Source: Thermoplasmata archaeon (GTDB taxonomy: Archaea; Thermoplasmatota; Thermoplasmata; Lutacidiplasmatales; UBA184). From it: a DNA stretch of 64,000 bases. The notes under the pieces were generated by a model. The model did not search any database. It was not told the origin of the DNA and worked only from the letters and a program-made list of their open reading frames with translations. The DNA is taken from NCBI GenBank assembly GCA_021796385.1, contig JAJYXQ010000030.1, positions 60,607 through 124,606 on the forward strand, written 5' to 3'. Positions 1 to 64,000 of the stretch are shown here, piece by piece (the first letter of the stretch is position 1; every line of letters begins with the position of its first letter). Made by a program: the position numbers and the translations under genes.

Positions 1-107
1 AGGGTATCCTCCACAGCAGTAACGAAGTCGGAGGGGGGGACCCCGAATTCGAAGAAGTAGTCCATCAGGGGTGCATTACCCATATAGTTCCGCGTACTTG
101 ACCGAAC

Positions 108-3100
108 GTGCACCGGAGGCTTGGGAACCGCCTTGACCCACCGATTATCCTTCTTTGCATCGTGCTCACCGGCCTTGTGACAGGGTACCTCACCCCGTTC
201 GTCCAGTTCCCCTCGCTCGGTGTTATCGAACACTCCCCTTTGAGGGAGCGAGTGCGATCGACGGTCGGTAAAAGTTCGGCGCTAGTCGGAGGGGTAGTCA
301 ATTCTACGGTTTCCCTCCTCAATGGGTCGGTATGGCCAAAGAATCATCGGTTCCCGGAACTCATTGAACCGTATGCCGCGTCCTACGATCCAATCGGACA
401 GCGCCTCCTTCTCTCGGGGTATGAGTCTTCGAACATAGTATCCGTGAATGCGACTTCTGGCGCACTTCTTTCCGCCGTAGCATTAAGCGGCGGTGCCCCC
501 ACCATAACCGTAGACACGAATGCGAAGCGTGTATACGCTCCCGAAGCCTCGGCCAACGTTGTCGGAGTCTTGAATGCCTCGTCCCTTTCGCTTATGGTCA
601 ACCTCACCAATGTCGGATCGGGGCCATCCGCGATCTCAGTCGATCCCACGAATGGGGAGCTCTTCGTTACGGACAGCTCGGGGGGAATGGTGACCATCCT
701 AAACGGGTCCAACTACCAGAAGATCAAACAATTGGCCACGGGTCGGGACCCAGAGGAGGTCGTCTACGATCCGGTATCGAGGATGATGGTCGTTGCGAAC
801 GGAGGCTCGAACAATGTAACCCTCATCAATGCAACCACGAACCTGTTCACTCGAAGCACGACTGTCGGCTTGACACCACTCGGGATCTCGGTGGATCCTA
901 ATTCGGGATTCATCTATGTGAATGACGAGGTGTCGAACAATGTTTCTGTCTTGTCCGGAAACGGTACTCCCATAGGAAATCTAAATCTCGGCCCAGCTGG
1001 GACCTATCCAACGTTCTCCGTATTGGACTCCTCGCGCGAGCGTCTTTACGTCGCAGAAGGGGGAGGAAACCAGATCGGAGTGATCGATATCCTTTCCCTT
1101 TCTATCTTGGGCAATTTCTCCACGGGTTTTCAGCCAGAGGGAATTTCCTTCGATCCTGTAGCCCAATCGGTGGTGACGGCGAACAGCCTTTCAGACTCGT
1201 TGACCCTGCTGAATTTGACGGATAACGTAAGCCGTTCCGTACCCGTGGGAACGGCGCCCGATGCATTGACTGTGGACAACGCAACGGGGGAGGTCTTGAC
1301 AGCTGAGTCCACACAGAATGCATTGGGAGCCTTCTCCTCCCTATCGAACCCACCTCTTCGTTCCGTCGCTGTGGGTTCGAACCCCTCGGCGGTCGGTATC
1401 GATCCAACCCGGGGATTGGTCTATGTGGCCAACAACGCCTCGGGGAACGTGACCGTGCTCGATCCTACATTAGGTTCTCCCTTAACCAGCATCAATCTGG
1501 GGAATGGGGGCCCCGACGCCGTCGTCGTGGACCCGGACACGGGAAGAGCCTTTGTCGCCGAGTACGACTCGGACAATGTTAGTGTGATCTCCACGAGTAC
1601 CCTGAGATCCATTTCCTCGGTTTCTGTGGGCCTGCATCCCGTGGCCCTTAGCTGGAGCCCGGCTGACGGGCGGATCTACGTTGCAAACCAGGGTTCCGGC
1701 AACGTTTCTGTGCTTTCGGGAGCCAACGGCACCCTCCTGGCAACGGTCCCCGTCGGGGATGGGCCCAATGCAATGGCGTATGATCCCCTCGGTTCTATGG
1801 TCTATGTATCGGATCAGGGATCCCATCAGATAACCGCGATTGCCGCAGGTGCGAGTTCAGTGGTTTCCACTTGGAACGTATCCATGGGACTCTCGGCCCT
1901 ACAGGCCGACCCGGAGACGGGTGCACTTTATGCAACCTCCGCCCCGGGCAATGTCCTACTTGCCTACAATGTCAGTTCCAAGACCCTCATCGGATCCATA
2001 CCCGTGGGCTTGGCCCCGGAAGCGATCGGGTTTTCCTCCAACACGGACACCCTCGTGGTGGGCAACTACGGTTCGGGTACGCTCTCGATAGTGGTCCCAT
2101 TTCGCCTCCCCGTTCTCTCTCCTGTCACCTTCTACGAATCGGGTCTTCCCTCTACCGTTCCGTGGTCCGTTACTGTTGAGGGGACGCAGCGAACCACCAA
2201 CACCTCTTCCCTGACTTTTGAAGTCCTTAACGGGACCATACCCTTTCGTGTTGCAGCACCCCCTGGATTCACAGCCTTTCCAGGTTCTGGATCCATCATT
2301 GTGACAGGCACGCCTCGCACCCAACTGGTCACGTTCGCCCTAGTTTCTCCAGCGCAATTTACCCTTACGGTAACCCAAGTAGGTCTTCCCACCGGCATAC
2401 CATGGAGAATCAATATCTCCGGACATGTCGCCACATCTGCCGGAACGAATCTCAGTTTGCTTTTGTCAAATGGGTCGTATTCATTCAACGTTGGGGGTGG
2501 GACAGGGTTTACCGCCGTTCCGGCTTCAGGCGTTATACTTATTCAAGGAAGACCGGCATTCTTGAACCTGACCTTCACAAAGAATCAATCGCCACGACTA
2601 CCCAATTTCGCCGTCGTCTTCGTCGAAACAGGACTTCCCAGCGGATCAACTTGGTCCGTTCACTTCGGAAACGTAAGCATGTCTGGAACCAACACCTCCT
2701 TCACCTTTTTCGCCTCCAATGGAACGTACACATACCAAGTTACATCGTCGGATTCCACACCTACGCCAGATACCGGCTCGATCCGAGTGAACGGCGCCGG
2801 CGCAACTATCCATGTGACCTTTGCCACGCCCTCCAACAGTGTCTTGTTGACGCTCGCTGTGGTCGTGCCTGTGACCCTTGCCCTCCTAGGTGTTTGGGTC
2901 TTCCTACTTCGAAGGAGGGACCGGACGAACCAAGCGCAAAGGGGTGGTACGACGGGGCGTAATGGCGATGTGCAATCTCCGGGGGACGTAGGATCCGCGG
3001 AAGAGCTGAGCCCTCCGATAGACCCGTTGCCCACTTCTGACTCTCACGCTTCTTTACCAGAAAAGTTGACCATGTCAGGCGACTATGGCCCCCCAAGGGT

Positions 3101-3293
3101 TCGCCAAGACGATGGCACCTTTGGATCTGTTTCCGATGGATCAGGCTTAGACGAACCTGACGAACCACAGTCGTTACCCTCAGAGAGAGCGTGCTCTAGC
3201 TGCGGAACCTTACTTGTCGAAGAGCGATGTCGTGAGTGTGGCTATTCTGCATCCGGTGAGACTAACGGGTTAGGGAGCGGGGGGTCATTTTGA
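108..3293 (+). CDS. Large surface protein: signal/TM segment, YVTN-type beta-propeller repeats, three GLP-x-W modules, C-terminal TM, cytoplasmic zinc ribbon
   Basis: Repeated GxxPxxVxVDPxxGxxYVxNxxSxNVSV units; FYESGLPSTVPWSVTVEG / VTQVGLPTGIPWRINISG / FVETGLPSGSTWSVHFG repeats; TM VLLTLAVVVPVTLALLGVWVFLLRRR; tail CSSCGTLLVEERCRECGYS. GTG start about 25 nt after TATA-like catatag. Confidence 0.85.
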   Translation: MHRRLGNRLDPPIILLCIVLTGLVTGYLTPFVQFPSLGVIEHSPLRERVRSTVGKSSALVGGVVNSTVSLLNGSVWPKNHRFPELIEPYAASYDPIGQRLLLSGYESSNIVSVNATSGALLSAVALSGGAPTITVDTNAKRVYAPEASANVVGVLNASSLSLMVNLTNVGSGPSAISVDPTNGELFVTDSSGGMVTILNGSNYQKIKQLATGRDPEEVVYDPVSRMMVVANGGSNNVTLINATTNLFTRSTTVGLTPLGISVDPNSGFIYVNDEVSNNVSVLSGNGTPIGNLNLGPAGTYPTFSVLDSSRERLYVAEGGGNQIGVIDILSLSILGNFSTGFQPEGISFDPVAQSVVTANSLSDSLTLLNLTDNVSRSVPVGTAPDALTVDNATGEVLTAESTQNALGAFSSLSNPPLRSVAVGSNPSAVGIDPTRGLVYVANNASGNVTVLDPTLGSPLTSINLGNGGPDAVVVDPDTGRAFVAEYDSDNVSVISTSTLRSISSVSVGLHPVALSWSPADGRIYVANQGSGNVSVLSGANGTLLATVPVGDGPNAMAYDPLGSMVYVSDQGSHQITAIAAGASSVVSTWNVSMGLSALQADPETGALYATSAPGNVLLAYNVSSKTLIGSIPVGLAPEAIGFSSNTDTLVVGNYGSGTLSIVVPFRLPVLSPVTFYESGLPSTVPWSVTVEGTQRTTNTSSLTFEVLNGTIPFRVAAPPGFTAFPGSGSIIVTGTPRTQLVTFALVSPAQFTLTVTQVGLPTGIPWRINISGHVATSAGTNLSLLLSNGSYSFNVGGGTGFTAVPASGVILIQGRPAFLNLTFTKNQSPRLPNFAVVFVETGLPSGSTWSVHFGNVSMSGTNTSFTFFASNGTYTYQVTSSDSTPTPDTGSIRVNGAGATIHVTFATPSNSVLLTLAVVVPVTLALLGVWVFLLRRRDRTNQAQRGGTTGRNGDVQSPGDVGSAEELSPPIDPLPTSDSHASLPEKLTMSGDYGPPRVRQDDGTFGSVSDGSGLDEPDEPQSLPSERACSSCGTLLVEERCRECGYSASGETNGLGSGGSF

Positions 3294-3748
3294 GCACCTA
3301 CCCACTAGTACCCGTCCGAACGTCCCGAAATCCCCTGCCCTCGGTGATCCTCGATGCAAATATCCTGATCCTAGCTGTCGAGACCCGGTTCCCACTGGAC
3401 ACTGAGATCGCCCGGATCCTGGGTCAGGTGGACGTACTGGTGCCCAGCAGCGTGTCCAGAGAGCTCAAACGACTCGAACGGAAAGGACTAAAGTCCGCCC
3501 GGGCGGCCATTCGCTTCGCGGCGCGTTATCGGATTTTCGACACCGATCTCGATGGAGATGCTGCCATGGAGACCCTCGGGCGAGAGCTGGATGGGTGGGT
3601 GGTCACCTTGGACCGGGAACTGAGAAGCCGACTGGAAGAGCATTCTGTTGGCGTTCTCTTTCCTTGTGGCCAGCAGCGTCTGTGCGCCTCCCGGGAACCT
3701 ATCCCGACCCGACGAGGTGACGGATCGAAACCTCGGTCCGACCCTTAA
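3290..3748 (+). CDS. PIN-domain protein (Fcf1/VapC-like putative ribonuclease)
   Basis: VILDANILILAVETRFPLDTEI...LVPSSVSRELKRL...GWVVTLDRELRSRL, typical PIN acidic motifs; TTGA start/stop overlap with upstream gene. Confidence 0.75.
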   Translation: MSTYPLVPVRTSRNPLPSVILDANILILAVETRFPLDTEIARILGQVDVLVPSSVSRELKRLERKGLKSARAAIRFAARYRIFDTDLDGDAAMETLGRELDGWVVTLDRELRSRLEEHSVGVLFPCGQQRLCASREPIPTRRGDGSKPRSDP

Positions 3749-4370
3749 GCAGTCCCTCGAGTCCTGAAATGTGGGCATCACCCACCACGGCCGCCACCTT
3801 GGAGAACTGAACCGAGAGCGCCTCGAGACGTTGCGCCATGTGAAGGTTCCGTTCGTCGATCAGAACCCTCGCAACGCTGGGGAATTGTTCTCGCATTGCC
3901 TGGACGTAGCTTTCTCGATCCTGCGTATACTGGGCAAGCCCTTTCTGGACCACCTGGCTTGGCGTAACGAGGGCGATCACGCTCGAAAGCATCAATCCAA
4001 CTCGCTCCTTGACCGAGAGCGAGTTCATGAGACGAGGGGCCACTTGACGGATCGGGTCATCCACGAGGAACAGCGGCACGCTCATCTCCTGCGCAGTGGA
4101 GTAGGCGATCAGCATCTCGGAACCCGGGACGTCCCCAAGGTCGGCGGCCAGTCGGTCCTGAACTGAAGACCAGACGCGAAGAAGCATGGGAGCGCCGCTC
4201 TTTCGGACCGGGGGACGCCCAGCCGCCCGGTCCTTTTCCCGATCGACCAGGGCTTGGAATCGGTCCGGATCAAGTTCAACGGCCACTGCTGTCGGTGCGA
4301 AGTCTTGAAGGACCTTCTTCAGAGCCTCTCGCAGGTCGATTACATGGGCTACTCCTACGAGCAAGATCAT
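3699..4370 (-). CDS. TraB/GumN-family protein
   Basis: MILLVGVAHVIDLREALKKVLQDFAPTAVAVELDPDRFQAL ... AAVVGDAHISGLEGLL, characteristic N- and C-terminal TraB motifs. Confidence 0.8.
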   Translation of the reverse strand: MILLVGVAHVIDLREALKKVLQDFAPTAVAVELDPDRFQALVDREKDRAAGRPPVRKSGAPMLLRVWSSVQDRLAADLGDVPGSEMLIAYSTAQEMSVPLFLVDDPIRQVAPRLMNSLSVKERVGLMLSSVIALVTPSQVVQKGLAQYTQDRESYVQAMREQFPSVARVLIDERNLHMAQRLEALSVQFSKVAAVVGDAHISGLEGLLKGRTEVSIRHLVGSG

Positions 4371-4855
4371 TGCCTTGCCCGTTCCTGCCCACGACGGAAC
4401 TCGGGGAACCTATGGTCCAAGACTGTGAAAAGCCCCCCCGAAAGAAGCCCGACCAACGGGGCCGCCAAGAGCAGCACAAAGATGGGTCCACTGCCCACCG
4501 TTGCGGTCACCGTGGCATTGCCTGAGGTGAACGTGTAGCTCACGGAAAAAATCGCTCCGAGGAGAAGAACGATGCCTATCTTGGAGATTGAGCTGACAAT
4601 CTTGAGGGGACCATAGGCCGATGTCGGCCGTGATACCCAAACGAGGATCGTCAAGACTGAGACAAGGGCGCCCAAGGAGAATATCACCCAGGGATTGAAT
4701 CCGAGGGAAAGCCCCTGGGTGGATTTGTAGAGAACGATCGCCGTCGGTATCACACCGAAAAGTACCAGAAGTAGAGCGGCGCCAAGGATCGCTCGCCAAG
4801 GATGTTCCTTGAGCTGAGCTGCGGTCGAACCGGCCGCTTGGTCAGAGACCCTCAT
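4367..4855 (-). CDS. Small polytopic membrane protein
   Basis: Several hydrophobic segments; 4-nt overlaps with both neighbours on the same strand. Confidence 0.6.
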   Translation of the reverse strand: MRVSDQAAGSTAAQLKEHPWRAILGAALLLVLFGVIPTAIVLYKSTQGLSLGFNPWVIFSLGALVSVLTILVWVSRPTSAYGPLKIVSSISKIGIVLLLGAIFSVSYTFTSGNATVTATVGSGPIFVLLLAAPLVGLLSGGLFTVLDHRFPEFRRGQERARQ

Positions 4856-5649
4856 GGAACTACCACCGAGGGAAGCTCGAGGGACAAGAGAAGACCACTA
4901 TAATGGACTTGGAGCTTCCCGCCATGGAAATCGCATCCGCTCCTCAAGGTGAGGTCGGTCGATCCGGAAAAGGCCTGCCCCTGGGCGACAGGAAACGGGG
5001 TGGAGATCTTGCCGCCTCCACAGTTCGAACCATTGACGGAGAGAACTCCCAAGTCGAAGGTGCCGTATTCGGGGACGGGGAACCAGTTCTGGTATGACAT
5101 GCTGATGGGGAGCGAGACCGAACCGTTCGCCTCCTGCGTTGCCACCCCAAAGGCGTACTGAGGCTGGACAAAGGGAGCACCCCAAGGATAGTCCTCGTGG
5201 AGTTGCAGGGCAACCGGGAACAGTCCGGCGTATGTAGCATTCACCCAAGCTTGGACGACGAGGGTTGCGTTCGTCGTGATGAGCAGTCCGGCTGCGGGCG
5301 AGCTCAGATCGGCTAGGACCTCAATGGGCACTTGAGATGTCGAACGTGCCCCCAACACGGTCGTATTAGAGGACCCGTAGGCAACAAGGGTTCCATTTGA
5401 GGTGAGGAGGTGGAGATTCACACGGAATCCCTGCAAAGAATAGATCCCGGGGTTCGAGATGGTCGTGACCGCCGAGATAACCATCTCATTGGGGCCCGCA
5501 CTGCGACTGGAGGTGGGAAGCGTTCCCTCGTAGGTGATCTGACCAGCTGAGACTGCAATAGACGCCACGAATCCCAACAGGCCGAATCCCAAGATGATGG
5601 CCGTCCATCCTGAGATTCTGGCGGCCCGGTAGAGCTTACGCGGCTTCAT
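4852..5649 (-). CDS. Membrane-anchored secreted protein of unknown function
   Basis: N-terminal TM (SGWTAIILGFGLLGFVASIAVSA) and beta-rich extracellular region with NxT/S sequons; start trimmed to MKPRKLYRAARISG. Confidence 0.6.
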   Translation of the reverse strand: MKPRKLYRAARISGWTAIILGFGLLGFVASIAVSAGQITYEGTLPTSSRSAGPNEMVISAVTTISNPGIYSLQGFRVNLHLLTSNGTLVAYGSSNTTVLGARSTSQVPIEVLADLSSPAAGLLITTNATLVVQAWVNATYAGLFPVALQLHEDYPWGAPFVQPQYAFGVATQEANGSVSLPISMSYQNWFPVPEYGTFDLGVLSVNGSNCGGGKISTPFPVAQGQAFSGSTDLTLRSGCDFHGGKLQVHYSGLLLSLELPSVVVP

Positions 5650-5690
5650 GGCGAGCGCACGGGTTTTCCAAAACGAGCGTTCTCGGGACT

Positions 5691-6146
5691 TTAGGACTTC
5701 TTGGTCCCCGTCTCCCAGATGTACCACGTTCCACGAGCGCTGCCCATCAGGGTTCCATTCTCATCGGTCAGTGTCCCGTCGCAAAACGCCACATGATGAC
5801 CCCGGCGGGAGACCACGCCCTTGGCGATCAACTCTTGTCCTAGTCGGGCCGAGCGGATGAATTCGACATAGATGCTCGTGGTCGCCGTCACCTCGTCTAC
5901 ATGCAGGGTCGTGACGACCGCACCACCCATCGCAGTGTCCAGTGCTGTAGCATAGACTCCGCCATGAACTACGTTATTGATGTTGAGGTGATGCTCTTCG
6001 ACCTTGCCCCGGACCGTGCATTGTCCAACCTTGGTTCCTGCCATGTCGATCTCGAATCCGATCGTATTGTGAAAGCCGAGACTCCGGATCCAGCCTTCAG
6101 GAACTCGTTTGGGTCTAGGCTCAGTGTCGATTCTCTGCCGCTCCAT
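5691..6146 (-). CDS. PaaI-like hotdog-fold thioesterase
   Basis: VVHGGVYATALDTAMGGAVVTTL ... TSIYVEFIRSARLGQELIAKGVVSRRGHHVAFCDGTLTDENG matches the PaaI/4HBT pattern. Confidence 0.8.
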   Translation of the reverse strand: MERQRIDTEPRPKRVPEGWIRSLGFHNTIGFEIDMAGTKVGQCTVRGKVEEHHLNINNVVHGGVYATALDTAMGGAVVTTLHVDEVTATTSIYVEFIRSARLGQELIAKGVVSRRGHHVAFCDGTLTDENGTLMGSARGTWYIWETGTKKS

Positions 6147-6320
6147 GGCACGAGAGATTCGCGGGGCTAACTTAAGCTAATCGTTGCTGACCGGACGCCG
6201 AACCAGACGTCACAAGGCTCGCCGAGGTTCAGTAAGTACCCTTGGAAATGAGCCACTGGCCCGTTCTGCGAGGACGACGAGAGATAGTCGAACTCGATTG
6301 GGAAGCGCCCTCTCAACCTC

Positions 6321-6328
6321 TTTATATA
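6321..6328 (+). promoter_or_regulatory. TATA box of thi operon
   Basis: tttatata about 25-30 nt upstream of the 5' edge of the TPP aptamer. Confidence 0.65.
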
Positions 6329-6349
6329 CCACACCATCATCGAAACCGT

Positions 6350-6435
6350 CAGCTAGGGGAGCTACGCGCTGAGAGGACGAGGTACCCCTCGTCGACCCTT
6401 GGAACCTGACCCGGATAATGCCGGCGCAGGGAACG
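6350..6435 (+). promoter_or_regulatory. TPP riboswitch (THI element)
   Basis: aggggagc...gCTGAGAgg-[acgaggtacccctcgt hairpin]-cgACCCTTgGAACCTGAcccGGATAATGCCggcgcAGGGAAc matches the THI-box consensus, with a P3a-type extra hairpin. Confidence 0.95.
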
Positions 6436-6483
6436 CAACCGAAGTCCGCTTGCTCCGCGGTTCCCTTGGCGAACAAGGAACCG

Positions 6484-7659
6484 ATGGAAGCGCAAGCGCA
6501 CCCATACGAGACGAAAGACGGTGAATCAGTCTGCCCGAAGGCTCCACCCCATCGTTCCCGCGTGCCATTATGGGTGATCTTCGTCGCCGGAGTCCTCGTG
6601 GTCGCGGGTGCGTATGGTGTTTACAACTATGAACAGTCGGGACCTAGGTGTCCCACGTCGAACACAATCGTGGTTGACGTGTACGATAGTTTCATGGGCT
6701 CGGGAAACAACCCGAACGCCTCACGAGCCACCGTCTTCAATGGCTTCGAGAAAGCCACGGGAAGCTGTCTGACCGTGAACTACCTACAAACGGATGTCGC
6801 CAACGTCATTGCGAGCTCTCCCAGTTCTCAACTCCCAGACGTGGCCATTGGCCTCACTGAAGTAACGGCCGAGCAATTGGGGATCGAAGGTCTGCTCGTC
6901 CCTTATGCCCCGCCCGGGCTTGCAAGCGTTAACTCTTCGCTCGTCAACGAGATAAGTCCGGAACACTTCGCCACCCCGTACGAATGGCAGTACCTTGGAG
7001 TCGATTACCTCAGGACCATCGACAACAGTTCCGGCCACGCATTCTCCAAGGGAGATGTTTTTCAACCCTTGCTTTCGAATACTTCTCTTGCCAAAGGGTT
7101 CCTCTATGAAAATCCGACCACGGATCCGGTAGGGAAGGAGTTCCTTCTGTGGCAATACCAGTTCTACACCAGCGTGCTTCATCAGAATTGGACCTCATTT
7201 TGGAAGGTGGCGAACCCCAATCTTCCGACACCGGTAACGGATTGGTCCACGGGAATTGGGGAGTTTGGGACCGGTTACCCACTCTTCGTCAGCTTCGGTA
7301 CCGATCCCGCTTACTTCGCAACATATCCCAACAACATATCGATGAACACATCGTTCTCACTCTACGACGGAGTCGACTACGCGTGGGAGACCATCTACGG
7401 AGCGGCCATTGTGAAGGGTGGCGTACACAATCTGGCCCTCGATGAGAAGTTTGTCAACTGGCTTCTCTCTCCCACTGTGCAAGGTCTCATCCCATTGAAT
7501 GAGTGGATGTATCCTGCCAACCAGACCATTCCCCTCCCTCCGGTGTTCTCGGTGAATCCCTCGGTCGACCATGTCGTACCGCTGAACAGTTTTACCACCC
7601 CGCGAGCAATCGCAGCGAACCTCACAGGCCTTCTTGTCACCTGGCAGAGCCTAGCCTAA
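6484..7659 (+). CDS. thiB: Thiamine-type ABC transporter substrate-binding protein (ThiB-like), TM anchored
   Basis: Downstream of TPP riboswitch; ThiB-like NTIVVDVYDSF...FEKATG...LPDVAIGLTEVTAEQLGIEGLLVPY; N-terminal TM. Start moved from 6418 to 6484 because 6418 lies inside the riboswitch. Confidence 0.8.
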   Translation: MEAQAHPYETKDGESVCPKAPPHRSRVPLWVIFVAGVLVVAGAYGVYNYEQSGPRCPTSNTIVVDVYDSFMGSGNNPNASRATVFNGFEKATGSCLTVNYLQTDVANVIASSPSSQLPDVAIGLTEVTAEQLGIEGLLVPYAPPGLASVNSSLVNEISPEHFATPYEWQYLGVDYLRTIDNSSGHAFSKGDVFQPLLSNTSLAKGFLYENPTTDPVGKEFLLWQYQFYTSVLHQNWTSFWKVANPNLPTPVTDWSTGIGEFGTGYPLFVSFGTDPAYFATYPNNISMNTSFSLYDGVDYAWETIYGAAIVKGGVHNLALDEKFVNWLLSPTVQGLIPLNEWMYPANQTIPLPPVFSVNPSVDHVVPLNSFTTPRAIAANLTGLLVTWQSLA

Positions 7660-7691
7660 ACTGTGGCGGGGGAAGGGGATCGAGTGGCCGG

Positions 7692-9365
7692 ATGAGTCCC
7701 GTGCGTCCCAATCGGACGTGGACTGCGCTCTCCATGGCCCCTCTTTTCACGTTCCTTTTCCTCTTTTCCTTGTTACCACTCTTGGTGGTGGTGGACTATT
7801 CCGCCACCCACTTGGGAGGTTTCGCCGGGGTATGGGAACTCCTATGGGGAAGTCGCCTACCAGCAACCGTAGCACGAAGGGCTCTTTGGAACTCCTTCGA
7901 ACAGGGCACCTTGAGCGCGGGATTCGCCATCCTATGGGGGTTACCCGTAGGGGCCTTTCTGGCGTTGCACCCCTCACAGACCCGGCAGAAGATCCGCGGG
8001 ATGCTGATGCTCCCGTTCTTGCTGCCGTCTCTCGTCATGATCTTCGGCACCTTCACCTTGTTCGGCGCCGGAGGAGTGATAGGCTCGGTGATCCCGTCCG
8101 TGCGCTTTCTATCGGAGGGATTGGCCGGCATCGTCTTCATCAACGTCATGTTTAACGGGCCGTTGGTTGCGCTCTATACGGCGACTGCACTCGATGGAGT
8201 GCCGCGTCACCTCGAGGAGTCCGCTCGGGTACTCGGGGCATCACGATTTCAGGTATTCACTACCGTTTGGCTACGACCGGTCATCGCGGGGGCCTCTCTC
8301 GGGGGACTTCTGACGTTCATCCTATCGTTCCTTAGCTTTGCCCCCCCGCTCCTTGTAGGGGGGCCCTCGTACTACACGTTGGAGGATTGGATCTACTCGC
8401 TGGATAGGAATTTCGGTCTTCAGGGACCCTCCCTGGCCGCGGGATTGGCCGTGTGGGCATTGGTCTTGCTGTCCCTCCCGATCGTGGCCTACCTCTGGCT
8501 ACTTCGGGGTTCGAATGCCCTGGGCTCAAGGGAATCAAGAGAGAACTCCCTCCAGAGTCGGAACCACCGTCCAACCCTTGCTTCGAAGATGCTTGCGATG
8601 CTGGCCTGGGCCCTGATCGGCATGGAAGTCATGCTCATGGCCTCCGTGTTCATCCTCTCCTTCACCCAACCAGACGGAACGAAAGGTTGGCAAAACTGGG
8701 CGACACTCAGCTCGAACCAGATAGGATCTATAGTGCAAGCCCCCCTGTTGGAGGTTCTCTTCAACACCGTCTTCTTCGCATTGGTCGCTGCCGCGATCGT
8801 CTTCTGTATTTGCCTACCCCTCTTTATCCCGAACAGTTCATTTCCGAGGACTTGGGAACTCTTGACATTTCTCCCACTGCTCCTTTCGCCAGTGATTCTG
8901 GCTTTGGGATTGGAACTTGCGTGGGGGGGCATTCTCGGCACTCCGGCGTTGGTTTGGCTTTTGATCGTCTTCAGCCAAGTGAACATCGGTTTGCCGTTCT
9001 CCTTGCAGGGGATGGGACTTTCATTCCGACATCAGTCCACTGATTTAACGGCCAGCGCCCGGTGCCTTGGCGCCTCTCCACTTAGGGCTTTTGCGGATGT
9101 AAAACTCCCCTTGGGCCGGACGGGTGTGCGCTCCGCGGTACTCCTGACATTGGCAATCGGCCTTGGGGAGTTCGCAGCGACCAACTTCCTTTACGTCCCC
9201 CGCTACACTACCCTTACTGTCGAGATGTATGTTCTCCAAGAGACCCGACACCTGGGGGCCTCCTTCGCCGCAGCCGCACTCCTGGCCCTTCTCAGTACCG
9301 CCCTCTTCATCATCTATTCCCTTTCTCAAGAAAGAAAGACGATCCTCTTGGAGATGGACCGATGA
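7692..9365 (+). CDS. thiP: Thiamine-type ABC transporter permease (duplicated permease domain)
   Basis: Two permease halves with EAA-like loops (ESARVLGASRFQVFTTVWLRPVIAG; ASARCLGASPLRAFADVKLPL); between SBP and ATPase genes. Confidence 0.8.
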   Translation: MSPVRPNRTWTALSMAPLFTFLFLFSLLPLLVVVDYSATHLGGFAGVWELLWGSRLPATVARRALWNSFEQGTLSAGFAILWGLPVGAFLALHPSQTRQKIRGMLMLPFLLPSLVMIFGTFTLFGAGGVIGSVIPSVRFLSEGLAGIVFINVMFNGPLVALYTATALDGVPRHLEESARVLGASRFQVFTTVWLRPVIAGASLGGLLTFILSFLSFAPPLLVGGPSYYTLEDWIYSLDRNFGLQGPSLAAGLAVWALVLLSLPIVAYLWLLRGSNALGSRESRENSLQSRNHRPTLASKMLAMLAWALIGMEVMLMASVFILSFTQPDGTKGWQNWATLSSNQIGSIVQAPLLEVLFNTVFFALVAAAIVFCICLPLFIPNSSFPRTWELLTFLPLLLSPVILALGLELAWGGILGTPALVWLLIVFSQVNIGLPFSLQGMGLSFRHQSTDLTASARCLGASPLRAFADVKLPLGRTGVRSAVLLTLAIGLGEFAATNFLYVPRYTTLTVEMYVLQETRHLGASFAAAALLALLSTALFIIYSLSQERKTILLEMDR

Positions 9366-10366
9366 CCGACGTACTCGAACTCAAAGAACTTACGTTCCGT
9401 ATCCCAGGATTCACCCTTGGCCCTATCTCATTCACCTTGGAACAAGGGAAGATTCTTTCGATCGTAGGCCCGAACGGCTCAGGAAAGACCACCCTATTGA
9501 GGATCGTTGCGGGATTGGAACCAGCTACTTCCGGGGACGTCCGGCTCCGAGGTTCGTCCGCAAGGAACGTTCCTGTGGAACGGAGAGGTTTGGGGTTTGT
9601 GTTCCAAGACCTCGCGCTCTTCCCCCACATGACCGTCGAAGAGAACATCGATTACGGGTTGTGGGTCCAGAAGTGGTCGGATCGCGAACGAGCGGAACGA
9701 GTGGCCTCCCTGGCCAGGGACTTTGGCCTAGCACACCTCCTCCGGAAACGACCGGGCGAGCTCTCCGGGGGAGAACGTCAACGGGTTGCTGTTGCACGGG
9801 CGCTAGCGCCCCGACCTAGCCTTCTTCTCTTGGATGAACCGCTCAGCTCTGTCGACCCAGAGAATCGTCGGAACTTCCTTGCGGACCTCAAACTTCGCTT
9901 GACGGAGGACCATGTGACGGTGCTTCATGTGACCCACGATATCGATGAAGGGAGCTTTCTCTCGGATGAAATGGCGGTTCTATGGGCGGGGCAGATGGCC
10001 CAGTTCGGACCGACCCCAGATGTCCTTCGGCATCCACGGAGCGAACGGGTGGCCCGATTCTTGGGATTCAATGTCTGGAAGGACGGAGAGAGTACGCTGG
10101 CGGCTTTTCCGTCCTCCTTCACATTGGACCTCTCCATTCCCGGACCAACCTATCTAGGGATTGTCCGCATGTTCGGGCGCTCTCTCCAAGGGAATCTCAT
10201 CGACGTCCAGTTGGATGGGTCGGGAGCGTTGATCCGGATCGACCTTGATCCGAGGGACCCCATCTTCGAGACCCTGAAAGTGGGGAATGCCATTACCGTG
10301 AGATGCAAAGAGAGCATACCGGTCGCGCCCGATATGGAAGGCAGTTCACCGACACCGGGGGCATGA
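9362..10366 (+). CDS. thiQ: ABC transporter ATP-binding protein (ThiQ-like)
   Basis: Walker A VGPNGSGKTTLL, signature LSGGERQRVAVARAL, Walker B LLLLDEPLSSVD, H-loop VTHD; overlaps permease stop by 4 nt. Confidence 0.85.
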   Translation: MTDVLELKELTFRIPGFTLGPISFTLEQGKILSIVGPNGSGKTTLLRIVAGLEPATSGDVRLRGSSARNVPVERRGLGFVFQDLALFPHMTVEENIDYGLWVQKWSDRERAERVASLARDFGLAHLLRKRPGELSGGERQRVAVARALAPRPSLLLLDEPLSSVDPENRRNFLADLKLRLTEDHVTVLHVTHDIDEGSFLSDEMAVLWAGQMAQFGPTPDVLRHPRSERVARFLGFNVWKDGESTLAAFPSSFTLDLSIPGPTYLGIVRMFGRSLQGNLIDVQLDGSGALIRIDLDPRDPIFETLKVGNAITVRCKESIPVAPDMEGSSPTPGA

Positions 10367-10377
10367 ACCGCGGGAGA

Positions 10378-11250
10378 TCACCGCCGTTGCGTACGATGTG
10401 AAGTGCGGCGAATGGATTTCGCCTGGCTTCGCTTCTTTAGGGGAGGAGTCCGCGAGGATGGTTGCACTGACCTTCGAGCATCCTCGATCCTCTGGAGCAA
10501 GGCATCTCGTAGATCCGCCGGTACTCGAGGCAAACCTGGTTCCGTTGCCGGGCGCAACTCCTCGACCCGGCCGTCCCGGGTTCCAACGTATACCCGGTTG
10601 GTCATTCGGACAAAGAGGCCCGACTCCACGACCCCTCGGATACTGCGGATCCCGGCTTCCAGTTCCGCGGGATCGATGGTCCTGTCAGGTATTCGGCAAT
10701 CCAGAATCTCACAATGATTGTCGGTCAAGTAGGGTACGATGGCCCCTCCCGGGGAGAGCCGAAGTGTCGGTTCAAGCTTGAGTTCTCGCAAACGACGGCC
10801 GACATAGGGGGCCGCGAAAGGGATCACCTCCACGGGCAATAAGCTGTGCTCCCCGATCCGGTGCACGATCTTGGTGAAATCGACCATGATGATCAGCCGC
10901 TCTGCCATCGTTGCCAGCAACTTTTCCCGGGTAAGGGCTCCGCCGCCACCCTTGATGAGGGTGAGGTCCGGGGCAACCTCATCGGCACCATCCAACATGA
11001 GGGAAAAGTCAGAGACCTGATCCAGGTTCCGCAAGGGGAGCCGGGCCTCCTCGACCAGTTGCTCGCTGTGTTTCGATGCCGCTACGATGGAGGGTTTGCG
11101 TGTAGAACCTTCGAACTTGCGACCCAGGGCCCGGATGGCCTTGTCCACCGTGGAACCACTTCCGATAGCAATAGTGGCTCCCTCATTCACCAACTCTACG
11201 GCCGCCAAGGCAGATAGTTCCTTTGCAATCTCGCTTGCCGAGTGTGCCAT
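10378..11250 (-). CDS. rpiA: Ribose-5-phosphate isomerase A
   Basis: IAIGSGSTVDKAIRALG, LMLDGADEVAPDLTLIKGGGGALTREKLLA, VDFTKIVHRIGEHSLLPVEVIPFA. Start at MAHSASE, about 25 nt from a TATA-like element. Confidence 0.9.
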   Translation of the reverse strand: MAHSASEIAKELSALAAVELVNEGATIAIGSGSTVDKAIRALGRKFEGSTRKPSIVAASKHSEQLVEEARLPLRNLDQVSDFSLMLDGADEVAPDLTLIKGGGGALTREKLLATMAERLIIMVDFTKIVHRIGEHSLLPVEVIPFAAPYVGRRLRELKLEPTLRLSPGGAIVPYLTDNHCEILDCRIPDRTIDPAELEAGIRSIRGVVESGLFVRMTNRVYVGTRDGRVEELRPATEPGLPRVPADLRDALLQRIEDARRSVQPSSRTPPLKKRSQAKSIRRTSHRTQRR

Positions 11251-11356
11251 TCGATCTTGATTCACTACCACGGGATATTTAAGCACGCGATTTCGCTATT
11301 CCCTCTGGTCGCGATAAGGTCCCGGTCTGCGCCTTGGGACGATGGAGGGAATGCGA

Positions 11357-12019
11357 CTAGGACTTTCCCGACTCTTCGAGCGTGAAGACGCAGCTCGTGG
11401 CACCACGAGCCATCGTCTCCCGACAAGACACCTTATACGGGTACACCAGGCGTTCCATGAACGTCTTGTGGTAGGCTTCGCAGAACAAGTTGGGGTGCTT
11501 CATCGCATTCGAGCGGAAGATGCAGTTGTGGTTGACTATCGCAACCCCCTTGGAGGTTCGGATGAGCTCGGCCCGCTCCCCCATCTGGTTCATCAGATTC
11601 ACGAGCGCAGCGGGACGGTCCACCGTATCCGTGTTCTCCGATGGGCGCTTCATATCCATGGCAGCCGCATCCCCCAGTTTCTGGCCCATGCGGACAAAGA
11701 GGTCCCGGAGGTACTTCTCCCCCTCCTTTTCCGAGACCGTCGTGATGAGTGCATCGGCGAGAAGATCATACCGCTTGGTGAACAACTCATGTCCGGCGCT
11801 CGTGAGCATGAACTTCTTCTTCGGGCGTCCGACCCCCTCCCGTAGGAACTTAGAGGAGAGGAGGCCCATCTCTACCATCTTCTCGAGGTGCATGCGGATG
11901 GCACTCTCCCGTATCTTCAGCCGGCTGGAGAGTTCCCTCGCGGTTCGGGCGCCTTGAAGGAGCTGATTCAAGATGTTTACCTTGGTGCCTTCCCCGAGAA
12001 TGGCTTCCATCGAATCCAT
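11357..12019 (-). CDS. Winged-helix regulator with C-terminal Cys motif (SufR/COG2345-like)
   Basis: N-terminal wHTH (ILNQLLQGARTARELSSRLKIRESAIRMHLEKMVEMGLL); C-terminal NHNC-x13-C-x18-C-x10-C. Confidence 0.7.
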   Translation of the reverse strand: MDSMEAILGEGTKVNILNQLLQGARTARELSSRLKIRESAIRMHLEKMVEMGLLSSKFLREGVGRPKKKFMLTSAGHELFTKRYDLLADALITTVSEKEGEKYLRDLFVRMGQKLGDAAAMDMKRPSENTDTVDRPAALVNLMNQMGERAELIRTSKGVAIVNHNCIFRSNAMKHPNLFCEAYHKTFMERLVYPYKVSCRETMARGATSCVFTLEESGKS

Positions 12020-12082
12020 GTCCGCCTCTTCAACCTCAAAAATACATACCTTCTCTACAATATAATAGTGACTCCGAACAGC

Positions 12083-13024
12083 TCATCTCGTCGTGGGTGT
12101 CGAATTCGGACGAAGGACCCGAAGCCCCCTTGGAAGTAGGCTGTACCGAACGGGGAGATGACCCACGATCTCCCCATCAGCTTCCACGATATCCCCCCGG
12201 GCACCGCGGATGTTTAGACTCTGGGTTCGTTCCCTATGGACGCCCGGTAACCGGATGTAGCTGCCGTCCTTGAACCGGGACAGGTTCTTCAAGATCTTGA
12301 TGCGGGGAAATGCCCCGCGTATGGCTTCCCGTGAGACCACGATAAGCTCGAAGAGACCGTCGTCTAGTTGGGCGCCCGGGGCGGTATGCATCCCCCCCCC
12401 AGAGTGTGTCCCGTTGGCCAACAGGATGTTCACGAACTCGACCGGCTCCTTCCGGAACGGGAGATCGAGCGTAGCGGAAATGCAGCGGACATGCATCGCC
12501 TCCGCCAACGAGGCCATAGTGTACGCTCTCCTTCCAGATCGGCGTTGGGACCGGTTCACCCGCTCCACCACGCGTGCACCGAGGCCAACGTAAGATTGAT
12601 TTATCCAGTATCGCCGCGGAGACTCCTCAAAGTCCAGCACTCCGATATCGACGGGCATGGGATCGTAGCGCGGCAACATCCCCAATACAGCATCCGTCTG
12701 GGCCGGATAGCCAAGGCCCCTCGCAAAGTCCCCTCCGGTGCCCCGGGGGATCGGGACCAAGATCGGAAGCTCTGTTGCGGTCCTTCCACTGTTCATAAGT
12801 CCATTCACAACACCATTGAGCGTTCCATCACCACCCACGGAAAGCAGGAGCTCGGTCCCGTCCGTTGAGCACTCCCTCCCGAGTCGAACTTCATCCCCGG
12901 CACATTGAGTTTCCAATAAGCGAGCCTCCGGAAAGTGCTCTCGAAGCGTCTCCTTGAGGCTAGACTGGCCCTCCGGTGAGAGTCCCCTTCCCGCCTTGGG
13001 ATTGATGATGATCGATGTCTTCAC
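12083..13024 (-). CDS. Diacylglycerol/sphingosine kinase family lipid kinase (YegS/DagK-like)
   Basis: IIINPKAGRG, LLSVGGDGTLNGVVNGLM, PRGTGGDFARGLG motifs; 4-nt overlap with upstream glpD. Confidence 0.85.
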   Translation of the reverse strand: MKTSIIINPKAGRGLSPEGQSSLKETLREHFPEARLLETQCAGDEVRLGRECSTDGTELLLSVGGDGTLNGVVNGLMNSGRTATELPILVPIPRGTGGDFARGLGYPAQTDAVLGMLPRYDPMPVDIGVLDFEESPRRYWINQSYVGLGARVVERVNRSQRRSGRRAYTMASLAEAMHVRCISATLDLPFRKEPVEFVNILLANGTHSGGGMHTAPGAQLDDGLFELIVVSREAIRGAFPRIKILKNLSRFKDGSYIRLPGVHRERTQSLNIRGARGDIVEADGEIVGHLPVRYSLLPRGLRVLRPNSTPTTR

Positions 13025-14553
13025 GAGCCTTTCCTCCCATCACCTTGCAAATCGTAAATGGCACGGTGCAATTCCGCAAGGTGGGTTTGATAGGTCCTCA
13101 GCATCTCCTCGCGATCGGTTTCTGACCAAGACAAGGTCCGGCCTACCACCTTAGAGAGTTCCGTAAGCATGGACACGAAGTGCGGGTCCAAACGCTCTAG
13201 GTAATGTAGTCGCCGATCCACGACGTCTTCGAGGGTTGCGGCCAACAAGTCACCCGCCTCGGATTCCACGATGTGGTCCCAGCTCGCCAGGCCGCTCGAT
13301 GGAGTAAGGGGGGGATGGACCCAGTCGGTTCCCGGCCAAGGGCGATCCTCCTGGTCGGGGTGGTCGTTCTCCACCGGGATCCTTGGAGCTCGGATGCCTG
13401 TCACTTCAGAGAACAGCTTCAAGGTTCTCTCGGCCATGGCTGCATGGGTCGTAAGCTTGCCGCCTACCGTTGTGACAAGCCCGCTCGGATCGCTCTGTAC
13501 CACATCCTCCCGGGAAAGCTCTCCGGGCGTTTGTCCGACGCCCGCAAGAAGGGGGCGAAGTCCGGCATAGGCATCTACGATATCCATCACTCCGACCTTG
13601 AGGTTCGGGAATTCCCGATGGATAGTGTCGAGGAGATACGACACATCCTTCTTCTCGGGCACAACGGCATCCAGGTCTCCGGAATAGTCTGTGTCGGTCG
13701 TCCCGACGATCGTAAGCCTGCCGTAGGGAAGCGCAAAAACCCAGCGGTGGTCCGGGGCTTCCAGTACGACCGCATCGTTCACGGGGAATCGGTCGTGGGG
13801 AAACACGAGGTGGACCCCTTTTGAAGGCCGTAGTGCGGGAGTTTTCGATGCTCCCGCCCACTGGCCAGACCACACACCGGCAGCGTTGACCACTCCCCGG
13901 GCTCGAACCCGTCCCACGGTGCCCCCAATGGCGTCCCGGAATTCCACTCCAATGACTTTTCCCTCTTCTTGAATAAGACGCGTGACCCGGGCATGGTTCA
14001 ATGCGACACCGCCATGGCGGATCGTGGTCCGGACCAGATCCAGCACCAGTAGGACATCGTCGACCACCCCTTCATAGTACAACACTCCCCCGCGAAGTCG
14101 GTCCGTCCGAAGCGAGGGAACTCGCTTCCGGACCTCGTCTGCGGAGAGCACGCGACGTGGACCCAGGGCTAACTTCCCTGACAATCGTTGGTACATCCAA
14201 GTCCCGAACCGAAGCTTGAATCCATCCATAGCCGAACCTCGAATCGGTAACAGAAAGGGGACGACACGGGCGCGCCGCGTTCCCAACCGGCGCACCAACC
14301 TTCCTCGCTCTCTCAGTGCTTCCTTCACCAGGGAGATGTGACCCTGCTCGAGGTAGCGGAGCCCCCCGTGCAACATCTTGGAAGAAGCGCTCGATGTGCC
14401 GGATCCGAAGTCATTCTTTTCGATCAAAAGCGTGGTAAGTCCGCTGCGGGCGGCGCGGGAGGCAATCGCCGCGCCCGTGATGCCAGCACCGACGATCACG
14501 ATGTCGAAGGCCTCTGAAGATAGCCTCTGGAGGACCTCCCGCCGAGCAATCAT
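13021..14553 (-). CDS. glpD: FAD-dependent glycerol-3-phosphate dehydrogenase
   Basis: FDIVIVGAGITGAAIASRAARSGLTTLLIEKNDFGSGTSSASSKMLHGGLRYLEQG; VDDVLLVLDLVRTTIRHGG; VGTTDTDYSGD. Start trimmed to MIARREVL, giving a 4-nt overlap with the upstream gene. Confidence 0.88.
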   Translation of the reverse strand: MIARREVLQRLSSEAFDIVIVGAGITGAAIASRAARSGLTTLLIEKNDFGSGTSSASSKMLHGGLRYLEQGHISLVKEALRERGRLVRRLGTRRARVVPFLLPIRGSAMDGFKLRFGTWMYQRLSGKLALGPRRVLSADEVRKRVPSLRTDRLRGGVLYYEGVVDDVLLVLDLVRTTIRHGGVALNHARVTRLIQEEGKVIGVEFRDAIGGTVGRVRARGVVNAAGVWSGQWAGASKTPALRPSKGVHLVFPHDRFPVNDAVVLEAPDHRWVFALPYGRLTIVGTTDTDYSGDLDAVVPEKKDVSYLLDTIHREFPNLKVGVMDIVDAYAGLRPLLAGVGQTPGELSREDVVQSDPSGLVTTVGGKLTTHAAMAERTLKLFSEVTGIRAPRIPVENDHPDQEDRPWPGTDWVHPPLTPSSGLASWDHIVESEAGDLLAATLEDVVDRRLHYLERLDPHFVSMLTELSKVVGRTLSWSETDREEMLRTYQTHLAELHRAIYDLQGDGRKGS

Positions 14554-16196
14554 GGTTGGGGTCGCAACGGAAGGGTTTTGCCTGGATTCAACAGTCCCTT
14601 GGGGTCGAGCTTCGATTTCATGCTCCAGAGCACGTCTCGGGCCACACCCTCCCAGAGGGGGCTCACCCAAGGTCTGTGCATGCTCCCGATTCCGTGGTGG
14701 TGGCTTAAGGAGCCATGGTGGGAGGTGATTGCCCCCATCGCCGCCCTCTTCAACGTGGTGAAAGGTTCGTCGACACCTTCTGGGCTCTGCTGAGTGATCA
14801 GAGTGAGATACAGGCAGGCTCCATGCGAAGTGGCGTGAGATAAATGAGTACCAATGAAGAGGGGGAGTCTCAGGCTCCTCGCCGCTTCTTGGAGTCGGCT
14901 GTGCAAGGCATCGTACAGTCCCTGCAAAGTGCTCCAGGCAGTACCGGTTTCCAGCGTCTCAACGAAGAGGCCGTGATCCATGAGGAGGTCTCTAAGATAA
15001 GGCAGAGAGAACCGCTCCTTTCGCCACGATTCACCCGCGCCTCGGCCGACGTCGATGCCCCCCGCCCGGGCAAGCAGTGGGACGGCTCGCTTCCAGCCAG
15101 CGTCCACTGCCGAGCGGTCTCCCTCGAAACCCAAGATCCCTAGGCACGTTCCCCCCTGGGCCACACCGTGGTATCCTAGATAGGTCCTTTCGAGGACTCC
15201 TTTGAGCCCGAGCGGTGCCTCACGTCCGGCAAGGGTCAGCCGGGTCTCCGCCGGATCGGACAGGCGAATTACGGCGGGTACAACTGGCCCGGCCGCCACT
15301 TCCTGGAGGAAAACAAGGGCATCCTTCCAATCTTTCAATAACAGGGCACGGTAGGTCGCGCTCTCGGGTCTTGGGGAGAGGGAAAGGGTGGCATCCGTAA
15401 GGATTCCCAACGTTCCCTCAGAGCCTATGAAGAGTGAATCGACCGATGGGCCGGTCGCCTCTTCGATCGGACGTTCCCAGCGCACCTCCCCGCCAGGGGT
15501 TTGCACGGTCAGGCCCATGACCCGATGGCTGATGTCCCCATACAATGACGAAGCTTGACCTGAGGACCTAGTGGCGATCCAACCCCCAAGGGTGGAAAAC
15601 TCGAAGGATTGTGGAAAATGACCGAGAGTGAGACCCCTGGCCTGCAACCTCTGCTCAAGGTCGGGTCCAAAGATACCACATTCAAAACTTCCGAGTTGAT
15701 CCCTCGGGCTGATCTTCAAGGTCCGGTTCATCCGCTCAAGGGAGAGCGTGACCACGCCCCGGTGGTTATCTGTCTCTGGGGTCACACCTCCCACCACCGA
15801 AGTTCCTCCTCCCCAGGGAATCACCGCGAGGTCCTGCTGCATGGCCAAGTCCAGCACCTTCCGGACCTCTTCCACCGAGGTCGGGTAGGCCACAGCATCC
15901 GTGACCCATTTCGCGTCTCCCCTACGGGCTGAGAGGACATCTACATACGATCGGCCGAACGAATGGGAGACACGAATGTCATCCTCCATCCGAACGAATC
16001 CAAGGCCCCCGACTTCTGCAGGACGAAGACGGGAGGGAGGGGCCCGGATGGGAACTGCTACCGGGACTCGTTCGAACCGAGTAAGCCCGAGCTCCTTTTG
16101 CAAATAGGTAAGAACGCGGTCGGTCCGGGCAGCGGACAGCGCCGCCGTACCGTCTCCCCATCGCCACCACTCGGGTCGTCCTTCACCCGCTCCCAC
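14550..16196 (-). CDS. FAD-binding oxidase, alkyl-DHAP synthase (AGPS)-like
   Basis: KWVTDAVAYPTSVEEVRKVLDLAMQQDLAVIPWGGGTSVVGGV; LGHFPQSFEFSTLGGWIATRSSGQASSLYGDI; GSEGTLGILTDATL; HLSHATSHGACLYLT. Confidence 0.85.
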   Translation of the reverse strand: MGAGEGRPEWWRWGDGTAALSAARTDRVLTYLQKELGLTRFERVPVAVPIRAPPSRLRPAEVGGLGFVRMEDDIRVSHSFGRSYVDVLSARRGDAKWVTDAVAYPTSVEEVRKVLDLAMQQDLAVIPWGGGTSVVGGVTPETDNHRGVVTLSLERMNRTLKISPRDQLGSFECGIFGPDLEQRLQARGLTLGHFPQSFEFSTLGGWIATRSSGQASSLYGDISHRVMGLTVQTPGGEVRWERPIEEATGPSVDSLFIGSEGTLGILTDATLSLSPRPESATYRALLLKDWKDALVFLQEVAAGPVVPAVIRLSDPAETRLTLAGREAPLGLKGVLERTYLGYHGVAQGGTCLGILGFEGDRSAVDAGWKRAVPLLARAGGIDVGRGAGESWRKERFSLPYLRDLLMDHGLFVETLETGTAWSTLQGLYDALHSRLQEAARSLRLPLFIGTHLSHATSHGACLYLTLITQQSPEGVDEPFTTLKRAAMGAITSHHGSLSHHHGIGSMHRPWVSPLWEGVARDVLWSMKSKLDPKGLLNPGKTLPLRPQP

Positions 16197-16341
16197 GGCA
16201 TTCGGGTCTCATGCCTGAGGGCTCATAAGGAGGTCCCGTACGCCCTGGTCTGTCCCGGATGCCGCCTGTGACCTACCCCTTCGCCGAAAGAACCCTTCGG
16301 TTTGTGTAAATCTATTATAGCTCGAAAGGTGAAGACCCCTC

Positions 16342-17151
16342 ATGCCCGAATCGATGGTGAATGGGTTCAAGATGAACTACACCGATACCGGCAAAGGGGA
16401 GAACCTCGTGTTGCTTCACGGCCTCGGGGGCAATGGCCGGGCCTGGGAGGGGCAGATTGAGTTCTTTTCCCCAATGATGCGTGTCATTGCCCCCGACCTC
16501 CGGGGCCATGGCCGGTCCGAACCGCCCAATGCGGAATCCTACACACCCTTCAATCATGCGGAGGATGTTGTGGCACTCCTGGACTTCCTCAAGGTTGAAA
16601 AGGCTTGGTTCGTGGGACTCAGTGCGGGGGGCTTCGTAACGCAGGCCATCGCGCTGCGACATCCCGAGCGAGTGAAGGGCATCATCCTCGCCGCCACTTC
16701 GCCATATGTCGATAAGGACATCGTGGCCGTGGGACAGAAGTGGATGGAGGTATACCTCAAGGGGGGAAAAGATGCGTACCTCGACAGGGTGGTCAAGGAC
16801 ATCTTTACCTTGGATTTCTACTTGGCCCACCAAGATGTCGTAGATCGCTTCATTGAGACCCAAAAACACTTGGACTTCAAGGCCATAGCCCCTTCCGGGC
16901 GCGGGAACATCGGGTTCGATGTGCGCCACGAGCTCGTGAAGATGAAATTGCCAGTGCTCGCCATCCACGGTCTCAACGACCGGGTTGTGGACCCCGCATA
17001 TGCCCGAAGGGTACGGCAAGCCGTAGTCGGCGCCGAGGTAAAGCTGATGCCGGACACCGGTCACATGCTCAATGTCGAGCGTCCGGAAGAGTTCAATCAA
17101 GCCATCTTGGATTTCATGGCACGGCATGGGGCCGACTTCCATCGGAGTTGA
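16342..17151 (+). CDS. Alpha/beta hydrolase
   Basis: LVLLHGLGGNGRAW, DLRGHGRS, FVGLSAGGFVTQAIALRHPERV, DTGHMLNVERPEEFN. Confidence 0.9.
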   Translation: MPESMVNGFKMNYTDTGKGENLVLLHGLGGNGRAWEGQIEFFSPMMRVIAPDLRGHGRSEPPNAESYTPFNHAEDVVALLDFLKVEKAWFVGLSAGGFVTQAIALRHPERVKGIILAATSPYVDKDIVAVGQKWMEVYLKGGKDAYLDRVVKDIFTLDFYLAHQDVVDRFIETQKHLDFKAIAPSGRGNIGFDVRHELVKMKLPVLAIHGLNDRVVDPAYARRVRQAVVGAEVKLMPDTGHMLNVERPEEFNQAILDFMARHGADFHRS

Positions 17152-17186
17152 GGCGAGACCCAGGCCACTCTACTTTGGGAATCTCA

Positions 17187-19229
17187 ATGTCGGGTAAACT
17201 TCGGAAGAATCCGTCGCTGAGAAGGGGCTCGAGCCATCGATCCCATCAAAGTCGGGAATCTCGAAGAATTGTGCCGCTCCGGTTTTCCGTGGCCCACATG
17301 TTGCCGGAGGTCTATCCACAGGAAGACTTCTATCGGTACGCCACCGGGAAGTGGCTCCAAAGGAATCCCGTACCAGCCAACAAGGCTCGATGGGCGGGCT
17401 TTGACGAGCTTGTCGAACAAAACTACAGCCTCCTGAGGAAGATAATGCAGGAGGCCTCGACCGTCGACCCAAAACACTCGTCCTCAGAGCAGCGAAGGGT
17501 GGGGGACTTCTATACGGCAGCGATGGATTGGGACCGGAGGAACCGGCTGGGATTGCGTCCCATCTTGGCAGACCTCGAAGCGATCCGAGGGATATCCTCG
17601 GCCCCGCAAGTTGCCGTGGCCTTGGCTCGGTTCCATCGGAATGCCGATCCGACCGGATTCACGGTCCGTTCGGCTCCTGATTGGAAGCACAGCGAGCGGT
17701 ATGCCCTGTATCTTTTGCAGGGAGGTTTGTCCCTTCCCGATAGGGAGTATTACCTAGCGACCCACTTCGCTCCGGTGCGAGCTTCGTTCTTGAATCATAT
17801 CGCGCGCTTGGAATCCCTAAGCGGGACCCCCTCAGGGGAAGCACGTCGGCAGGCGAAGATCGTGTTGAGCATCGAAACGGAACTTGCGAGGGCAAGCCGA
17901 AAACGCGAGGACCTCAGGGACCCCCTCACGAACTACCACGCGTTCTCCCGGTCACGCCTATCCGAAACCTTCGATAATCTCGACTGGGACACGTATTTCG
18001 AGGAACTCGGCATCACAGTAAGACAACCCGTCATAGTGGGGCAGCCCGAGTTCTTCGAAGGCGTGAATCGTATGATCCACCAACGCGCCCTTTCCGAGTG
18101 GAAGTCGTACCTTGCATGGCGATTGCTCCACGGTTCGGCTCCCTTTCTAGATCAGAAACGGGTGGCGGAGGATTTCGATTTCTTCCATCGAAAACTGCTC
18201 GGTCAGCGAACTCCCGAACCTTCTTGGCGCGAGGCAGCTCGGACGATCGATCGTTTCATCGGGGAGTCTTTAGGAAAGCTTTACGTCGAGCGCCATTTCC
18301 CACCAGAAGCACGGAAGCGCATCGAGGAGTTGGTCGAAGATATCAAGACGGTATTCCGGGACCGCCTCCGGAACGTCCCATGGATGCGTGCTTCTACCCG
18401 GAAGGAGGCGCTCCGCAAGTTCGAACGATTTCGGACGAAGATCGGTCACCCGAAGCGCTTTAGGAGCTATGCGGGACTGCGCATCGCTCGGGAAGACTTT
18501 CACGGCAACGTCACGCGGTCGGCCCAATTTGAGATGCGCCGTCGGTTGAGAAGAGTTGGAAAACGGGTGGACCCCACGGAATGGCAAATGTCGTCCCCCA
18601 CAGTGAACGCCTATTTCCAGCCGTCCATGAACGAGATCGTGTTCCCGGCGGGCATACTCCAACCTCCGTTCTTCGACAAGGACATGGATGATGCCGTGAA
18701 CTATGGCTCCATTGGGGTCGTGATCGGCCACGAGATCACCCATGGCTATGACGACCAGGGACGAAAATTTGACGCCCGGGGGAATCTCCGGGACTGGTGG
18801 GGAGAAACGGATGCGGCGGAGTTCAATGCCCGAGCCTTACGGATCATCGAACAGTTCCGCAGCTACCATCCCCTTCCGGGCTACACAATCAATGGAAAGC
18901 TGACGCAGGGGGAGAACATAGCCGATTTGGGAGGGGTCAGCCTTGCCTACGAGGCTTTGGAACGGCGCCTGAATGACGGACGAACCGCCGATGTCACCCG
19001 GGATGGGTTCACACCGCGCCAAAGGTTCTTTATTGCCTATGCCCAGACTTGGCGAGAGAACATCCGACCCGAGTTACTTCAAAGACTGCTCACCACCGAT
19101 CCCCATTCCCCCGGGGCTTTCCGAGCGATCGGACCGTTGTCGAACTTCCCTCCTTTCTGGGAGGCGTTCCATATCCCGGAAGGAGCCCGCATGCGACTTC
19201 CCGAAAGCAAGCGTTGCGAAATCTGGTAG
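17187..19229 (+). CDS. M13-family (neprilysin/PepO-like) zinc metallopeptidase
   Basis: VNAYFQPSMNEIVFPAGILQPPFFD, VIGHEITHGYDDQGRKFDARGN, GENIADLGGVSLAYEAL, C-terminal GAFRAIGPLSNFPPFWEAF. Start codon uncertain (TTG 17148, ATG 17187 or 17298). Confidence 0.92.
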   Translation: MSGKLRKNPSLRRGSSHRSHQSRESRRIVPLRFSVAHMLPEVYPQEDFYRYATGKWLQRNPVPANKARWAGFDELVEQNYSLLRKIMQEASTVDPKHSSSEQRRVGDFYTAAMDWDRRNRLGLRPILADLEAIRGISSAPQVAVALARFHRNADPTGFTVRSAPDWKHSERYALYLLQGGLSLPDREYYLATHFAPVRASFLNHIARLESLSGTPSGEARRQAKIVLSIETELARASRKREDLRDPLTNYHAFSRSRLSETFDNLDWDTYFEELGITVRQPVIVGQPEFFEGVNRMIHQRALSEWKSYLAWRLLHGSAPFLDQKRVAEDFDFFHRKLLGQRTPEPSWREAARTIDRFIGESLGKLYVERHFPPEARKRIEELVEDIKTVFRDRLRNVPWMRASTRKEALRKFERFRTKIGHPKRFRSYAGLRIAREDFHGNVTRSAQFEMRRRLRRVGKRVDPTEWQMSSPTVNAYFQPSMNEIVFPAGILQPPFFDKDMDDAVNYGSIGVVIGHEITHGYDDQGRKFDARGNLRDWWGETDAAEFNARALRIIEQFRSYHPLPGYTINGKLTQGENIADLGGVSLAYEALERRLNDGRTADVTRDGFTPRQRFFIAYAQTWRENIRPELLQRLLTTDPHSPGAFRAIGPLSNFPPFWEAFHIPEGARMRLPESKRCEIW

Positions 19230-19333
19230 CCGTAGAGCGGTGGTGGGGTCTATCCGGCAACCAGCGTGATCGTCGAGATCGCACGAACGAACCTTCAACG
19301 TTGCTACGCCCTGACTTCCGAACCGGTGGGTTC

Positions 19334-19361
19334 GGTCTCCCAGCCCGACGGGTGGGAGACC
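19334..19361. terminator. Perfect 9-bp stem-loop between convergent genes
   Basis: GGTCTCCCA-gcccgacggg-TGGGAGACC; no T-tract. Confidence 0.5.
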
Positions 19362-19371
19362 TTGGTTCCGC

Positions 19372-20985
19372 TCAGTGGCCGTGATCCCCACCAGGGGAGG
19401 GGCCCCCGGCGGGTTTCTTGGAGGCAATCACATCATCGATCCGGAGGACCATGTTCGCCACTTCCGTTGCGGATGAGATGGCCTGTTGCTTGACCCGGAG
19501 GGGTTCGATGATCTTGCGCTCGATGGCGTTCAACCACTTGCCGTTCTCGATGTTCACGCCAGCGTTCTTGTTCTGCGCTTCGTGCTGCTGCCGGAGTTCG
19601 ATGATCGTATTGATGGCATCATAACCGGCGTTCTCCGCCAACGACCAAGGAATCACTTCCAAGGCCTGGGCAAAGGCTTCCACGGCCAATTGCTCTCGCC
19701 CTCCAACCGTGGGAGCGAACTTGCGCAGTCGAACCGCCAGCGCCATTTCGGTCGCTCCCCCGCCAGGGCAGACGTAACCGTCTTCGACCGTGGCCGAGAC
19801 GACCTTGAGTGCGTCGTGAAGCGACCGCTCAATCTCTTGAACCACATGCTCCGTGCCGCCCCGGATGAGGATCGATACGCTCCGAGGGTTGTTGCACCCC
19901 GTGACAAAGGTCATGTTTGAGTCGCCGATCTTGCGTTCTTCGACCTTGGCAGCGCTTCCCAGGTCCTTAGGGGTGAGTTCCTTGATCCCCACGACCACCC
20001 GGCCGCCCGTAGCCCGTGCCAGTTTGCTCATGTCGGATTCCTTGACCTGCTTGACCGCGAAGATACCGGATTTCGCAAGGAAGTGCAACACCAGATCGTC
20101 GATGCCTTTCTGGCAGATGACCACGTTCGCTCCGACTTCCTTGACCTTCGTAGCCATGTCGCGAAGAGTCTTCTCCTCCTCGTCGAGGAAGCCCTGGATC
20201 TGGGTGGGGGACTTGATGTTGATCTTACTCTCGAATTCGGTCTTCTTGATCTCGAGGGCGCTGTTGAGGAGCACGATCTTCGCGTTCTTGATCTCCTTGG
20301 GCATCCGAGGATGACCCCGCTCCTTATCTAAGACGAGCCCGTCGATAAGTTGAGTGTCGGTGATCGTTCCTCCCGCCTTTTTCTCCACCTGGATCAAACT
20401 GACGTCGGCGAGGTTCTTTCCCTCCCGCTTTTCCACGATGTCCCGCACCGCCTTGACGGCCAGGGCGGCGAGTTCGTCACGGCCATCGACGCCCTTCGAG
20501 TTCATGGCGGTATGGGCCACGATCGTAAGGGTTGCGACGTCGTCCGGAGTGACCTTCACCCCGATCTCATCTTGGAGAATCCGTTCGGCCTCCTTCATCG
20601 CGACGGAAAAGCCTTTGGACAGTACCGTGGGATGCACGTTCTGCTCCAAGAGGTCCTCGGCCCTCTTGAGTAACTCACCGGCCAGGACCACGGCGGAGGT
20701 CGTCCCGTCCCCGCACTGCTGGTCTTGGGTCTTCGCAACCTCGACCAGCATCTTGGCAGCGGGGTGATCGACGTCTATTTCCTTAAGGATCGTGACACCG
20801 TCGTTCGTAATCGTGATGTCCCCCATCCCATCGACCAGCATTTTGTCCATGCCGCGTGGTCCGAGGGTGGTTCGCACGGCGTCGGAAATGGCCTTGGCTG
20901 CGGCGATGTTGTTGCTCACCGCGCCCTTGCCCTTCTCACGTTCGGTCCCTTCCCTCAGCACCAAGATTGGAGTGCCTTGCAGCAT
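19372..20985 (-). CDS. ths: Thermosome (group II chaperonin) subunit
   Basis: [71 protein letters not shown]-terminal GG-rich tail. Confidence 0.97.
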
Positions 20986-21030
20986 TGTGTCGTACCTCGG
21001 CGCGAGTGAATTAGTTCTTCTATATATACT

Positions 21031-21495
21031 TTACTCTAGCAGACCGCGGTCCCGGCATTCGTCCTCCACCGCGTCGCGCAGATAGCGAAGCGCCGGGTCG
21101 GTGAGGCCACCCATATGGAGCATGAGGTAGGCGAGGTAGAGCCGCTCGAGCTGCTTACCGTTGGTACTCTTCCGGCTGGCGTTTCCCCCGGGAGGGAAGG
21201 GAACGTTCTCGAGAAGTTCAGGTGGAAGAGTCGAAAAGAGCGGGGCCTTCTTCGGTTGAGGGAGGAAGGACGTCAGGGGCTCGGAAGCCGCGACGTCGGT
21301 TTCGGCGGTCGCAGATTCCTCTTCCATGCGCCGGGCGGCCCGATGGTCCACTCGGACGGTGGTATCCCGGGGATCTTGGAACTCCTCGATCTTCTTTCCG
21401 GTAACATCCTCCACGATCTTGCGGATGGACCAGTGGTTGCCATGACCGCCGTGGCTGCGGGGAGGTTCAGGGGGCTGGTCGGACCTGTCTGACAT
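21031..21495 (-). CDS. Conserved hypothetical protein
   Basis: Open frame filling the gap; start trimmed to MSDRSDQPP. Confidence 0.5.
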
Positions 21496-21555
21496 TCGTC
21501 TGACAGCATAACGGCCCAAGCCGTACTTAAAGTGAACTGCTCCAGTGGAATCTTT

Positions 21556-22119
21556 TCAGGCCTTCGTGAAGTGTTTCTTGAGCTGGGACCACTCCTCGAA
21601 GGAGATCAATTCCTTCCCTCGAGCCCGGTTCACATCCCGGAGATCCCGGAGCTCGAATTCTCGAATGAGCTCCTCGATCGGTCGCAATGTGCTCGATGTC
21701 GCTGGAGCGGCAGAGGGATAGGTCCGGCTACCCTCCCCCCCCCGACCGAATTGCTTGATCAGCATATCGTGTTCGGCTTTGGTGATCTGTTTCTCCCACA
21801 GGAGATCGTCTATGTGTTCGATTGAGCGAGGGGTATAGATTTGGAGCAACACCTCGAGAGTACGAGGGGCAGCACTCTGGAAGCCGGGTATGTCGGCCGG
21901 TTCCACTGGTCCGGACGACTCCCTTTCGTATCGCGAGAACATGTCCTCGAATAAACGTCGCAAGGAACTGGTGACCTCGGATATCTCTTCCGGTGACGGA
22001 GGACCTCCTCCTTCGGGTTCGAGATGGGATGAGAGGGACAACTTCCACGGGGCCTGCCCGATACCACGGTCGACTTCACCCTCGATGCTCACGACCAAGC
22101 TCTTTTGTTTAACTGACAT
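21556..22119 (-). CDS. Hypothetical protein with short helical C-terminal repeats
   Basis: Start trimmed to MSVKQKSLVVS; repeated IEHIDDLLWEKQITKAEHDMLIKQF / IEELIREFELRDLRDVNRARGKELISFEEWSQLKKHF. Confidence 0.55.
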   Translation of the reverse strand: MSVKQKSLVVSIEGEVDRGIGQAPWKLSLSSHLEPEGGGPPSPEEISEVTSSLRRLFEDMFSRYERESSGPVEPADIPGFQSAAPRTLEVLLQIYTPRSIEHIDDLLWEKQITKAEHDMLIKQFGRGGEGSRTYPSAAPATSSTLRPIEELIREFELRDLRDVNRARGKELISFEEWSQLKKHFTKA

Positions 22120-22183
22120 CTGTTGAACACCTGGGTCGCAACTGTGCTGCAAGCTTTTAACCATTCCCCTCCTCCACCATCCC

Positions 22184-25100
22184 ATGCGGTGGCAACTCAT
22201 GGCCCTATGCGAACGTCGGCGGTTTAATGTTGTTGTGATTAGCGCTCTGGTGCTGGTCGGGCTTCTCCAACTTCCGGGGGCTCTCTTCGGAGCGATCTCA
22301 CAGGAGAGTCTCAGCCCCGCATCAACAGCCACCTACGGAGTGCCCGGACTGGGTCCGGTGCAGGGTCAACTAGTGCTGGGAGCCCCTTTGAGCAGTTCGA
22401 CCATAGTGACGGGAACCCTCGTGTTCCCCGGTCAAGACCCAACGCTGCAAGCGCAGATTGCCCAATCCGTGAATGACCCAACCTCTCCGCTATACCATCA
22501 TTTCATGACCGGAGAAGAATTCGATCAGATGTTTGCCCCTTCACTTTCTTTGCAAGATTCCCTTCGAAGTTACCTAGTTGCGCATGGTGCCAATGTCTCT
22601 GTGGTGAACCCTTTCTTTTGGAACATAGCGGGAACGGCTTCTTCGCTAGGTGCCGCCTTCGGCACGAGTTTCCATCACGCGAGGCTTTCCGGGAAGGAAG
22701 GCTTCTTTCCGTCGCACCCACTAGAACTCCCTGTAGAGTATCGCGCCCTGGGGGTCGAGATCCAATCCGGTTTCCAGTCCTTCGTTGCACCTCACCCCGC
22801 CAACCTGCTTCGATGGCACCCGCCGACGGGAGCCCGAGGGAGTCTAAACCGGCCCGGCGCCACGCTCTCCCTAAATATGTCGATGACCAACGGGGGGTTC
22901 TTCCTGTACACCGGAACGGCGGATTATGTCAATCCCCCCACGAACATGAACGGCACATATGAGCTCAACATCACCGGGGGCGCTGCCCCTTACACCATTA
23001 CGTGGAACTGGGGAGATGGTTCGCGGGAGGTGCTCACGGCTTCGAGCGCCCACGTGTTCGCCAATCATATGTACTATATCCCGGCCCAAGCGGATTATTG
23101 CAACAGCGTCGCGTGCTGGAACCTCACCGTATCCGTAACGGATAAGGCAGGAGATTCCGGGACTATGACCGTCGGGGTGTTCACCGGCTTTTCTCCGATG
23201 ACCGGCCAGCTGTACTATGACTTGAAACCTCTTTTCAAACTGGGGGACTCTGGAGCGGGAACCAAGATCGGCCTTGGGGAAGAGTGCGACCCCTCTTTTG
23301 CGAACAGCCAATATATGGCGGATGCCAACAAATTCTCCCGCATGTTCGGGCTCCCGCTGTTCACTACGACGACCCTCGTGCTGATGGGCTCGGGGGCATC
23401 AACTTGTTCGGGGGGTCAGGCGGGTTGGTCCGGTGAGACGATGCTCGATATCGAGTGGGCCCACGTTTTTGCACCGAATGCCACCTTGGAGGTCGACCTG
23501 GCGAACTCGGACCCTGGGGAAGGTGATGCGACCTGGCTTACCACCTCGAATGGCGTTTTCATCGCATCCAACAGCTGGGGAGGGGCGACCTCAGGCTATG
23601 ACACGACCTGGAACCAGGCGGCATCACAAGGACAATCCTACCTGACGGCCTCCGGAGATTGTGGCTCGGCGGGCCTTTCGACATCATACCCTGCCGACAT
23701 TCCGACGGGGGTCGGCGTTGGTGGTACTCAGGTCTATCCCATGGCGAGCGGCGTCTTTGGGACGGAGTACGCTTGGAATGGGACCACGGATCCGAACGGT
23801 TGTGCGAATGATGAGGGCTCTACCGGTGGATACACGACTGCCTACCCTGCCCCGGCCTACCAGCAAGGGATGCAAGGCTTTGGGCTCCAGGACCCATCGG
23901 GATGCACATCGGTCACCTGCCGGGGTGTCCCGGACATATCCGCCATCGGTGGAACCTGGGTTGAACTTGTTGACAATGGCTCGTGGGTGTTGAGTGCGGG
24001 CACCTCCCTCGCTTGCCCTTCCACGGCCGCCATGCTGGACGTGATGTACCAGTACAACGGGACGGCCAACAAAGCGAACGGGATGGCCAATTACGGATTG
24101 TATGCCATTGCGAAAGGGTCAAGCTACCATACGGGCTTCTTTGACATTCAGGTCGGCAACAACCTTGTCTCCGGTGCCGGGTATACCACCCAACCCGGCT
24201 GGGACCCAGTTACCGGTCTCGGAAGTTTCAACGTAAGTCAGTTGGCCCAACTTCTGGCCAAAGAGAACGGCAATACCAAACCGTACGCTCCCCTCACCGT
24301 GGTGATGAGCACGAACGTAACCTACGGCCCAGCGAGCCTTTCTGTGAGCTTCGGTGCCGATACGGCGGGTGGTACATCAAGCCTTTCAGGATATAGCTAC
24401 ATTTGGAACTTTGGCGACGGGACAACGAGTCCGTCCACGACCTACTTCACGAGCCATGTGTACGCATCTCCCGGAGTCTATCACGCCTCGGTCAATGTGA
24501 CATCAGGCGCGACCAGTGCGACGTCGAACTCGGTTACCATCGTCGTTGCAAAATCGATTTCAGGGGGTTCCGGTATCTTGATCACCTCCTTTACGGCGAC
24601 ACCGAATCCGGGCACCGTCGGGTCATCGGTCACTTTTGCAGTGAGTGCCTCTGGGGGCACGACACCCTTCACTTATGCGTACTCCGTTTTGCCGCCAGGC
24701 TGTACCACACAGAATGCATCCAGTCTCACCTGCACGCCCACTTCCCTAGGCACTTGGAATGTTACCGCCACGGTCACGGACGCGGCCCATAATTCGGCAA
24801 GCAAGGTGCTGCAGTTTAAGGTCAACCCCTCCGCATCGGGCAATCCGACCGTCACGTCATTCGCAGCCAGTCCGAATCCGGATACTCAGGGGGCGACCAC
24901 CACGATATCGGCCACGGTGACGGGGGGAACTCCACCCTACTCCTACGCTTACTCCGGTCTTCCTACCGGTTGCACCTCATCGAATGCCAGTTTGCTGTCG
25001 TGTACACCCCAGACGAGTGGCACGTTCCCGGTTTCACTCGTCGTGACCGACAGTGTCGGTAAGCACGCGTACGCGAACATTTCGCTCGTCGTGAGCGCTC

Positions 25101-26191
25101 CCGGTTCGAGCCCGCTCTCGCTCGCAGCCTATACCGTTACGCCATCGACGATCAGCGTGGGTACCACGGCAACGTTCACCGTGGGGGCTTCCGGCGGGTA
25201 TACACCGTATGCCTACAGCTACCTTGGACTACCCGGGGGATGCACCTCGGCGGACCTCAGCAGTCTCTCGTGCACGCCCACCACCGCCGGGGTCTTCCAG
25301 GTGACGGCGACGGTTACGGACGCGAAGGGCGCGCAGGTCCAAGGCAATGCAACATTGACGGTGCAACCTCAATCCACCGGCGGCCCGACAATCACTGCCT
25401 TCACGATATCCCCGGCACGGATCACGCTAGGCGGTTCTACGGTCTTCACCACCACTGTTTCCGGAGGAGTGCCCCCCTATACGTACTCGTTCACCGGGCT
25501 ACCGTCCGGATGCCAGTCGACATCCCCTACGTTCACCTGCACTCCCACGGCAACCGGGAGTTTTGCCATCTATGTCGATGTGACAGATACCAACGGAGCG
25601 AGCTATACGGCATCCGGTGCCCTTACGGTCATCCCGGCGGGGATACCACTGGCCATACCCATCTTGACGATCTCATCGGCCAGCGTGATCGCGGGGAGCC
25701 AGATAACACTCACAACGTCCGAGAGTGGCGGGGTCAGCCCGTACAGTTACATCTACTCGGGCTTGCCGAATGGATGTACTTCTGAGAATCTCTATAGATT
25801 CTCTTGCAACCCAACCCAGGTGGGTCAGTTCACCATAAGCGTTGAAGTGACGGACGCGGCCGGACACAGAGCAAATTCCACGGGAGTGCCTCTGTCCGTA
25901 CAATCGATCAACAGCCAATCTTCCGGAAACTCGAGCCAGACCATCTTAGGGCTCAGTCCGTTCGATTGGGTCGTGATCTTGGTGATCGTCGCGGTCGTAG
26001 TGGCAATAGTGGCCGTTGTGTTGCGCCAGAAGGGACGAAAGGGCACCGTTCCCCCTCCCTCGCCCCAACCCTGGGCTCCACCTCCCTCGATACCACAGCA
26101 ACAGAACTGGGCCGGGTCCCCGACGGGTTACCCCCCTCAACCACCGAATCCCGGGTATGGACCGGCCCCACCCCCTCCGCCTGGGTGGTAG
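22184..26191 (+). CDS. Sedolisin-family (S53) serine-carboxyl peptidase with PKD and five Cys-paired Ig-like modules, TM and Pro-rich tail
   Basis: Prodomain (PLYHHFMTGEEFDQMFAP); E-x3-D in GETMLDIEWAHVFAPNA; ASGDCG oxyanion site; GTSLACPSTAAM; VSGAGYTTQPGWDPVTGLG. Confidence 0.9.
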   Translation: MRWQLMALCERRRFNVVVISALVLVGLLQLPGALFGAISQESLSPASTATYGVPGLGPVQGQLVLGAPLSSSTIVTGTLVFPGQDPTLQAQIAQSVNDPTSPLYHHFMTGEEFDQMFAPSLSLQDSLRSYLVAHGANVSVVNPFFWNIAGTASSLGAAFGTSFHHARLSGKEGFFPSHPLELPVEYRALGVEIQSGFQSFVAPHPANLLRWHPPTGARGSLNRPGATLSLNMSMTNGGFFLYTGTADYVNPPTNMNGTYELNITGGAAPYTITWNWGDGSREVLTASSAHVFANHMYYIPAQADYCNSVACWNLTVSVTDKAGDSGTMTVGVFTGFSPMTGQLYYDLKPLFKLGDSGAGTKIGLGEECDPSFANSQYMADANKFSRMFGLPLFTTTTLVLMGSGASTCSGGQAGWSGETMLDIEWAHVFAPNATLEVDLANSDPGEGDATWLTTSNGVFIASNSWGGATSGYDTTWNQAASQGQSYLTASGDCGSAGLSTSYPADIPTGVGVGGTQVYPMASGVFGTEYAWNGTTDPNGCANDEGSTGGYTTAYPAPAYQQGMQGFGLQDPSGCTSVTCRGVPDISAIGGTWVELVDNGSWVLSAGTSLACPSTAAMLDVMYQYNGTANKANGMANYGLYAIAKGSSYHTGFFDIQVGNNLVSGAGYTTQPGWDPVTGLGSFNVSQLAQLLAKENGNTKPYAPLTVVMSTNVTYGPASLSVSFGADTAGGTSSLSGYSYIWNFGDGTTSPSTTYFTSHVYASPGVYHASVNVTSGATSATSNSVTIVVAKSISGGSGILITSFTATPNPGTVGSSVTFAVSASGGTTPFTYAYSVLPPGCTTQNASSLTCTPTSLGTWNVTATVTDAAHNSASKVLQFKVNPSASGNPTVTSFAASPNPDTQGATTTISATVTGGTPPYSYAYSGLPTGCTSSNASLLSCTPQTSGTFPVSLVVTDSVGKHAYANISLVVSAPGSSPLSLAAYTVTPSTISVGTTATFTVGASGGYTPYAYSYLGLPGGCTSADLSSLSCTPTTAGVFQVTATVTDAKGAQVQGNATLTVQPQSTGGPTITAFTISPARITLGGSTVFTTTVSGGVPPYTYSFTGLPSGCQSTSPTFTCTPTATGSFAIYVDVTDTNGASYTASGALTVIPAGIPLAIPILTISSASVIAGSQITLTTSESGGVSPYSYIYSGLPNGCTSENLYRFSCNPTQVGQFTISVEVTDAAGHRANSTGVPLSVQSINSQSSGNSSQTILGLSPFDWVVILVIVAVVVAIVAVVLRQKGRKGTVPPPSPQPWAPPPSIPQQQNWAGSPTGYPPQPPNPGYGPAPPPPPGW

Positions 26192-26223
26192 AAGGCTAAA
26201 TCCCCTCTTGCTCTCCCCGGGCC

Positions 26224-28899
26224 ATGAGCGGCGCGAACCAAGGACCTGCGGTGAGCCAGTGGCAGTCAAGGGGCCAAAAATACCTGATCTATGATGCCGG
26301 ACTTGTGGAAGGAGTGGACCCTGAACGCTTGGCTCGCAGACCCATGGTTCAGAAAATCCTCCTTGAGAACCTGCTTCGTCATACGACGCCGGGGTCTCCC
26401 GAGTGGGAGTCGATCCTGAACCTTGCCAACGGCAACCGGAGCGGACCCAAGGAGAGCCTTCCCTTCTATCCTTCTCGGGTGCTTCTTCAGGACTTCACCG
26501 GAGTGCCGGTGATCGTGGACCTGACTTCTATGCGGGATGCGGCGGTGCGGGCAAACCGCGACCCCCACCAGATCGATTCCTCGGTCCGAATGGACCTGAT
26601 CATCGACCATTCGGTTCAGGTGGATAGTTACGGACATACGGATTCCTTGCAACGGAATGTCGAAAGGGAGTACGAGCGGAATACCGAGCGTTATGCCTTC
26701 CTCAAGTGGGCCCAGAAGGCCTTTCCCCGGTTGCGGGTCATGCCCCCAGGGAATGGGATCTGTCACCAGGTAAATCTCGAGTACCTTGCGTCGGTCGTGA
26801 CCACGGAAGATGGAGTGGCGTACCCGGACACGCTCATTGGGACGGATTCCCACACCACCATGGTGAACGGGCTCGGTGTCCTCGGATGGGGAGTGGGCGG
26901 GATCGAGGCGGAGGCCGTCATGCTGGGCGAACCGTACAGCGTCGACTTCCCAGAAGTGGTGGGAGTTCGTTTGGAGGGGACGCCCCGGCCCGGTGTAACG
27001 GCCACCGATATCGTCCTCACGGTCACCCGTCTATTGCGGAAGATCGGCGTCGTGAACCGCTTCGTCGAGTTCTATGGGCCGGGACTTGCCGGTCTGTCGG
27101 TTCCGGATCGGGCCACGGTATCGAACATGTGCCCGGAGTACGGGGCTACGGCCAGCTTTTTCCCCGTCGATGAGCGCACCATTTCCTACCTCCTCGCCAC
27201 GGGGCGCAGCGCCAACCATGTCCGTCTGGTCGAAGACTATGCTCGTCGGCTCGGAATGTGGCGGGACGCGAGTACTCCATCTCCCGAGTTCGACCAAGAG
27301 GTCGTGGTGCGTTTGGATGAAATAGAACCTGTGATGGCAGGTCCCCGGAATCCGGAGGAGGCCCGATCACTTCCCGAGATACCCGCTTCCTTCAGGGAAG
27401 CACTCGCCGCTTATCGGAAAGATCACCCGTCCAATGGTGGAGGAGGGCACGAACGGTCGTCCGACGGTCGGATCGCCATTGCTGCAATCACGAGTTGCAC
27501 CAACACATCGAATCCATCGGTCATGGTGGCAGCCGGTCTTCTTGCCCGACGGGCGTTGGAGCTCGGGCTGCGGGTGGACCCCTTCGTCAAAACGTCCTTG
27601 GCGCCGGGCTCCAAGGTCGTCACAGCATACCTCGAACGAGCGAAGCTGCTCGAGCCCCTGGCCCGGCTGGGCTTCGCCGTAGTAGGATACGGTTGCACCA
27701 CCTGCATTGGCAACAGTGGCCCATTGTCTCCCCACGCTGCCCAGGCTGTCGAGCAACAGGATGCCTACCTGGTCGCCGTGCTTAGCGGAAACCGGAACTT
27801 CGAGGCCAGGGTGCACAATCAGGTCCGGGCCAACTACTTGGCTTCTCCACCACTCGTTGTCGCAGCGGCGCTTGCTGGCCGGATTGACATTGACCTGTCC
27901 CGGGATCCGATCGGGATAGGGAGCGAGGGCAAGCCCGTCTTCCTCAGGGACATCTGGCCCAAGGACGAAGACATCCGAACGCACCTCGAAGGAGCAATGA
28001 CCACGGATATGTTCGCCAAGACCTATGTAGAGTCGTATTCGGGCGGAGCCTTGTGGGAAAACCTCCATCTCCCGGAGGGGCCAACCTACCCGTGGAAGCC
28101 GGATTCAACGTATCTGCAGGAGGTTCCCTTCTTCTCGCGTCCACGTCCCATCGAGGTGGCCGCAGGCGGTACATTGTTTGACAATGCCCGTGCCCTCGCA
28201 CTTTTAGGAGACAACGTCTCGACCGATCATATCTCACCCGCAGGTGAAATCCCGAAGGACAGTCCGGCCGGAAGGTACCTGACCGATCACGGCGTCCCGT
28301 TTACGGAGTTCAACACCTACGGAGCACGGCGGGGCAACTTTGAGGTGATGGTCCGGGGCACATTTGCGAACACTCGGCTCCGGAACTACCTTGTGGAGGG
28401 GAAAGACGGAGGATGGTCCCGCCACTTGCCCGAGGGTCCGGTCGAGAGCATCTTCGATGTCTCCCAAAAGTACCTCCGGGAGGGCACGCCACTCATCGTC
28501 CTCGCTGGGAAACGATATGGTCAGGGCAGTTCCCGCGATTGGGCCGCCAAGGGACCACTCCTCTTAGGCGTCCGTGCCGTCATTGCAGAGAGCTATGAAC
28601 GGATCCATAGAAGCAATCTCGCCGGCATGGGGATCCTCCCGTTCCAGTTCGTGGATGGCCAAAGTTGGAAATCCTTGGGTCTCACAGGGACAGAGCGCTT
28701 TACCCTTCGCTTGTCCCAAGACCATCTGACAGTGGGGGCGGAAGTCCAAGTGCTGGCCACTGGAAACGGGCCCGAAAAGCGATTCCCGGTCCGTTTGCGC
28801 CTCAATAGCGCGGTCGAACTCGAGTACGCCCGGTATGGTGGAGTGCTTCCTTACGCACTGGGCAAGAAGCTCTCAAGCGAGAAGGCTAATGTCGCGTAA
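26224..28899 (+). CDS. acnA: Aconitate hydratase
   Basis: SHTTMVNGLGVLGWGVGGIEAEAVMLGEP, AITSCTNTSNPSVMVAAGLLARRA, GYGCTTCIGNSGPL, NTYGARRGNFEVMVRGTFANTRLRN, GKRYGQGSSRDWAAKG. Confidence 0.96.
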   Translation: MSGANQGPAVSQWQSRGQKYLIYDAGLVEGVDPERLARRPMVQKILLENLLRHTTPGSPEWESILNLANGNRSGPKESLPFYPSRVLLQDFTGVPVIVDLTSMRDAAVRANRDPHQIDSSVRMDLIIDHSVQVDSYGHTDSLQRNVEREYERNTERYAFLKWAQKAFPRLRVMPPGNGICHQVNLEYLASVVTTEDGVAYPDTLIGTDSHTTMVNGLGVLGWGVGGIEAEAVMLGEPYSVDFPEVVGVRLEGTPRPGVTATDIVLTVTRLLRKIGVVNRFVEFYGPGLAGLSVPDRATVSNMCPEYGATASFFPVDERTISYLLATGRSANHVRLVEDYARRLGMWRDASTPSPEFDQEVVVRLDEIEPVMAGPRNPEEARSLPEIPASFREALAAYRKDHPSNGGGGHERSSDGRIAIAAITSCTNTSNPSVMVAAGLLARRALELGLRVDPFVKTSLAPGSKVVTAYLERAKLLEPLARLGFAVVGYGCTTCIGNSGPLSPHAAQAVEQQDAYLVAVLSGNRNFEARVHNQVRANYLASPPLVVAAALAGRIDIDLSRDPIGIGSEGKPVFLRDIWPKDEDIRTHLEGAMTTDMFAKTYVESYSGGALWENLHLPEGPTYPWKPDSTYLQEVPFFSRPRPIEVAAGGTLFDNARALALLGDNVSTDHISPAGEIPKDSPAGRYLTDHGVPFTEFNTYGARRGNFEVMVRGTFANTRLRNYLVEGKDGGWSRHLPEGPVESIFDVSQKYLREGTPLIVLAGKRYGQGSSRDWAAKGPLLLGVRAVIAESYERIHRSNLAGMGILPFQFVDGQSWKSLGLTGTERFTLRLSQDHLTVGAEVQVLATGNGPEKRFPVRLRLNSAVELEYARYGGVLPYALGKKLSSEKANVA

Positions 28900-29665
28900 G
28901 ACCGGGCGCGAGGGTCGATAGCGGGAGTACTCCTCAAGGGGCAGCTCGTACTCGAGTATTCTCTGCCCCTCCGGGAGAGGATGTACGGCAGGATCGAGCG
29001 GTTCTCCCCGGGGATCACAGAACGTGGACCCCCCATCGAACACCATTGAGTCCTCAACTCCGACCCGGTTGACGTAAGCGAACCCGGTAGCGTTCTCGAT
29101 CGCTCGGGCCGGGATCAGCTTTGCGAACAGAGAGCGGGACGTCACAGGGGAAGCCGAAATGGCCAAGAGCAGCTCTGCACCCTGTAGGGCAAGCTTCCGG
29201 GCCACTTCGGGAAAGAAGACTTCGTAGCAGATGAGCGCTCCAATCCGGCCAAAGGGGGTCTTCAATACTTGTGCTGAGTCGGCGGGAGTGAACTGGAGAC
29301 CCTCCTCGAACGGGCCGAAGTTGGGAAGGTATCGCTTCCCGCTGACTTGTACCTCTCCGGTAGGTCCCACAAGTATCGCGGCGTTCCATATCTCACCCTT
29401 CCGTGCGGGGCTCTCGAATGGGGCGCCGGCAAGAATCCACTTGTCCTGCCGTCGAGCGATCTCCGCCAATGTGGAGAGCTCCTTGCTTCCCTGGCGAAGG
29501 GCCAGACGATGAAGCGAATCCCCAAGTGAGTATCCGGTGAGGAAGAGTTCCGGGAAGGCCACGAGGTCGGCGGTCGGAACCTGGCTGACGACCCCTTCGA
29601 GTGCGCAGAGGTTCTCTGCAACCCGGCGTGGGCGGGGTTTCACTTCTGCTAGCGCCAGCCGCATT
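28873..29665 (-). CDS. Carbon-nitrogen hydrolase (nitrilase superfamily)
   Basis: VAFPELFLTGYSLGD (Glu), GKRYLPNFGPFEEGLQF (Lys), IGALICYEVFFPEVARKLALQGAELLLAISASP (Cys). Start trimmed to MRLALAEVK. Confidence 0.88.
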
Positions 29666-30086
29666 ACCGGAAGTGCTGCCGTACCGCCAGCAAATAGACG
29701 TAGAGAACAAGGAGCGAAAGGAAGATGTAGCTGAACGGAACCTTGAAGAAGAAGAGATAGACCTCTCCCAGAGTGATCGCTGCGATGCAGACCCAAAGGG
29801 ACCAGGCCTCCTGGTGCCAAAGCCCCATCGCGATAGACACGATGGCGGCACCACCAATGGCAAGGATGACTCCCGTGAGCGGCCCGGCATGGATCACGTA
29901 CTGGTTCAGGAACTGGACGAGCGATGATTGGGCAAGGGAACCTATCCAAGGTGAGAAGATATAGATGAGCCCGAGCGCCAGCGCAGCCGCCCCGATGATT
30001 CCCATCAGTATCGCGAGGATGGCCACAAACACCGGCATGTCCTCGTCCGGGTCATGATAAGCGGGCTGCCGCGAATAGGCCTGCAC
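29664..30086 (-). CDS. Small polytopic membrane protein
   Basis: Four predicted hydrophobic segments; overlaps downstream CN-hydrolase start. Confidence 0.6.
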   Translation of the reverse strand: MQAYSRQPAYHDPDEDMPVFVAILAILMGIIGAAALALGLIYIFSPWIGSLAQSSLVQFLNQYVIHAGPLTGVILAIGGAAIVSIAMGLWHQEAWSLWVCIAAITLGEVYLFFFKVPFSYIFLSLLVLYVYLLAVRQHFR

Positions 30087-30311
30087 TTCCCTATGGGAAT
30101 AGAGGGCTTCGCCTATATCCTTTCGGGTGGAGTTCCGGAGTTACGGGTGGACCCTGAAACGGAGGGACCGACCGTTAAGGCGGCCAAGCGGACCTGCCAC
30201 GGGGGGACCAAAACAGGCAATCGCTGAATTGGCGCCCGCCGAGTGGGGAAAATCGCTCGTGGAATCCCTTAATACCCGGAAGTCCTAACCCTGCGAGGAG
30301 AGGAACAAACC

Positions 30312-31397
30312 TTGGTCAAGCGTCAGACGGTCGACATGCTCACCGAGCTGATAGGGATTGCTTCAGACGTCTCCTCCAACAAGCGGGAGATCATCGATTA
30401 CGTGCAGTACTTCGCGGACCGATTGCGGATGACCACTTCGACCCACGGGAGTTCCGCTGCCCCGGCCATTTTGGCCGAGTATGGGGAGCGAGGCGTGCTC
30501 TTTTCCGGTCATCTCGATACCCCTCCGATCGGCGATTTCTGGAACTTCTCTCAGGGACAGATCGCTTCTGGCCGAATGTACGGTCGCGGAGCATCGGATA
30601 TGAAGGGGAGCATCGTTGCGATGCTCCAAGCGGCCCAGGACCTGGTCCACCGCAAGATCCCCGTTGCGCTCGCCTTCACCACCGATGAGGAGACTACGAT
30701 GGCAGGTGCGACTAGCCTTGCCAAGACGCTCACCGTCCGTCGTGCGCGCGCGATCGTAATCGGAGAACCTACAGCCCTTCGGGTCGGCTACTCAGAGAAA
30801 GGGGTGCTCGATGTTGCAATCGAGACGAAGGGCAAGGCGGCCCACGGGGCGATGCCTCAGCTTGGGGATAACGCCATCACCAAGATGATGCGACTCTTGA
30901 AGGCCCTTGAGAGCTTCAAGGGGCGGGTCGAACACTCCGAAATGGGCCGGGTCACATTGAACCCCGCGGTCATTTCTGGTGGAACTCGGGTCAATGTCGT
31001 CCCTTCACGCTGCACCACGGAGGTCGACGTCCGCTTTCCCCCGCCTTACACACCGGAGTCCTTGACCCGGGAGCTCGACGAACACCTGCATCGGATCAAG
31101 ACACCGTACACCCTAAGACAGATCGTGAGCATGCCTGCTTTGCACATCGACCCTAACTCCGAACATATCCGGGCGATGGTCGATGTGGCGGGGACAGAAC
31201 GCACCGTCCTTGCGCATGCCTCGGAAGCCGTGCATTACCTTCCGGTCAACCCGCACGTAGTGATCTTTGGAGCAGGCTCAGAGGAACTGGCCCACCAAAC
31301 GAACGAGTATGTCAAGATCGAGGCAGTGATGCGTGCCTCTGAAATCTACAAGAAGTTTGCCCAGCGGCTTTCTGCCTCCAAGCCTTCGAAGAAGTAG
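30312..31397 (+). CDS. M20-family metallopeptidase/deacylase (ArgE/DapE/LysK-like)
   Basis: VLFSGHLDTPPIGDFW, MYGRGASDMKGSIVAML, FTTDEETTMAGA, KGKAAHGAMPQLGDNAI, GTRVNVVPSRCTTEVDVRFPP. TTG start with upstream GAGGAGAGG. Confidence 0.9.
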   Translation: MVKRQTVDMLTELIGIASDVSSNKREIIDYVQYFADRLRMTTSTHGSSAAPAILAEYGERGVLFSGHLDTPPIGDFWNFSQGQIASGRMYGRGASDMKGSIVAMLQAAQDLVHRKIPVALAFTTDEETTMAGATSLAKTLTVRRARAIVIGEPTALRVGYSEKGVLDVAIETKGKAAHGAMPQLGDNAITKMMRLLKALESFKGRVEHSEMGRVTLNPAVISGGTRVNVVPSRCTTEVDVRFPPPYTPESLTRELDEHLHRIKTPYTLRQIVSMPALHIDPNSEHIRAMVDVAGTERTVLAHASEAVHYLPVNPHVVIFGAGSEELAHQTNEYVKIEAVMRASEIYKKFAQRLSASKPSKK

Positions 31398-31426
31398 TTG
31401 CCCCCTTCCTCTCTGGGAAGGGGCAA
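31398..31426. terminator. Stem-loop between convergent genes
   Basis: TTGCCCCCTTCC-tctctg-GGAAGGGGCAA, 11 bp with one bulge. Confidence 0.5.
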
Positions 31427-31436
31427 GTTCTTTGGT

Positions 31437-34400
31437 TTACTCTTCGTCGTCGTCTTTTTCTTCAGCCGGCTTGGACTTCTCCTTGCCGGAGTCTTCCTTG
31501 GTCGCCTTTCCCTTCGATTCCTTCTTAGGGGAAGTACCGCCCATCTTGCGGCGCCGGTAGACCAGGATGACGATGGCCAAGATCACGACCACAGCCACGA
31601 CGATCGCAGCGACCTCAAGGTAGAAGGTCAGGGGGTTCTGGTTGATTGTGATCAGGGTGTGGGCCACGTTTGCCTTGTTGCTGTACTGTCCCGAGAACTC
31701 ATTTGAAGCGCTTGCATTCGCCCAGAGCTCCAGTGACCCCGTAGGTCCACTTGGAGTGTAGGTTATCTCAGCCCTCCACGTCTGGTTAGCCTTTATTGAT
31801 GGTACAGTGCCCGTGTAGGTAGCGCTCGAATTTACGACACCCTTGGTGTAACCGAACCATTTGACCGAGGCCGGAGAGCCTCCGATGTTAACCCGGTTCG
31901 TTCCCTCCGGGTTCGTAAGATAGAATGCCATGGTGACATTGTTCGCGGTTGAGGTCTTGTACCCCGTGTTGTTCACATTCACCCAGATGGTATAAGAAGT
32001 CCCTTCGGTCATCGTGGAGGGCGCTGTGAGGTTCCCGACGGTGAGGATGGGGCGCACGGTCAAGTTCTGAGCCACGGTGACAGGGTACGTGGAATTGGCC
32101 TTGTTACCGGCCAAGTCTGTCACGTTAAGGGTGAAATTGTACGTGGCTGTGGAGGAAGGGAGGTAAAGACCCACAACTTGAGCCGAGGTTGCGTTCCAGT
32201 AGCAGGCCTTCGTCGCATTCATGTGACAACTGGACACATTGGCGCCGGCTGTATTGACCACGCGCCAGCTATAGAAATTCAGCGAACCATTGTGAGGATC
32301 GTAGCTGTACTTGTCAAGGAGCTTGACCATGACAGTCCCATTCTTGTTCTCTACAAGACCGCCGGTGATGTTCTTACCAGCGGAGTTCTGGACGCTTCCA
32401 ATCGCAACAGGTTTCTCGGTGTCGTTCACGAGAACGTAAAGCGTCGTGTTCGCCCGGTTTCCTCCAGCATCCCAGACCACGAGCGAGATCGTGTACACCC
32501 ATCCCACCAAGTGAAGTGCGACTCCGCCGATGGTGACGTTGTTGGAATAGTAATGGCCCGCTCCATTGAACTGGAACGAGAAGTTGCTGAAGACATTCGC
32601 GTTCTGCCCGACCGTATAGTTTACGACTTTGTAGGCCTTGTAGGATGAAATGTTCCAGGCGGCGACTGATATGTTTCCGGGAAGTTGGCTCGGAGGAACG
32701 GTGGGTGCAATCGTATCGTTGCTGCCTGTTGCATTGAACTGCAAGACCCGGCTCCAGTTGACATAAACGTACGGAATCCCATTGGCAGATTGCACGTGCG
32801 TGTCGTTCAGGCTAATCTTGGCAGTCGGATTCTCGCTTGACACGTAGATCGTGAAGTTGGTCGTGTTCTTGTTCCCGCCGCTCGCCACGATCGTTAGTCG
32901 ACCATGATATTCTCCCCCAGTTGCGAAGGTGTAGTTCGTGGTGGCGTTACGGGTGTTAATATTGAACGAGCCGCTCGGCCCGGTAAGGTTCCAGAGGTAG
33001 GCCGTGATGTTCATTGTGGGAGGAACGCGGGAGTGGGAGGCGGTCAAGGTGATGCTCTTCGCGCTCCCCACCACTACCGTATAGTTGTTGAGGGTCTTGT
33101 TGAGGATGTTCTTTTCCGAGAATGCGAAGTTCGTGCTTGAGACATTCACAATGGCCGAGACATTCTCGATCTTGTAGATGGTGAAGTTCGCATAGCCGAT
33201 CGAATGGGCGTACGGGTGGGTGGTCAAGGAAAAGCTGGTCCAAAGTCGCCCGAGAGTACCCTTAGGCCCGGCTGCGGTGAGATTTGAGTTCGGTGGGGCA
33301 GCGGTATTGTTCTTCAGGACATATCCCTGAGGTAAATTCACAGTGTAGTTCATCGACTGGCTGTCAGAGGGGTAACTGAATCCCATGCTCAGAGTGTAGG
33401 AAGAGTAGTTGGCCTTCAGCGCCTTGGACAGGTTATACGTCGCCGCGGTCGAGTATGAGTATCCGTTCGAGCTGGTATAGGAGAGAGGACCAGAGGCAGC
33501 AGGATTCGAGTGGGTCGATGTGTAGGCCTTGTTGTCAAGGAAGGGTGTGCCGTTCACAGAGAGGCCGTAGGATTCAGCAGGGAAGATTGGGCCGTTGTTT
33601 GTCAGCCACTGAGAGAACGCGGCATAATTGGCCGTTGAGAAAGTAAGTTCACTGTTGTTGAAATCCAATCCCAGTTGAGCCCAGAGGTTCCCAATGCTTG
33701 CATTGGGAAGTTGAGAGAACACTCCACTCGAGTTCAGGATCGCAGAGCTGGAGACCGTGACCTTGGAAAAGTTAGAACCAAAATCAAGGGTCGTCGAATA
33801 TTTCTCCGAAGGCCCAGGAACAGACGATGGATTGAACTCTACGGTAGGCTTGGTCGGGCTCACTGTCAAACTATGGAAGGAGGAATTGTACCCCCGGGGG
33901 GATAGGAAGGCAACGAACGTCTGGTTACCTCCCTTCGTGCCAAGTCCTGCGGAGTAAAGCCCCGATTGGTAGTATGTGCTCCCGGTAGAGGGCCAGAACG
34001 AACTGTAGACTTGGTGCGTGGTGGCATCCCAAATTGTGATGTTCGATCCGGTCCCGTTGAGAACGCCGGTCGGGGTCATGAAGTTCCCCCACAGGAGGTA
34101 ATCAGAGATGGTGATGTTCCGCGTCACGCTCGCGCTGTTGATGTCTACCGAAGTGTAATTGTAGCGAGGCAGGTTAAAACTGTTCGAGCCAAGCCCCGTA
34201 GTGAACAATGTCCAAGTTCCCATCGGGACATTCTTCAAAGTGTACGTGGCCGTGGTGGTAGTGTAGGTTGCGGTCAACGCGCCGGAACTGGAAACCGAGA
34301 TGGTCGTGTTCGCCAGTGTAGGTGTGGATACAGGACCTGCTGTGCTCGACCAAGTGCTGAACGTAGCGCCGGTACAGGCATTCGCCACGATCGGATAGGT

Positions 34401-35105
34401 GCCCGCCGTCACGTTCTTGATGGTCTGACCATTGAGGTACTGTGCGCCATTGAAGGTGATCGAGCAGCTTGTGGGGGACGTGTTCACCGTGATGTTGTAC
34501 GTTGTCCCCAAGGGGTTTGCTCCCGAGGGACTTGAGACGGGAACTTGGGAGATAGGGTTAACGAAGAGTCCAGGCGCTGTAACGGCTGTGGTGGCAATCG
34601 GATTGTTGGGAAAGGCTGGGTTGATCAGAGATACCCGATAACTTGCACCAGGAACGACCCCGTTAAGGGTACCCGTGAGCGTCGAGGTGGACTGAACTAC
34701 ACTGATTCCAGGATAACTTGCGTACACCGTCGCGCCCGAGGGCTGACCCAAGCTGACCGAGATACCAGTGGAGTTCGAGGGAGTGGCGTACCAAATGCTG
34801 CTCGGAGTGATCGTCAGCTGTTGGGGCGGCATGTAGACCTGCCACCATCCCGCACCGAGAACCGGACAGTTTGCGGTATCAAATACGACAGACCCACCGT
34901 TGGTCGGGGCCTGGCAAGACTGTCCCGTCGCGGAATTTGTGAGCGTGAAATTGAGCCAGTTTGGAGGCGTGCCCGGTGTCGTCATCTGGACCTGCACCGT
35001 CAACGAGTAGCTTGTCGAACTCGTCGCAGCGACACTAGGTAGGACACTTACAAGGAGCAGAGCAGTCAGCGCAATCAGGGGACTCAGCTGCGTCGTCCGA
35101 TTCAT
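31437..35105 (-). CDS. 1222-aa surface/S-layer-like glycoprotein with PKD-like domains, C-terminal TM and charged K/E tail
   Basis: Signal peptide LIALTALLLVSVLPSVAA, very many NxS/T sequons, TM LEVAAIVVAVVVILAIVILVYRRRK, tail KKESKGKATKEDSGKEKSKPAEEKDDDEE. Confidence 0.75.
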   Translation of the reverse strand: MNRTTQLSPLIALTALLLVSVLPSVAATSSTSYSLTVQVQMTTPGTPPNWLNFTLTNSATGQSCQAPTNGGSVVFDTANCPVLGAGWWQVYMPPQQLTITPSSIWYATPSNSTGISVSLGQPSGATVYASYPGISVVQSTSTLTGTLNGVVPGASYRVSLINPAFPNNPIATTAVTAPGLFVNPISQVPVSSPSGANPLGTTYNITVNTSPTSCSITFNGAQYLNGQTIKNVTAGTYPIVANACTGATFSTWSSTAGPVSTPTLANTTISVSSSGALTATYTTTTATYTLKNVPMGTWTLFTTGLGSNSFNLPRYNYTSVDINSASVTRNITISDYLLWGNFMTPTGVLNGTGSNITIWDATTHQVYSSFWPSTGSTYYQSGLYSAGLGTKGGNQTFVAFLSPRGYNSSFHSLTVSPTKPTVEFNPSSVPGPSEKYSTTLDFGSNFSKVTVSSSAILNSSGVFSQLPNASIGNLWAQLGLDFNNSELTFSTANYAAFSQWLTNNGPIFPAESYGLSVNGTPFLDNKAYTSTHSNPAASGPLSYTSSNGYSYSTAATYNLSKALKANYSSYTLSMGFSYPSDSQSMNYTVNLPQGYVLKNNTAAPPNSNLTAAGPKGTLGRLWTSFSLTTHPYAHSIGYANFTIYKIENVSAIVNVSSTNFAFSEKNILNKTLNNYTVVVGSAKSITLTASHSRVPPTMNITAYLWNLTGPSGSFNINTRNATTNYTFATGGEYHGRLTIVASGGNKNTTNFTIYVSSENPTAKISLNDTHVQSANGIPYVYVNWSRVLQFNATGSNDTIAPTVPPSQLPGNISVAAWNISSYKAYKVVNYTVGQNANVFSNFSFQFNGAGHYYSNNVTIGGVALHLVGWVYTISLVVWDAGGNRANTTLYVLVNDTEKPVAIGSVQNSAGKNITGGLVENKNGTVMVKLLDKYSYDPHNGSLNFYSWRVVNTAGANVSSCHMNATKACYWNATSAQVVGLYLPSSTATYNFTLNVTDLAGNKANSTYPVTVAQNLTVRPILTVGNLTAPSTMTEGTSYTIWVNVNNTGYKTSTANNVTMAFYLTNPEGTNRVNIGGSPASVKWFGYTKGVVNSSATYTGTVPSIKANQTWRAEITYTPSGPTGSLELWANASASNEFSGQYSNKANVAHTLITINQNPLTFYLEVAAIVVAVVVILAIVILVYRRRKMGGTSPKKESKGKATKEDSGKEKSKPAEEKDDDEE

Positions 35106-35178
35106 TTCTTTTCACCCGATGAGGCGGCGCGGCTACATAGTAGCCCTTAATATAGTTTTGGACTCTCGCCCGGGCGTC

Positions 35179-35433
35179 ATGGGGAACATCCGGCAAACCT
35201 ACATCAAACGCGTCGCGGTCGAACTCGTTCAGAACCACCCGGAGGCCTTCAGCGCCGACTTCGCTGCGAACAGGGTCAAGGTGCTCGAGTTGACCGATCT
35301 CGCCATGGATACTGGGGATGGAAAGAAGAAGATCCTCTACAAGAAGCTCGTGAACCGAGTAGCCGGTTACGTCACGAGATACCATCGCACTCAGCAACGC
35401 AAGATCGCGGATACCGCGATCATTCAGTCATAG
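35179..35433 (+). CDS. rps17e: 30S ribosomal protein S17e
   Basis: MGNIRQTYIKRVAVELVQNHPEAFSADFAANRVKVLELTD...NRVAGYVTRYHR. Confidence 0.93.
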   Translation: MGNIRQTYIKRVAVELVQNHPEAFSADFAANRVKVLELTDLAMDTGDGKKKILYKKLVNRVAGYVTRYHRTQQRKIADTAIIQS

Positions 35434-36089
35434 ACCGAAAGCCCGTCCTCGATGTGGATGAGCTCCACCGGGGTCGTGCGATTTCCGGCTATAATCCCTT
35501 GGCTATTGGCAACGACGCACGCCCCGACCAAGGGATTGCCAAAGTTCGCCGTGGTCTTATGCACCGGTACTTGAAGGGCATTGCGGAGCACCTCGATCTC
35601 ATGCGAAGTGCTCGCCGGGTGAACGAGCACGCCCTTGTTCGTCGCGACCGCTGTCTTCGCCACGGTACCCTCGCCGGCAATCGTGGCAGAAGTGGCCTTC
35701 ACGCCGAGCGCAGACTCTATCTGTTCGATCTCCGACGAAGAGTAACCCGGGTGAACGACCGCCCCGAAATCGTTGGATAGGATGTTGTTCCCCAAAGCAT
35801 TGAGCCGCGTGGGCATAACCACGACAGGGGTGTATCTTCGGAGCTGCTCGACATCGCGGTCTTCTATCTCGTCCGTGACGATTATCCCATGACTGTTCAT
35901 CGCGGCAAGTGCCCCTGCGAGGTCCCCGCTACCGATAGTCGCCGGTACGACCGGGGCGTTCAGCCACCGTGCCACGTGTGTTTTCTCGTGGGAAGAAAAC
36001 GTGGCCGGAACGATGACAAGACGATCGCTCGCTTTGACGTAGACTCCTACGTAGGGACTGCCCAAGAACGATGCCTTTCCAATCGGCAA
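35424..36089 (-). CDS. eif6: Translation initiation factor 6
   Basis: GSPYVGVYVKASDRLVIVP, GSGDLAGALAAMNSHGIIVTDEIED, TKGVLVHP-like repeats, GNPLVGACVVANSQGIIAGNRTTPVELIHIEDGL. Confidence 0.95.
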   Translation of the reverse strand: MPIGKASFLGSPYVGVYVKASDRLVIVPATFSSHEKTHVARWLNAPVVPATIGSGDLAGALAAMNSHGIIVTDEIEDRDVEQLRRYTPVVVMPTRLNALGNNILSNDFGAVVHPGYSSSEIEQIESALGVKATSATIAGEGTVAKTAVATNKGVLVHPASTSHEIEVLRNALQVPVHKTTANFGNPLVGACVVANSQGIIAGNRTTPVELIHIEDGLSVYD

Positions 36090-36112
36090 GACGAAGCGAC
36101 CTCCCTTTCCGG

Positions 36113-36409
36113 CTACGTCGTCTTGTCCGCAAGATCAACTTCGATGAGGCCATCCTCGAAACGAATGGCCCGGACCCGGACCTTCGAAGGAATGGTTTCA
36201 ATGGACCGTTCCCAGATGTATTCGTTCAGGCGGGGATCGATCCAGATGTCCTCTGGATTCCCTTTCATGTGCCGGGCGGTGAACGCCCGGATGGTCCCGA
36301 TCGCGTGGCTTGCGCGCCGGGTTCGAGGGGGAATGTGCTTGCTGGGTCGCAGCGGGATGGTGTATTCCATTTCTTTCTCTTCCAAGTGCTTACCTTCTTC
36401 CTTCGCCAT
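36113..36409 (-). CDS. rpl31e: 50S ribosomal protein L31e
   Basis: YTIPLRPSKHIPPRTRRASHAIGTIRAFTARHMKGNPEDIWIDPRLNEYIWERSI. Confidence 0.95.
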   Translation of the reverse strand: MAKEEGKHLEEKEMEYTIPLRPSKHIPPRTRRASHAIGTIRAFTARHMKGNPEDIWIDPRLNEYIWERSIETIPSKVRVRAIRFEDGLIEVDLADKTT

Positions 36410-36427
36410 GGTTATCTCTCCTAAGCC

Positions 36428-36586
36428 TCACACATGAAGGTGGCCGCGACGCCATGATCGTTCGTGGGGATGGCGCATCATGTGCTTGTCGGTCCGCTCT
36501 ACGACCCAGGATGGCACCCTTCGGTTCGATTTGACTCGTTTCAACAATCGCATCTTTCTGGCCAATGACTTCCTCTTGCTTGACAT
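36428..36586 (-). CDS. rpl39e: 50S ribosomal protein L39e (absent from supplied ORF track)
   Basis: Manual translation MSSKRKSLARKMRLLKRVKSNRRVPSWVVERTDKHMMRHPHERSWRRGHLHV*, 52 aa; fits the L31e/PDCD5 gap. Confidence 0.93.
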   Translation of the reverse strand: MSSKRKSLARKMRLLKRVKSNRRVPSWVVERTDKHMMRHPHERSWRRGHLHV

Positions 36587-36594
36587 TTTCCTAC

Positions 36595-36954
36595 CTACCT
36601 CCGGGTGATCTTGATCTCACGCTTTTCCGGGAGGATCTTTTCAAGAATGGCCTTGAGGGTGGCATCATCGATCTGCCGGGAGAGCCGCCCCGACATCGCC
36701 AACGAAAGGAGCTGTTGCTCGACTGCGGCCGCGGCGTCTGGCTTGGCGAGACGGATTCTACCCAAGCGCTCCCGTGCCTCAGGGGTGAGGATTCGACGTA
36801 GAACCTCGCGCTGCTCGGCCGCTCTCCGGGCCATTTCATCCTGCTGCGCCCCCAGCATGGCATTCTCCTGGGCGGCGACCACATTCTGTGCTTGGACTTG
36901 CTGGAGTCGACGGCGACGAAGTTCCTCAAGATCGGCATCCCCCCCGGAGCTCAT
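36595..36954 (-). CDS. PDCD5-family DNA-binding protein
   Basis: LEELRRRRLQQVQAQ ... EVLRRILTPEARERLGRIRLAKPDAAAAVEQQLLSLAMSGRLSRQIDDATLKAILEKI. Confidence 0.93.
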   Translation of the reverse strand: MSSGGDADLEELRRRRLQQVQAQNVVAAQENAMLGAQQDEMARRAAEQREVLRRILTPEARERLGRIRLAKPDAAAAVEQQLLSLAMSGRLSRQIDDATLKAILEKILPEKREIKITRR

Positions 36955-36967
36955 GTGTCCGATCCAT

Positions 36968-37417
36968 TCACAGATACTTCTGCAGGGCCGGATTCCGAGC
37001 GACCAACGAGGACATTACGTCCTTGGCAGCCTTTTGCAGAAGGCTTTGTCCCTTCGGAGATAGTACTCGACCCTTGGACGAACGCTTGGTTACCAGGCCC
37101 GCCTTCTCTAACTCGTGAAGGGCCTCTTGGATCACGGATCGGCTTCCCTTTGCGGCATGATAGGGAGCACTTCCATTGTCCTTCTTTCCCCCATATTCGG
37201 CAGCGAGACGGGAAACTCCGATCGGCCCCAAGTGATGGAGCTTGCGCATCACCGAAGCGCAGCGCAAGTACCACCAGTCCGCTTGGGCGGGTGCCCGCTC
37301 GGTGTGAACACCCGTACGTACATAGGGCATCCATACGGGATGTCCAATCTTGCCTTTCAATTGCTCTGCCACCTTAGGAATCAAATCCTGAGCGGGAACT
37401 TCCCATGCGTCCGTCAT
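36968..37417 (-). CDS. rps19e: 30S ribosomal protein S19e
   Basis: PAQDLIPKVAEQLKG...DWWYLRCASVMRKLHHLGPIGVSRLAAEYGGKKDNGSAPYHAAKGSRSVIQEALHELEKAGLV. Start trimmed to MTDAWEV. Confidence 0.95.
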   Translation of the reverse strand: MTDAWEVPAQDLIPKVAEQLKGKIGHPVWMPYVRTGVHTERAPAQADWWYLRCASVMRKLHHLGPIGVSRLAAEYGGKKDNGSAPYHAAKGSRSVIQEALHELEKAGLVTKRSSKGRVLSPKGQSLLQKAAKDVMSSLVARNPALQKYL

Positions 37418-37445
37418 CGAAAACCGAATCGAAGATGCGCAAGGA

Positions 37446-37454
37446 TATTTAATA
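37446..37454. promoter_or_regulatory. Shared TATA-like element between divergent rps19e and parB-domain gene
   Basis: tatttaata, about 26 nt from ATG 37476 (+) and about 33 nt from ATG 37417 (-). Confidence 0.55.
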
Positions 37455-37475
37455 CTGGTGCGTACGGCGGACTGC

Positions 37476-37907
37476 ATGCCGAGAGGGGCGTCCAAGGCCA
37501 AGTTGCTTCCCGCCCGGTTCGAGCTCGTCCCCGTCTCCGACCTCCTTCCTCACGAGAAGGTAGATTCCAACACCGTTGCCTCCGTCGAGCAAGAGATTCG
37601 AGCCGAAGGAGCTGTCCTCGAGCCGATCCTGGTGGCCGATGGTTCACTCGTGGTCCTGAATGGCCACCATCGACTGGAGGTCCTTCGGAAGCTGGGTGCC
37701 CGAAAGGTCCCCGCTTGGATCATCGACTACCATGGCTCTTTGATCACGGTGGACCTGTGGCCGGGGACCTCCGTCAAGAAAGTCCCAAGCAAGAAACAGA
37801 TCGAGTCCCGGGCACGCAAAGGGCTACTCTATCCGCCGAAAACCTCGCGACACACCTTGCGGCAACAGCTGCCCCGCCGACGGACACCGCTCGAAGAGCT
37901 TTACTGA
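37476..37907 (+). CDS. ParB-type nuclease-fold protein (possibly SerK-like)
   Basis: VPVSDLLPHEKVDSNTVASVEQEIRAEGAVLEPILVADGSLVVLNGHHRLEVLRKLGARKVPAWIIDY. Confidence 0.75.
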   Translation: MPRGASKAKLLPARFELVPVSDLLPHEKVDSNTVASVEQEIRAEGAVLEPILVADGSLVVLNGHHRLEVLRKLGARKVPAWIIDYHGSLITVDLWPGTSVKKVPSKKQIESRARKGLLYPPKTSRHTLRQQLPRRRTPLEELY

Positions 37908-38211
37908 GCTGAGACGAATCACCGGATTTGGTCAACCATTTATATACCCTCGTGCGAGCACCAATACAGTTCAACAAACGCAAGTTACAATTGACAAACT
38001 TAATAAGAGATACATAACCACTGTTGACTCCACTATTGGCATTGTAAGAAAACGTTATGCAGGGCTGTTAACCATAGAGTTTTACCGCATAGCCAATAAT
38101 ATTCAATGCCCACACCATTAATTGACTAAGTTTTGCCTAAAGGACGCATTGTGAGTTGTAGCCAATGACCTCCAGAGAACCCTAACTTTTCATCTCAAGT
38201 TGTACTGGTCA

Positions 38212-38218
38212 TTATATA
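38212..38218 (+). promoter_or_regulatory. TATA box upstream of 38256 ORF/rpoK
   Basis: ttatata at 38212-38218. Confidence 0.5.
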
Positions 38219-38255
38219 CACAGTAGAGTCTCCTCCGACCCGAGGAACATAGAAG

Positions 38256-38597
38256 ATGCCGCAAGTAATGATTGCAATGTCGGTGAAGGACTACAAAACC
38301 ACCACTACAGTTTGGAGACTAGCCAAGCGGAGCCTGAATCCTAATGCCCGCAGGCGCATCGGCTGGCGCGGCCGCTCGAGCATCCTTAGGGAATTCATGC
38401 TCTATGGTTTCGAACAGGCGACAAAGGATCCAGAGGCATTCCTTAGATCCGTCCGTGACACCCGAGACCCGCTTGTGGGCAAGAAGGGTCGTAAGGACAT
38501 CGGAGCAGAGCGCCGGGAGGCCTTGGTAGGGGCGTGGCAGAACATCTTCCCGACCAAGCCCGCAACGACCCGCTCGCGTAAGGGCGCCAACCAGTAG
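38256..38597 (+). CDS. Small basic hypothetical protein
   Basis: 113 aa, positively charged, upstream of rpoK on the same strand. Confidence 0.5.
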
Positions 38598-38616
38598 AAC
38601 AATCTCAAATATTGAG

Positions 38617-38901
38617 ATGCCTTCCGAAGTCGCCCTGCAGTTGAGAGAAACTTCTCTTTACCGGAGGGAGCGGGTAATCGTGGTAAAGAAATCGGAGAAA
38701 CCGAAAACAAGACAGGACTTCACGAGATTCGAGCAGGCGCGGATTCTAGGAGCAAGGGCCCTTCAGATTTCGTTAGGGGCCCCAATCCTTGTGGATGCTC
38801 CTCCTGAAGTGATCGATCCGCTGATCATCGCCGAGATGGAGTACGAGAGCGGCGTCATTCCAATCACGGTAGTTCATAAGAAACTGACCCCCCCCAACTA
38901 G
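38617..38901 (+). CDS. rpoK: DNA-directed RNA polymerase subunit K (Rpb6 homologue)
   Basis: [53 protein letters not shown]. Confidence 0.93.
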
Positions 38902-38962
38902 ACAGTCCTAGGGGCGGCGTGAGATTCTGGCCCGGGTAAAAGTTTCGATGGACGTAGCCGGC

Positions 38963-39793
38963 TCAGAGGCCAGCCTGCGAAAGAGAGTCCTGGCAATGGC
39001 AAGCGCGGTCGCTGCGTGAAGGGATGTTGGGGACAAGATCTTGGATGAGCTTCCGAACCCGAGTCACGTTGCTCGATAACACGGCGGCAATATCTGTGGC
39101 CTCGACCGGCCGGTCGGCCCAGACATCGAAGTCGGTCACCATGCAAATCGGAAGATAGCATATCTCTCGCTCCCGGGCAAGCTGCGCCTCCGGACATAAC
39201 GTCATTCCGATCACATCGGCGAGCGTACGGAAGAACCGGCTCTCGGCCCGCGTGGAGAACCGGGGCCCTTCCACGCAGACGTACGTCTTGGAAGTTACCA
39301 TGGGGATGCGGGCCGCTTTCCCCGAATCGACGGCGGTCCTTGACAAAATGGGACAGAATGGGTCTGCCATAGAGATGTGGTACGTCTTTCCACCATCGTA
39401 GAATGTCGTGGGACGATTCTTGGTGAAATCAATGAATTGTTCGGGTAACACGAAGGTCCCCGGAGGCAGCTCTTCGCGGAGGGAACCCACGGAGTTCACA
39501 GTGATGATCGCATCCACGCCCAACGACTTGAGCGCATCGATGTTCGCCCGATAGTTGACCCGATGCGCAGGAATGGTGTGGCCCTTCCCATGGCGAGACA
39601 AGAAGAAAGAACGTACGCCGTCTATTTCCCCTTCTTCGATGAATCCCGAGGGGGAGCCCCACGGGGTAGACATCTTATGCTCCTTCCGCGAGGTGAACAG
39701 TCCGGATTCATAGAGACCGCTGCCACCGATGATACCGACCACGGGCCCTTCTTTGAAAGTGGCGCGGTTCGTTGCCTGCGCTTTCATCTTCAA
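38963..39793 (-). CDS. MTAP-family phosphorylase (5'-methylthioadenosine/methylthioinosine phosphorylase)
   Basis: VGIIGGSGLYE, FFLSRHGKGHTIPAHRVNYRANIDALKSLGVDAIITVNSVGSL, YVCVEGPRFSTRAESRFFRTL, MVTDFDVW. Confidence 0.92.
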   Translation of the reverse strand: MKMKAQATNRATFKEGPVVGIIGGSGLYESGLFTSRKEHKMSTPWGSPSGFIEEGEIDGVRSFFLSRHGKGHTIPAHRVNYRANIDALKSLGVDAIITVNSVGSLREELPPGTFVLPEQFIDFTKNRPTTFYDGGKTYHISMADPFCPILSRTAVDSGKAARIPMVTSKTYVCVEGPRFSTRAESRFFRTLADVIGMTLCPEAQLAREREICYLPICMVTDFDVWADRPVEATDIAAVLSSNVTRVRKLIQDLVPNIPSRSDRACHCQDSLSQAGL

Positions 39794-40443
39794 ACCTTAC
39801 CTCCCGAGTTGGTCCCCTCTCGTACCAGCGTCTCCAGGTACAGCGCCATGGCCACCTCCCCTCGGGTCCGCTCGATCAGGTTCCGGGCGCTATCCTGCTT
39901 GTGTTTGAGGGCCATGACCGCTCGGGGAGCGTCGAAGTGCATAAGAACGGAAAGTACCTCATCCATTTTCCCAAGGTAGGACTCGGCGACTTTGGGTTGA
40001 CCCCGGGAGAGTGAGGTGACGGCCAGCCGGCGCATCTCTCCGACCAGATCGGAAAGTCCCAACAGATACGCCACAGGCCCGACCCTGAGCGATCTAGGCG
40101 AGGGAAAAGTACTTCCACTAACGAGCGCCCAGAGCAACGCTGCCTCCACGGACTCCTGAAGCGCCACCTCCACCACCTCATCGGCCAACATTCCGGCCCG
40201 CTCGGCCTCTTCCACCAAACGCCTCCGGGTCTGCGCGATCTGATTTGCCTGGACAGCCGGTGTCTCTCCCGCATGTATCCTCCGCATCATCTGTTGACTC
40301 GCCTGGCGCAGTTCCCGTGAGAGGTCCTGGACGCGGTCGCGGGTATTCACGAGTTCCCGTAACTCGAGTTCGAGGGAGCTCCGGATCGATTCCGACACAA
40401 GGCCGTGGGACCGCTTAACGGAATTGGGTAAAGATCTGGTCAT
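39790..40443 (-). CDS. Translin-family protein
   Basis: TRDRVQDLSRELRQASQQMMRRIHAG ... EEAERAGMLADEVVEVALQESVEAALLWALVSG...VAYLLGLSDLVGEMRRLAVTSL...FDAPRAVMALKHKQDSARNLIERTRGEVA. Confidence 0.88.
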   Translation of the reverse strand: MTRSLPNSVKRSHGLVSESIRSSLELELRELVNTRDRVQDLSRELRQASQQMMRRIHAGETPAVQANQIAQTRRRLVEEAERAGMLADEVVEVALQESVEAALLWALVSGSTFPSPRSLRVGPVAYLLGLSDLVGEMRRLAVTSLSRGQPKVAESYLGKMDEVLSVLMHFDAPRAVMALKHKQDSARNLIERTRGEVAMALYLETLVREGTNSGGKV

Positions 40444-40714
40444 CCTCTCCTCCGTACAACAATCCCAACCGAACCCCGGCATCGATCCAACCGTGGGCGT
40501 AACTTACTGCGGCCAGCGCGCGAGGTGCGTCCCCCTGGCCCTGAAAGTGCAAGGCGTCGGCGTAGTATGTCTGTGCCATCTTCAGCATGTCTTCAGCCCC
40601 TCCCTGTAAAAAAGAGCGGGATGGGGGCACGATCTTCACCTTCTCGAGAGCGATGCGAGTTATCTCGAGGTACTTTAGTAACCGCTCTTCAAGGGAAGCA
40701 CCGGGTACTGACAT
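40415..40714 (-). CDS. DUF357-family protein
   Basis: MLKMAQTYYADALHFQGQGDAPRALAAVSYAHGWIDAGVRLGLL; upstream of translin gene. Confidence 0.8.
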   Translation of the reverse strand: MSVPGASLEERLLKYLEITRIALEKVKIVPPSRSFLQGGAEDMLKMAQTYYADALHFQGQGDAPRALAAVSYAHGWIDAGVRLGLLYGGEDDQIFTQFR

Positions 40715-40723
40715 GCCTCCCTT

Positions 40724-41374
40724 CTAGGCCTTCTTGGAAAGCTTGGCCCAGTCCTTCAGGAATCTTTCGAGGCCCACATCAGTGAGACTGTGGTGCGGCA
40801 GCTTTTCCATGACGTTGAAGGGGACTGTGCAAATGTCAGCCCCGATCATGGCGGCTTCTTTGACATGGATTGGATGTCGCACAGAGGCCACCAAGATCTC
40901 AGTCTTGAAGGAATAATTGTCGTATATCGTCTTGATCTCCTCGATGATCTCCATCCCGGTCTGCCCGATGTCATCGAGCCTTCCGATGAATGGGCTCACG
41001 AAGGCAGCCCCCACCTTGGCCGCCAACAAGGCTTGCAAGGACGAGAAAACGAGCGTCATGTTGACGCGGATGCCCTCGGATGAGAGGGCTTTGGTTGCTT
41101 TCAACCCTTCGGTGATCATGGGGATCTTCACATAGATGTTCTTGTGGATCTTGGCCAGTTTGCGTCCTTCTGCGACCATCTCGGGGGATGTGGTCGAGAC
41201 CACCTCAGCAGAGATGGGACCATTGACGATGGTCGAGATCTCCCGGAGCACCTCCGTAAAATCGCGCCCTTCCTTGGCGACCAGGGAGGGGTTTGTGGTG
41301 ACCCCATCGAGGATGCCCCAGTCGGCGGCGGTTCGGATCTCACTGACGTTGGCAGTGTCGAGAAACAGCTTCAT
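40724..41374 (-). CDS. tal: Transaldolase / fructose-6-phosphate aldolase-like
   Basis: [93 protein letters not shown]. Confidence 0.95.
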
Positions 41375-41820
41375 CAAGGAGGGGAGGACCGACGTGCCCA
41401 TAAGGGTTTCACTTTCCAATTTTACGGGTCACGTATCAAAGCCCGCCGGTGCGCGGGGCCATCTCAAGCGAGCAACGAGGGTCCAACGAAGAACCCTACC
41501 CACACTTTTGGCCTCAAGAGGCATAGCTATTGTTTACTGGAAGACTCTTTCAAATTCCTGCTGATTCTTGTCCCAGACAAGCTTGCGGACCCGAGTCTGC
41601 ATTCCGCGCATTTCCGTGGATAATCTACAGTGGTGGGTTGCGGTTCGTGTCAGAGTTAGTTCCAGAAATCAACTGTGAAACCAAGACTTCGGGTCCCAAA
41701 AGCCAAGGGACCCACGTCATCAGGGCACGGAACGTCCACATTCGGTTAGGGCGGACCGCCGGAGGCGATCCAAACCTAGGCGACCCAGAACGAGAGCGCT
41801 ACCCGGTAGTGCACGCCGCT

Positions 41821-42606
41821 TTAGGAGCTGTGCTGCCGCTTCTGGCGGGTGGCAGATACCTTCTCGTGCAGCTTTTGAACGTTCTCATTCACTTGTGTCA
41901 TGCTGGACAAGTGGTTCTTGAGACTGTTGAGGTGTTCCTGCAACTGGTCTTCTAAGGTGACGAGTTGTCGCTCCTTCTCGTCAACTGATTGGAGCCGGGA
42001 ATCCAAGGTCTTTTCAAGCTGAGCCAAGCGGTCCTCCTCATCGAGCAGTTCGCGCTCCTTTACGCGGAGGCGTTCTTCAAGAGACTTGGCCGCGTCCTCC
42101 CGCTCGATGACGCCGCGAAGGCGGCGACGGATCTCATCCGAGGAGTCGCTTCCACCGCGGGAGGATGGTTCAGGTTTCCATGTCCTTGCCGGTTCCGGCG
42201 CCTGGACAGGGGCGGGTTTTACCTCTTCGACAGGAGCGGCGGTCTCGATCTTGGGAGCGGGTGGCGTAGGCGCCGGTGTAGGAGCGCTGACAGGAGGTGC
42301 GGGAGCAGGACTGGACTCGACACGTGCTGGTTCCGGCTCCTTCACTGGTTCGCCCATGGCCTGGCGACCCAATGGGGTGACTCGTATCTTTCGGTTCGGT
42401 GTGCCGTGTGGATCGGGATGTAGAAAACCCTTGGTCTCGAGCTGGTGTAGGGCGATCGAGAGCTGGCTGATGGTGATACCGCTAAGCACCGTACCGAGGC
42501 CCTCCATGTAATCCTCGTATCGAAGACCGTCATCACCGGCGCGCTCAATGCTGAACTTGAGGACCTTTTCGGCTACAGGACTTAGATCGCTGGAACTGCT
42601 TGCCAT
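41821..42606 (-). CDS. wHTH, Pro/Ala-rich linker, coiled-coil protein
   Basis: N-terminal wHTH-like region ending FLHPDPHGTPNRKIRVTPLGRQAM; PAP-rich linker; heptad-rich C-terminus. Confidence 0.7.
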   Translation of the reverse strand: MASSSSDLSPVAEKVLKFSIERAGDDGLRYEDYMEGLGTVLSGITISQLSIALHQLETKGFLHPDPHGTPNRKIRVTPLGRQAMGEPVKEPEPARVESSPAPAPPVSAPTPAPTPPAPKIETAAPVEEVKPAPVQAPEPARTWKPEPSSRGGSDSSDEIRRRLRGVIEREDAAKSLEERLRVKERELLDEEDRLAQLEKTLDSRLQSVDEKERQLVTLEDQLQEHLNSLKNHLSSMTQVNENVQKLHEKVSATRQKRQHSS

Positions 42607-42651
42607 CTCCGAATCACCTACTTCCTGAAGCGTCTGAGAAACAAAGAGACA

Positions 42652-43524
42652 TTAAGCTTTCACCTTCGACTTGAGGAGATCCCGTAAGGTCTTGAGGTCG
42701 GTCTCGTACGCAGCATAGGGATGCGCTGCGTCCCCGTCAAGAGGAGTTTCGAGCACTCCGGGGACCCGGCGGAAGTGGGGGTCTGTAAGGAATCGGTGGA
42801 ACGGGGAACTTCCAATTTGGCCGAGCCCGATGTTGGCGTGACGGTCTTTATGGGACCCCAAGGGAAAGAGGGCATCGTTCAGATGGAAGAACTCCACCTT
42901 CTCGAGACCGATCGTGGACCCGATATGCTCCATCAATTGGTCATAACCCGCTTGGGAGCGAAAATCGATTCCCGAGGCAAAGACGTGGCATGTGTCAACG
43001 CAAAACCCGACCCTTGCGGGCGAGTCCACTCGGTGACCGATCTCTGCGAGCTCTTCGAATGTCTGACCGAGCGTGCTTCCCGCCCCGGCGGATATCTCCA
43101 AGATGAGGTGGGTCTTCGCGGACTTCGTCGCATCCAAGGCATGCTGGGCTCCCTCGACTATGTTCTCGATTCCCCGTTCCTTCCCGGACCCCACGTGCGC
43201 CCCCGGGTGGAGGATGACGCCTACGGCATCGAGCATCTCGGCCCGTTGCAACTCTTCCACCAAGGCGCCTCGGGAAGCTTGCTGGAGCTTCGGGTCCGAC
43301 GAGCCGAGGTTGATGAGGTAAGAGGCATGCACTCCGACGGCCTTGATCGCGCATTTCTCCTTGCTTGTTCGGAATGCTTGAGCCACTTCCGGAAGCAGGG
43401 GGGGGGCTCTCCATTGCCTCTGGTTCTTGGAGAATATTTGCATGACCTCGCAACCCAACCGGTGGGCAGTCTCGGGGGCCTTCTCAATCCCACCTGAGAT
43501 GCCGATGTGAGCACCTAGCAGCAT
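42652..43524 (-). CDS. nfo: Endonuclease IV
   Basis: MLLGAHIGISGGIEKAPETAHRLGCEVMQIFSKNQRQW, LILEISAGAGSTLGQTFEEL, VGFCVDTCHVFASG, FFHLNDALFPLGSHKDRHANIGLGQIG. Confidence 0.95.
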   Translation of the reverse strand: MLLGAHIGISGGIEKAPETAHRLGCEVMQIFSKNQRQWRAPPLLPEVAQAFRTSKEKCAIKAVGVHASYLINLGSSDPKLQQASRGALVEELQRAEMLDAVGVILHPGAHVGSGKERGIENIVEGAQHALDATKSAKTHLILEISAGAGSTLGQTFEELAEIGHRVDSPARVGFCVDTCHVFASGIDFRSQAGYDQLMEHIGSTIGLEKVEFFHLNDALFPLGSHKDRHANIGLGQIGSSPFHRFLTDPHFRRVPGVLETPLDGDAAHPYAAYETDLKTLRDLLKSKVKA

Positions 43525-43690
43525 GCTGGCGGGGAATAGGGGTGGGGTAGAAAAGTCCATCGTAGAGAAAGAAGGCTTCGGAAGCGTAAGCGACTCGGAA
43601 GAGTTCGTGGAAGTCTAAGGTGCACCCCCTAGCCTAAGCCCTCGTTCAGGTCGGACCCCGGGTGAAGTCAGCATTATAGGGCTCACCTAC

Positions 43691-44581
43691 ATGTGTCGGA
43701 AAGTGTCCGCAATCTCTCCGCCATGTCCCAAATGCAAGGATGGCCTCATGGTGAAGGACAGGGTAAAGGGCTGGCATTGCCCAAAGTGCGGCTATGCCCC
43801 CTTCATTGAGGAGCACAAGAGTGCGCCGGCACCGAGCCCGCCACCGAGCGCGATGCCCGTGCCAGCTCAGTTTCCAGCCACCCCACCTTCCGCGGGGCAA
43901 CCCCTTCCGCCGTCACCCGGTCCCTCCGTGACCGTGGGTCCTGCTCCTCGACTGACACCTCCACTTCCGTCACCTGTGGAACCCGCCCCACGCACTCTTT
44001 TCCAGTACCCGGAGCGTCAGGCATACTACGATAGACAGTCTTGGGTCGAGGCCGGGAAGGGTCTCCGTTTTTCTCGGATCATCCCATTGAGCGTCCTCCC
44101 GCCCGGAGAGCCGGTGAAAATGCAAGTCCTCGTGCTCAATGCAAGTAACACCCCCATTGCCGCCACATACTACGTGTCCCTAACGAACCCCAACATGCAA
44201 GGCATGCGACTCTCAGGGGAAACGATGGACATCCCCCCAGGGTACGTCTTCGATGTGTTGCACGCCATCACGACGACGTTTCTGCCCGGCGACTACTCTT
44301 TGACCCTGTTCTGTCTTCCCCACCCACCATCCCTAGGTCCGGGAGGGGCTCGGCCGTCGACTGCCGGGGCTTACGGACCCGGGCCAACACCGCTGATGGT
44401 ACTGGATGGCAGCATTCCCCCGGGCCTTCCGGGCCTCTATGGGGTCTTCCGGGTACGCACCGCATTGACCTGTCCGAACTGCCGAGGGGCGCTCATTTGG
44501 GTGCAAGATGGGACCGGCGGGAAGCCTAGGGCTTGGGTTTGTGGGCGCTGTGGGTTCCGTCTCGAGTCCGGGATGCTGTAG
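43691..44581 (+). CDS. Protein with zinc ribbons at both termini flanking a beta-rich domain
   Basis: N-term CPKCKDGLMVKDRVKGWHCPKCGY; Pro-rich linker; C-term CPNCRGALIWVQDGTGGKPRAWVCGRCGF. Confidence 0.75.
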   Translation: MCRKVSAISPPCPKCKDGLMVKDRVKGWHCPKCGYAPFIEEHKSAPAPSPPPSAMPVPAQFPATPPSAGQPLPPSPGPSVTVGPAPRLTPPLPSPVEPAPRTLFQYPERQAYYDRQSWVEAGKGLRFSRIIPLSVLPPGEPVKMQVLVLNASNTPIAATYYVSLTNPNMQGMRLSGETMDIPPGYVFDVLHAITTTFLPGDYSLTLFCLPHPPSLGPGGARPSTAGAYGPGPTPLMVLDGSIPPGLPGLYGVFRVRTALTCPNCRGALIWVQDGTGGKPRAWVCGRCGFRLESGML

Positions 44582-44834
44582 CCAGGGAACGCTCTGCCGT
44601 GTCCAGACACGAGAGTAGGTCATCCAAACTCCGCAGTAGTTCCGGTAGGTTCCTCGCGTCTAGCGTGATGGATAACTGATCCCGTGCTTGCGTGGTCTTA
44701 GCGAACCCCGCGTTATCGGAATGGATGGATCGCGCGAGGATCTCAGCCGTTGCAGGGTCCGGGCATGTCCGTTGGAGACGAATGCGGGGTCGGACCTCAC
44801 TGTCTCTCTGTTGGCCTATCCCGTCCGTGGTCAT
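44526..44834 (-). CDS. pcc1: KEOPS subunit Pcc1-like protein
   Basis: IRLQRTCPDPATAEILARSIHSDNAGFAKTTQARDQLSITLDARNLPELLRSLDDLLSCLDTAERSL resembles Pcc1; start trimmed to MTTDG. Confidence 0.7.
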   Translation of the reverse strand: MTTDGIGQQRDSEVRPRIRLQRTCPDPATAEILARSIHSDNAGFAKTTQARDQLSITLDARNLPELLRSLDDLLSCLDTAERSLATASRTRDGTHSAHKPKP

Positions 44835-47014
44835 TATGCCCAAGCGAGCGGCGCATCGTAGGTGAGGTCCATGTTGACCGCTCCACCAGACGTGGTGGCC
44901 ACACATCCGATCATCGCCGTGCCCCCAGAGGAAAGGAAGGAGACGGTACCGTTCGTCGTGAGATTGGCTTGGGAACCAGGAACGAGTGAGGTGATGGCGG
45001 TGTTCTGGTACGCGATCGCCTTAGGTAACTGCAGGACCACCACCCATACCGGGGTCCCGCTCCACCACTGAACATTCACTTTCTCAAGAGGAAGGGAGAC
45101 ATTGTGCAGGAAGGGCCAGGGATCAGACTCGATCTGATTGACGTTGAGGTAGAGGGCACATTTCATGTCGATCGTGTAGGTCGTTTGGACCACGGGAACC
45201 AGAGTCGTGGCGAGTACGATACCGAGGACCAGGACAAAAACGACAAGGAGGGACCCGGCACGGGAAACGGTCCTCTGCACCGGGACTTCGGCGAGGCCCA
45301 GTGCCTGTGCCACTTCGGATACCCTCTTTCTGGGGGCCGTGATACCTTTCCATGAGACCCCCTGATCGCGCGTTCCACTGGTCGATGGATGAGAATACGG
45401 GTCCCGGATGAACTCGACATCGCCCACGTCCGCCATTCCTTCGACCCACCCCTGTCGGAGAGCGACTGAGCGAACTTCACCGAGCGGCAGTTGATTGGTC
45501 CTCCCCTCCCGGGGGAATGTCGAGATCACATGCCGGTCGGTGAGGAGATATTGCGTCCGGAGCCCATAGGCGATGGAAAAGGCCAGCGGGAGCAAAACGG
45601 CGACGGCCAACAAGTACTCAAGGATCACGGAATTCCCGCTCCCGAAGAACCATGCAAAGATCATGACGGGGGGTACAATGACTGTCAAGCTGAGCAGGAT
45701 GTGTCCCGGCCATGATGGCAACACCTTCCACCATCTTCGTGCCCCTAGGAGGACGAACACATACCCCGCGATGGCAGAGCCTAGCGTAACGAAAAGAGTA
45801 AGTTCCAATGCTTGCAGGATCGAACCCTTGCTGCCCAGGGTGAGATTCTGCATCAGACCAGCGAATTGCATCGTGAGGTAGTAGTTGGAGAACCCGAACA
45901 AGAACAGGCCTAGGCCAACATAGAAGAGTGCACGCAGTTGGAGTATATGGACGATGGAGGGGCGTGCATACACTTGGATCTTCTCACTTCCTAGCCATGG
46001 TTGCGACGATATCTTGCGGAAAGCCCGCGGAGACGGTACTATTGCGAAATAGAGGACGGCAACCCAGGCATCGATCGCTAAGATGCCAAGGACCTCCCCG
46101 ACCGCACCGGGCGGGCTGCCGAGGCCGCCTGTGACACCGGCAAAGAAGATCAGGACCCCGGTGATAACGGTCAAGGAGCCAAGAACCAATCTCGCTCCTG
46201 CCCCGGTCCGGCTGGTGGGGGACAGGGCATGGGCCAAGAAGGCCAACACGCCAGCGATGAGAGCGACAATCCCTACGATGACCCCCACGGGCGCCAATCC
46301 TCGAGAGAGTCCCAAGGGAACGATGACACCGGAAAAAAGCGGAAGCAAGAAAATACCGATCGCCAGTCCCACAAGAGCGACGATCCATCCCGACAATCTC
46401 CGGGAGGCTACGAAGTTTGCAAGGGTACCGCTGAGAACCACAAAGAAACCATATGCTACCAGAACCATTCCCCAGTACCAGGGCAACACGGGATGGCCGA
46501 AGGCCGCTGCGATCAGGGCGTAAAAGAGCAATGTGCCTATGGCCAGAGCTACCATACCCCGACCAAGCGGGAGGCGCCCTTCCCGGTAAAGACCGAACCC
46601 CCACAAGAAGATGCTGATCAGGGACTGGAGAAAGAACCAGAGAGAGAACACCACGTGAAAGGTCTCAAGTTGACCCGGGGTCTGGTGAAAGACCCCAATG
46701 AGGACGAGCAGGATACCGGATAGGATGAAGGAGAGACTGCCGGCCTTCTCGAATCGGTTCCTTGAAACCAGATAGAGGTAGACGGCGAAGGCGGCGATGA
46801 TGAGGCCGGCCGGGACCATGCCCACGTAATCATAGACCCACGCGTACGGGGTCAGGGTGGGATCCCCCATGTAGCTCAGGGCTCCACCCGAACTCGCCGT
46901 CCAGTTCCACCAGGGGTTGAGATGGACGCAGATCAAGATGACCACCCAGGCGTAGATGGCGCCGATCGGCCCGATGAGGTAGCCCCTTTTTGCCATTCCG
47001 CTCGATGCACTCAT
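44834..47014 (-). CDS. Module gene A: multipass DUF998-like membrane domain fused to bacterial-PH-like domain and extracellular C-terminal domain
   Basis: N-term WWNWTASSGGALSYMGDPTLTPYAWVYDYVGMVPAGL; PH-like region QYLLTDRHVISTFPREGRTNQLPLGEVRSVALRQG; C-term WWSGTPVWVVVLQLPKAIAYQNTAITSL. Confidence 0.75.
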   Translation of the reverse strand: MSASSGMAKRGYLIGPIGAIYAWVVILICVHLNPWWNWTASSGGALSYMGDPTLTPYAWVYDYVGMVPAGLIIAAFAVYLYLVSRNRFEKAGSLSFILSGILLVLIGVFHQTPGQLETFHVVFSLWFFLQSLISIFLWGFGLYREGRLPLGRGMVALAIGTLLFYALIAAAFGHPVLPWYWGMVLVAYGFFVVLSGTLANFVASRRLSGWIVALVGLAIGIFLLPLFSGVIVPLGLSRGLAPVGVIVGIVALIAGVLAFLAHALSPTSRTGAGARLVLGSLTVITGVLIFFAGVTGGLGSPPGAVGEVLGILAIDAWVAVLYFAIVPSPRAFRKISSQPWLGSEKIQVYARPSIVHILQLRALFYVGLGLFLFGFSNYYLTMQFAGLMQNLTLGSKGSILQALELTLFVTLGSAIAGYVFVLLGARRWWKVLPSWPGHILLSLTVIVPPVMIFAWFFGSGNSVILEYLLAVAVLLPLAFSIAYGLRTQYLLTDRHVISTFPREGRTNQLPLGEVRSVALRQGWVEGMADVGDVEFIRDPYSHPSTSGTRDQGVSWKGITAPRKRVSEVAQALGLAEVPVQRTVSRAGSLLVVFVLVLGIVLATTLVPVVQTTYTIDMKCALYLNVNQIESDPWPFLHNVSLPLEKVNVQWWSGTPVWVVVLQLPKAIAYQNTAITSLVPGSQANLTTNGTVSFLSSGGTAMIGCVATTSGGAVNMDLTYDAPLAWA

Positions 47015-47496
47015 GTCTTAGGTTAGGGAACAGGATTCCGGGGTAAGAACTTGACTTGAGTTGCGGCTGGAAAGTGCTCCACCTCATTGCACAACCCGTA
47101 AAGGGCGGCTGTGGCCTTGGACGTGTTCCGGCGGGTGCGGTCCCCGAGTTCACTGAAAGAATTCCCAAGGGAGATGCAGTGACCTTGGTTGAAGTACCCC
47201 TCATACGCGTCCGACTCCCAGCAACAATCCGACAAGACGGGACGGAGCCAGAAAGCGGTCTTGGGGAAGGCGATCAATATCTTTGCCCAGCGAACACTGG
47301 AAAGCGCGGCAGGTCCTGGGAAGGACTCGCCAGACTCGCCCGTCGCCTTAACCTGCCCATCCATTCCCGGTGAGGGAGCTTAACGACTCCGAGACTTAAC
47401 AGTTCCGCTCGCTCCTTCCCACCGGTGATCCGGGTATCGCACGGTGCGTGAGGAGTGCTACCTTATATCTTCCGAAGTGAATGCCGTCCTTCAAGG

Positions 47497-49146
47497 ATGG
47501 TACGCAGGTCCGTCGTTCTGGCCATCGCACTGGGTATGGTGCTGGGAAGCTTCTATCCCGTGGCGAATTGGAACTTGTCTACACTATCACCCGGAGTTTC
47601 TCCTTCCGAGAACGTCTTGACCCGAGCGGAGTCCGCCCTCGCAGCCGGCGCAGGACCGGCCAATGGCAATGCGCTCACCTGCGCTTCCATCGGAACTTTG
47701 AGCGCCGGATGCGCCATCGCGTCTCCGAAAACGGCTGTGTCGGGAGGTGGCATCGGTTGGGGAAAGCTTTGTTCGTTCGACACCTGTCCGCCCCCGGCCC
47801 GCGGCGGGGCTGGATTGACCTACGATCCTGCGACCGGGTACGTCGTACTCTTTGGTGGGATCAAGGGACTTACTGCAGCGGCTGGCACCACGTTCAACGA
47901 CACCTGGCTCTTTCAGAACGGTGAGTGGAAGCGCCTCAACATATCGGGTCCCTCCCCGCGCCTTGGGGAGTACATGGCCTATGACTACAAAGATGGTTAC
48001 ATCCTTCTCTTTGGTGGCGGTCCCTATCTGACCCTGAATGGTTCGCTCTATTATCACGACACCTGGGAATTCCAATCAGGCCACTGGAAGGAGTTGCACC
48101 CCGCGAGCTACCCATCGGCCAGGGGGCTCGGTGGGATGGTCTACGATGCTTCGGACGGGTATCTCCTCATGTTCGGTGGCATGAGCAGTCAAACCGACAT
48201 CCATAGTGACACTTGGACGTACTCTGGGGGGACGTGGGATAACATCACCTCCAGTCTTTCCGTTTCCCCTCCCCCCCTTCTCGCACCAGTCATGTCGTAC
48301 TATCCTCCCGCGTCGGAGGTGGTCGTATTCGGGGGGGCCACACCTGAACCGGGGTTCGAGTTCGGACAAGACCTCTCCGTGACATGGACATACTCTCACG
48401 GGGCTTGGAAGAACGTTTCCGCCACTTCGGGAACCCCCCCTGACGGTCGGATACTTGCGTCGATGGCATATGACGCCGCCCAAGGCTTCCTTGTCCTCTT
48501 CGGGGGTTGGAACACATCCACCGGAGCCCTCTATGGCGACACCTGGCTCTACTCGGGCGGGCACTGGGCGATCTACTTTGCCTCACCCACGCCTTCCCAA
48601 CACATCATCGGCGCATCCGCGATTTCGACAACCTCTACGGCGGGCCTCTTTTTCTTCGGGGGGATAGTCGGAAACTACTCGGCGTATTGGGCCACCAACG
48701 CCACATGGTCCTTTGGCCCTCCGCCTGCGAACGCCACGGTTACGATAACACCTCCGACCCCATTCGATGTCACCTTTGATATCGCTCCGAGGGCCTGCGA
48801 TGCGGTCTATTTCAACGGAACACAGGTCGAAAGTGGGGGACAGCTCTCGGTGATCCCCGAAGCCTACAGTGTGTTGGCCCCCACATGCCCTGGCTACTAC
48901 TTCGGCAGTTGGTACGTCTCTGGAGGGATCGAGCCAGCCTCAGCCTCCGCCTCAGATACCACTGTCAATGTGGTGGGAAACGGCACGCTTACTCTGTTCT
49001 ACCAACAATCTCCCACTCTGGACCAACCGAACGATCGATACCAGCTTCTCCCGGTCGACCTGACAGTGACCATCACGGCAATCGTCCTAGCCTCGGCGGC
49101 TCTCCTCTTCTTACGCGGCCGCTCCCAACGTAGGGCTTCTCACTAG
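47497..49146 (+). CDS. Module gene B: kelch-repeat surface protein with C-terminal TM
   Basis: Repeated YDPATGYVVLFGG...NDTWLFQNGEW; PGYYFGSWYVSGG C-terminal domain; TM LTVTITAIVLASAALLFL. Confidence 0.85.
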   Translation: MVRRSVVLAIALGMVLGSFYPVANWNLSTLSPGVSPSENVLTRAESALAAGAGPANGNALTCASIGTLSAGCAIASPKTAVSGGGIGWGKLCSFDTCPPPARGGAGLTYDPATGYVVLFGGIKGLTAAAGTTFNDTWLFQNGEWKRLNISGPSPRLGEYMAYDYKDGYILLFGGGPYLTLNGSLYYHDTWEFQSGHWKELHPASYPSARGLGGMVYDASDGYLLMFGGMSSQTDIHSDTWTYSGGTWDNITSSLSVSPPPLLAPVMSYYPPASEVVVFGGATPEPGFEFGQDLSVTWTYSHGAWKNVSATSGTPPDGRILASMAYDAAQGFLVLFGGWNTSTGALYGDTWLYSGGHWAIYFASPTPSQHIIGASAISTTSTAGLFFFGGIVGNYSAYWATNATWSFGPPPANATVTITPPTPFDVTFDIAPRACDAVYFNGTQVESGGQLSVIPEAYSVLAPTCPGYYFGSWYVSGGIEPASASASDTTVNVVGNGTLTLFYQQSPTLDQPNDRYQLLPVDLTVTITAIVLASAALLFLRGRSQRRASH

Positions 49147-49163
49147 GTCCGACCCACACCGGG

Positions 49164-49181
49164 TCCCCCTTCAGAGGGGGA
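49164..49181. terminator. Stem-loop between convergent B and C
   Basis: TCCCCCT-tcag-AGGGGGA. Confidence 0.45.
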
Positions 49182-49188
49182 AGTCAAA

Positions 49189-52100
49189 TTACGGACCGTT
49201 AGGGGGGGAACTCCCGTAGGGTGGGGAAGGTGGAGAAGTCGGGGGAGAGGCTCCCGCGCCTCCCTTCATCCTCTTCCGGTGGAGCAGTAGGCCGGCAACC
49301 CCACCCACTATGCCTACCGCGACCAAGATCAGGATGATAGGTAGCAGGTAACTGCTGATGCCAGACGCAGGTGCCGACGTGGACCCCGAAGTTACCGTCA
49401 ACTCGGTGATAGCGTTCGAAGAGCCCGAGCTATCGTTCACATATACCCGGATCGTGTAATTCCCGGCGGAAGTCGGTTGGCAGGAGAGCGTAGGGACATC
49501 TTCGGAAAGGCATCCGGCAGGCAGTCCGGTGTATGCGTAGCTTAAGACCTGAGTCCCACCGCTGGCCGTCACTTTGAGTTGGGTGACGCTCCCGAGGGGC
49601 ATTGAGGAAGGGTTCGCGACGAAGGAACTGATGGTCGGGCTGCCCGCACCCCCGCTTGCCGGTGTAACGTGAAACAAAGTATTGCTCGAGGCGCTGTGGG
49701 AAGCGCTATCGTTCACATAGACCGTAACCGTGTAGTTGCCCGAGATCGATGGAGTGCATGAGAAACTTGCCTTATCCGTGGTCGCGCAGCCTGAGGGTAG
49801 ACCAGTATAGTCGTAGGCCAAGGGCGGGGTACCCCCGGAGGCGGAGACCGATATGATTACGGGGGTTCCAACGCTCACGGTGCTCGGCGTGATCGTGAAT
49901 GACGAGATTGAGGGAGCTCCCGAAGGCTGATTGACGGTCAGATTGAGAGAGCCAACTCCGCTCAACTTCTTCGTGTCGGTCACTGTGACTTGAATGTGGA
50001 AAGGTCCGCCGCCGACGGTGGGCGTGCAAGACAGAGACGATGTGTTCTGGGTGAGGCACCCCGTCGGGAGACCGCTATAGAAGTATGTCAAAGCTCCTGT
50101 TCCGCCCGAAGTGGTGACGCTCAAGACTGTGGCTTGATTGACATTCACCGGGTTCGGGTTGGCAATGAAGGATGTGACTCGGGGTGCAGTGGCCGCTGGG
50201 GCATTGAGGGTGAACGAGGAACTACCGGTGATGTTCTTCCCCGAAGCGTCGGTGACCGTCACATTCACGAGGTAGGTCCTGGGAGTGGCGGAGAGGCTGG
50301 TAGCGCAGATCAATGATACCACATTGCTGGTGCTGCATCCCAACGGAAGACCGGAATAGACGTAGGTGTAGGGAGCGGTTCCAGTTCCCGGGGTCACCGT
50401 GGTGTTCAAGTAGACGGTCTGTCCCGCGGTGATCGTGGAGGGCAACGCCGTGAACGATGTGAGCGCAAGCGGAGCGTTCACGGTAACGCTTGCGTTTCGG
50501 CTCACCTTGTTTCCCGCCGAGTCCATGGCCACTACGGAGATTGTGAACTTTCCCGTGACAAGCGGCTTGCACGAGAAGCTAGCGGGCTGTGTCCCATTCG
50601 TGCATCCACTCCCTCCCGGGAGACCCGAATAATTGTACACCACGGGAGGCAGGCCACCGGAAGAGGTCACACTGAGCGTCATAGTCGTGTTGGTGTCGAG
50701 CACGTTGGGGGAGATGGTGAAAGAGGGGATGGACAAGTGGGCATAGACGTTCACCGTCGTCGACGCACTGCTGCTGTGTCCCAGGGAGTCGTTCAGGTAG
50801 ACCGTCACGTTGTACGTCCCTGGTACAGAGGGGTAACAGCTGAGGGAGGTGGAATTCCGGGTCGTGCAGTTAGCCGGGAGGCCAACGTATGCATAATGAA
50901 TGGGGTTTGGCCAACTGCCATTGGTCACCTGGAACTTGGTCGATTGGTTGGCCAAGAGGCTCGAGGGTGTCGCATTGAAAGAAAGGATCGAGGGCCCCCC
51001 GGTCTTCGTTACCGTGATGTTCGCCTCGTCACTGATGGCGGAACAATTGTAAGTCACGTTAGCCCAGAGCCGGCCTGTTCCTGTGGTACTGCTCGCAGTG
51101 AACTTGACCGACGGGCCAGTGGTTGCGTTGAGGGTTCCCAGGGACGCCGGGCTGAAGTGCCAAGAATAATGGGCACTCGGTATTGTGACGCCATTCTGGT
51201 TGATTGCCGTGGCATTGAACACTTGGGAACCCGAATACGCCAGTGCTGCCTGAACGGGGGTGATGCTGCTCTTGTTGAGGAGGATCACCTTGAAGTTACC
51301 CCACAAGGGCACCAGACCACCTGGGAATGGTACGGAAGTACCGACCGTCAACTGGTCGATCCCAAGAGTGTTCACCTGCAAATGCCCCTGGATTCCGACC
51401 ACTTTCATTGAGGCGTTGAACTGGGGCATGGCGTTCGTGGCAGCAGGGGTATACCAGCTTCCTGCCCCGCTCTTGACACCGACGGCATAGGGAACGTTCG
51501 TCGTGGGCATGTTGGGCGTGGCTGCCCCCGACATCCCATAGCTGACCGCCAAGAAACTGGGCCCCACACTAGCTCCCTCCTCGCAGATCGTACCTGCCGC
51601 GGCAGCGACGCCAAGATTGTACGTCCCGTTCTCCCAAGCGATTCCGCCACTGACCGTGCCACCCACGATAGGGCTTCCGTCGAAGGTGAATGTCCACCAG
51701 TCGCCGACCTTGTGGGTGATGACAAACTTGTGGGTGCTACCCTGGCTGAATGTGGTCCAGCCAGGGCCGTTGATCCCAAAGATGTTCTCATTCACGATCA
51801 ACGTCCCGTTAGGTAGGAACGCTGCGGGAACCGCGACATTGGATACCCCATAGGTAGAATTCGTGGTCATGGCGATCCCGGCGGCCGCAACAGGGGGAGT
51901 TGAGGATCCGGCGGGGGGAGCCGACTTGATGGGATCCGCTACTCCGAGCACTAAGAACTGGTTGTTCCCGAGATTGAGACCGTTCGGGACGGTGATGGTC
52001 GAGTTGACCCCGGTATTGTTAACGAAGTCTCCAACGTTCCATGTTCCGGCGGCACCAGTCCCCGCGGCCGGCAGATTGAGCAACCCACTCGATGGGCGGA

Positions 52101-52275
52101 CCGCGGAGTGATCACAGGGAACGGTTGGATATGCGCCTGAGAGTACATTCGAGGGCAGGTCAAAAGGCCCTTTCGAAGTCAACGCTGGACCCTGTAAGGT
52201 CACGGGGTTCAGCAGCACGATCGACGAAGATACAGTCGCCAACACGGCAAGCGCCACGAGGAGGGCCACGCGCAT
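49189..52275 (-). CDS. Module gene C: surface protein, unknown N-terminal domain, six Cys-paired Ig-like modules, TM, Pro-rich tail
   Basis: FVITHKVGDWWTFTFDGSPIVGG...WENGTYNLGV; six copies of SFxxxPxxxxxGxxxxxxVxxxGG...YxGLPxGC...SCxP; TM then RKRMKGG, PPTSPPSPPYGSSPPNGP. Confidence 0.82.
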   Translation of the reverse strand: MRVALLVALAVLATVSSSIVLLNPVTLQGPALTSKGPFDLPSNVLSGAYPTVPCDHSAVRPSSGLLNLPAAGTGAAGTWNVGDFVNNTGVNSTITVPNGLNLGNNQFLVLGVADPIKSAPPAGSSTPPVAAAGIAMTTNSTYGVSNVAVPAAFLPNGTLIVNENIFGINGPGWTTFSQGSTHKFVITHKVGDWWTFTFDGSPIVGGTVSGGIAWENGTYNLGVAAAAGTICEEGASVGPSFLAVSYGMSGAATPNMPTTNVPYAVGVKSGAGSWYTPAATNAMPQFNASMKVVGIQGHLQVNTLGIDQLTVGTSVPFPGGLVPLWGNFKVILLNKSSITPVQAALAYSGSQVFNATAINQNGVTIPSAHYSWHFSPASLGTLNATTGPSVKFTASSTTGTGRLWANVTYNCSAISDEANITVTKTGGPSILSFNATPSSLLANQSTKFQVTNGSWPNPIHYAYVGLPANCTTRNSTSLSCYPSVPGTYNVTVYLNDSLGHSSSASTTVNVYAHLSIPSFTISPNVLDTNTTMTLSVTSSGGLPPVVYNYSGLPGGSGCTNGTQPASFSCKPLVTGKFTISVVAMDSAGNKVSRNASVTVNAPLALTSFTALPSTITAGQTVYLNTTVTPGTGTAPYTYVYSGLPLGCSTSNVVSLICATSLSATPRTYLVNVTVTDASGKNITGSSSFTLNAPAATAPRVTSFIANPNPVNVNQATVLSVTTSGGTGALTYFYSGLPTGCLTQNTSSLSCTPTVGGGPFHIQVTVTDTKKLSGVGSLNLTVNQPSGAPSISSFTITPSTVSVGTPVIISVSASGGTPPLAYDYTGLPSGCATTDKASFSCTPSISGNYTVTVYVNDSASHSASSNTLFHVTPASGGAGSPTISSFVANPSSMPLGSVTQLKVTASGGTQVLSYAYTGLPAGCLSEDVPTLSCQPTSAGNYTIRVYVNDSSGSSNAITELTVTSGSTSAPASGISSYLLPIILILVAVGIVGGVAGLLLHRKRMKGGAGASPPTSPPSPPYGSSPPNGP

Positions 52276-52449
52276 GCGAAGCACTATGACACTCGTGTAT
52301 TAACTCCTTTGGGGCATGTCCCGGAACTGGGATTGTTTTACTCCACCCAAAACTGCGGACAAAGACTGGCCGCGCCCAGCAGAATCCTTAAGCCGAACCA
52401 CCGGAGTACCGGCGGAAAACCTTTAGTAACGTCCGTGCGTGACTATCTC

Positions 52450-55269
52450 ATGCTCTATCGGGTCGCCGTAGTCGTAGCTATTGTAAGTCTGATTGCCGTT
52501 TCGGGGTACCTCCTACCGGGAACGGGCTTCGGGAGGGTGGCAAGTGCGGGGACCCCATTCTCGATTCCTTCTCAATTCGTACAGGATTGGGCGAGGGTCG
52601 CCCCGACCTGCACTGCGGATAACGCCCATCCATCCTTCACGATCGCTGGGCTAAATGCCGAAGGTACGGGTATCACCGGAACCACGAACATCACGAAGTT
52701 TGCCAACAACACCGGAGTCAATACGACCACCGACGTTCCCAGCACCTCGCTCTCTACAGGGCAGATCATTGGAATGGGAGTGGCCGAGCCTATCTCCAGC
52801 TCAGAAATCGTCGGGGTTGGTGCTGCGTTGGGTTCCCAATATGGTATAACTGAAGGGGTTCCCCTTGTCATCCTACCGAATGCCACCACGAAGGGTTCCG
52901 TGGGCTACTACTACAATGCGCCTGGTACGGCGAATTTGGGTCTGGGCGGACTTAGTCAAGGTAGCCCCTACGTCTTTGCCATTACCCATAAGGCCGGAAC
53001 ATGGTGGACCTTTACGTATGCGTCCCCCGGGGGGACGGCGTACCCAATCGTTGGGAACCAGAGCTGGGAGAACGGAACGCTCAATCTGGGAGTCTCCAAG
53101 ATCCCTGGGACGGCCTGTGAGTTTGGTGGCCTTCTCGGCCCCTCCTTCATCGTTCTGTCGTACGGTTCAGGTTCGGCGGTCCCTCAGTTCCCCAAGACTT
53201 CCGTGCCCTATGCCATCGGAGTGACTACCTCGAGCGGCAAGTACGTGCCCCTTTCCGCCAATATCCTTCCTCAGTTCAATGCGACCCTGGGCACGATGGG
53301 GATCCAAGCGCACGATCAGAACGCTGCGATCGGGTACAACTCTCTGGTCGTGGGCTCCACCTCGGCCGGTGTGGCGTACCCCGGGGCATACTTGCCGGCC
53401 TGGGGCAACTACAAGGAGATCATCCTCAACACCAGCTCGGTGAGCCCTGTCTTTGCTTCCCTTGCATACAACGCCACCCAGCAGTTCAACGCCACCGCGC
53501 TGGGAGTCACGGGGGCGACCGTTTTGGGAGCCCATTACCATTGGGGGTTCACTCCGTCGACCCTGGGGGCCCTCAGTGGCACTTCGGGAGCATCGGTGAA
53601 CTTCACTGCAGCGGGCATCACGATCTCCGGAAAGGTGTGGGTAAATGTGACCTATAATTGCTCCGCCATCAACAGTACCGCGAACGTCACTGTGACAAAG
53701 ACGGGCGGCCCGTCGATCAACTCGTTCACGGTGGTTCCCCCCGTGATAACCGTAGGTGAGAACACTACGTTCAACGTCACCCATGGACCGTGGTCCCGTC
53801 CGATTTCGTACGCCTATGCCGGGCTCCCTACCGGCTGCACAGGGGGGAATGTCACCAGCTTCACCTGCGCACCCACGGCGTCGGGGAATTACTCTGTGAC
53901 CGTATACTTGAACGATACCGCGGGCCACTCAAGCTCGGCCACCGCTCCCCTCACGGTAGACAAGGACCTGACGGTTGTTTCCTTCACCTCGACCCCGAGC
54001 GTATTGACGGAAAACACCACGACCACGTTCAAGGTGGTGGCCAGCGGTGGGATCCCCTTGCTCACGTACAATTTTAGCGGGATGCCTGCAGGCTGTGGGG
54101 CAGGTATCGAACCTTCGGTCTTCTCTTGCCGGCCCACGAACTATGGCTCCTTCAATGTCTCAGTCAACGTGACCGATTCCGCGGGGCATTACGCGACCCG
54201 GACACTCTCCCTGAAGGTCAACACCCCGTTGTCGGTATCTGGGGTCACGGCGTCTCCTTCGGCGGTAAACGTCGGCCAGACGACCTACATCAACGTGACC
54301 GTGATCGGTGGCACCGCCCCTTACGGTTTTGTCTACCACAACCTTCCGCAGGGGTGCACCTCGTCTAACCTGAGCAAGATCCAATGTACCCCCGGGATCA
54401 ATGGGACGTTCCTTGTAACTGCAAACGTGACCGATGCTTCGGGAGCGAATGCTTCAGGGTCGACACTATTGATCGTCAACTTACCCCCTGTCCCGGTGAT
54501 CAGTTCGTTCTCCGCCTCCCCGGCCGCCGTAAACGTGTCCCAGTCGACGGTGTTCACAGTGGTGGCGTTGGGGGGAACGCCGCCATTGTCCTATACCTAC
54601 ACCGGGTTGCCATCCGGTTGCACCTCGCAGGACACCGGGAGCCTTGCGTGCACACCGACCCAAGCCGGGAATTATACCGTGACCGCAAAAGTGAGCGACT
54701 CGGCTGGGCATTCCGCGATCCCCAAATCTACGACCCTGACGGTGATCCAACCTTCGGGAGGCAGTGCGCCGGTGATCGCTTCGTTCACGATCTCACCTTC
54801 GCCCGTCCCGCTGGGTTCAAGGATAACGGTCACCGTGAGCGCTACTGGGGGGACCGGCACGCTGTCCTATGCCTACGTAGGACTTCCGACAGGGTGCCTC
54901 TCGACGGACGTCACGAGCTTTACCTGCACTCCGACCTCGGTGGGCAACTACACTGTGACAGTCTACGTGAACGACTCTGCCAAGCATTCCGTGACCCAGA
55001 CGACCAGTGTGTCGGTGTTATCGTCTTCCGGAACCACCCCGAACAATTCCACAGCCTCCGGTTCCGGCTTCTTCAGCACATGGGTGATCCTCGCCATCGT
55101 AGCGGTCGTCGTGGTGGCAATCGTTGCCGGAGTCCTCTTGATGCGACGTAAGAAGACTTCAGGACCGAGCACAATGCCTTCACAGAACGCCCCGTCCCAG
55201 GAGCCAACTGGGAGGGACTTCACGGGCTATCCACCTCAACAGCCACCCTACACCCCACCACCCCAGTAG
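52450..55269 (+). CDS. Module gene C': paralogue of C with five Ig-like modules
   Basis: FAITHKAGTWWTFTYASPGGTAYPIVGNQSWENGTLNLGV; colinear with C; TM WVILAIVAVVVVAIVAGVLLMRRKK; tail GYPPQQPPYTPPPQ. Start trimmed to MLYRVAVV, about 27 nt after TATA-like ctttagta. Confidence 0.82.
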   Translation: MLYRVAVVVAIVSLIAVSGYLLPGTGFGRVASAGTPFSIPSQFVQDWARVAPTCTADNAHPSFTIAGLNAEGTGITGTTNITKFANNTGVNTTTDVPSTSLSTGQIIGMGVAEPISSSEIVGVGAALGSQYGITEGVPLVILPNATTKGSVGYYYNAPGTANLGLGGLSQGSPYVFAITHKAGTWWTFTYASPGGTAYPIVGNQSWENGTLNLGVSKIPGTACEFGGLLGPSFIVLSYGSGSAVPQFPKTSVPYAIGVTTSSGKYVPLSANILPQFNATLGTMGIQAHDQNAAIGYNSLVVGSTSAGVAYPGAYLPAWGNYKEIILNTSSVSPVFASLAYNATQQFNATALGVTGATVLGAHYHWGFTPSTLGALSGTSGASVNFTAAGITISGKVWVNVTYNCSAINSTANVTVTKTGGPSINSFTVVPPVITVGENTTFNVTHGPWSRPISYAYAGLPTGCTGGNVTSFTCAPTASGNYSVTVYLNDTAGHSSSATAPLTVDKDLTVVSFTSTPSVLTENTTTTFKVVASGGIPLLTYNFSGMPAGCGAGIEPSVFSCRPTNYGSFNVSVNVTDSAGHYATRTLSLKVNTPLSVSGVTASPSAVNVGQTTYINVTVIGGTAPYGFVYHNLPQGCTSSNLSKIQCTPGINGTFLVTANVTDASGANASGSTLLIVNLPPVPVISSFSASPAAVNVSQSTVFTVVALGGTPPLSYTYTGLPSGCTSQDTGSLACTPTQAGNYTVTAKVSDSAGHSAIPKSTTLTVIQPSGGSAPVIASFTISPSPVPLGSRITVTVSATGGTGTLSYAYVGLPTGCLSTDVTSFTCTPTSVGNYTVTVYVNDSAKHSVTQTTSVSVLSSSGTTPNNSTASGSGFFSTWVILAIVAVVVVAIVAGVLLMRRKKTSGPSTMPSQNAPSQEPTGRDFTGYPPQQPPYTPPPQ

Positions 55270-55291
55270 CGAAGGAAGGAACCGCTACTGG
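55263..55291. terminator. Perfect 9-bp stem-loop overlapping the C' stop codon
   Basis: CCAGTAGCG-aaggaaggaac-CGCTACTGG. Confidence 0.5.
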
Positions 55292-55424
55292 AGGAGCCAA
55301 CCGTTGGTAAGAGAACCTTTCTCCGGGAGTAGAAGTCCCGAGGATAAGGATCGAGCGACTGAGCACACTCCGGAAGGGTAGGCCCCGGAGCTCGCAAAAG
55401 GGAGACAAGGAGCGAACTGCGAAA

Positions 55425-57077
55425 CTAACGAAGCGGGGCAGCCTTCCGTCGGTTTACCCGAGTGACGCCCACAACAAAAATCGCGAGCGCGATGGCGATG
55501 CCGGCCAGGGATTCGGCGAACGAAGCCCCCCTCCACTGGTAACTTGTTCCGGAGGGTTGCACATAGTAGGCGGTCACCGTTCCACTTCCGACCACGTTAA
55601 GTTCGCTTGTGGCGTTCTCGGGACTTCCCACACTGACGCCACCGCTAAAGTACCACCCCTTGAACTCGTATCCCGGACAGGGGGTAGCGCTCACCACATA
55701 GAAGTTACCCGGGGTCAGGTCCTCCCTCGATCCGGAAGACAGGTGCGTTCCATTGAAACTGATGCTGTTGCAATTCCGAGGCGCCACCGAAAAGTACACT
55801 CCATACGGGGTGGGAGGAGGCTGGCTGGTGATCGTTGTGTTCGCCGGAGGTGGCCCAAAGACCCACGTCGCATTCGTGGCACTGTACGCACTCAGATTCC
55901 CCACAAGCCCACCAAAGAGCACGAGCCCAGACGTCGGGGTGGTCGAAATGAGACTAGCGCCGATGATCGATGAGGCGGGAGTGGGGGACAAGTAAAGCTC
56001 TGACCAGTAGCCATCGATGTAGATCCAGGTGTCCCCGAAGATGAGATCGGCGGTGGTGTTCCACCCTCCGAACAGCACCATGAAACCTTGGGCGGGGTCA
56101 TACGCCATGGCCCCAAGCATACGGCCATCCGGGATGCTCCCGCGGATCTTTCCGGTCAGGTTCGTCCAGATGCCATGAGCGTAGGACCACGTTTGGTCGA
56201 GATCGAGACCGAACTGCACCCCGGGGGATGGTGTGGCCCCTCCAAAGAGGAGTACATTTGCCGAGGAGGGGTCAAAGGCGAGAGAAGGAGCGAGCAAGGG
56301 TGGTGGATGTTCCGACAGGCTTAGATTTTTCCACTGCCCATGGGCGAATGTCCAAGTGTCAGAGTGGATGTCCGTTTGGCTGCTCATCCCCCCATACATC
56401 AGCAGGTACCCGTCGATGGGGTCCCATGCGATCCCGCCCAGTCCTCGGGCCGATGGGTGAAAAGAAAGGTCGAGCTTCGTCCAAGTTCCGTTCTGAAACT
56501 CCCATGTGTCGTCATAATAGAGAGAGCCATTCAGGGTGAGATACGGTCCACCCCCAAACAACAGGATGTAGTGGTCCGCGGGGTCGTATGCCATGTACTC
56601 CCCGAGGCGTGCGCTCGGGCCAGATATGTGCAACTGCGTCCAGTTTCCATTGGCAAAAACCCACGTATCGTCGTAGGTGGTGTTGGGCGAGAGCGTCAGG
56701 TTATTGATTCCACCGAACAAAACCACGTATCCGGTGATAGGGTCAAAGGCCATTCCCGCCCCACCACGCACCGGAGGGGGGCAATGCCCCTTGGCGCAGA
56801 TCAGGCTCCATCCACTATCTGAAGCTCGAGGGGATCCTCGGGTGGTTTGGTCTATGCACCCCATGCTGAAAGTCCCGACCGCAGAACAAGTGAGAGGAAT
56901 CCCGCCGGCGGGTCCCTTTCCTTCGGCGAGGCTATCGCTCGCAAGGGAGAGTTCCAAAGTCTCGGTCCCGAGCGATCGGGATTCCTTGTATCCCGGAGCG
57001 GGGTGAAGAGGTCCGATCGGGGACCCACCGATAAGGACAAGCAAGACCACAATGATCGCGATCGGATTGCTTGCCAT
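55425..57077 (-). CDS. Module gene B': kelch-repeat surface protein, paralogue of B
   Basis: ARLGEYMAYDPADHYILLFGGGPYLTLNGSLYYDDTWEFQNGTW parallels B PRLGEYMAYDYKDGYILLFGGGPYLTLNGSLYYHDTWEFQSGHW. Start trimmed to MASNPIAI. Confidence 0.85.
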   Translation of the reverse strand: MASNPIAIIVVLLVLIGGSPIGPLHPAPGYKESRSLGTETLELSLASDSLAEGKGPAGGIPLTCSAVGTFSMGCIDQTTRGSPRASDSGWSLICAKGHCPPPVRGGAGMAFDPITGYVVLFGGINNLTLSPNTTYDDTWVFANGNWTQLHISGPSARLGEYMAYDPADHYILLFGGGPYLTLNGSLYYDDTWEFQNGTWTKLDLSFHPSARGLGGIAWDPIDGYLLMYGGMSSQTDIHSDTWTFAHGQWKNLSLSEHPPPLLAPSLAFDPSSANVLLFGGATPSPGVQFGLDLDQTWSYAHGIWTNLTGKIRGSIPDGRMLGAMAYDPAQGFMVLFGGWNTTADLIFGDTWIYIDGYWSELYLSPTPASSIIGASLISTTPTSGLVLFGGLVGNLSAYSATNATWVFGPPPANTTITSQPPPTPYGVYFSVAPRNCNSISFNGTHLSSGSREDLTPGNFYVVSATPCPGYEFKGWYFSGGVSVGSPENATSELNVVGSGTVTAYYVQPSGTSYQWRGASFAESLAGIAIALAIFVVGVTRVNRRKAAPLR

Positions 57078-57111
57078 CGGATAGCACGTCTCAGGTTCGC
57101 AGGGTAAATAA

Positions 57112-57920
57112 TCCTTTGGTGACATCCTTCCCACGGCTAAAGCCGAGGGCTTCCCGGTTCGATCGGGACGGCATCCAGCTCCCTCAGCGGAAGCTCTGTT
57201 CGAGCCCAATTCAGTATGTTCACGGCGGTGTTCACGTCCAGGTCCATGACTGCGCCGCAGGAGCATGAAAGCTCCCGTTCCCACAGTGCCTTTGGGACGC
57301 TCTGACCACACACCGAGCAATCGCGGGCCCTTCCTTTCGCCTCCACGAACACCACGGTCAAGTTAGCCTCTTCCACTTGGCTTGAAAGGGCATTCAGGAA
57401 GTCCCGCCATGAGGCACCCGCTATGCTCCGATGCAGTCCCCGGCTGAGACCCTTCGCTACCATCTCTGTGATGTCCTTCCTCTCGACCGCTATCCAGTCG
57501 AACCGTTGGACTAACGCTCCTGGCAGGCGACTCTTGAGGTTGGGGAACTCCGAGCGCAGGTCGAGGGAACTGCGCCCATTCATGCGTTTCACGACACGGT
57601 GTATTCCGAAGCTCGGGTCCACATTCATCCGGAGATGGACAGGTCTGGCATGACCTTCATCACCACTATGTCTACTCGTAGACCCGCGGCAACCACGCGG
57701 AGTATTTCCTTCAGGCGTGTCTCGACTGGTCCAGTGAGAACGCCACGCCGGTATTTGGGACACCACACCACCCGGTAGGTGCACCTGAAATGATGTTCCG
57801 GTTCGACTAATACTCCATCATCGCCCAAATACACGAGGCCACCATATAATGCTCCCGGCTCGCGAACCCCAGTCCTAAAGGGCGAGACATGCGCTCGCCT
57901 ACTTTTGGTCAAAAAGGGAG
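57112..57920 (-). mobile_element. Decayed IS200/IS605-family element
   Basis: TnpA-like N-terminus, TnpB-like C-terminus, and right-end-like gaagccctcggctttagccgtgggaaggatgtcac on the minus strand. Confidence 0.8.
57137..57912 (-). pseudogene. tnpA (frameshifted) joined in frame to the 3' part of tnpB
   Basis: ORF 57625-57912 CTYRVVWCPKYRRGVLTGPVETRLKEIL...VMKVMPD then stop; continues one frame over as VHLRMNVDPSFGIHRVVKRMNGRSS...LKSRLP, then TnpB-like FDWIAVERKDI...CSVCGQSVPKALWERELSCSCGAVMDLDVNTAVNIL. Confidence 0.82.
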
Positions 57921-58010
57921 AGGAGGGCTACCGACTCACCAGACCGGCGCCTGTCAACGAAAGGATTAAGAGGATGCCACCCTAGAGCGCAATGCGGCGT
58001 CCGGGGCATT

Positions 58011-58694
58011 TTGGTCGATTCAGCATCTAACGAGTTGGCACCCGAAAACGACCGGGGGTTGACGCTGTTTTTGAGACGCTTTATGCGCGAAAGATACCCC
58101 CCGATCGGGTTCCTATTGGGCCTATTCGCCGTGATCTACTTCTGGGTGGCAGTGTCCATCGATGCCTATCTCAACTCCTCTTGGTGGCGTTTCACAGGAA
58201 GCTCCTTCAGCGCCCTCGGTGACCCAAGCCCCAACGCTACGGGGGCGGCGGCGGGGCTTTACTGGATATACAACGACGTGGTGATCTTCCCGACCGCCGG
58301 GTTGATCCTCCTTTTCTCTGCCGCGCTGATCCTGGTCGCTCGGAACAAGATCCAAGCGACCGGGGGCTCCTTCCTAATGGTATCCGGCATCTTCCTCGCC
58401 CTCGTCGGCATCTATCACGGGGGACCCCCGACCCCGGGGTCGGTCCACGATTTCGTGTCCACCTGGTTCTTCATCCAGGCCGCGTTCGGGATATTCATTT
58501 GGGGGATTGGAACTCTATGGCAAGGAGAACGAGCGATCGGCTGGTCGAACGTTGCCCTCGTGATCGGTGCCATCGTGATCGGATTCAGCGTCAAGTTCGG
58601 GTCCGTCGCTGAGACTGAGGCCTTTGCCATCGTGGTCATTGATATTTGGGTGATCTGGCTGTACTTCCTTCGAAAGTCATTTTTTCGCCCATGA
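58011..58694 (+). CDS. Module gene A' part 1: DUF998-like membrane protein
   Basis: SSWWRFTGSSFSALGDPSPNATGAAAGLYWIYNDVVIFPTAGLIL... parallels the N-terminus of A. Start uncertain (TTG 58011 or ATG 58083). Confidence 0.72.
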   Translation: MVDSASNELAPENDRGLTLFLRRFMRERYPPIGFLLGLFAVIYFWVAVSIDAYLNSSWWRFTGSSFSALGDPSPNATGAAAGLYWIYNDVVIFPTAGLILLFSAALILVARNKIQATGGSFLMVSGIFLALVGIYHGGPPTPGSVHDFVSTWFFIQAAFGIFIWGIGTLWQGERAIGWSNVALVIGAIVIGFSVKFGSVAETEAFAIVVIDIWVIWLYFLRKSFFRP

Positions 58695-58762
58695 CCCCGG
58701 ACGGTCGAGTGAACCAAATATCCCTTAAGGCATCTCAAGTCCCGGGGAAAGAGGTCCCCTGA

Positions 58763-59899
58763 ATGGAACCCCAAGCCGGCTCCTCCGCGATGGAGTATCG
58801 CCCTTCGCTCGCCTATGCACTGCAAGTTCCCGCTTGGGTCCTCCTTCTGTCGGGAATAGCCCTCTTCTTCGGTGGGTACTACTACCTCTCGACCAATATC
58901 GTCAAGGTGATACTGTCCCAAATTCCCGTTGTCCGTTTCATCGCCATAACGCTGACACTCTACTTGACGGGGTACATCCTGATTCTGGTCGGCAGCCTGC
59001 GTTGGTTCCGGCTGTTCCCTCGTTGGGGGGGCAGCATGATCCTCTCGGTCGTCATCGTCGTCCCCTTGGTGATGGTCGCCACATGGTTCGATGCGGCTGG
59101 GAACCGGCTGATGTTACTCTTCATCCTGATCGTGGGGCTTGTGATCCCCGCGATAGCAGCGATTCTTTGGCGCTTTCGATTGCACTATGAGTTGACTTCA
59201 ACAGAGGTCAGGGGGGCCCCCGGGAGTTCCGGAGGATGGCAGTCCTCGATGGCCCTCCAGCGGGTACATTCCGTGGCGGTTTTCGAGAGCGTCGGCCCCT
59301 TCGATACCGGCCATGTCCAATTCCATACCGATCTGTTCCGACCGGCTTCGGAGGGGGACACGGGTGCATCGTGGATAGAGTGGCGGGGAATCGCGCACCC
59401 GCGACAGGTTGCCGAATCGATCAAGGCCCGAGTGCCGTTGGCGGAGGGAACCTACCGCCGAGCGGTGCGTCCCTGGACCACGTTCGCCGCCACGTTCGCT
59501 CTGGTTGCGGTGGTAGTGCTCTTGCTTGAAGCCTTCCCCGTGTATGCGGCATCGGACGCTATGGTCTCGAACTGTGCCCTCTGGGTCTCAGCCCAAAGTA
59601 TCGAAAGCAATCCTTGGCCGTACGTACACAATGTCACGATACCAATCGGGCGCGTGAGCTTGCACTGGTGGAGTGGAACACCGGTCTGGTTCCTATTGAT
59701 CCAGATTCCGACTGGGATCGCATACCAGAATACGCCCATCTCATCCCTTTACCCGGGGAACCAAGCTAACTTGACGGAGAGCGGATCGGGGACATTCACA
59801 TCCGCTGGGGGGTCGACCATGGCGCTGTGCGTTGCCACCACGACCGGGGCTTCGGTTTCGCTGGTCTTGAACTACTCGGCTCCCCTGGTCTGGGAATAG
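58763..59899 (+). CDS. Module gene A' part 2: PH-like domain membrane protein, paralogue of the C-terminal half of A
   Basis: CALWVSAQSIESNPWPYVHNVTIPIGRVSLHWWSGTPVWFLLIQIPTGIAYQNTPISSLYPGNQANLT vs A CALYLNVNQIESDPWPFLHNVSLPLEKVNVQWWSGTPVWVVVLQLPKAIAYQNTAITSLVPGSQANLT. Confidence 0.75.
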   Translation: MEPQAGSSAMEYRPSLAYALQVPAWVLLLSGIALFFGGYYYLSTNIVKVILSQIPVVRFIAITLTLYLTGYILILVGSLRWFRLFPRWGGSMILSVVIVVPLVMVATWFDAAGNRLMLLFILIVGLVIPAIAAILWRFRLHYELTSTEVRGAPGSSGGWQSSMALQRVHSVAVFESVGPFDTGHVQFHTDLFRPASEGDTGASWIEWRGIAHPRQVAESIKARVPLAEGTYRRAVRPWTTFAATFALVAVVVLLLEAFPVYAASDAMVSNCALWVSAQSIESNPWPYVHNVTIPIGRVSLHWWSGTPVWFLLIQIPTGIAYQNTPISSLYPGNQANLTESGSGTFTSAGGSTMALCVATTTGASVSLVLNYSAPLVWE

Positions 59900-59969
59900 A
59901 CGTTGGGTGAGCCCCAGCCGAATCGAGTTCGGACAAAGGATTAAGCGACCATAAGCATCCGTCTGGACC

Positions 59970-61886
59970 ATGAGGGGCTCGGTTCTCGCCACTTTGGGAG
60001 CCCCTTTGGAGGGAGGCGACGCCACCGCGCTGATCTCGGAGCCCCCGCAGGCTCCTACCCCAAACTGTCTCTTTGACTACGGTCTGGTGAGCAACCTGCA
60101 CACGGCGGCATTGATCTCCAGGTTCGGGTCGATCGACTGGGCTTGCATGCCCTACTTCTCCTACCCGTCCGTGTTTGCTCGGTTGCTGGATGTGGAACGC
60201 GGAGGCTCCCATCTTATCTGCCCCAGGGAAGCCTCGAGTTCACATCAGCGGTACCTTCCCGGGACGAACGTGCTGGAAACGCTCTTCCTCCTCGAGGGGG
60301 GGCGTGCGCTCAAGGTAATCGATTTCATGCCGTTCGTAGAGAGCGTCGACCGCAAGCCCCACCCGCACCTGTTTCGCATCGTTTCCGCGGAGGGCGGTCC
60401 GGTCCCCATCCACGTGAGGTTCCACCCGAGGTTCGAGTATGGGCGGCACCCGGCCTCCTACTTGAAGGTGCCCGACGGGCACATCGCCCGCCATGAACCA
60501 TCCTCCCTGTTCTACCGGGTATCCCAAGGAACCACAGAGGAGCGAGGACCAGCGCTGGAGACCGATGTGCTGGTCGAACCCCATACGAGCGCCGAGGTTG
60601 AGATAAGTTGGATGGAGGAAGGGCCATGTCGCGAAAGCGCAAGGAAGCTCTTCGATCGCACGGTGCGATTCTGGAGGGCGTGGTCGGAAGGCACGCAGGT
60701 CCCGGCCGAGTTTGTCCCTCCCGACACTCGCTTGGCGGTCGAACGCTCGAATCTGCTCCTGAAGGCGCTCACCAGCCGTGAAAGCGGCGCCTTCGTTGCA
60801 GCCGCCACCACCTCACTCCCGGAGTGGCCGGGAGGCGGGCGCAATTGGGACTACCGATATTCGTGGATTCGAGATGCCGCCTTTTCGGCGAATGCCCTCA
60901 TCCTGTCCGGGCATCTGCATGAGGCGAAGGCATTCCTCCGTTGGGCCGTGCGATGCTCCCAAGAGTCCCACGACGGCTCGCTCCAAGTCGTTTACCGACT
61001 GCAAGGAACCGGAGCGCTAACGGAGGAAGAGATCCCCGAACTTTCGGGTTTCCTTGGGTCCCGACCGGTCCGGATAGGTAATGGGGCCGGTGCCCAGTTC
61101 CAACTTGACATCTACGGGACGATTCTCAATCTGGCCTTCACGATGAAAGATGTTGACGAAAGGTACATCGCCGAGGAGTGGACTCATTTCCGGACACTGG
61201 TCGAACATGTGCTCCGCATCTGGAGGGAGCCGGACCAAGGGATCTGGGAGATCCGGGGACCCCCGAGGCATTACGTTCATTCCAAACTGATGGCGTGGGT
61301 CGCCCTCGATCGGGGTGCGCAGCTGGCGCGTCGATTCGGTACTTCGGGAGAAGCGGTCCGATGGGGAGCCGAGGCAGCCCGTGTTCGTCATGCCATATTG
61401 GAACAAGGATACGACAGCGCCTTGGGGGCCTTTGTTCAGGCGTTCGATCGAAGGGTCCTCGATGCGGCCACGCTCAAGATCCCGCTCTACGGGTTGCTCC
61501 CCTTCTCAGACGAACGTGTCACCGGGACCATACGGGCCATCGAGCGAGGGTTGTGCGACGGGGCGTTCGTCTATCGTTATCGGGCCGATGATGGCATTGA
61601 TGGCCCGGAGGGAGCGTTCCTCTTGTGCTCATTCTGGCTCGTGGAGTGTCTGGCACGAAGCGGGGAGATTGCGAGGGCGCGCAGAAATTGGGATGAGCTC
61701 TTGACAGCGGGAAGCCCTCTGGGGCTCTTTTCCGAGGAATATGATCCACGGACACGAACACCCTTGGGAAACTACCCCCAAGCCTTCACCCACATCGGGG
61801 TCATCCGGGCGGCCCATGCCTTGGGGCTCGCCGAGAAGGAGGCACGTCGTCTCGCCATGGATAGGGCACATTCTCACCCAGAATAG
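59970..61886 (+). CDS. GH15-family glycoside hydrolase (glucoamylase/trehalase-like)
   Basis: DYGLVSNLHTAALISRFGSIDWACMPYFSYPSVFARLLD; WPGGGRNWDYRYSWIRDAAFSANALI; YPQAFTHIGVIRAAHAL. Confidence 0.92.
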   Translation: MRGSVLATLGAPLEGGDATALISEPPQAPTPNCLFDYGLVSNLHTAALISRFGSIDWACMPYFSYPSVFARLLDVERGGSHLICPREASSSHQRYLPGTNVLETLFLLEGGRALKVIDFMPFVESVDRKPHPHLFRIVSAEGGPVPIHVRFHPRFEYGRHPASYLKVPDGHIARHEPSSLFYRVSQGTTEERGPALETDVLVEPHTSAEVEISWMEEGPCRESARKLFDRTVRFWRAWSEGTQVPAEFVPPDTRLAVERSNLLLKALTSRESGAFVAAATTSLPEWPGGGRNWDYRYSWIRDAAFSANALILSGHLHEAKAFLRWAVRCSQESHDGSLQVVYRLQGTGALTEEEIPELSGFLGSRPVRIGNGAGAQFQLDIYGTILNLAFTMKDVDERYIAEEWTHFRTLVEHVLRIWREPDQGIWEIRGPPRHYVHSKLMAWVALDRGAQLARRFGTSGEAVRWGAEAARVRHAILEQGYDSALGAFVQAFDRRVLDAATLKIPLYGLLPFSDERVTGTIRAIERGLCDGAFVYRYRADDGIDGPEGAFLLCSFWLVECLARSGEIARARRNWDELLTAGSPLGLFSEEYDPRTRTPLGNYPQAFTHIGVIRAAHALGLAEKEARRLAMDRAHSHPE

Positions 61887-61930
61887 ACCCCTTCGCACGG
61901 TTCTTGTAGGCGAATGGCTTGCGGCCCTCC

Positions 61931-62734
61931 ATGACCGGACCGATGCCAACCCTGAACATGGAACGTCTGGATGCGATCGCCCGAATCACCCTCAACCGGC
62001 CCGACCGGAAGAATGCTCTGGGGGCCGATGAGATGCGCGGGCTCCACCGCGCACTTCAGGACGTCGCACAAGACCCCGATGTGCGGGCCGTGATCTTAAC
62101 CGGAGCAGGACAAGCCTTCTCGGCAGGAGGGGATGTACACGAGATGGCCCAATGGCTTGAGAAAGGCGTGTTGCCGCGGCTCTTCCATGAGCTAGTGGAC
62201 GAGCAAGAGGGCGTGATCAAGGAGATCGTGGAAATGGCCAAGCCTGTCATCGCCGCCATACCCGGGGTCGCTGCCGGTGGAGGAATGTCGATCGTCCTCG
62301 CTTGTGACTGGAGGATCGCCACTCCCGAAGCGTCCCTCGTACCCGCCTTCCCAAGCCTCGGAGGTGTACCGGATGGTGGGTTGACGTTCTTCCTCCCGCA
62401 CTACCTTGGGATCGGGGGTGCCCAGGAGGTGCTCTACGGGTCGGGTCGAGTGAGCGCGGAAAGAGGACGGGAACTTTCCTTGTTCCACGAGCTCGTTCCC
62501 GCGCGGGAGCTCCAAGCGCACGCCCTTGAACGGGCCAACGAGCTTTCGAAGGGACCCATCCGCGCCTTCACCTGGATGAAGCGACTCTTGGTCGAGTCCT
62601 ACCATAGCAGCCTGCAACGGCAAATGGAACTAGAACGCCGGGGAATGGTCGAAGCCGCCCGGGGCGATGAGCTCCCGGAGGGGGTCCGAGCCTTTCTAGC
62701 AAAGCGCCCACCCCGGTTCGACACTCTGAAGTGA
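61931..62734 (+). CDS. Enoyl-CoA hydratase/isomerase family protein
   Basis: ARITLNRPDRKNALGADEM, AVILTGAGQAFSAGGDVHEM, VIAAIPGVAAGGGMSIVLACDWRIATPEASLVPAFPSLGGVPDGG. Confidence 0.92.
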   Translation: MTGPMPTLNMERLDAIARITLNRPDRKNALGADEMRGLHRALQDVAQDPDVRAVILTGAGQAFSAGGDVHEMAQWLEKGVLPRLFHELVDEQEGVIKEIVEMAKPVIAAIPGVAAGGGMSIVLACDWRIATPEASLVPAFPSLGGVPDGGLTFFLPHYLGIGGAQEVLYGSGRVSAERGRELSLFHELVPARELQAHALERANELSKGPIRAFTWMKRLLVESYHSSLQRQMELERRGMVEAARGDELPEGVRAFLAKRPPRFDTLK

Positions 62735-62819
62735 CGGGATCACCGGGCTTCGGGCGATCCAAGATACGAGCGAACGTGAAGCGGATCGCCCCCGAAAGGC
62801 CGGAAGGCTGCAGCCAACG

Positions 62820-62827
62820 TTAAATAA
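62820..62827 (+). promoter_or_regulatory. Putative rRNA TATA element
   Basis: ttaaataa about 280 nt upstream of the 16S 5' end in a gene-free region. Confidence 0.45.
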
Positions 62828-63101
62828 GGACCCACTGTAGTATCCTCTTGCGAAGCGCTCGCAAGGGCGTTTTGCGCGGCACCCGCAAGGCGATCCGGGG
62901 ACACCATGAACCGGAGTTCCAACGCTGGTGCCACAGATGACCCCATGGGGGAATGGAGCCCGAGATACCCCCGGACCGCAAGGGCCCGGGTGACCTCTCG
63001 TCGCTGACGCTGGGAAGGCTAGTATTCGGTGAGAGATGCTAGAAGAAAAGGCTCTTGAAACGAGAATGTAACTCCATATACCAATAATAATGGAACAAAG
63101 T

Positions 63102-64000
<899 letters not shown>

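Follow-up and report, generated by a model that had tools for sequence, protein, structure and literature searches.

Two diverged versions of a probable four-gene surface module lie head to head in a Thermoplasmata archaeon

Between 44.8 and 59.9 kb of a 64,000-nucleotide stretch of DNA from an uncultured Thermoplasmata archaeon (hereafter the window; its source genome, G000, is a 2.28-Mb MAG of 81 contigs), three types of surface-related genes occur twice, in the order A- B+ C- followed by C'+ B'- A'+. Such an arrangement raises the question of whether the locus arose by a mirror-image duplication of a three-gene unit in this lineage, as a sequence-only reading had proposed, and what that unit might do. 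Re-examination of the ORFs and protein alignments bore out all coordinates, strands and pairings (A/A', B/B' and C/C') given in that reading (Table 1). The palindromic arrangement is real: pairwise protein identity is 36% for A (residues 338-725 against A'b, 391 aa), 53% for B (544 aa) and 47% for C (45-47% across 840-956 aa), well over shuffled controls, with z-scores against 100 shuffles of 92, 180 and 109, respectively. At the DNA level, inverted similarity reaches 66% across 968 bp in B/B' and extends over shorter lengths in C/C' and A/A'. Three further details also held: the genes flanking both copies do not continue the symmetry, C and C' differ by about one Ig-like unit, and an IS remnant is present between B' and A'. 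The latter is a broken IS200/IS605 element, composed of a TnpA front and a TnpB end, in the intergenic region between B' and the gene termed here A0' (see below); it has an 83% match at positions 1-258 of contig C81 of the same genome.

Table 1. Features of the two copies of the module (positions in the window)
Feature	Coordinates	Strand	Remarks
A (copy 1)	44834..47014	-	726 aa; PF06197 E 5.6e-15
A0 remnant (copy 1)	47056..47310	-	profile E 8.5e-10; tblastn E 3.6e-5
B (copy 1)	47455..49146	+	Kelch family matches
C (copy 1)	49189..52284	-	PKD, Y_Y_Y matches
C' (copy 2)	52309..55269	+	47% identity to C
B' (copy 2)	55425..57320	-	kelch protein; 53% identity to B
Broken IS200/IS605	57137..57912	-	NF033573 E 1e-11, NF040570 E 9.8e-13
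A0' (copy 2)	58011..58694	+	intact stand-alone DUF998 membrane protein; PF06197 E 6.6e-18
A'b (copy 2)	58763..59899	+	A minus DUF998 half; 36% identity to A 338-725

Comparison with relatives suggests that the true starts of several genes lie inside the ORFs, namely near 47497 in B (judged from the relatives G001 and G002), 52275 in C, 52450 in C' and 57077 in B'. With these likely starts, C and C' would face away from each other across about 175 bp, and the gap between B' and A0' would be filled by the broken IS200/IS605 element. An assembly artefact as the source of the mirror is ruled out: the copies are about 50% different, and the independent MAG G001 (JAKBKR010000129) agrees. The mirror form is also less surprising than its appearance suggests, because adjacent copies can only be tandem or inverted.

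Analysis of the domain composition shows that B and C each have one N-terminal and one C-terminal TM segment. B comprises a signal helix, a kelch beta-propeller and the C-terminal TM segment, and both B and B' match the Kelch_4 and KLHDC2-type models above cut-off. C comprises a signal helix, an N-terminal domain, six PKD/Ig-like repeats (about one fewer in C'), the TM segment and a short tail; the PKD model scores 50.6 bits in C and 52.9 bits in C' (cut-off 23.5 bits). The Ig repeats of C were dropped as evidence of homology on their own, because they also match a peptidase-like gene at 22184-26191, and the unique N-terminal domain of C was used instead. A comparison of this domain with PDB sequences gave nothing useful beyond an Ig-like stretch, and its structure model is poor (pLDDT 49). 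The NCBIfam models supplied no informative name for A, B or C.

The full-length A protein, with 15 hydrophobic segments, combines a DUF998 domain, a TM bundle, a bacterial PH-like domain and a C-terminal two-cysteine beta-sandwich on the outside, while A'b consists of the TM bundle, the PH-like domain, a TM segment and the beta-sandwich. In the AlphaFold model of A'b (pLDDT 73), the region 7-229 resembles PH domains (Z 7-8), and its first strand is followed by inserted TM helices; a TM segment at 238-257 precedes a beta-sandwich at 259-378 (pLDDT 50-80). The closest folds to the latter are GOLD and PPC, a weak match (top Z 8.1) at what may be a common level, with PPC, calpain C2-like and other domains also scoring 7-8. 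The bPH_2 family (PF03703) is matched by three of the seven members of the alignment (best E 1.3e-7), the window's own A'b being among the unmatched ones. From the TM pattern, the PH-like domain is predicted to lie inside the cell and the small beta-sandwich outside.

To find the module elsewhere we searched relatives with alignments of the C-terminal part of A, B and the N-terminal domain of C. A single adjacent set in the order A- B+ C- is present in G002 and G003, and G016 has the same set plus a second one broken by a contig end. G021 shows C+ B- A+, i.e. the same relative order, and G004 shows A- C+ B-. The sets of G001 and G011 are partial, limited by contig ends, and G006, from the same genus (g3) as G016, lacks module-type A, B and C altogether. 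The proposal that A, B and C are kept as a unit is thereby supported, in that they are adjacent in G002, G003, G004, G016 and G021 and invariably found together in two Thermoplasmata genera of the acid-mine type (g1 and g3, to which full-length A was confined in a survey of 400 genomes of the class). As only about eight related genomes are covered, common descent could by itself account for some of this co-occurrence. The records with the module include the MAGs YF1.bin117, YS4.bin60, DBS1-1.bin134, REEB18, clean282 and clean3262 (all named Thermoplasmata archaeon) and DX1.bin10 (labelled bacterium); the isolate names suggest mine drainage sites. A (part), B and C have a dN/dS of 0.09 in comparison with G001 and, where synonymous sites are near saturation, of 0.12-0.18 in comparison with G002. 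The value of about 0.09 indicates strong purifying selection, so A, B and C are maintained.

These data bear on the view that the mirrored copies are merely chance neighbours among the many propeller and Ig-like surface genes and form no functional unit. Such genes are abundant, with dozens of kelch matches (37 in G000) and many Ig-repeat matches, but the module-type proteins are set apart by score: full-length B orthologues exceed 680 bits against at most 191 bits for other kelch genes (the contig-cut second B of G016 scores 389 bits), and orthologues of the C N-terminal domain exceed 370 bits, the next match reaching 77. Moreover, the three genes adjoin one another in every case that the contigs allow to be checked, and we regard a chance origin as very improbable.

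The relatives also indicate that the ancestral module is composed of four genes (A, A0, B and C) and not three. A0 lies directly upstream of A and on the same strand in G001, G002, G004, G016 and G021; in G003 it is present but unlinked to A. In the tree of DUF998 domains, A0 and the DUF998 domain of A form two separate clades (support 100/100), and the gene at 58011-58694 falls in the A0 clade. The interpretation of A' as a product of domain fission of A has to be abandoned on these grounds, i.e. the tree and the presence of intact A plus A0 in relatives: the first of the two ORFs is a member of the separate A0 family, and the second (58763-59899) is an A protein without its DUF998 half. Both A (55.9 bits) and A0' (65.4 bits) exceed the curated cut-off of 30 bits for the PF06197 (DUF998) profile. 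We also found an A0 remnant between A and B that the earlier reading had missed; most of the gene is gone, and the region 47139-47696 can still be aligned to the intact A0-B stretch of G001 (74% identity in DNA). The DUF998 losses in the two copies are therefore opposite, copy 1 being without an intact A0 and copy 2 without the DUF998 half of A', and the two copies summed retain one full A and one intact A0. No genome with a fully assembled module is without an intact A0 (the contig of G011 ends beside B).

This complementarity suggests that A0' and A may be common to both copies. In a set of 103 genomes of the family, the ectodomain of A, with its two invariant cysteines, was confined to genera g1 and g3. 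Outside the module it also occurs as a 126-aa protein with one TM segment, the gene of which shares 4 bases with a YNCE/NHL propeller gene (contig C16 of G000, near 20.9 kb, and contig C5 of G002), and within a zinc-ribbon TM protein adjoining another propeller gene (contig C77 of G000); in contig C28 of G003 it is found beside exosome genes and not a propeller. The pattern is suggestive of a pairing of the A ectodomain with propellers. A broader proposition, namely that the copies work as one mixed assembly in which A of copy 1 and A0' of copy 2 serve both sets, and that the beta-sandwich of A generally docks surface propellers, is one we consider doubtful.

In order to establish the age of the two copies, we calculated a concatenated tree. 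In it, copy 1 pairs with G001, to which G002 and, after it, G004 are added (all with support 100), and copy 2 falls outside this group (support 100/99) on a branch of length 0.93. Grouping of the two copies with each other is rejected (AU test, p 4e-70, lnL difference 270), as is the placement of copy 2 with G004 (p 0.006) or within the copy 1/G001/G002 group (p 0.009), while its grouping with G003 is compatible with the data (p 0.32). The single-gene trees are consistent with the concatenated tree or too weak to decide; in the A0 tree, copy 2 is placed beside the g1 clade (98/95). Identity of aconitase ranks the relatives alike (G002 72%, G004 69%, G003 63%). The sequence-only reading was right that the two sets are homologous and the duplication old, but a mirror-image duplication as an event of this lineage contradicts the trees: neither copy is the nearest relative of the other, and single-copy relatives are closer to copy 1. 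A recent segmental duplication within the genome or specific to the lineage is thus rejected by the same AU test. As three congeners with single modules group with copy 1 to the exclusion of copy 2, either the split is old or copy 2 is derived from an unsampled relative.

The relatives provide further constraints. In G001, the stretch corresponding to 52314-57957 of the window (C', B' and the IS) is replaced by 74 bases, and the divergent start of A0' adjoins C, with 77% DNA identity, similar to that of copy 1. The presence of A0' beside C in G001 implies that G000 and G001 inherited copy 2 from their common ancestor; later loss of C'B' in G001 would explain this arrangement, gain in G000 being less likely. 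In G002 and G004 a single module occupies the same site, between the Pcc1-like gene and the GH15/ECH genes, in other orientations. The gene order of G004 hinted at a chimera of B and C of the copy 1 type with A0 and A of the copy 2 type, an interpretation that is rejected by A0 (p 0.009), the C-terminal part of A being compatible with either outcome. GC and GC3 are equal in both copies and similar to those of neighbouring genes, and hence show no sign of foreign origin.

Two histories can be reconciled with these observations. The first, to which we give slightly better than even chances, is that a mirror duplication took place long ago, when the genus arose, and was followed by loss of C'B' in G001 and of copy 2 in G002 and G004. 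It accounts for the remains of copy 2 in G001, for the attachment of copy 2 at the base of g1 and for the position of its A0' beside the g1 clade, but requires several independent losses and an inversion (in G002 or in the lineage of the window), and the data also allow the grouping of copy 2 with G003. The second, which we find less probable although far from negligible, is that copy 2 came in from a related lineage outside the sample and was inserted next to the resident copy 1, pointing the other way. The long branch of copy 2 outside G001, G002 and G004, the single module at the same position in congeners and the inversion of the resident-like copy 1 with respect to G002 agree with such a gain; the neighbour-like GC and GC3 and the presence of copy 2 before the split of G000 and G001 do not, and no closer source was found in 85,000 genomes (pattern scan) or in the 400 genomes of the class.

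With moderate confidence, we favour the interpretation that the locus carries two diverged versions of one four-gene surface module found in two Thermoplasmata genera, arranged head to head at the C genes, in which A and A0 anchor or assemble B and C; as part of this explanation, the two versions probably split before the species parted from its nearest single-module relatives. B (the kelch propeller) and C (an Ig-like stalk) would be exported, each held by one TM segment, and A would span the membrane and, with A0 as its membrane partner, anchor or assemble them. The resulting surface complex may act in binding or adhesion, the two sets would yield two versions with two binding specificities, and one DUF998 unit would since have been lost from each copy. 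The earlier notion of a functional extracellular assembly fits the topology and the co-conservation, from which we infer the assembly itself. A, B and C may well form a physical complex with a role in surface binding; the likeliest function would be that of a surface assembly anchored in the membrane and retained in two specificities. A defence-system reading of the locus found no PADLOC match.

By analogy, A might instead work in export, with B and C as cargo or partners. Its bPH_2-like domain lies beside TM helices, and the bPH_2 proteins DdE/DdF (YdbS/YdbT type) are needed for release of a leaderless bacteriocin, their deletion blocking export (PMC8657885). On the other hand, A has a single bPH domain and no YdbS partner, and the N-terminal signal helices of B and C are of the ordinary kind; we consider this role unlikely.

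Under the favoured interpretation of an anchoring module, the locus offers a fixed gene set for studying how propeller and Ig-like proteins may be held at the membrane in archaea. Relatives of these archaea often have no rigid wall. The opposite losses in two diverged copies constitute a natural experiment, which hints at the parts that may be exchangeable. To our knowledge, few functions have been assigned in archaea to DUF998 and bPH proteins, and their conserved association with surface proteins helps to focus the search.

Comparison with known systems reveals familiar parts. As far as the account cited in PMC5498576 goes (Jing et al. 2002), archaeal surface-layer type proteins with beta-propeller and PKD domains resemble the present ones in their exported kelch/YVTN propellers, PKD/Ig repeats and TM anchors; unlike in that account, the propeller and PKD proteins are separate here, fixed together with a DUF998/bPH membrane protein, and present in two diverged mirror copies. 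The N-terminal part of A and A0 are like the DUF998 family (PF06197), which has a fold common to Frag1/DRAM/Sfk1 (PMC10584675), but in A this part is joined to a PH-like domain and to a beta-sandwich on the outside. A shares with YdbS/YdbT (bPH_2, PF03703; PMC8657885) a PH-like domain within a multi-pass membrane protein, but differs from them in being archaeal and in having one bPH domain, the DUF998 fusion and the outside domain. Identity with the YdbS/YdbT export pair as such (adjacent genes with one and three bPH_2 domains) was rejected, with A having one bPH-like domain and its neighbour A0 only DUF998. The GOLD domain of p24/TMED proteins weakly resembles the sandwich of A'b in fold, with no sequence similarity apparent, at a Z level (about 8) that many other beta-sandwiches attain. 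Our literature search found no paper on the gene set A, A0, B and C, in agreement with the earlier reading, to which no described system of this composition was known. The module is thus of moderate novelty: known domain types in an undescribed combination that is conserved among relatives.

The extracytoplasmic beta-sandwich of A (the DUF998/PH-like membrane protein) also occurs outside the module. In the genome holding the window (G000) and in its congener G002, a small gene for this ectodomain follows a propeller gene with a 4-base overlap, a pair kept across the two species. The zinc-ribbon protein of G000 with an A-type ectodomain is encoded next to a propeller gene, and the gene for a similar protein in the related genome G003 (contig C28) adjoins exosome genes. 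An exported protein of the window, which looks like a sedolisin-type (S53) peptidase, carries PKD/Ig repeats similar to those of C.

Features of the window and of related loci
Location	Locus	Feature
Window 22184-26191		Exported protein, 1335 aa; S53 peptidase-like, then PKD/Ig repeats
Window 57137-57912		Broken IS200/IS605 element; front of TnpA fused to end of TnpB
G000:C81:1-258		Second IS200/IS605 fragment (83% match), at contig end
G000:C16:18000-21300	L084	Propeller surface protein gene, small one-TM A-ectodomain protein gene
G002:C5:96190-99740	L086	Propeller surface protein gene, small one-TM A-ectodomain protein gene
G000:C77:108800-109230	L085	Single protein: zinc ribbon, proline-rich stretch, TM, A-type ectodomain

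The same module site, flanked by Pcc1-like and ECH genes, is found in the congeners G004 (contig C13, L076) and G002 (contig C5, L073), with the B-C pair in opposite orientation in the two, which argues that the locus is inversion-prone.

Two assemblies may be composite. G016 contains two modules (contigs C52, L078, and C61, L077), the second of which has a B that hardly differs from B of G011; thus, this MAG may mix two species, or the second copy may have moved. The G001 MAG (64% complete) may likewise be mixed, since its aconitase (contig C53, L117) is only 59% identical to that of the window, whereas its module genes are 86-87% identical.

Kelch-type matches, the type to which B belongs, are greatly expanded in G006, G021 and G048 (58 to 78 per genome), in the same Thermoplasmata family as G000.
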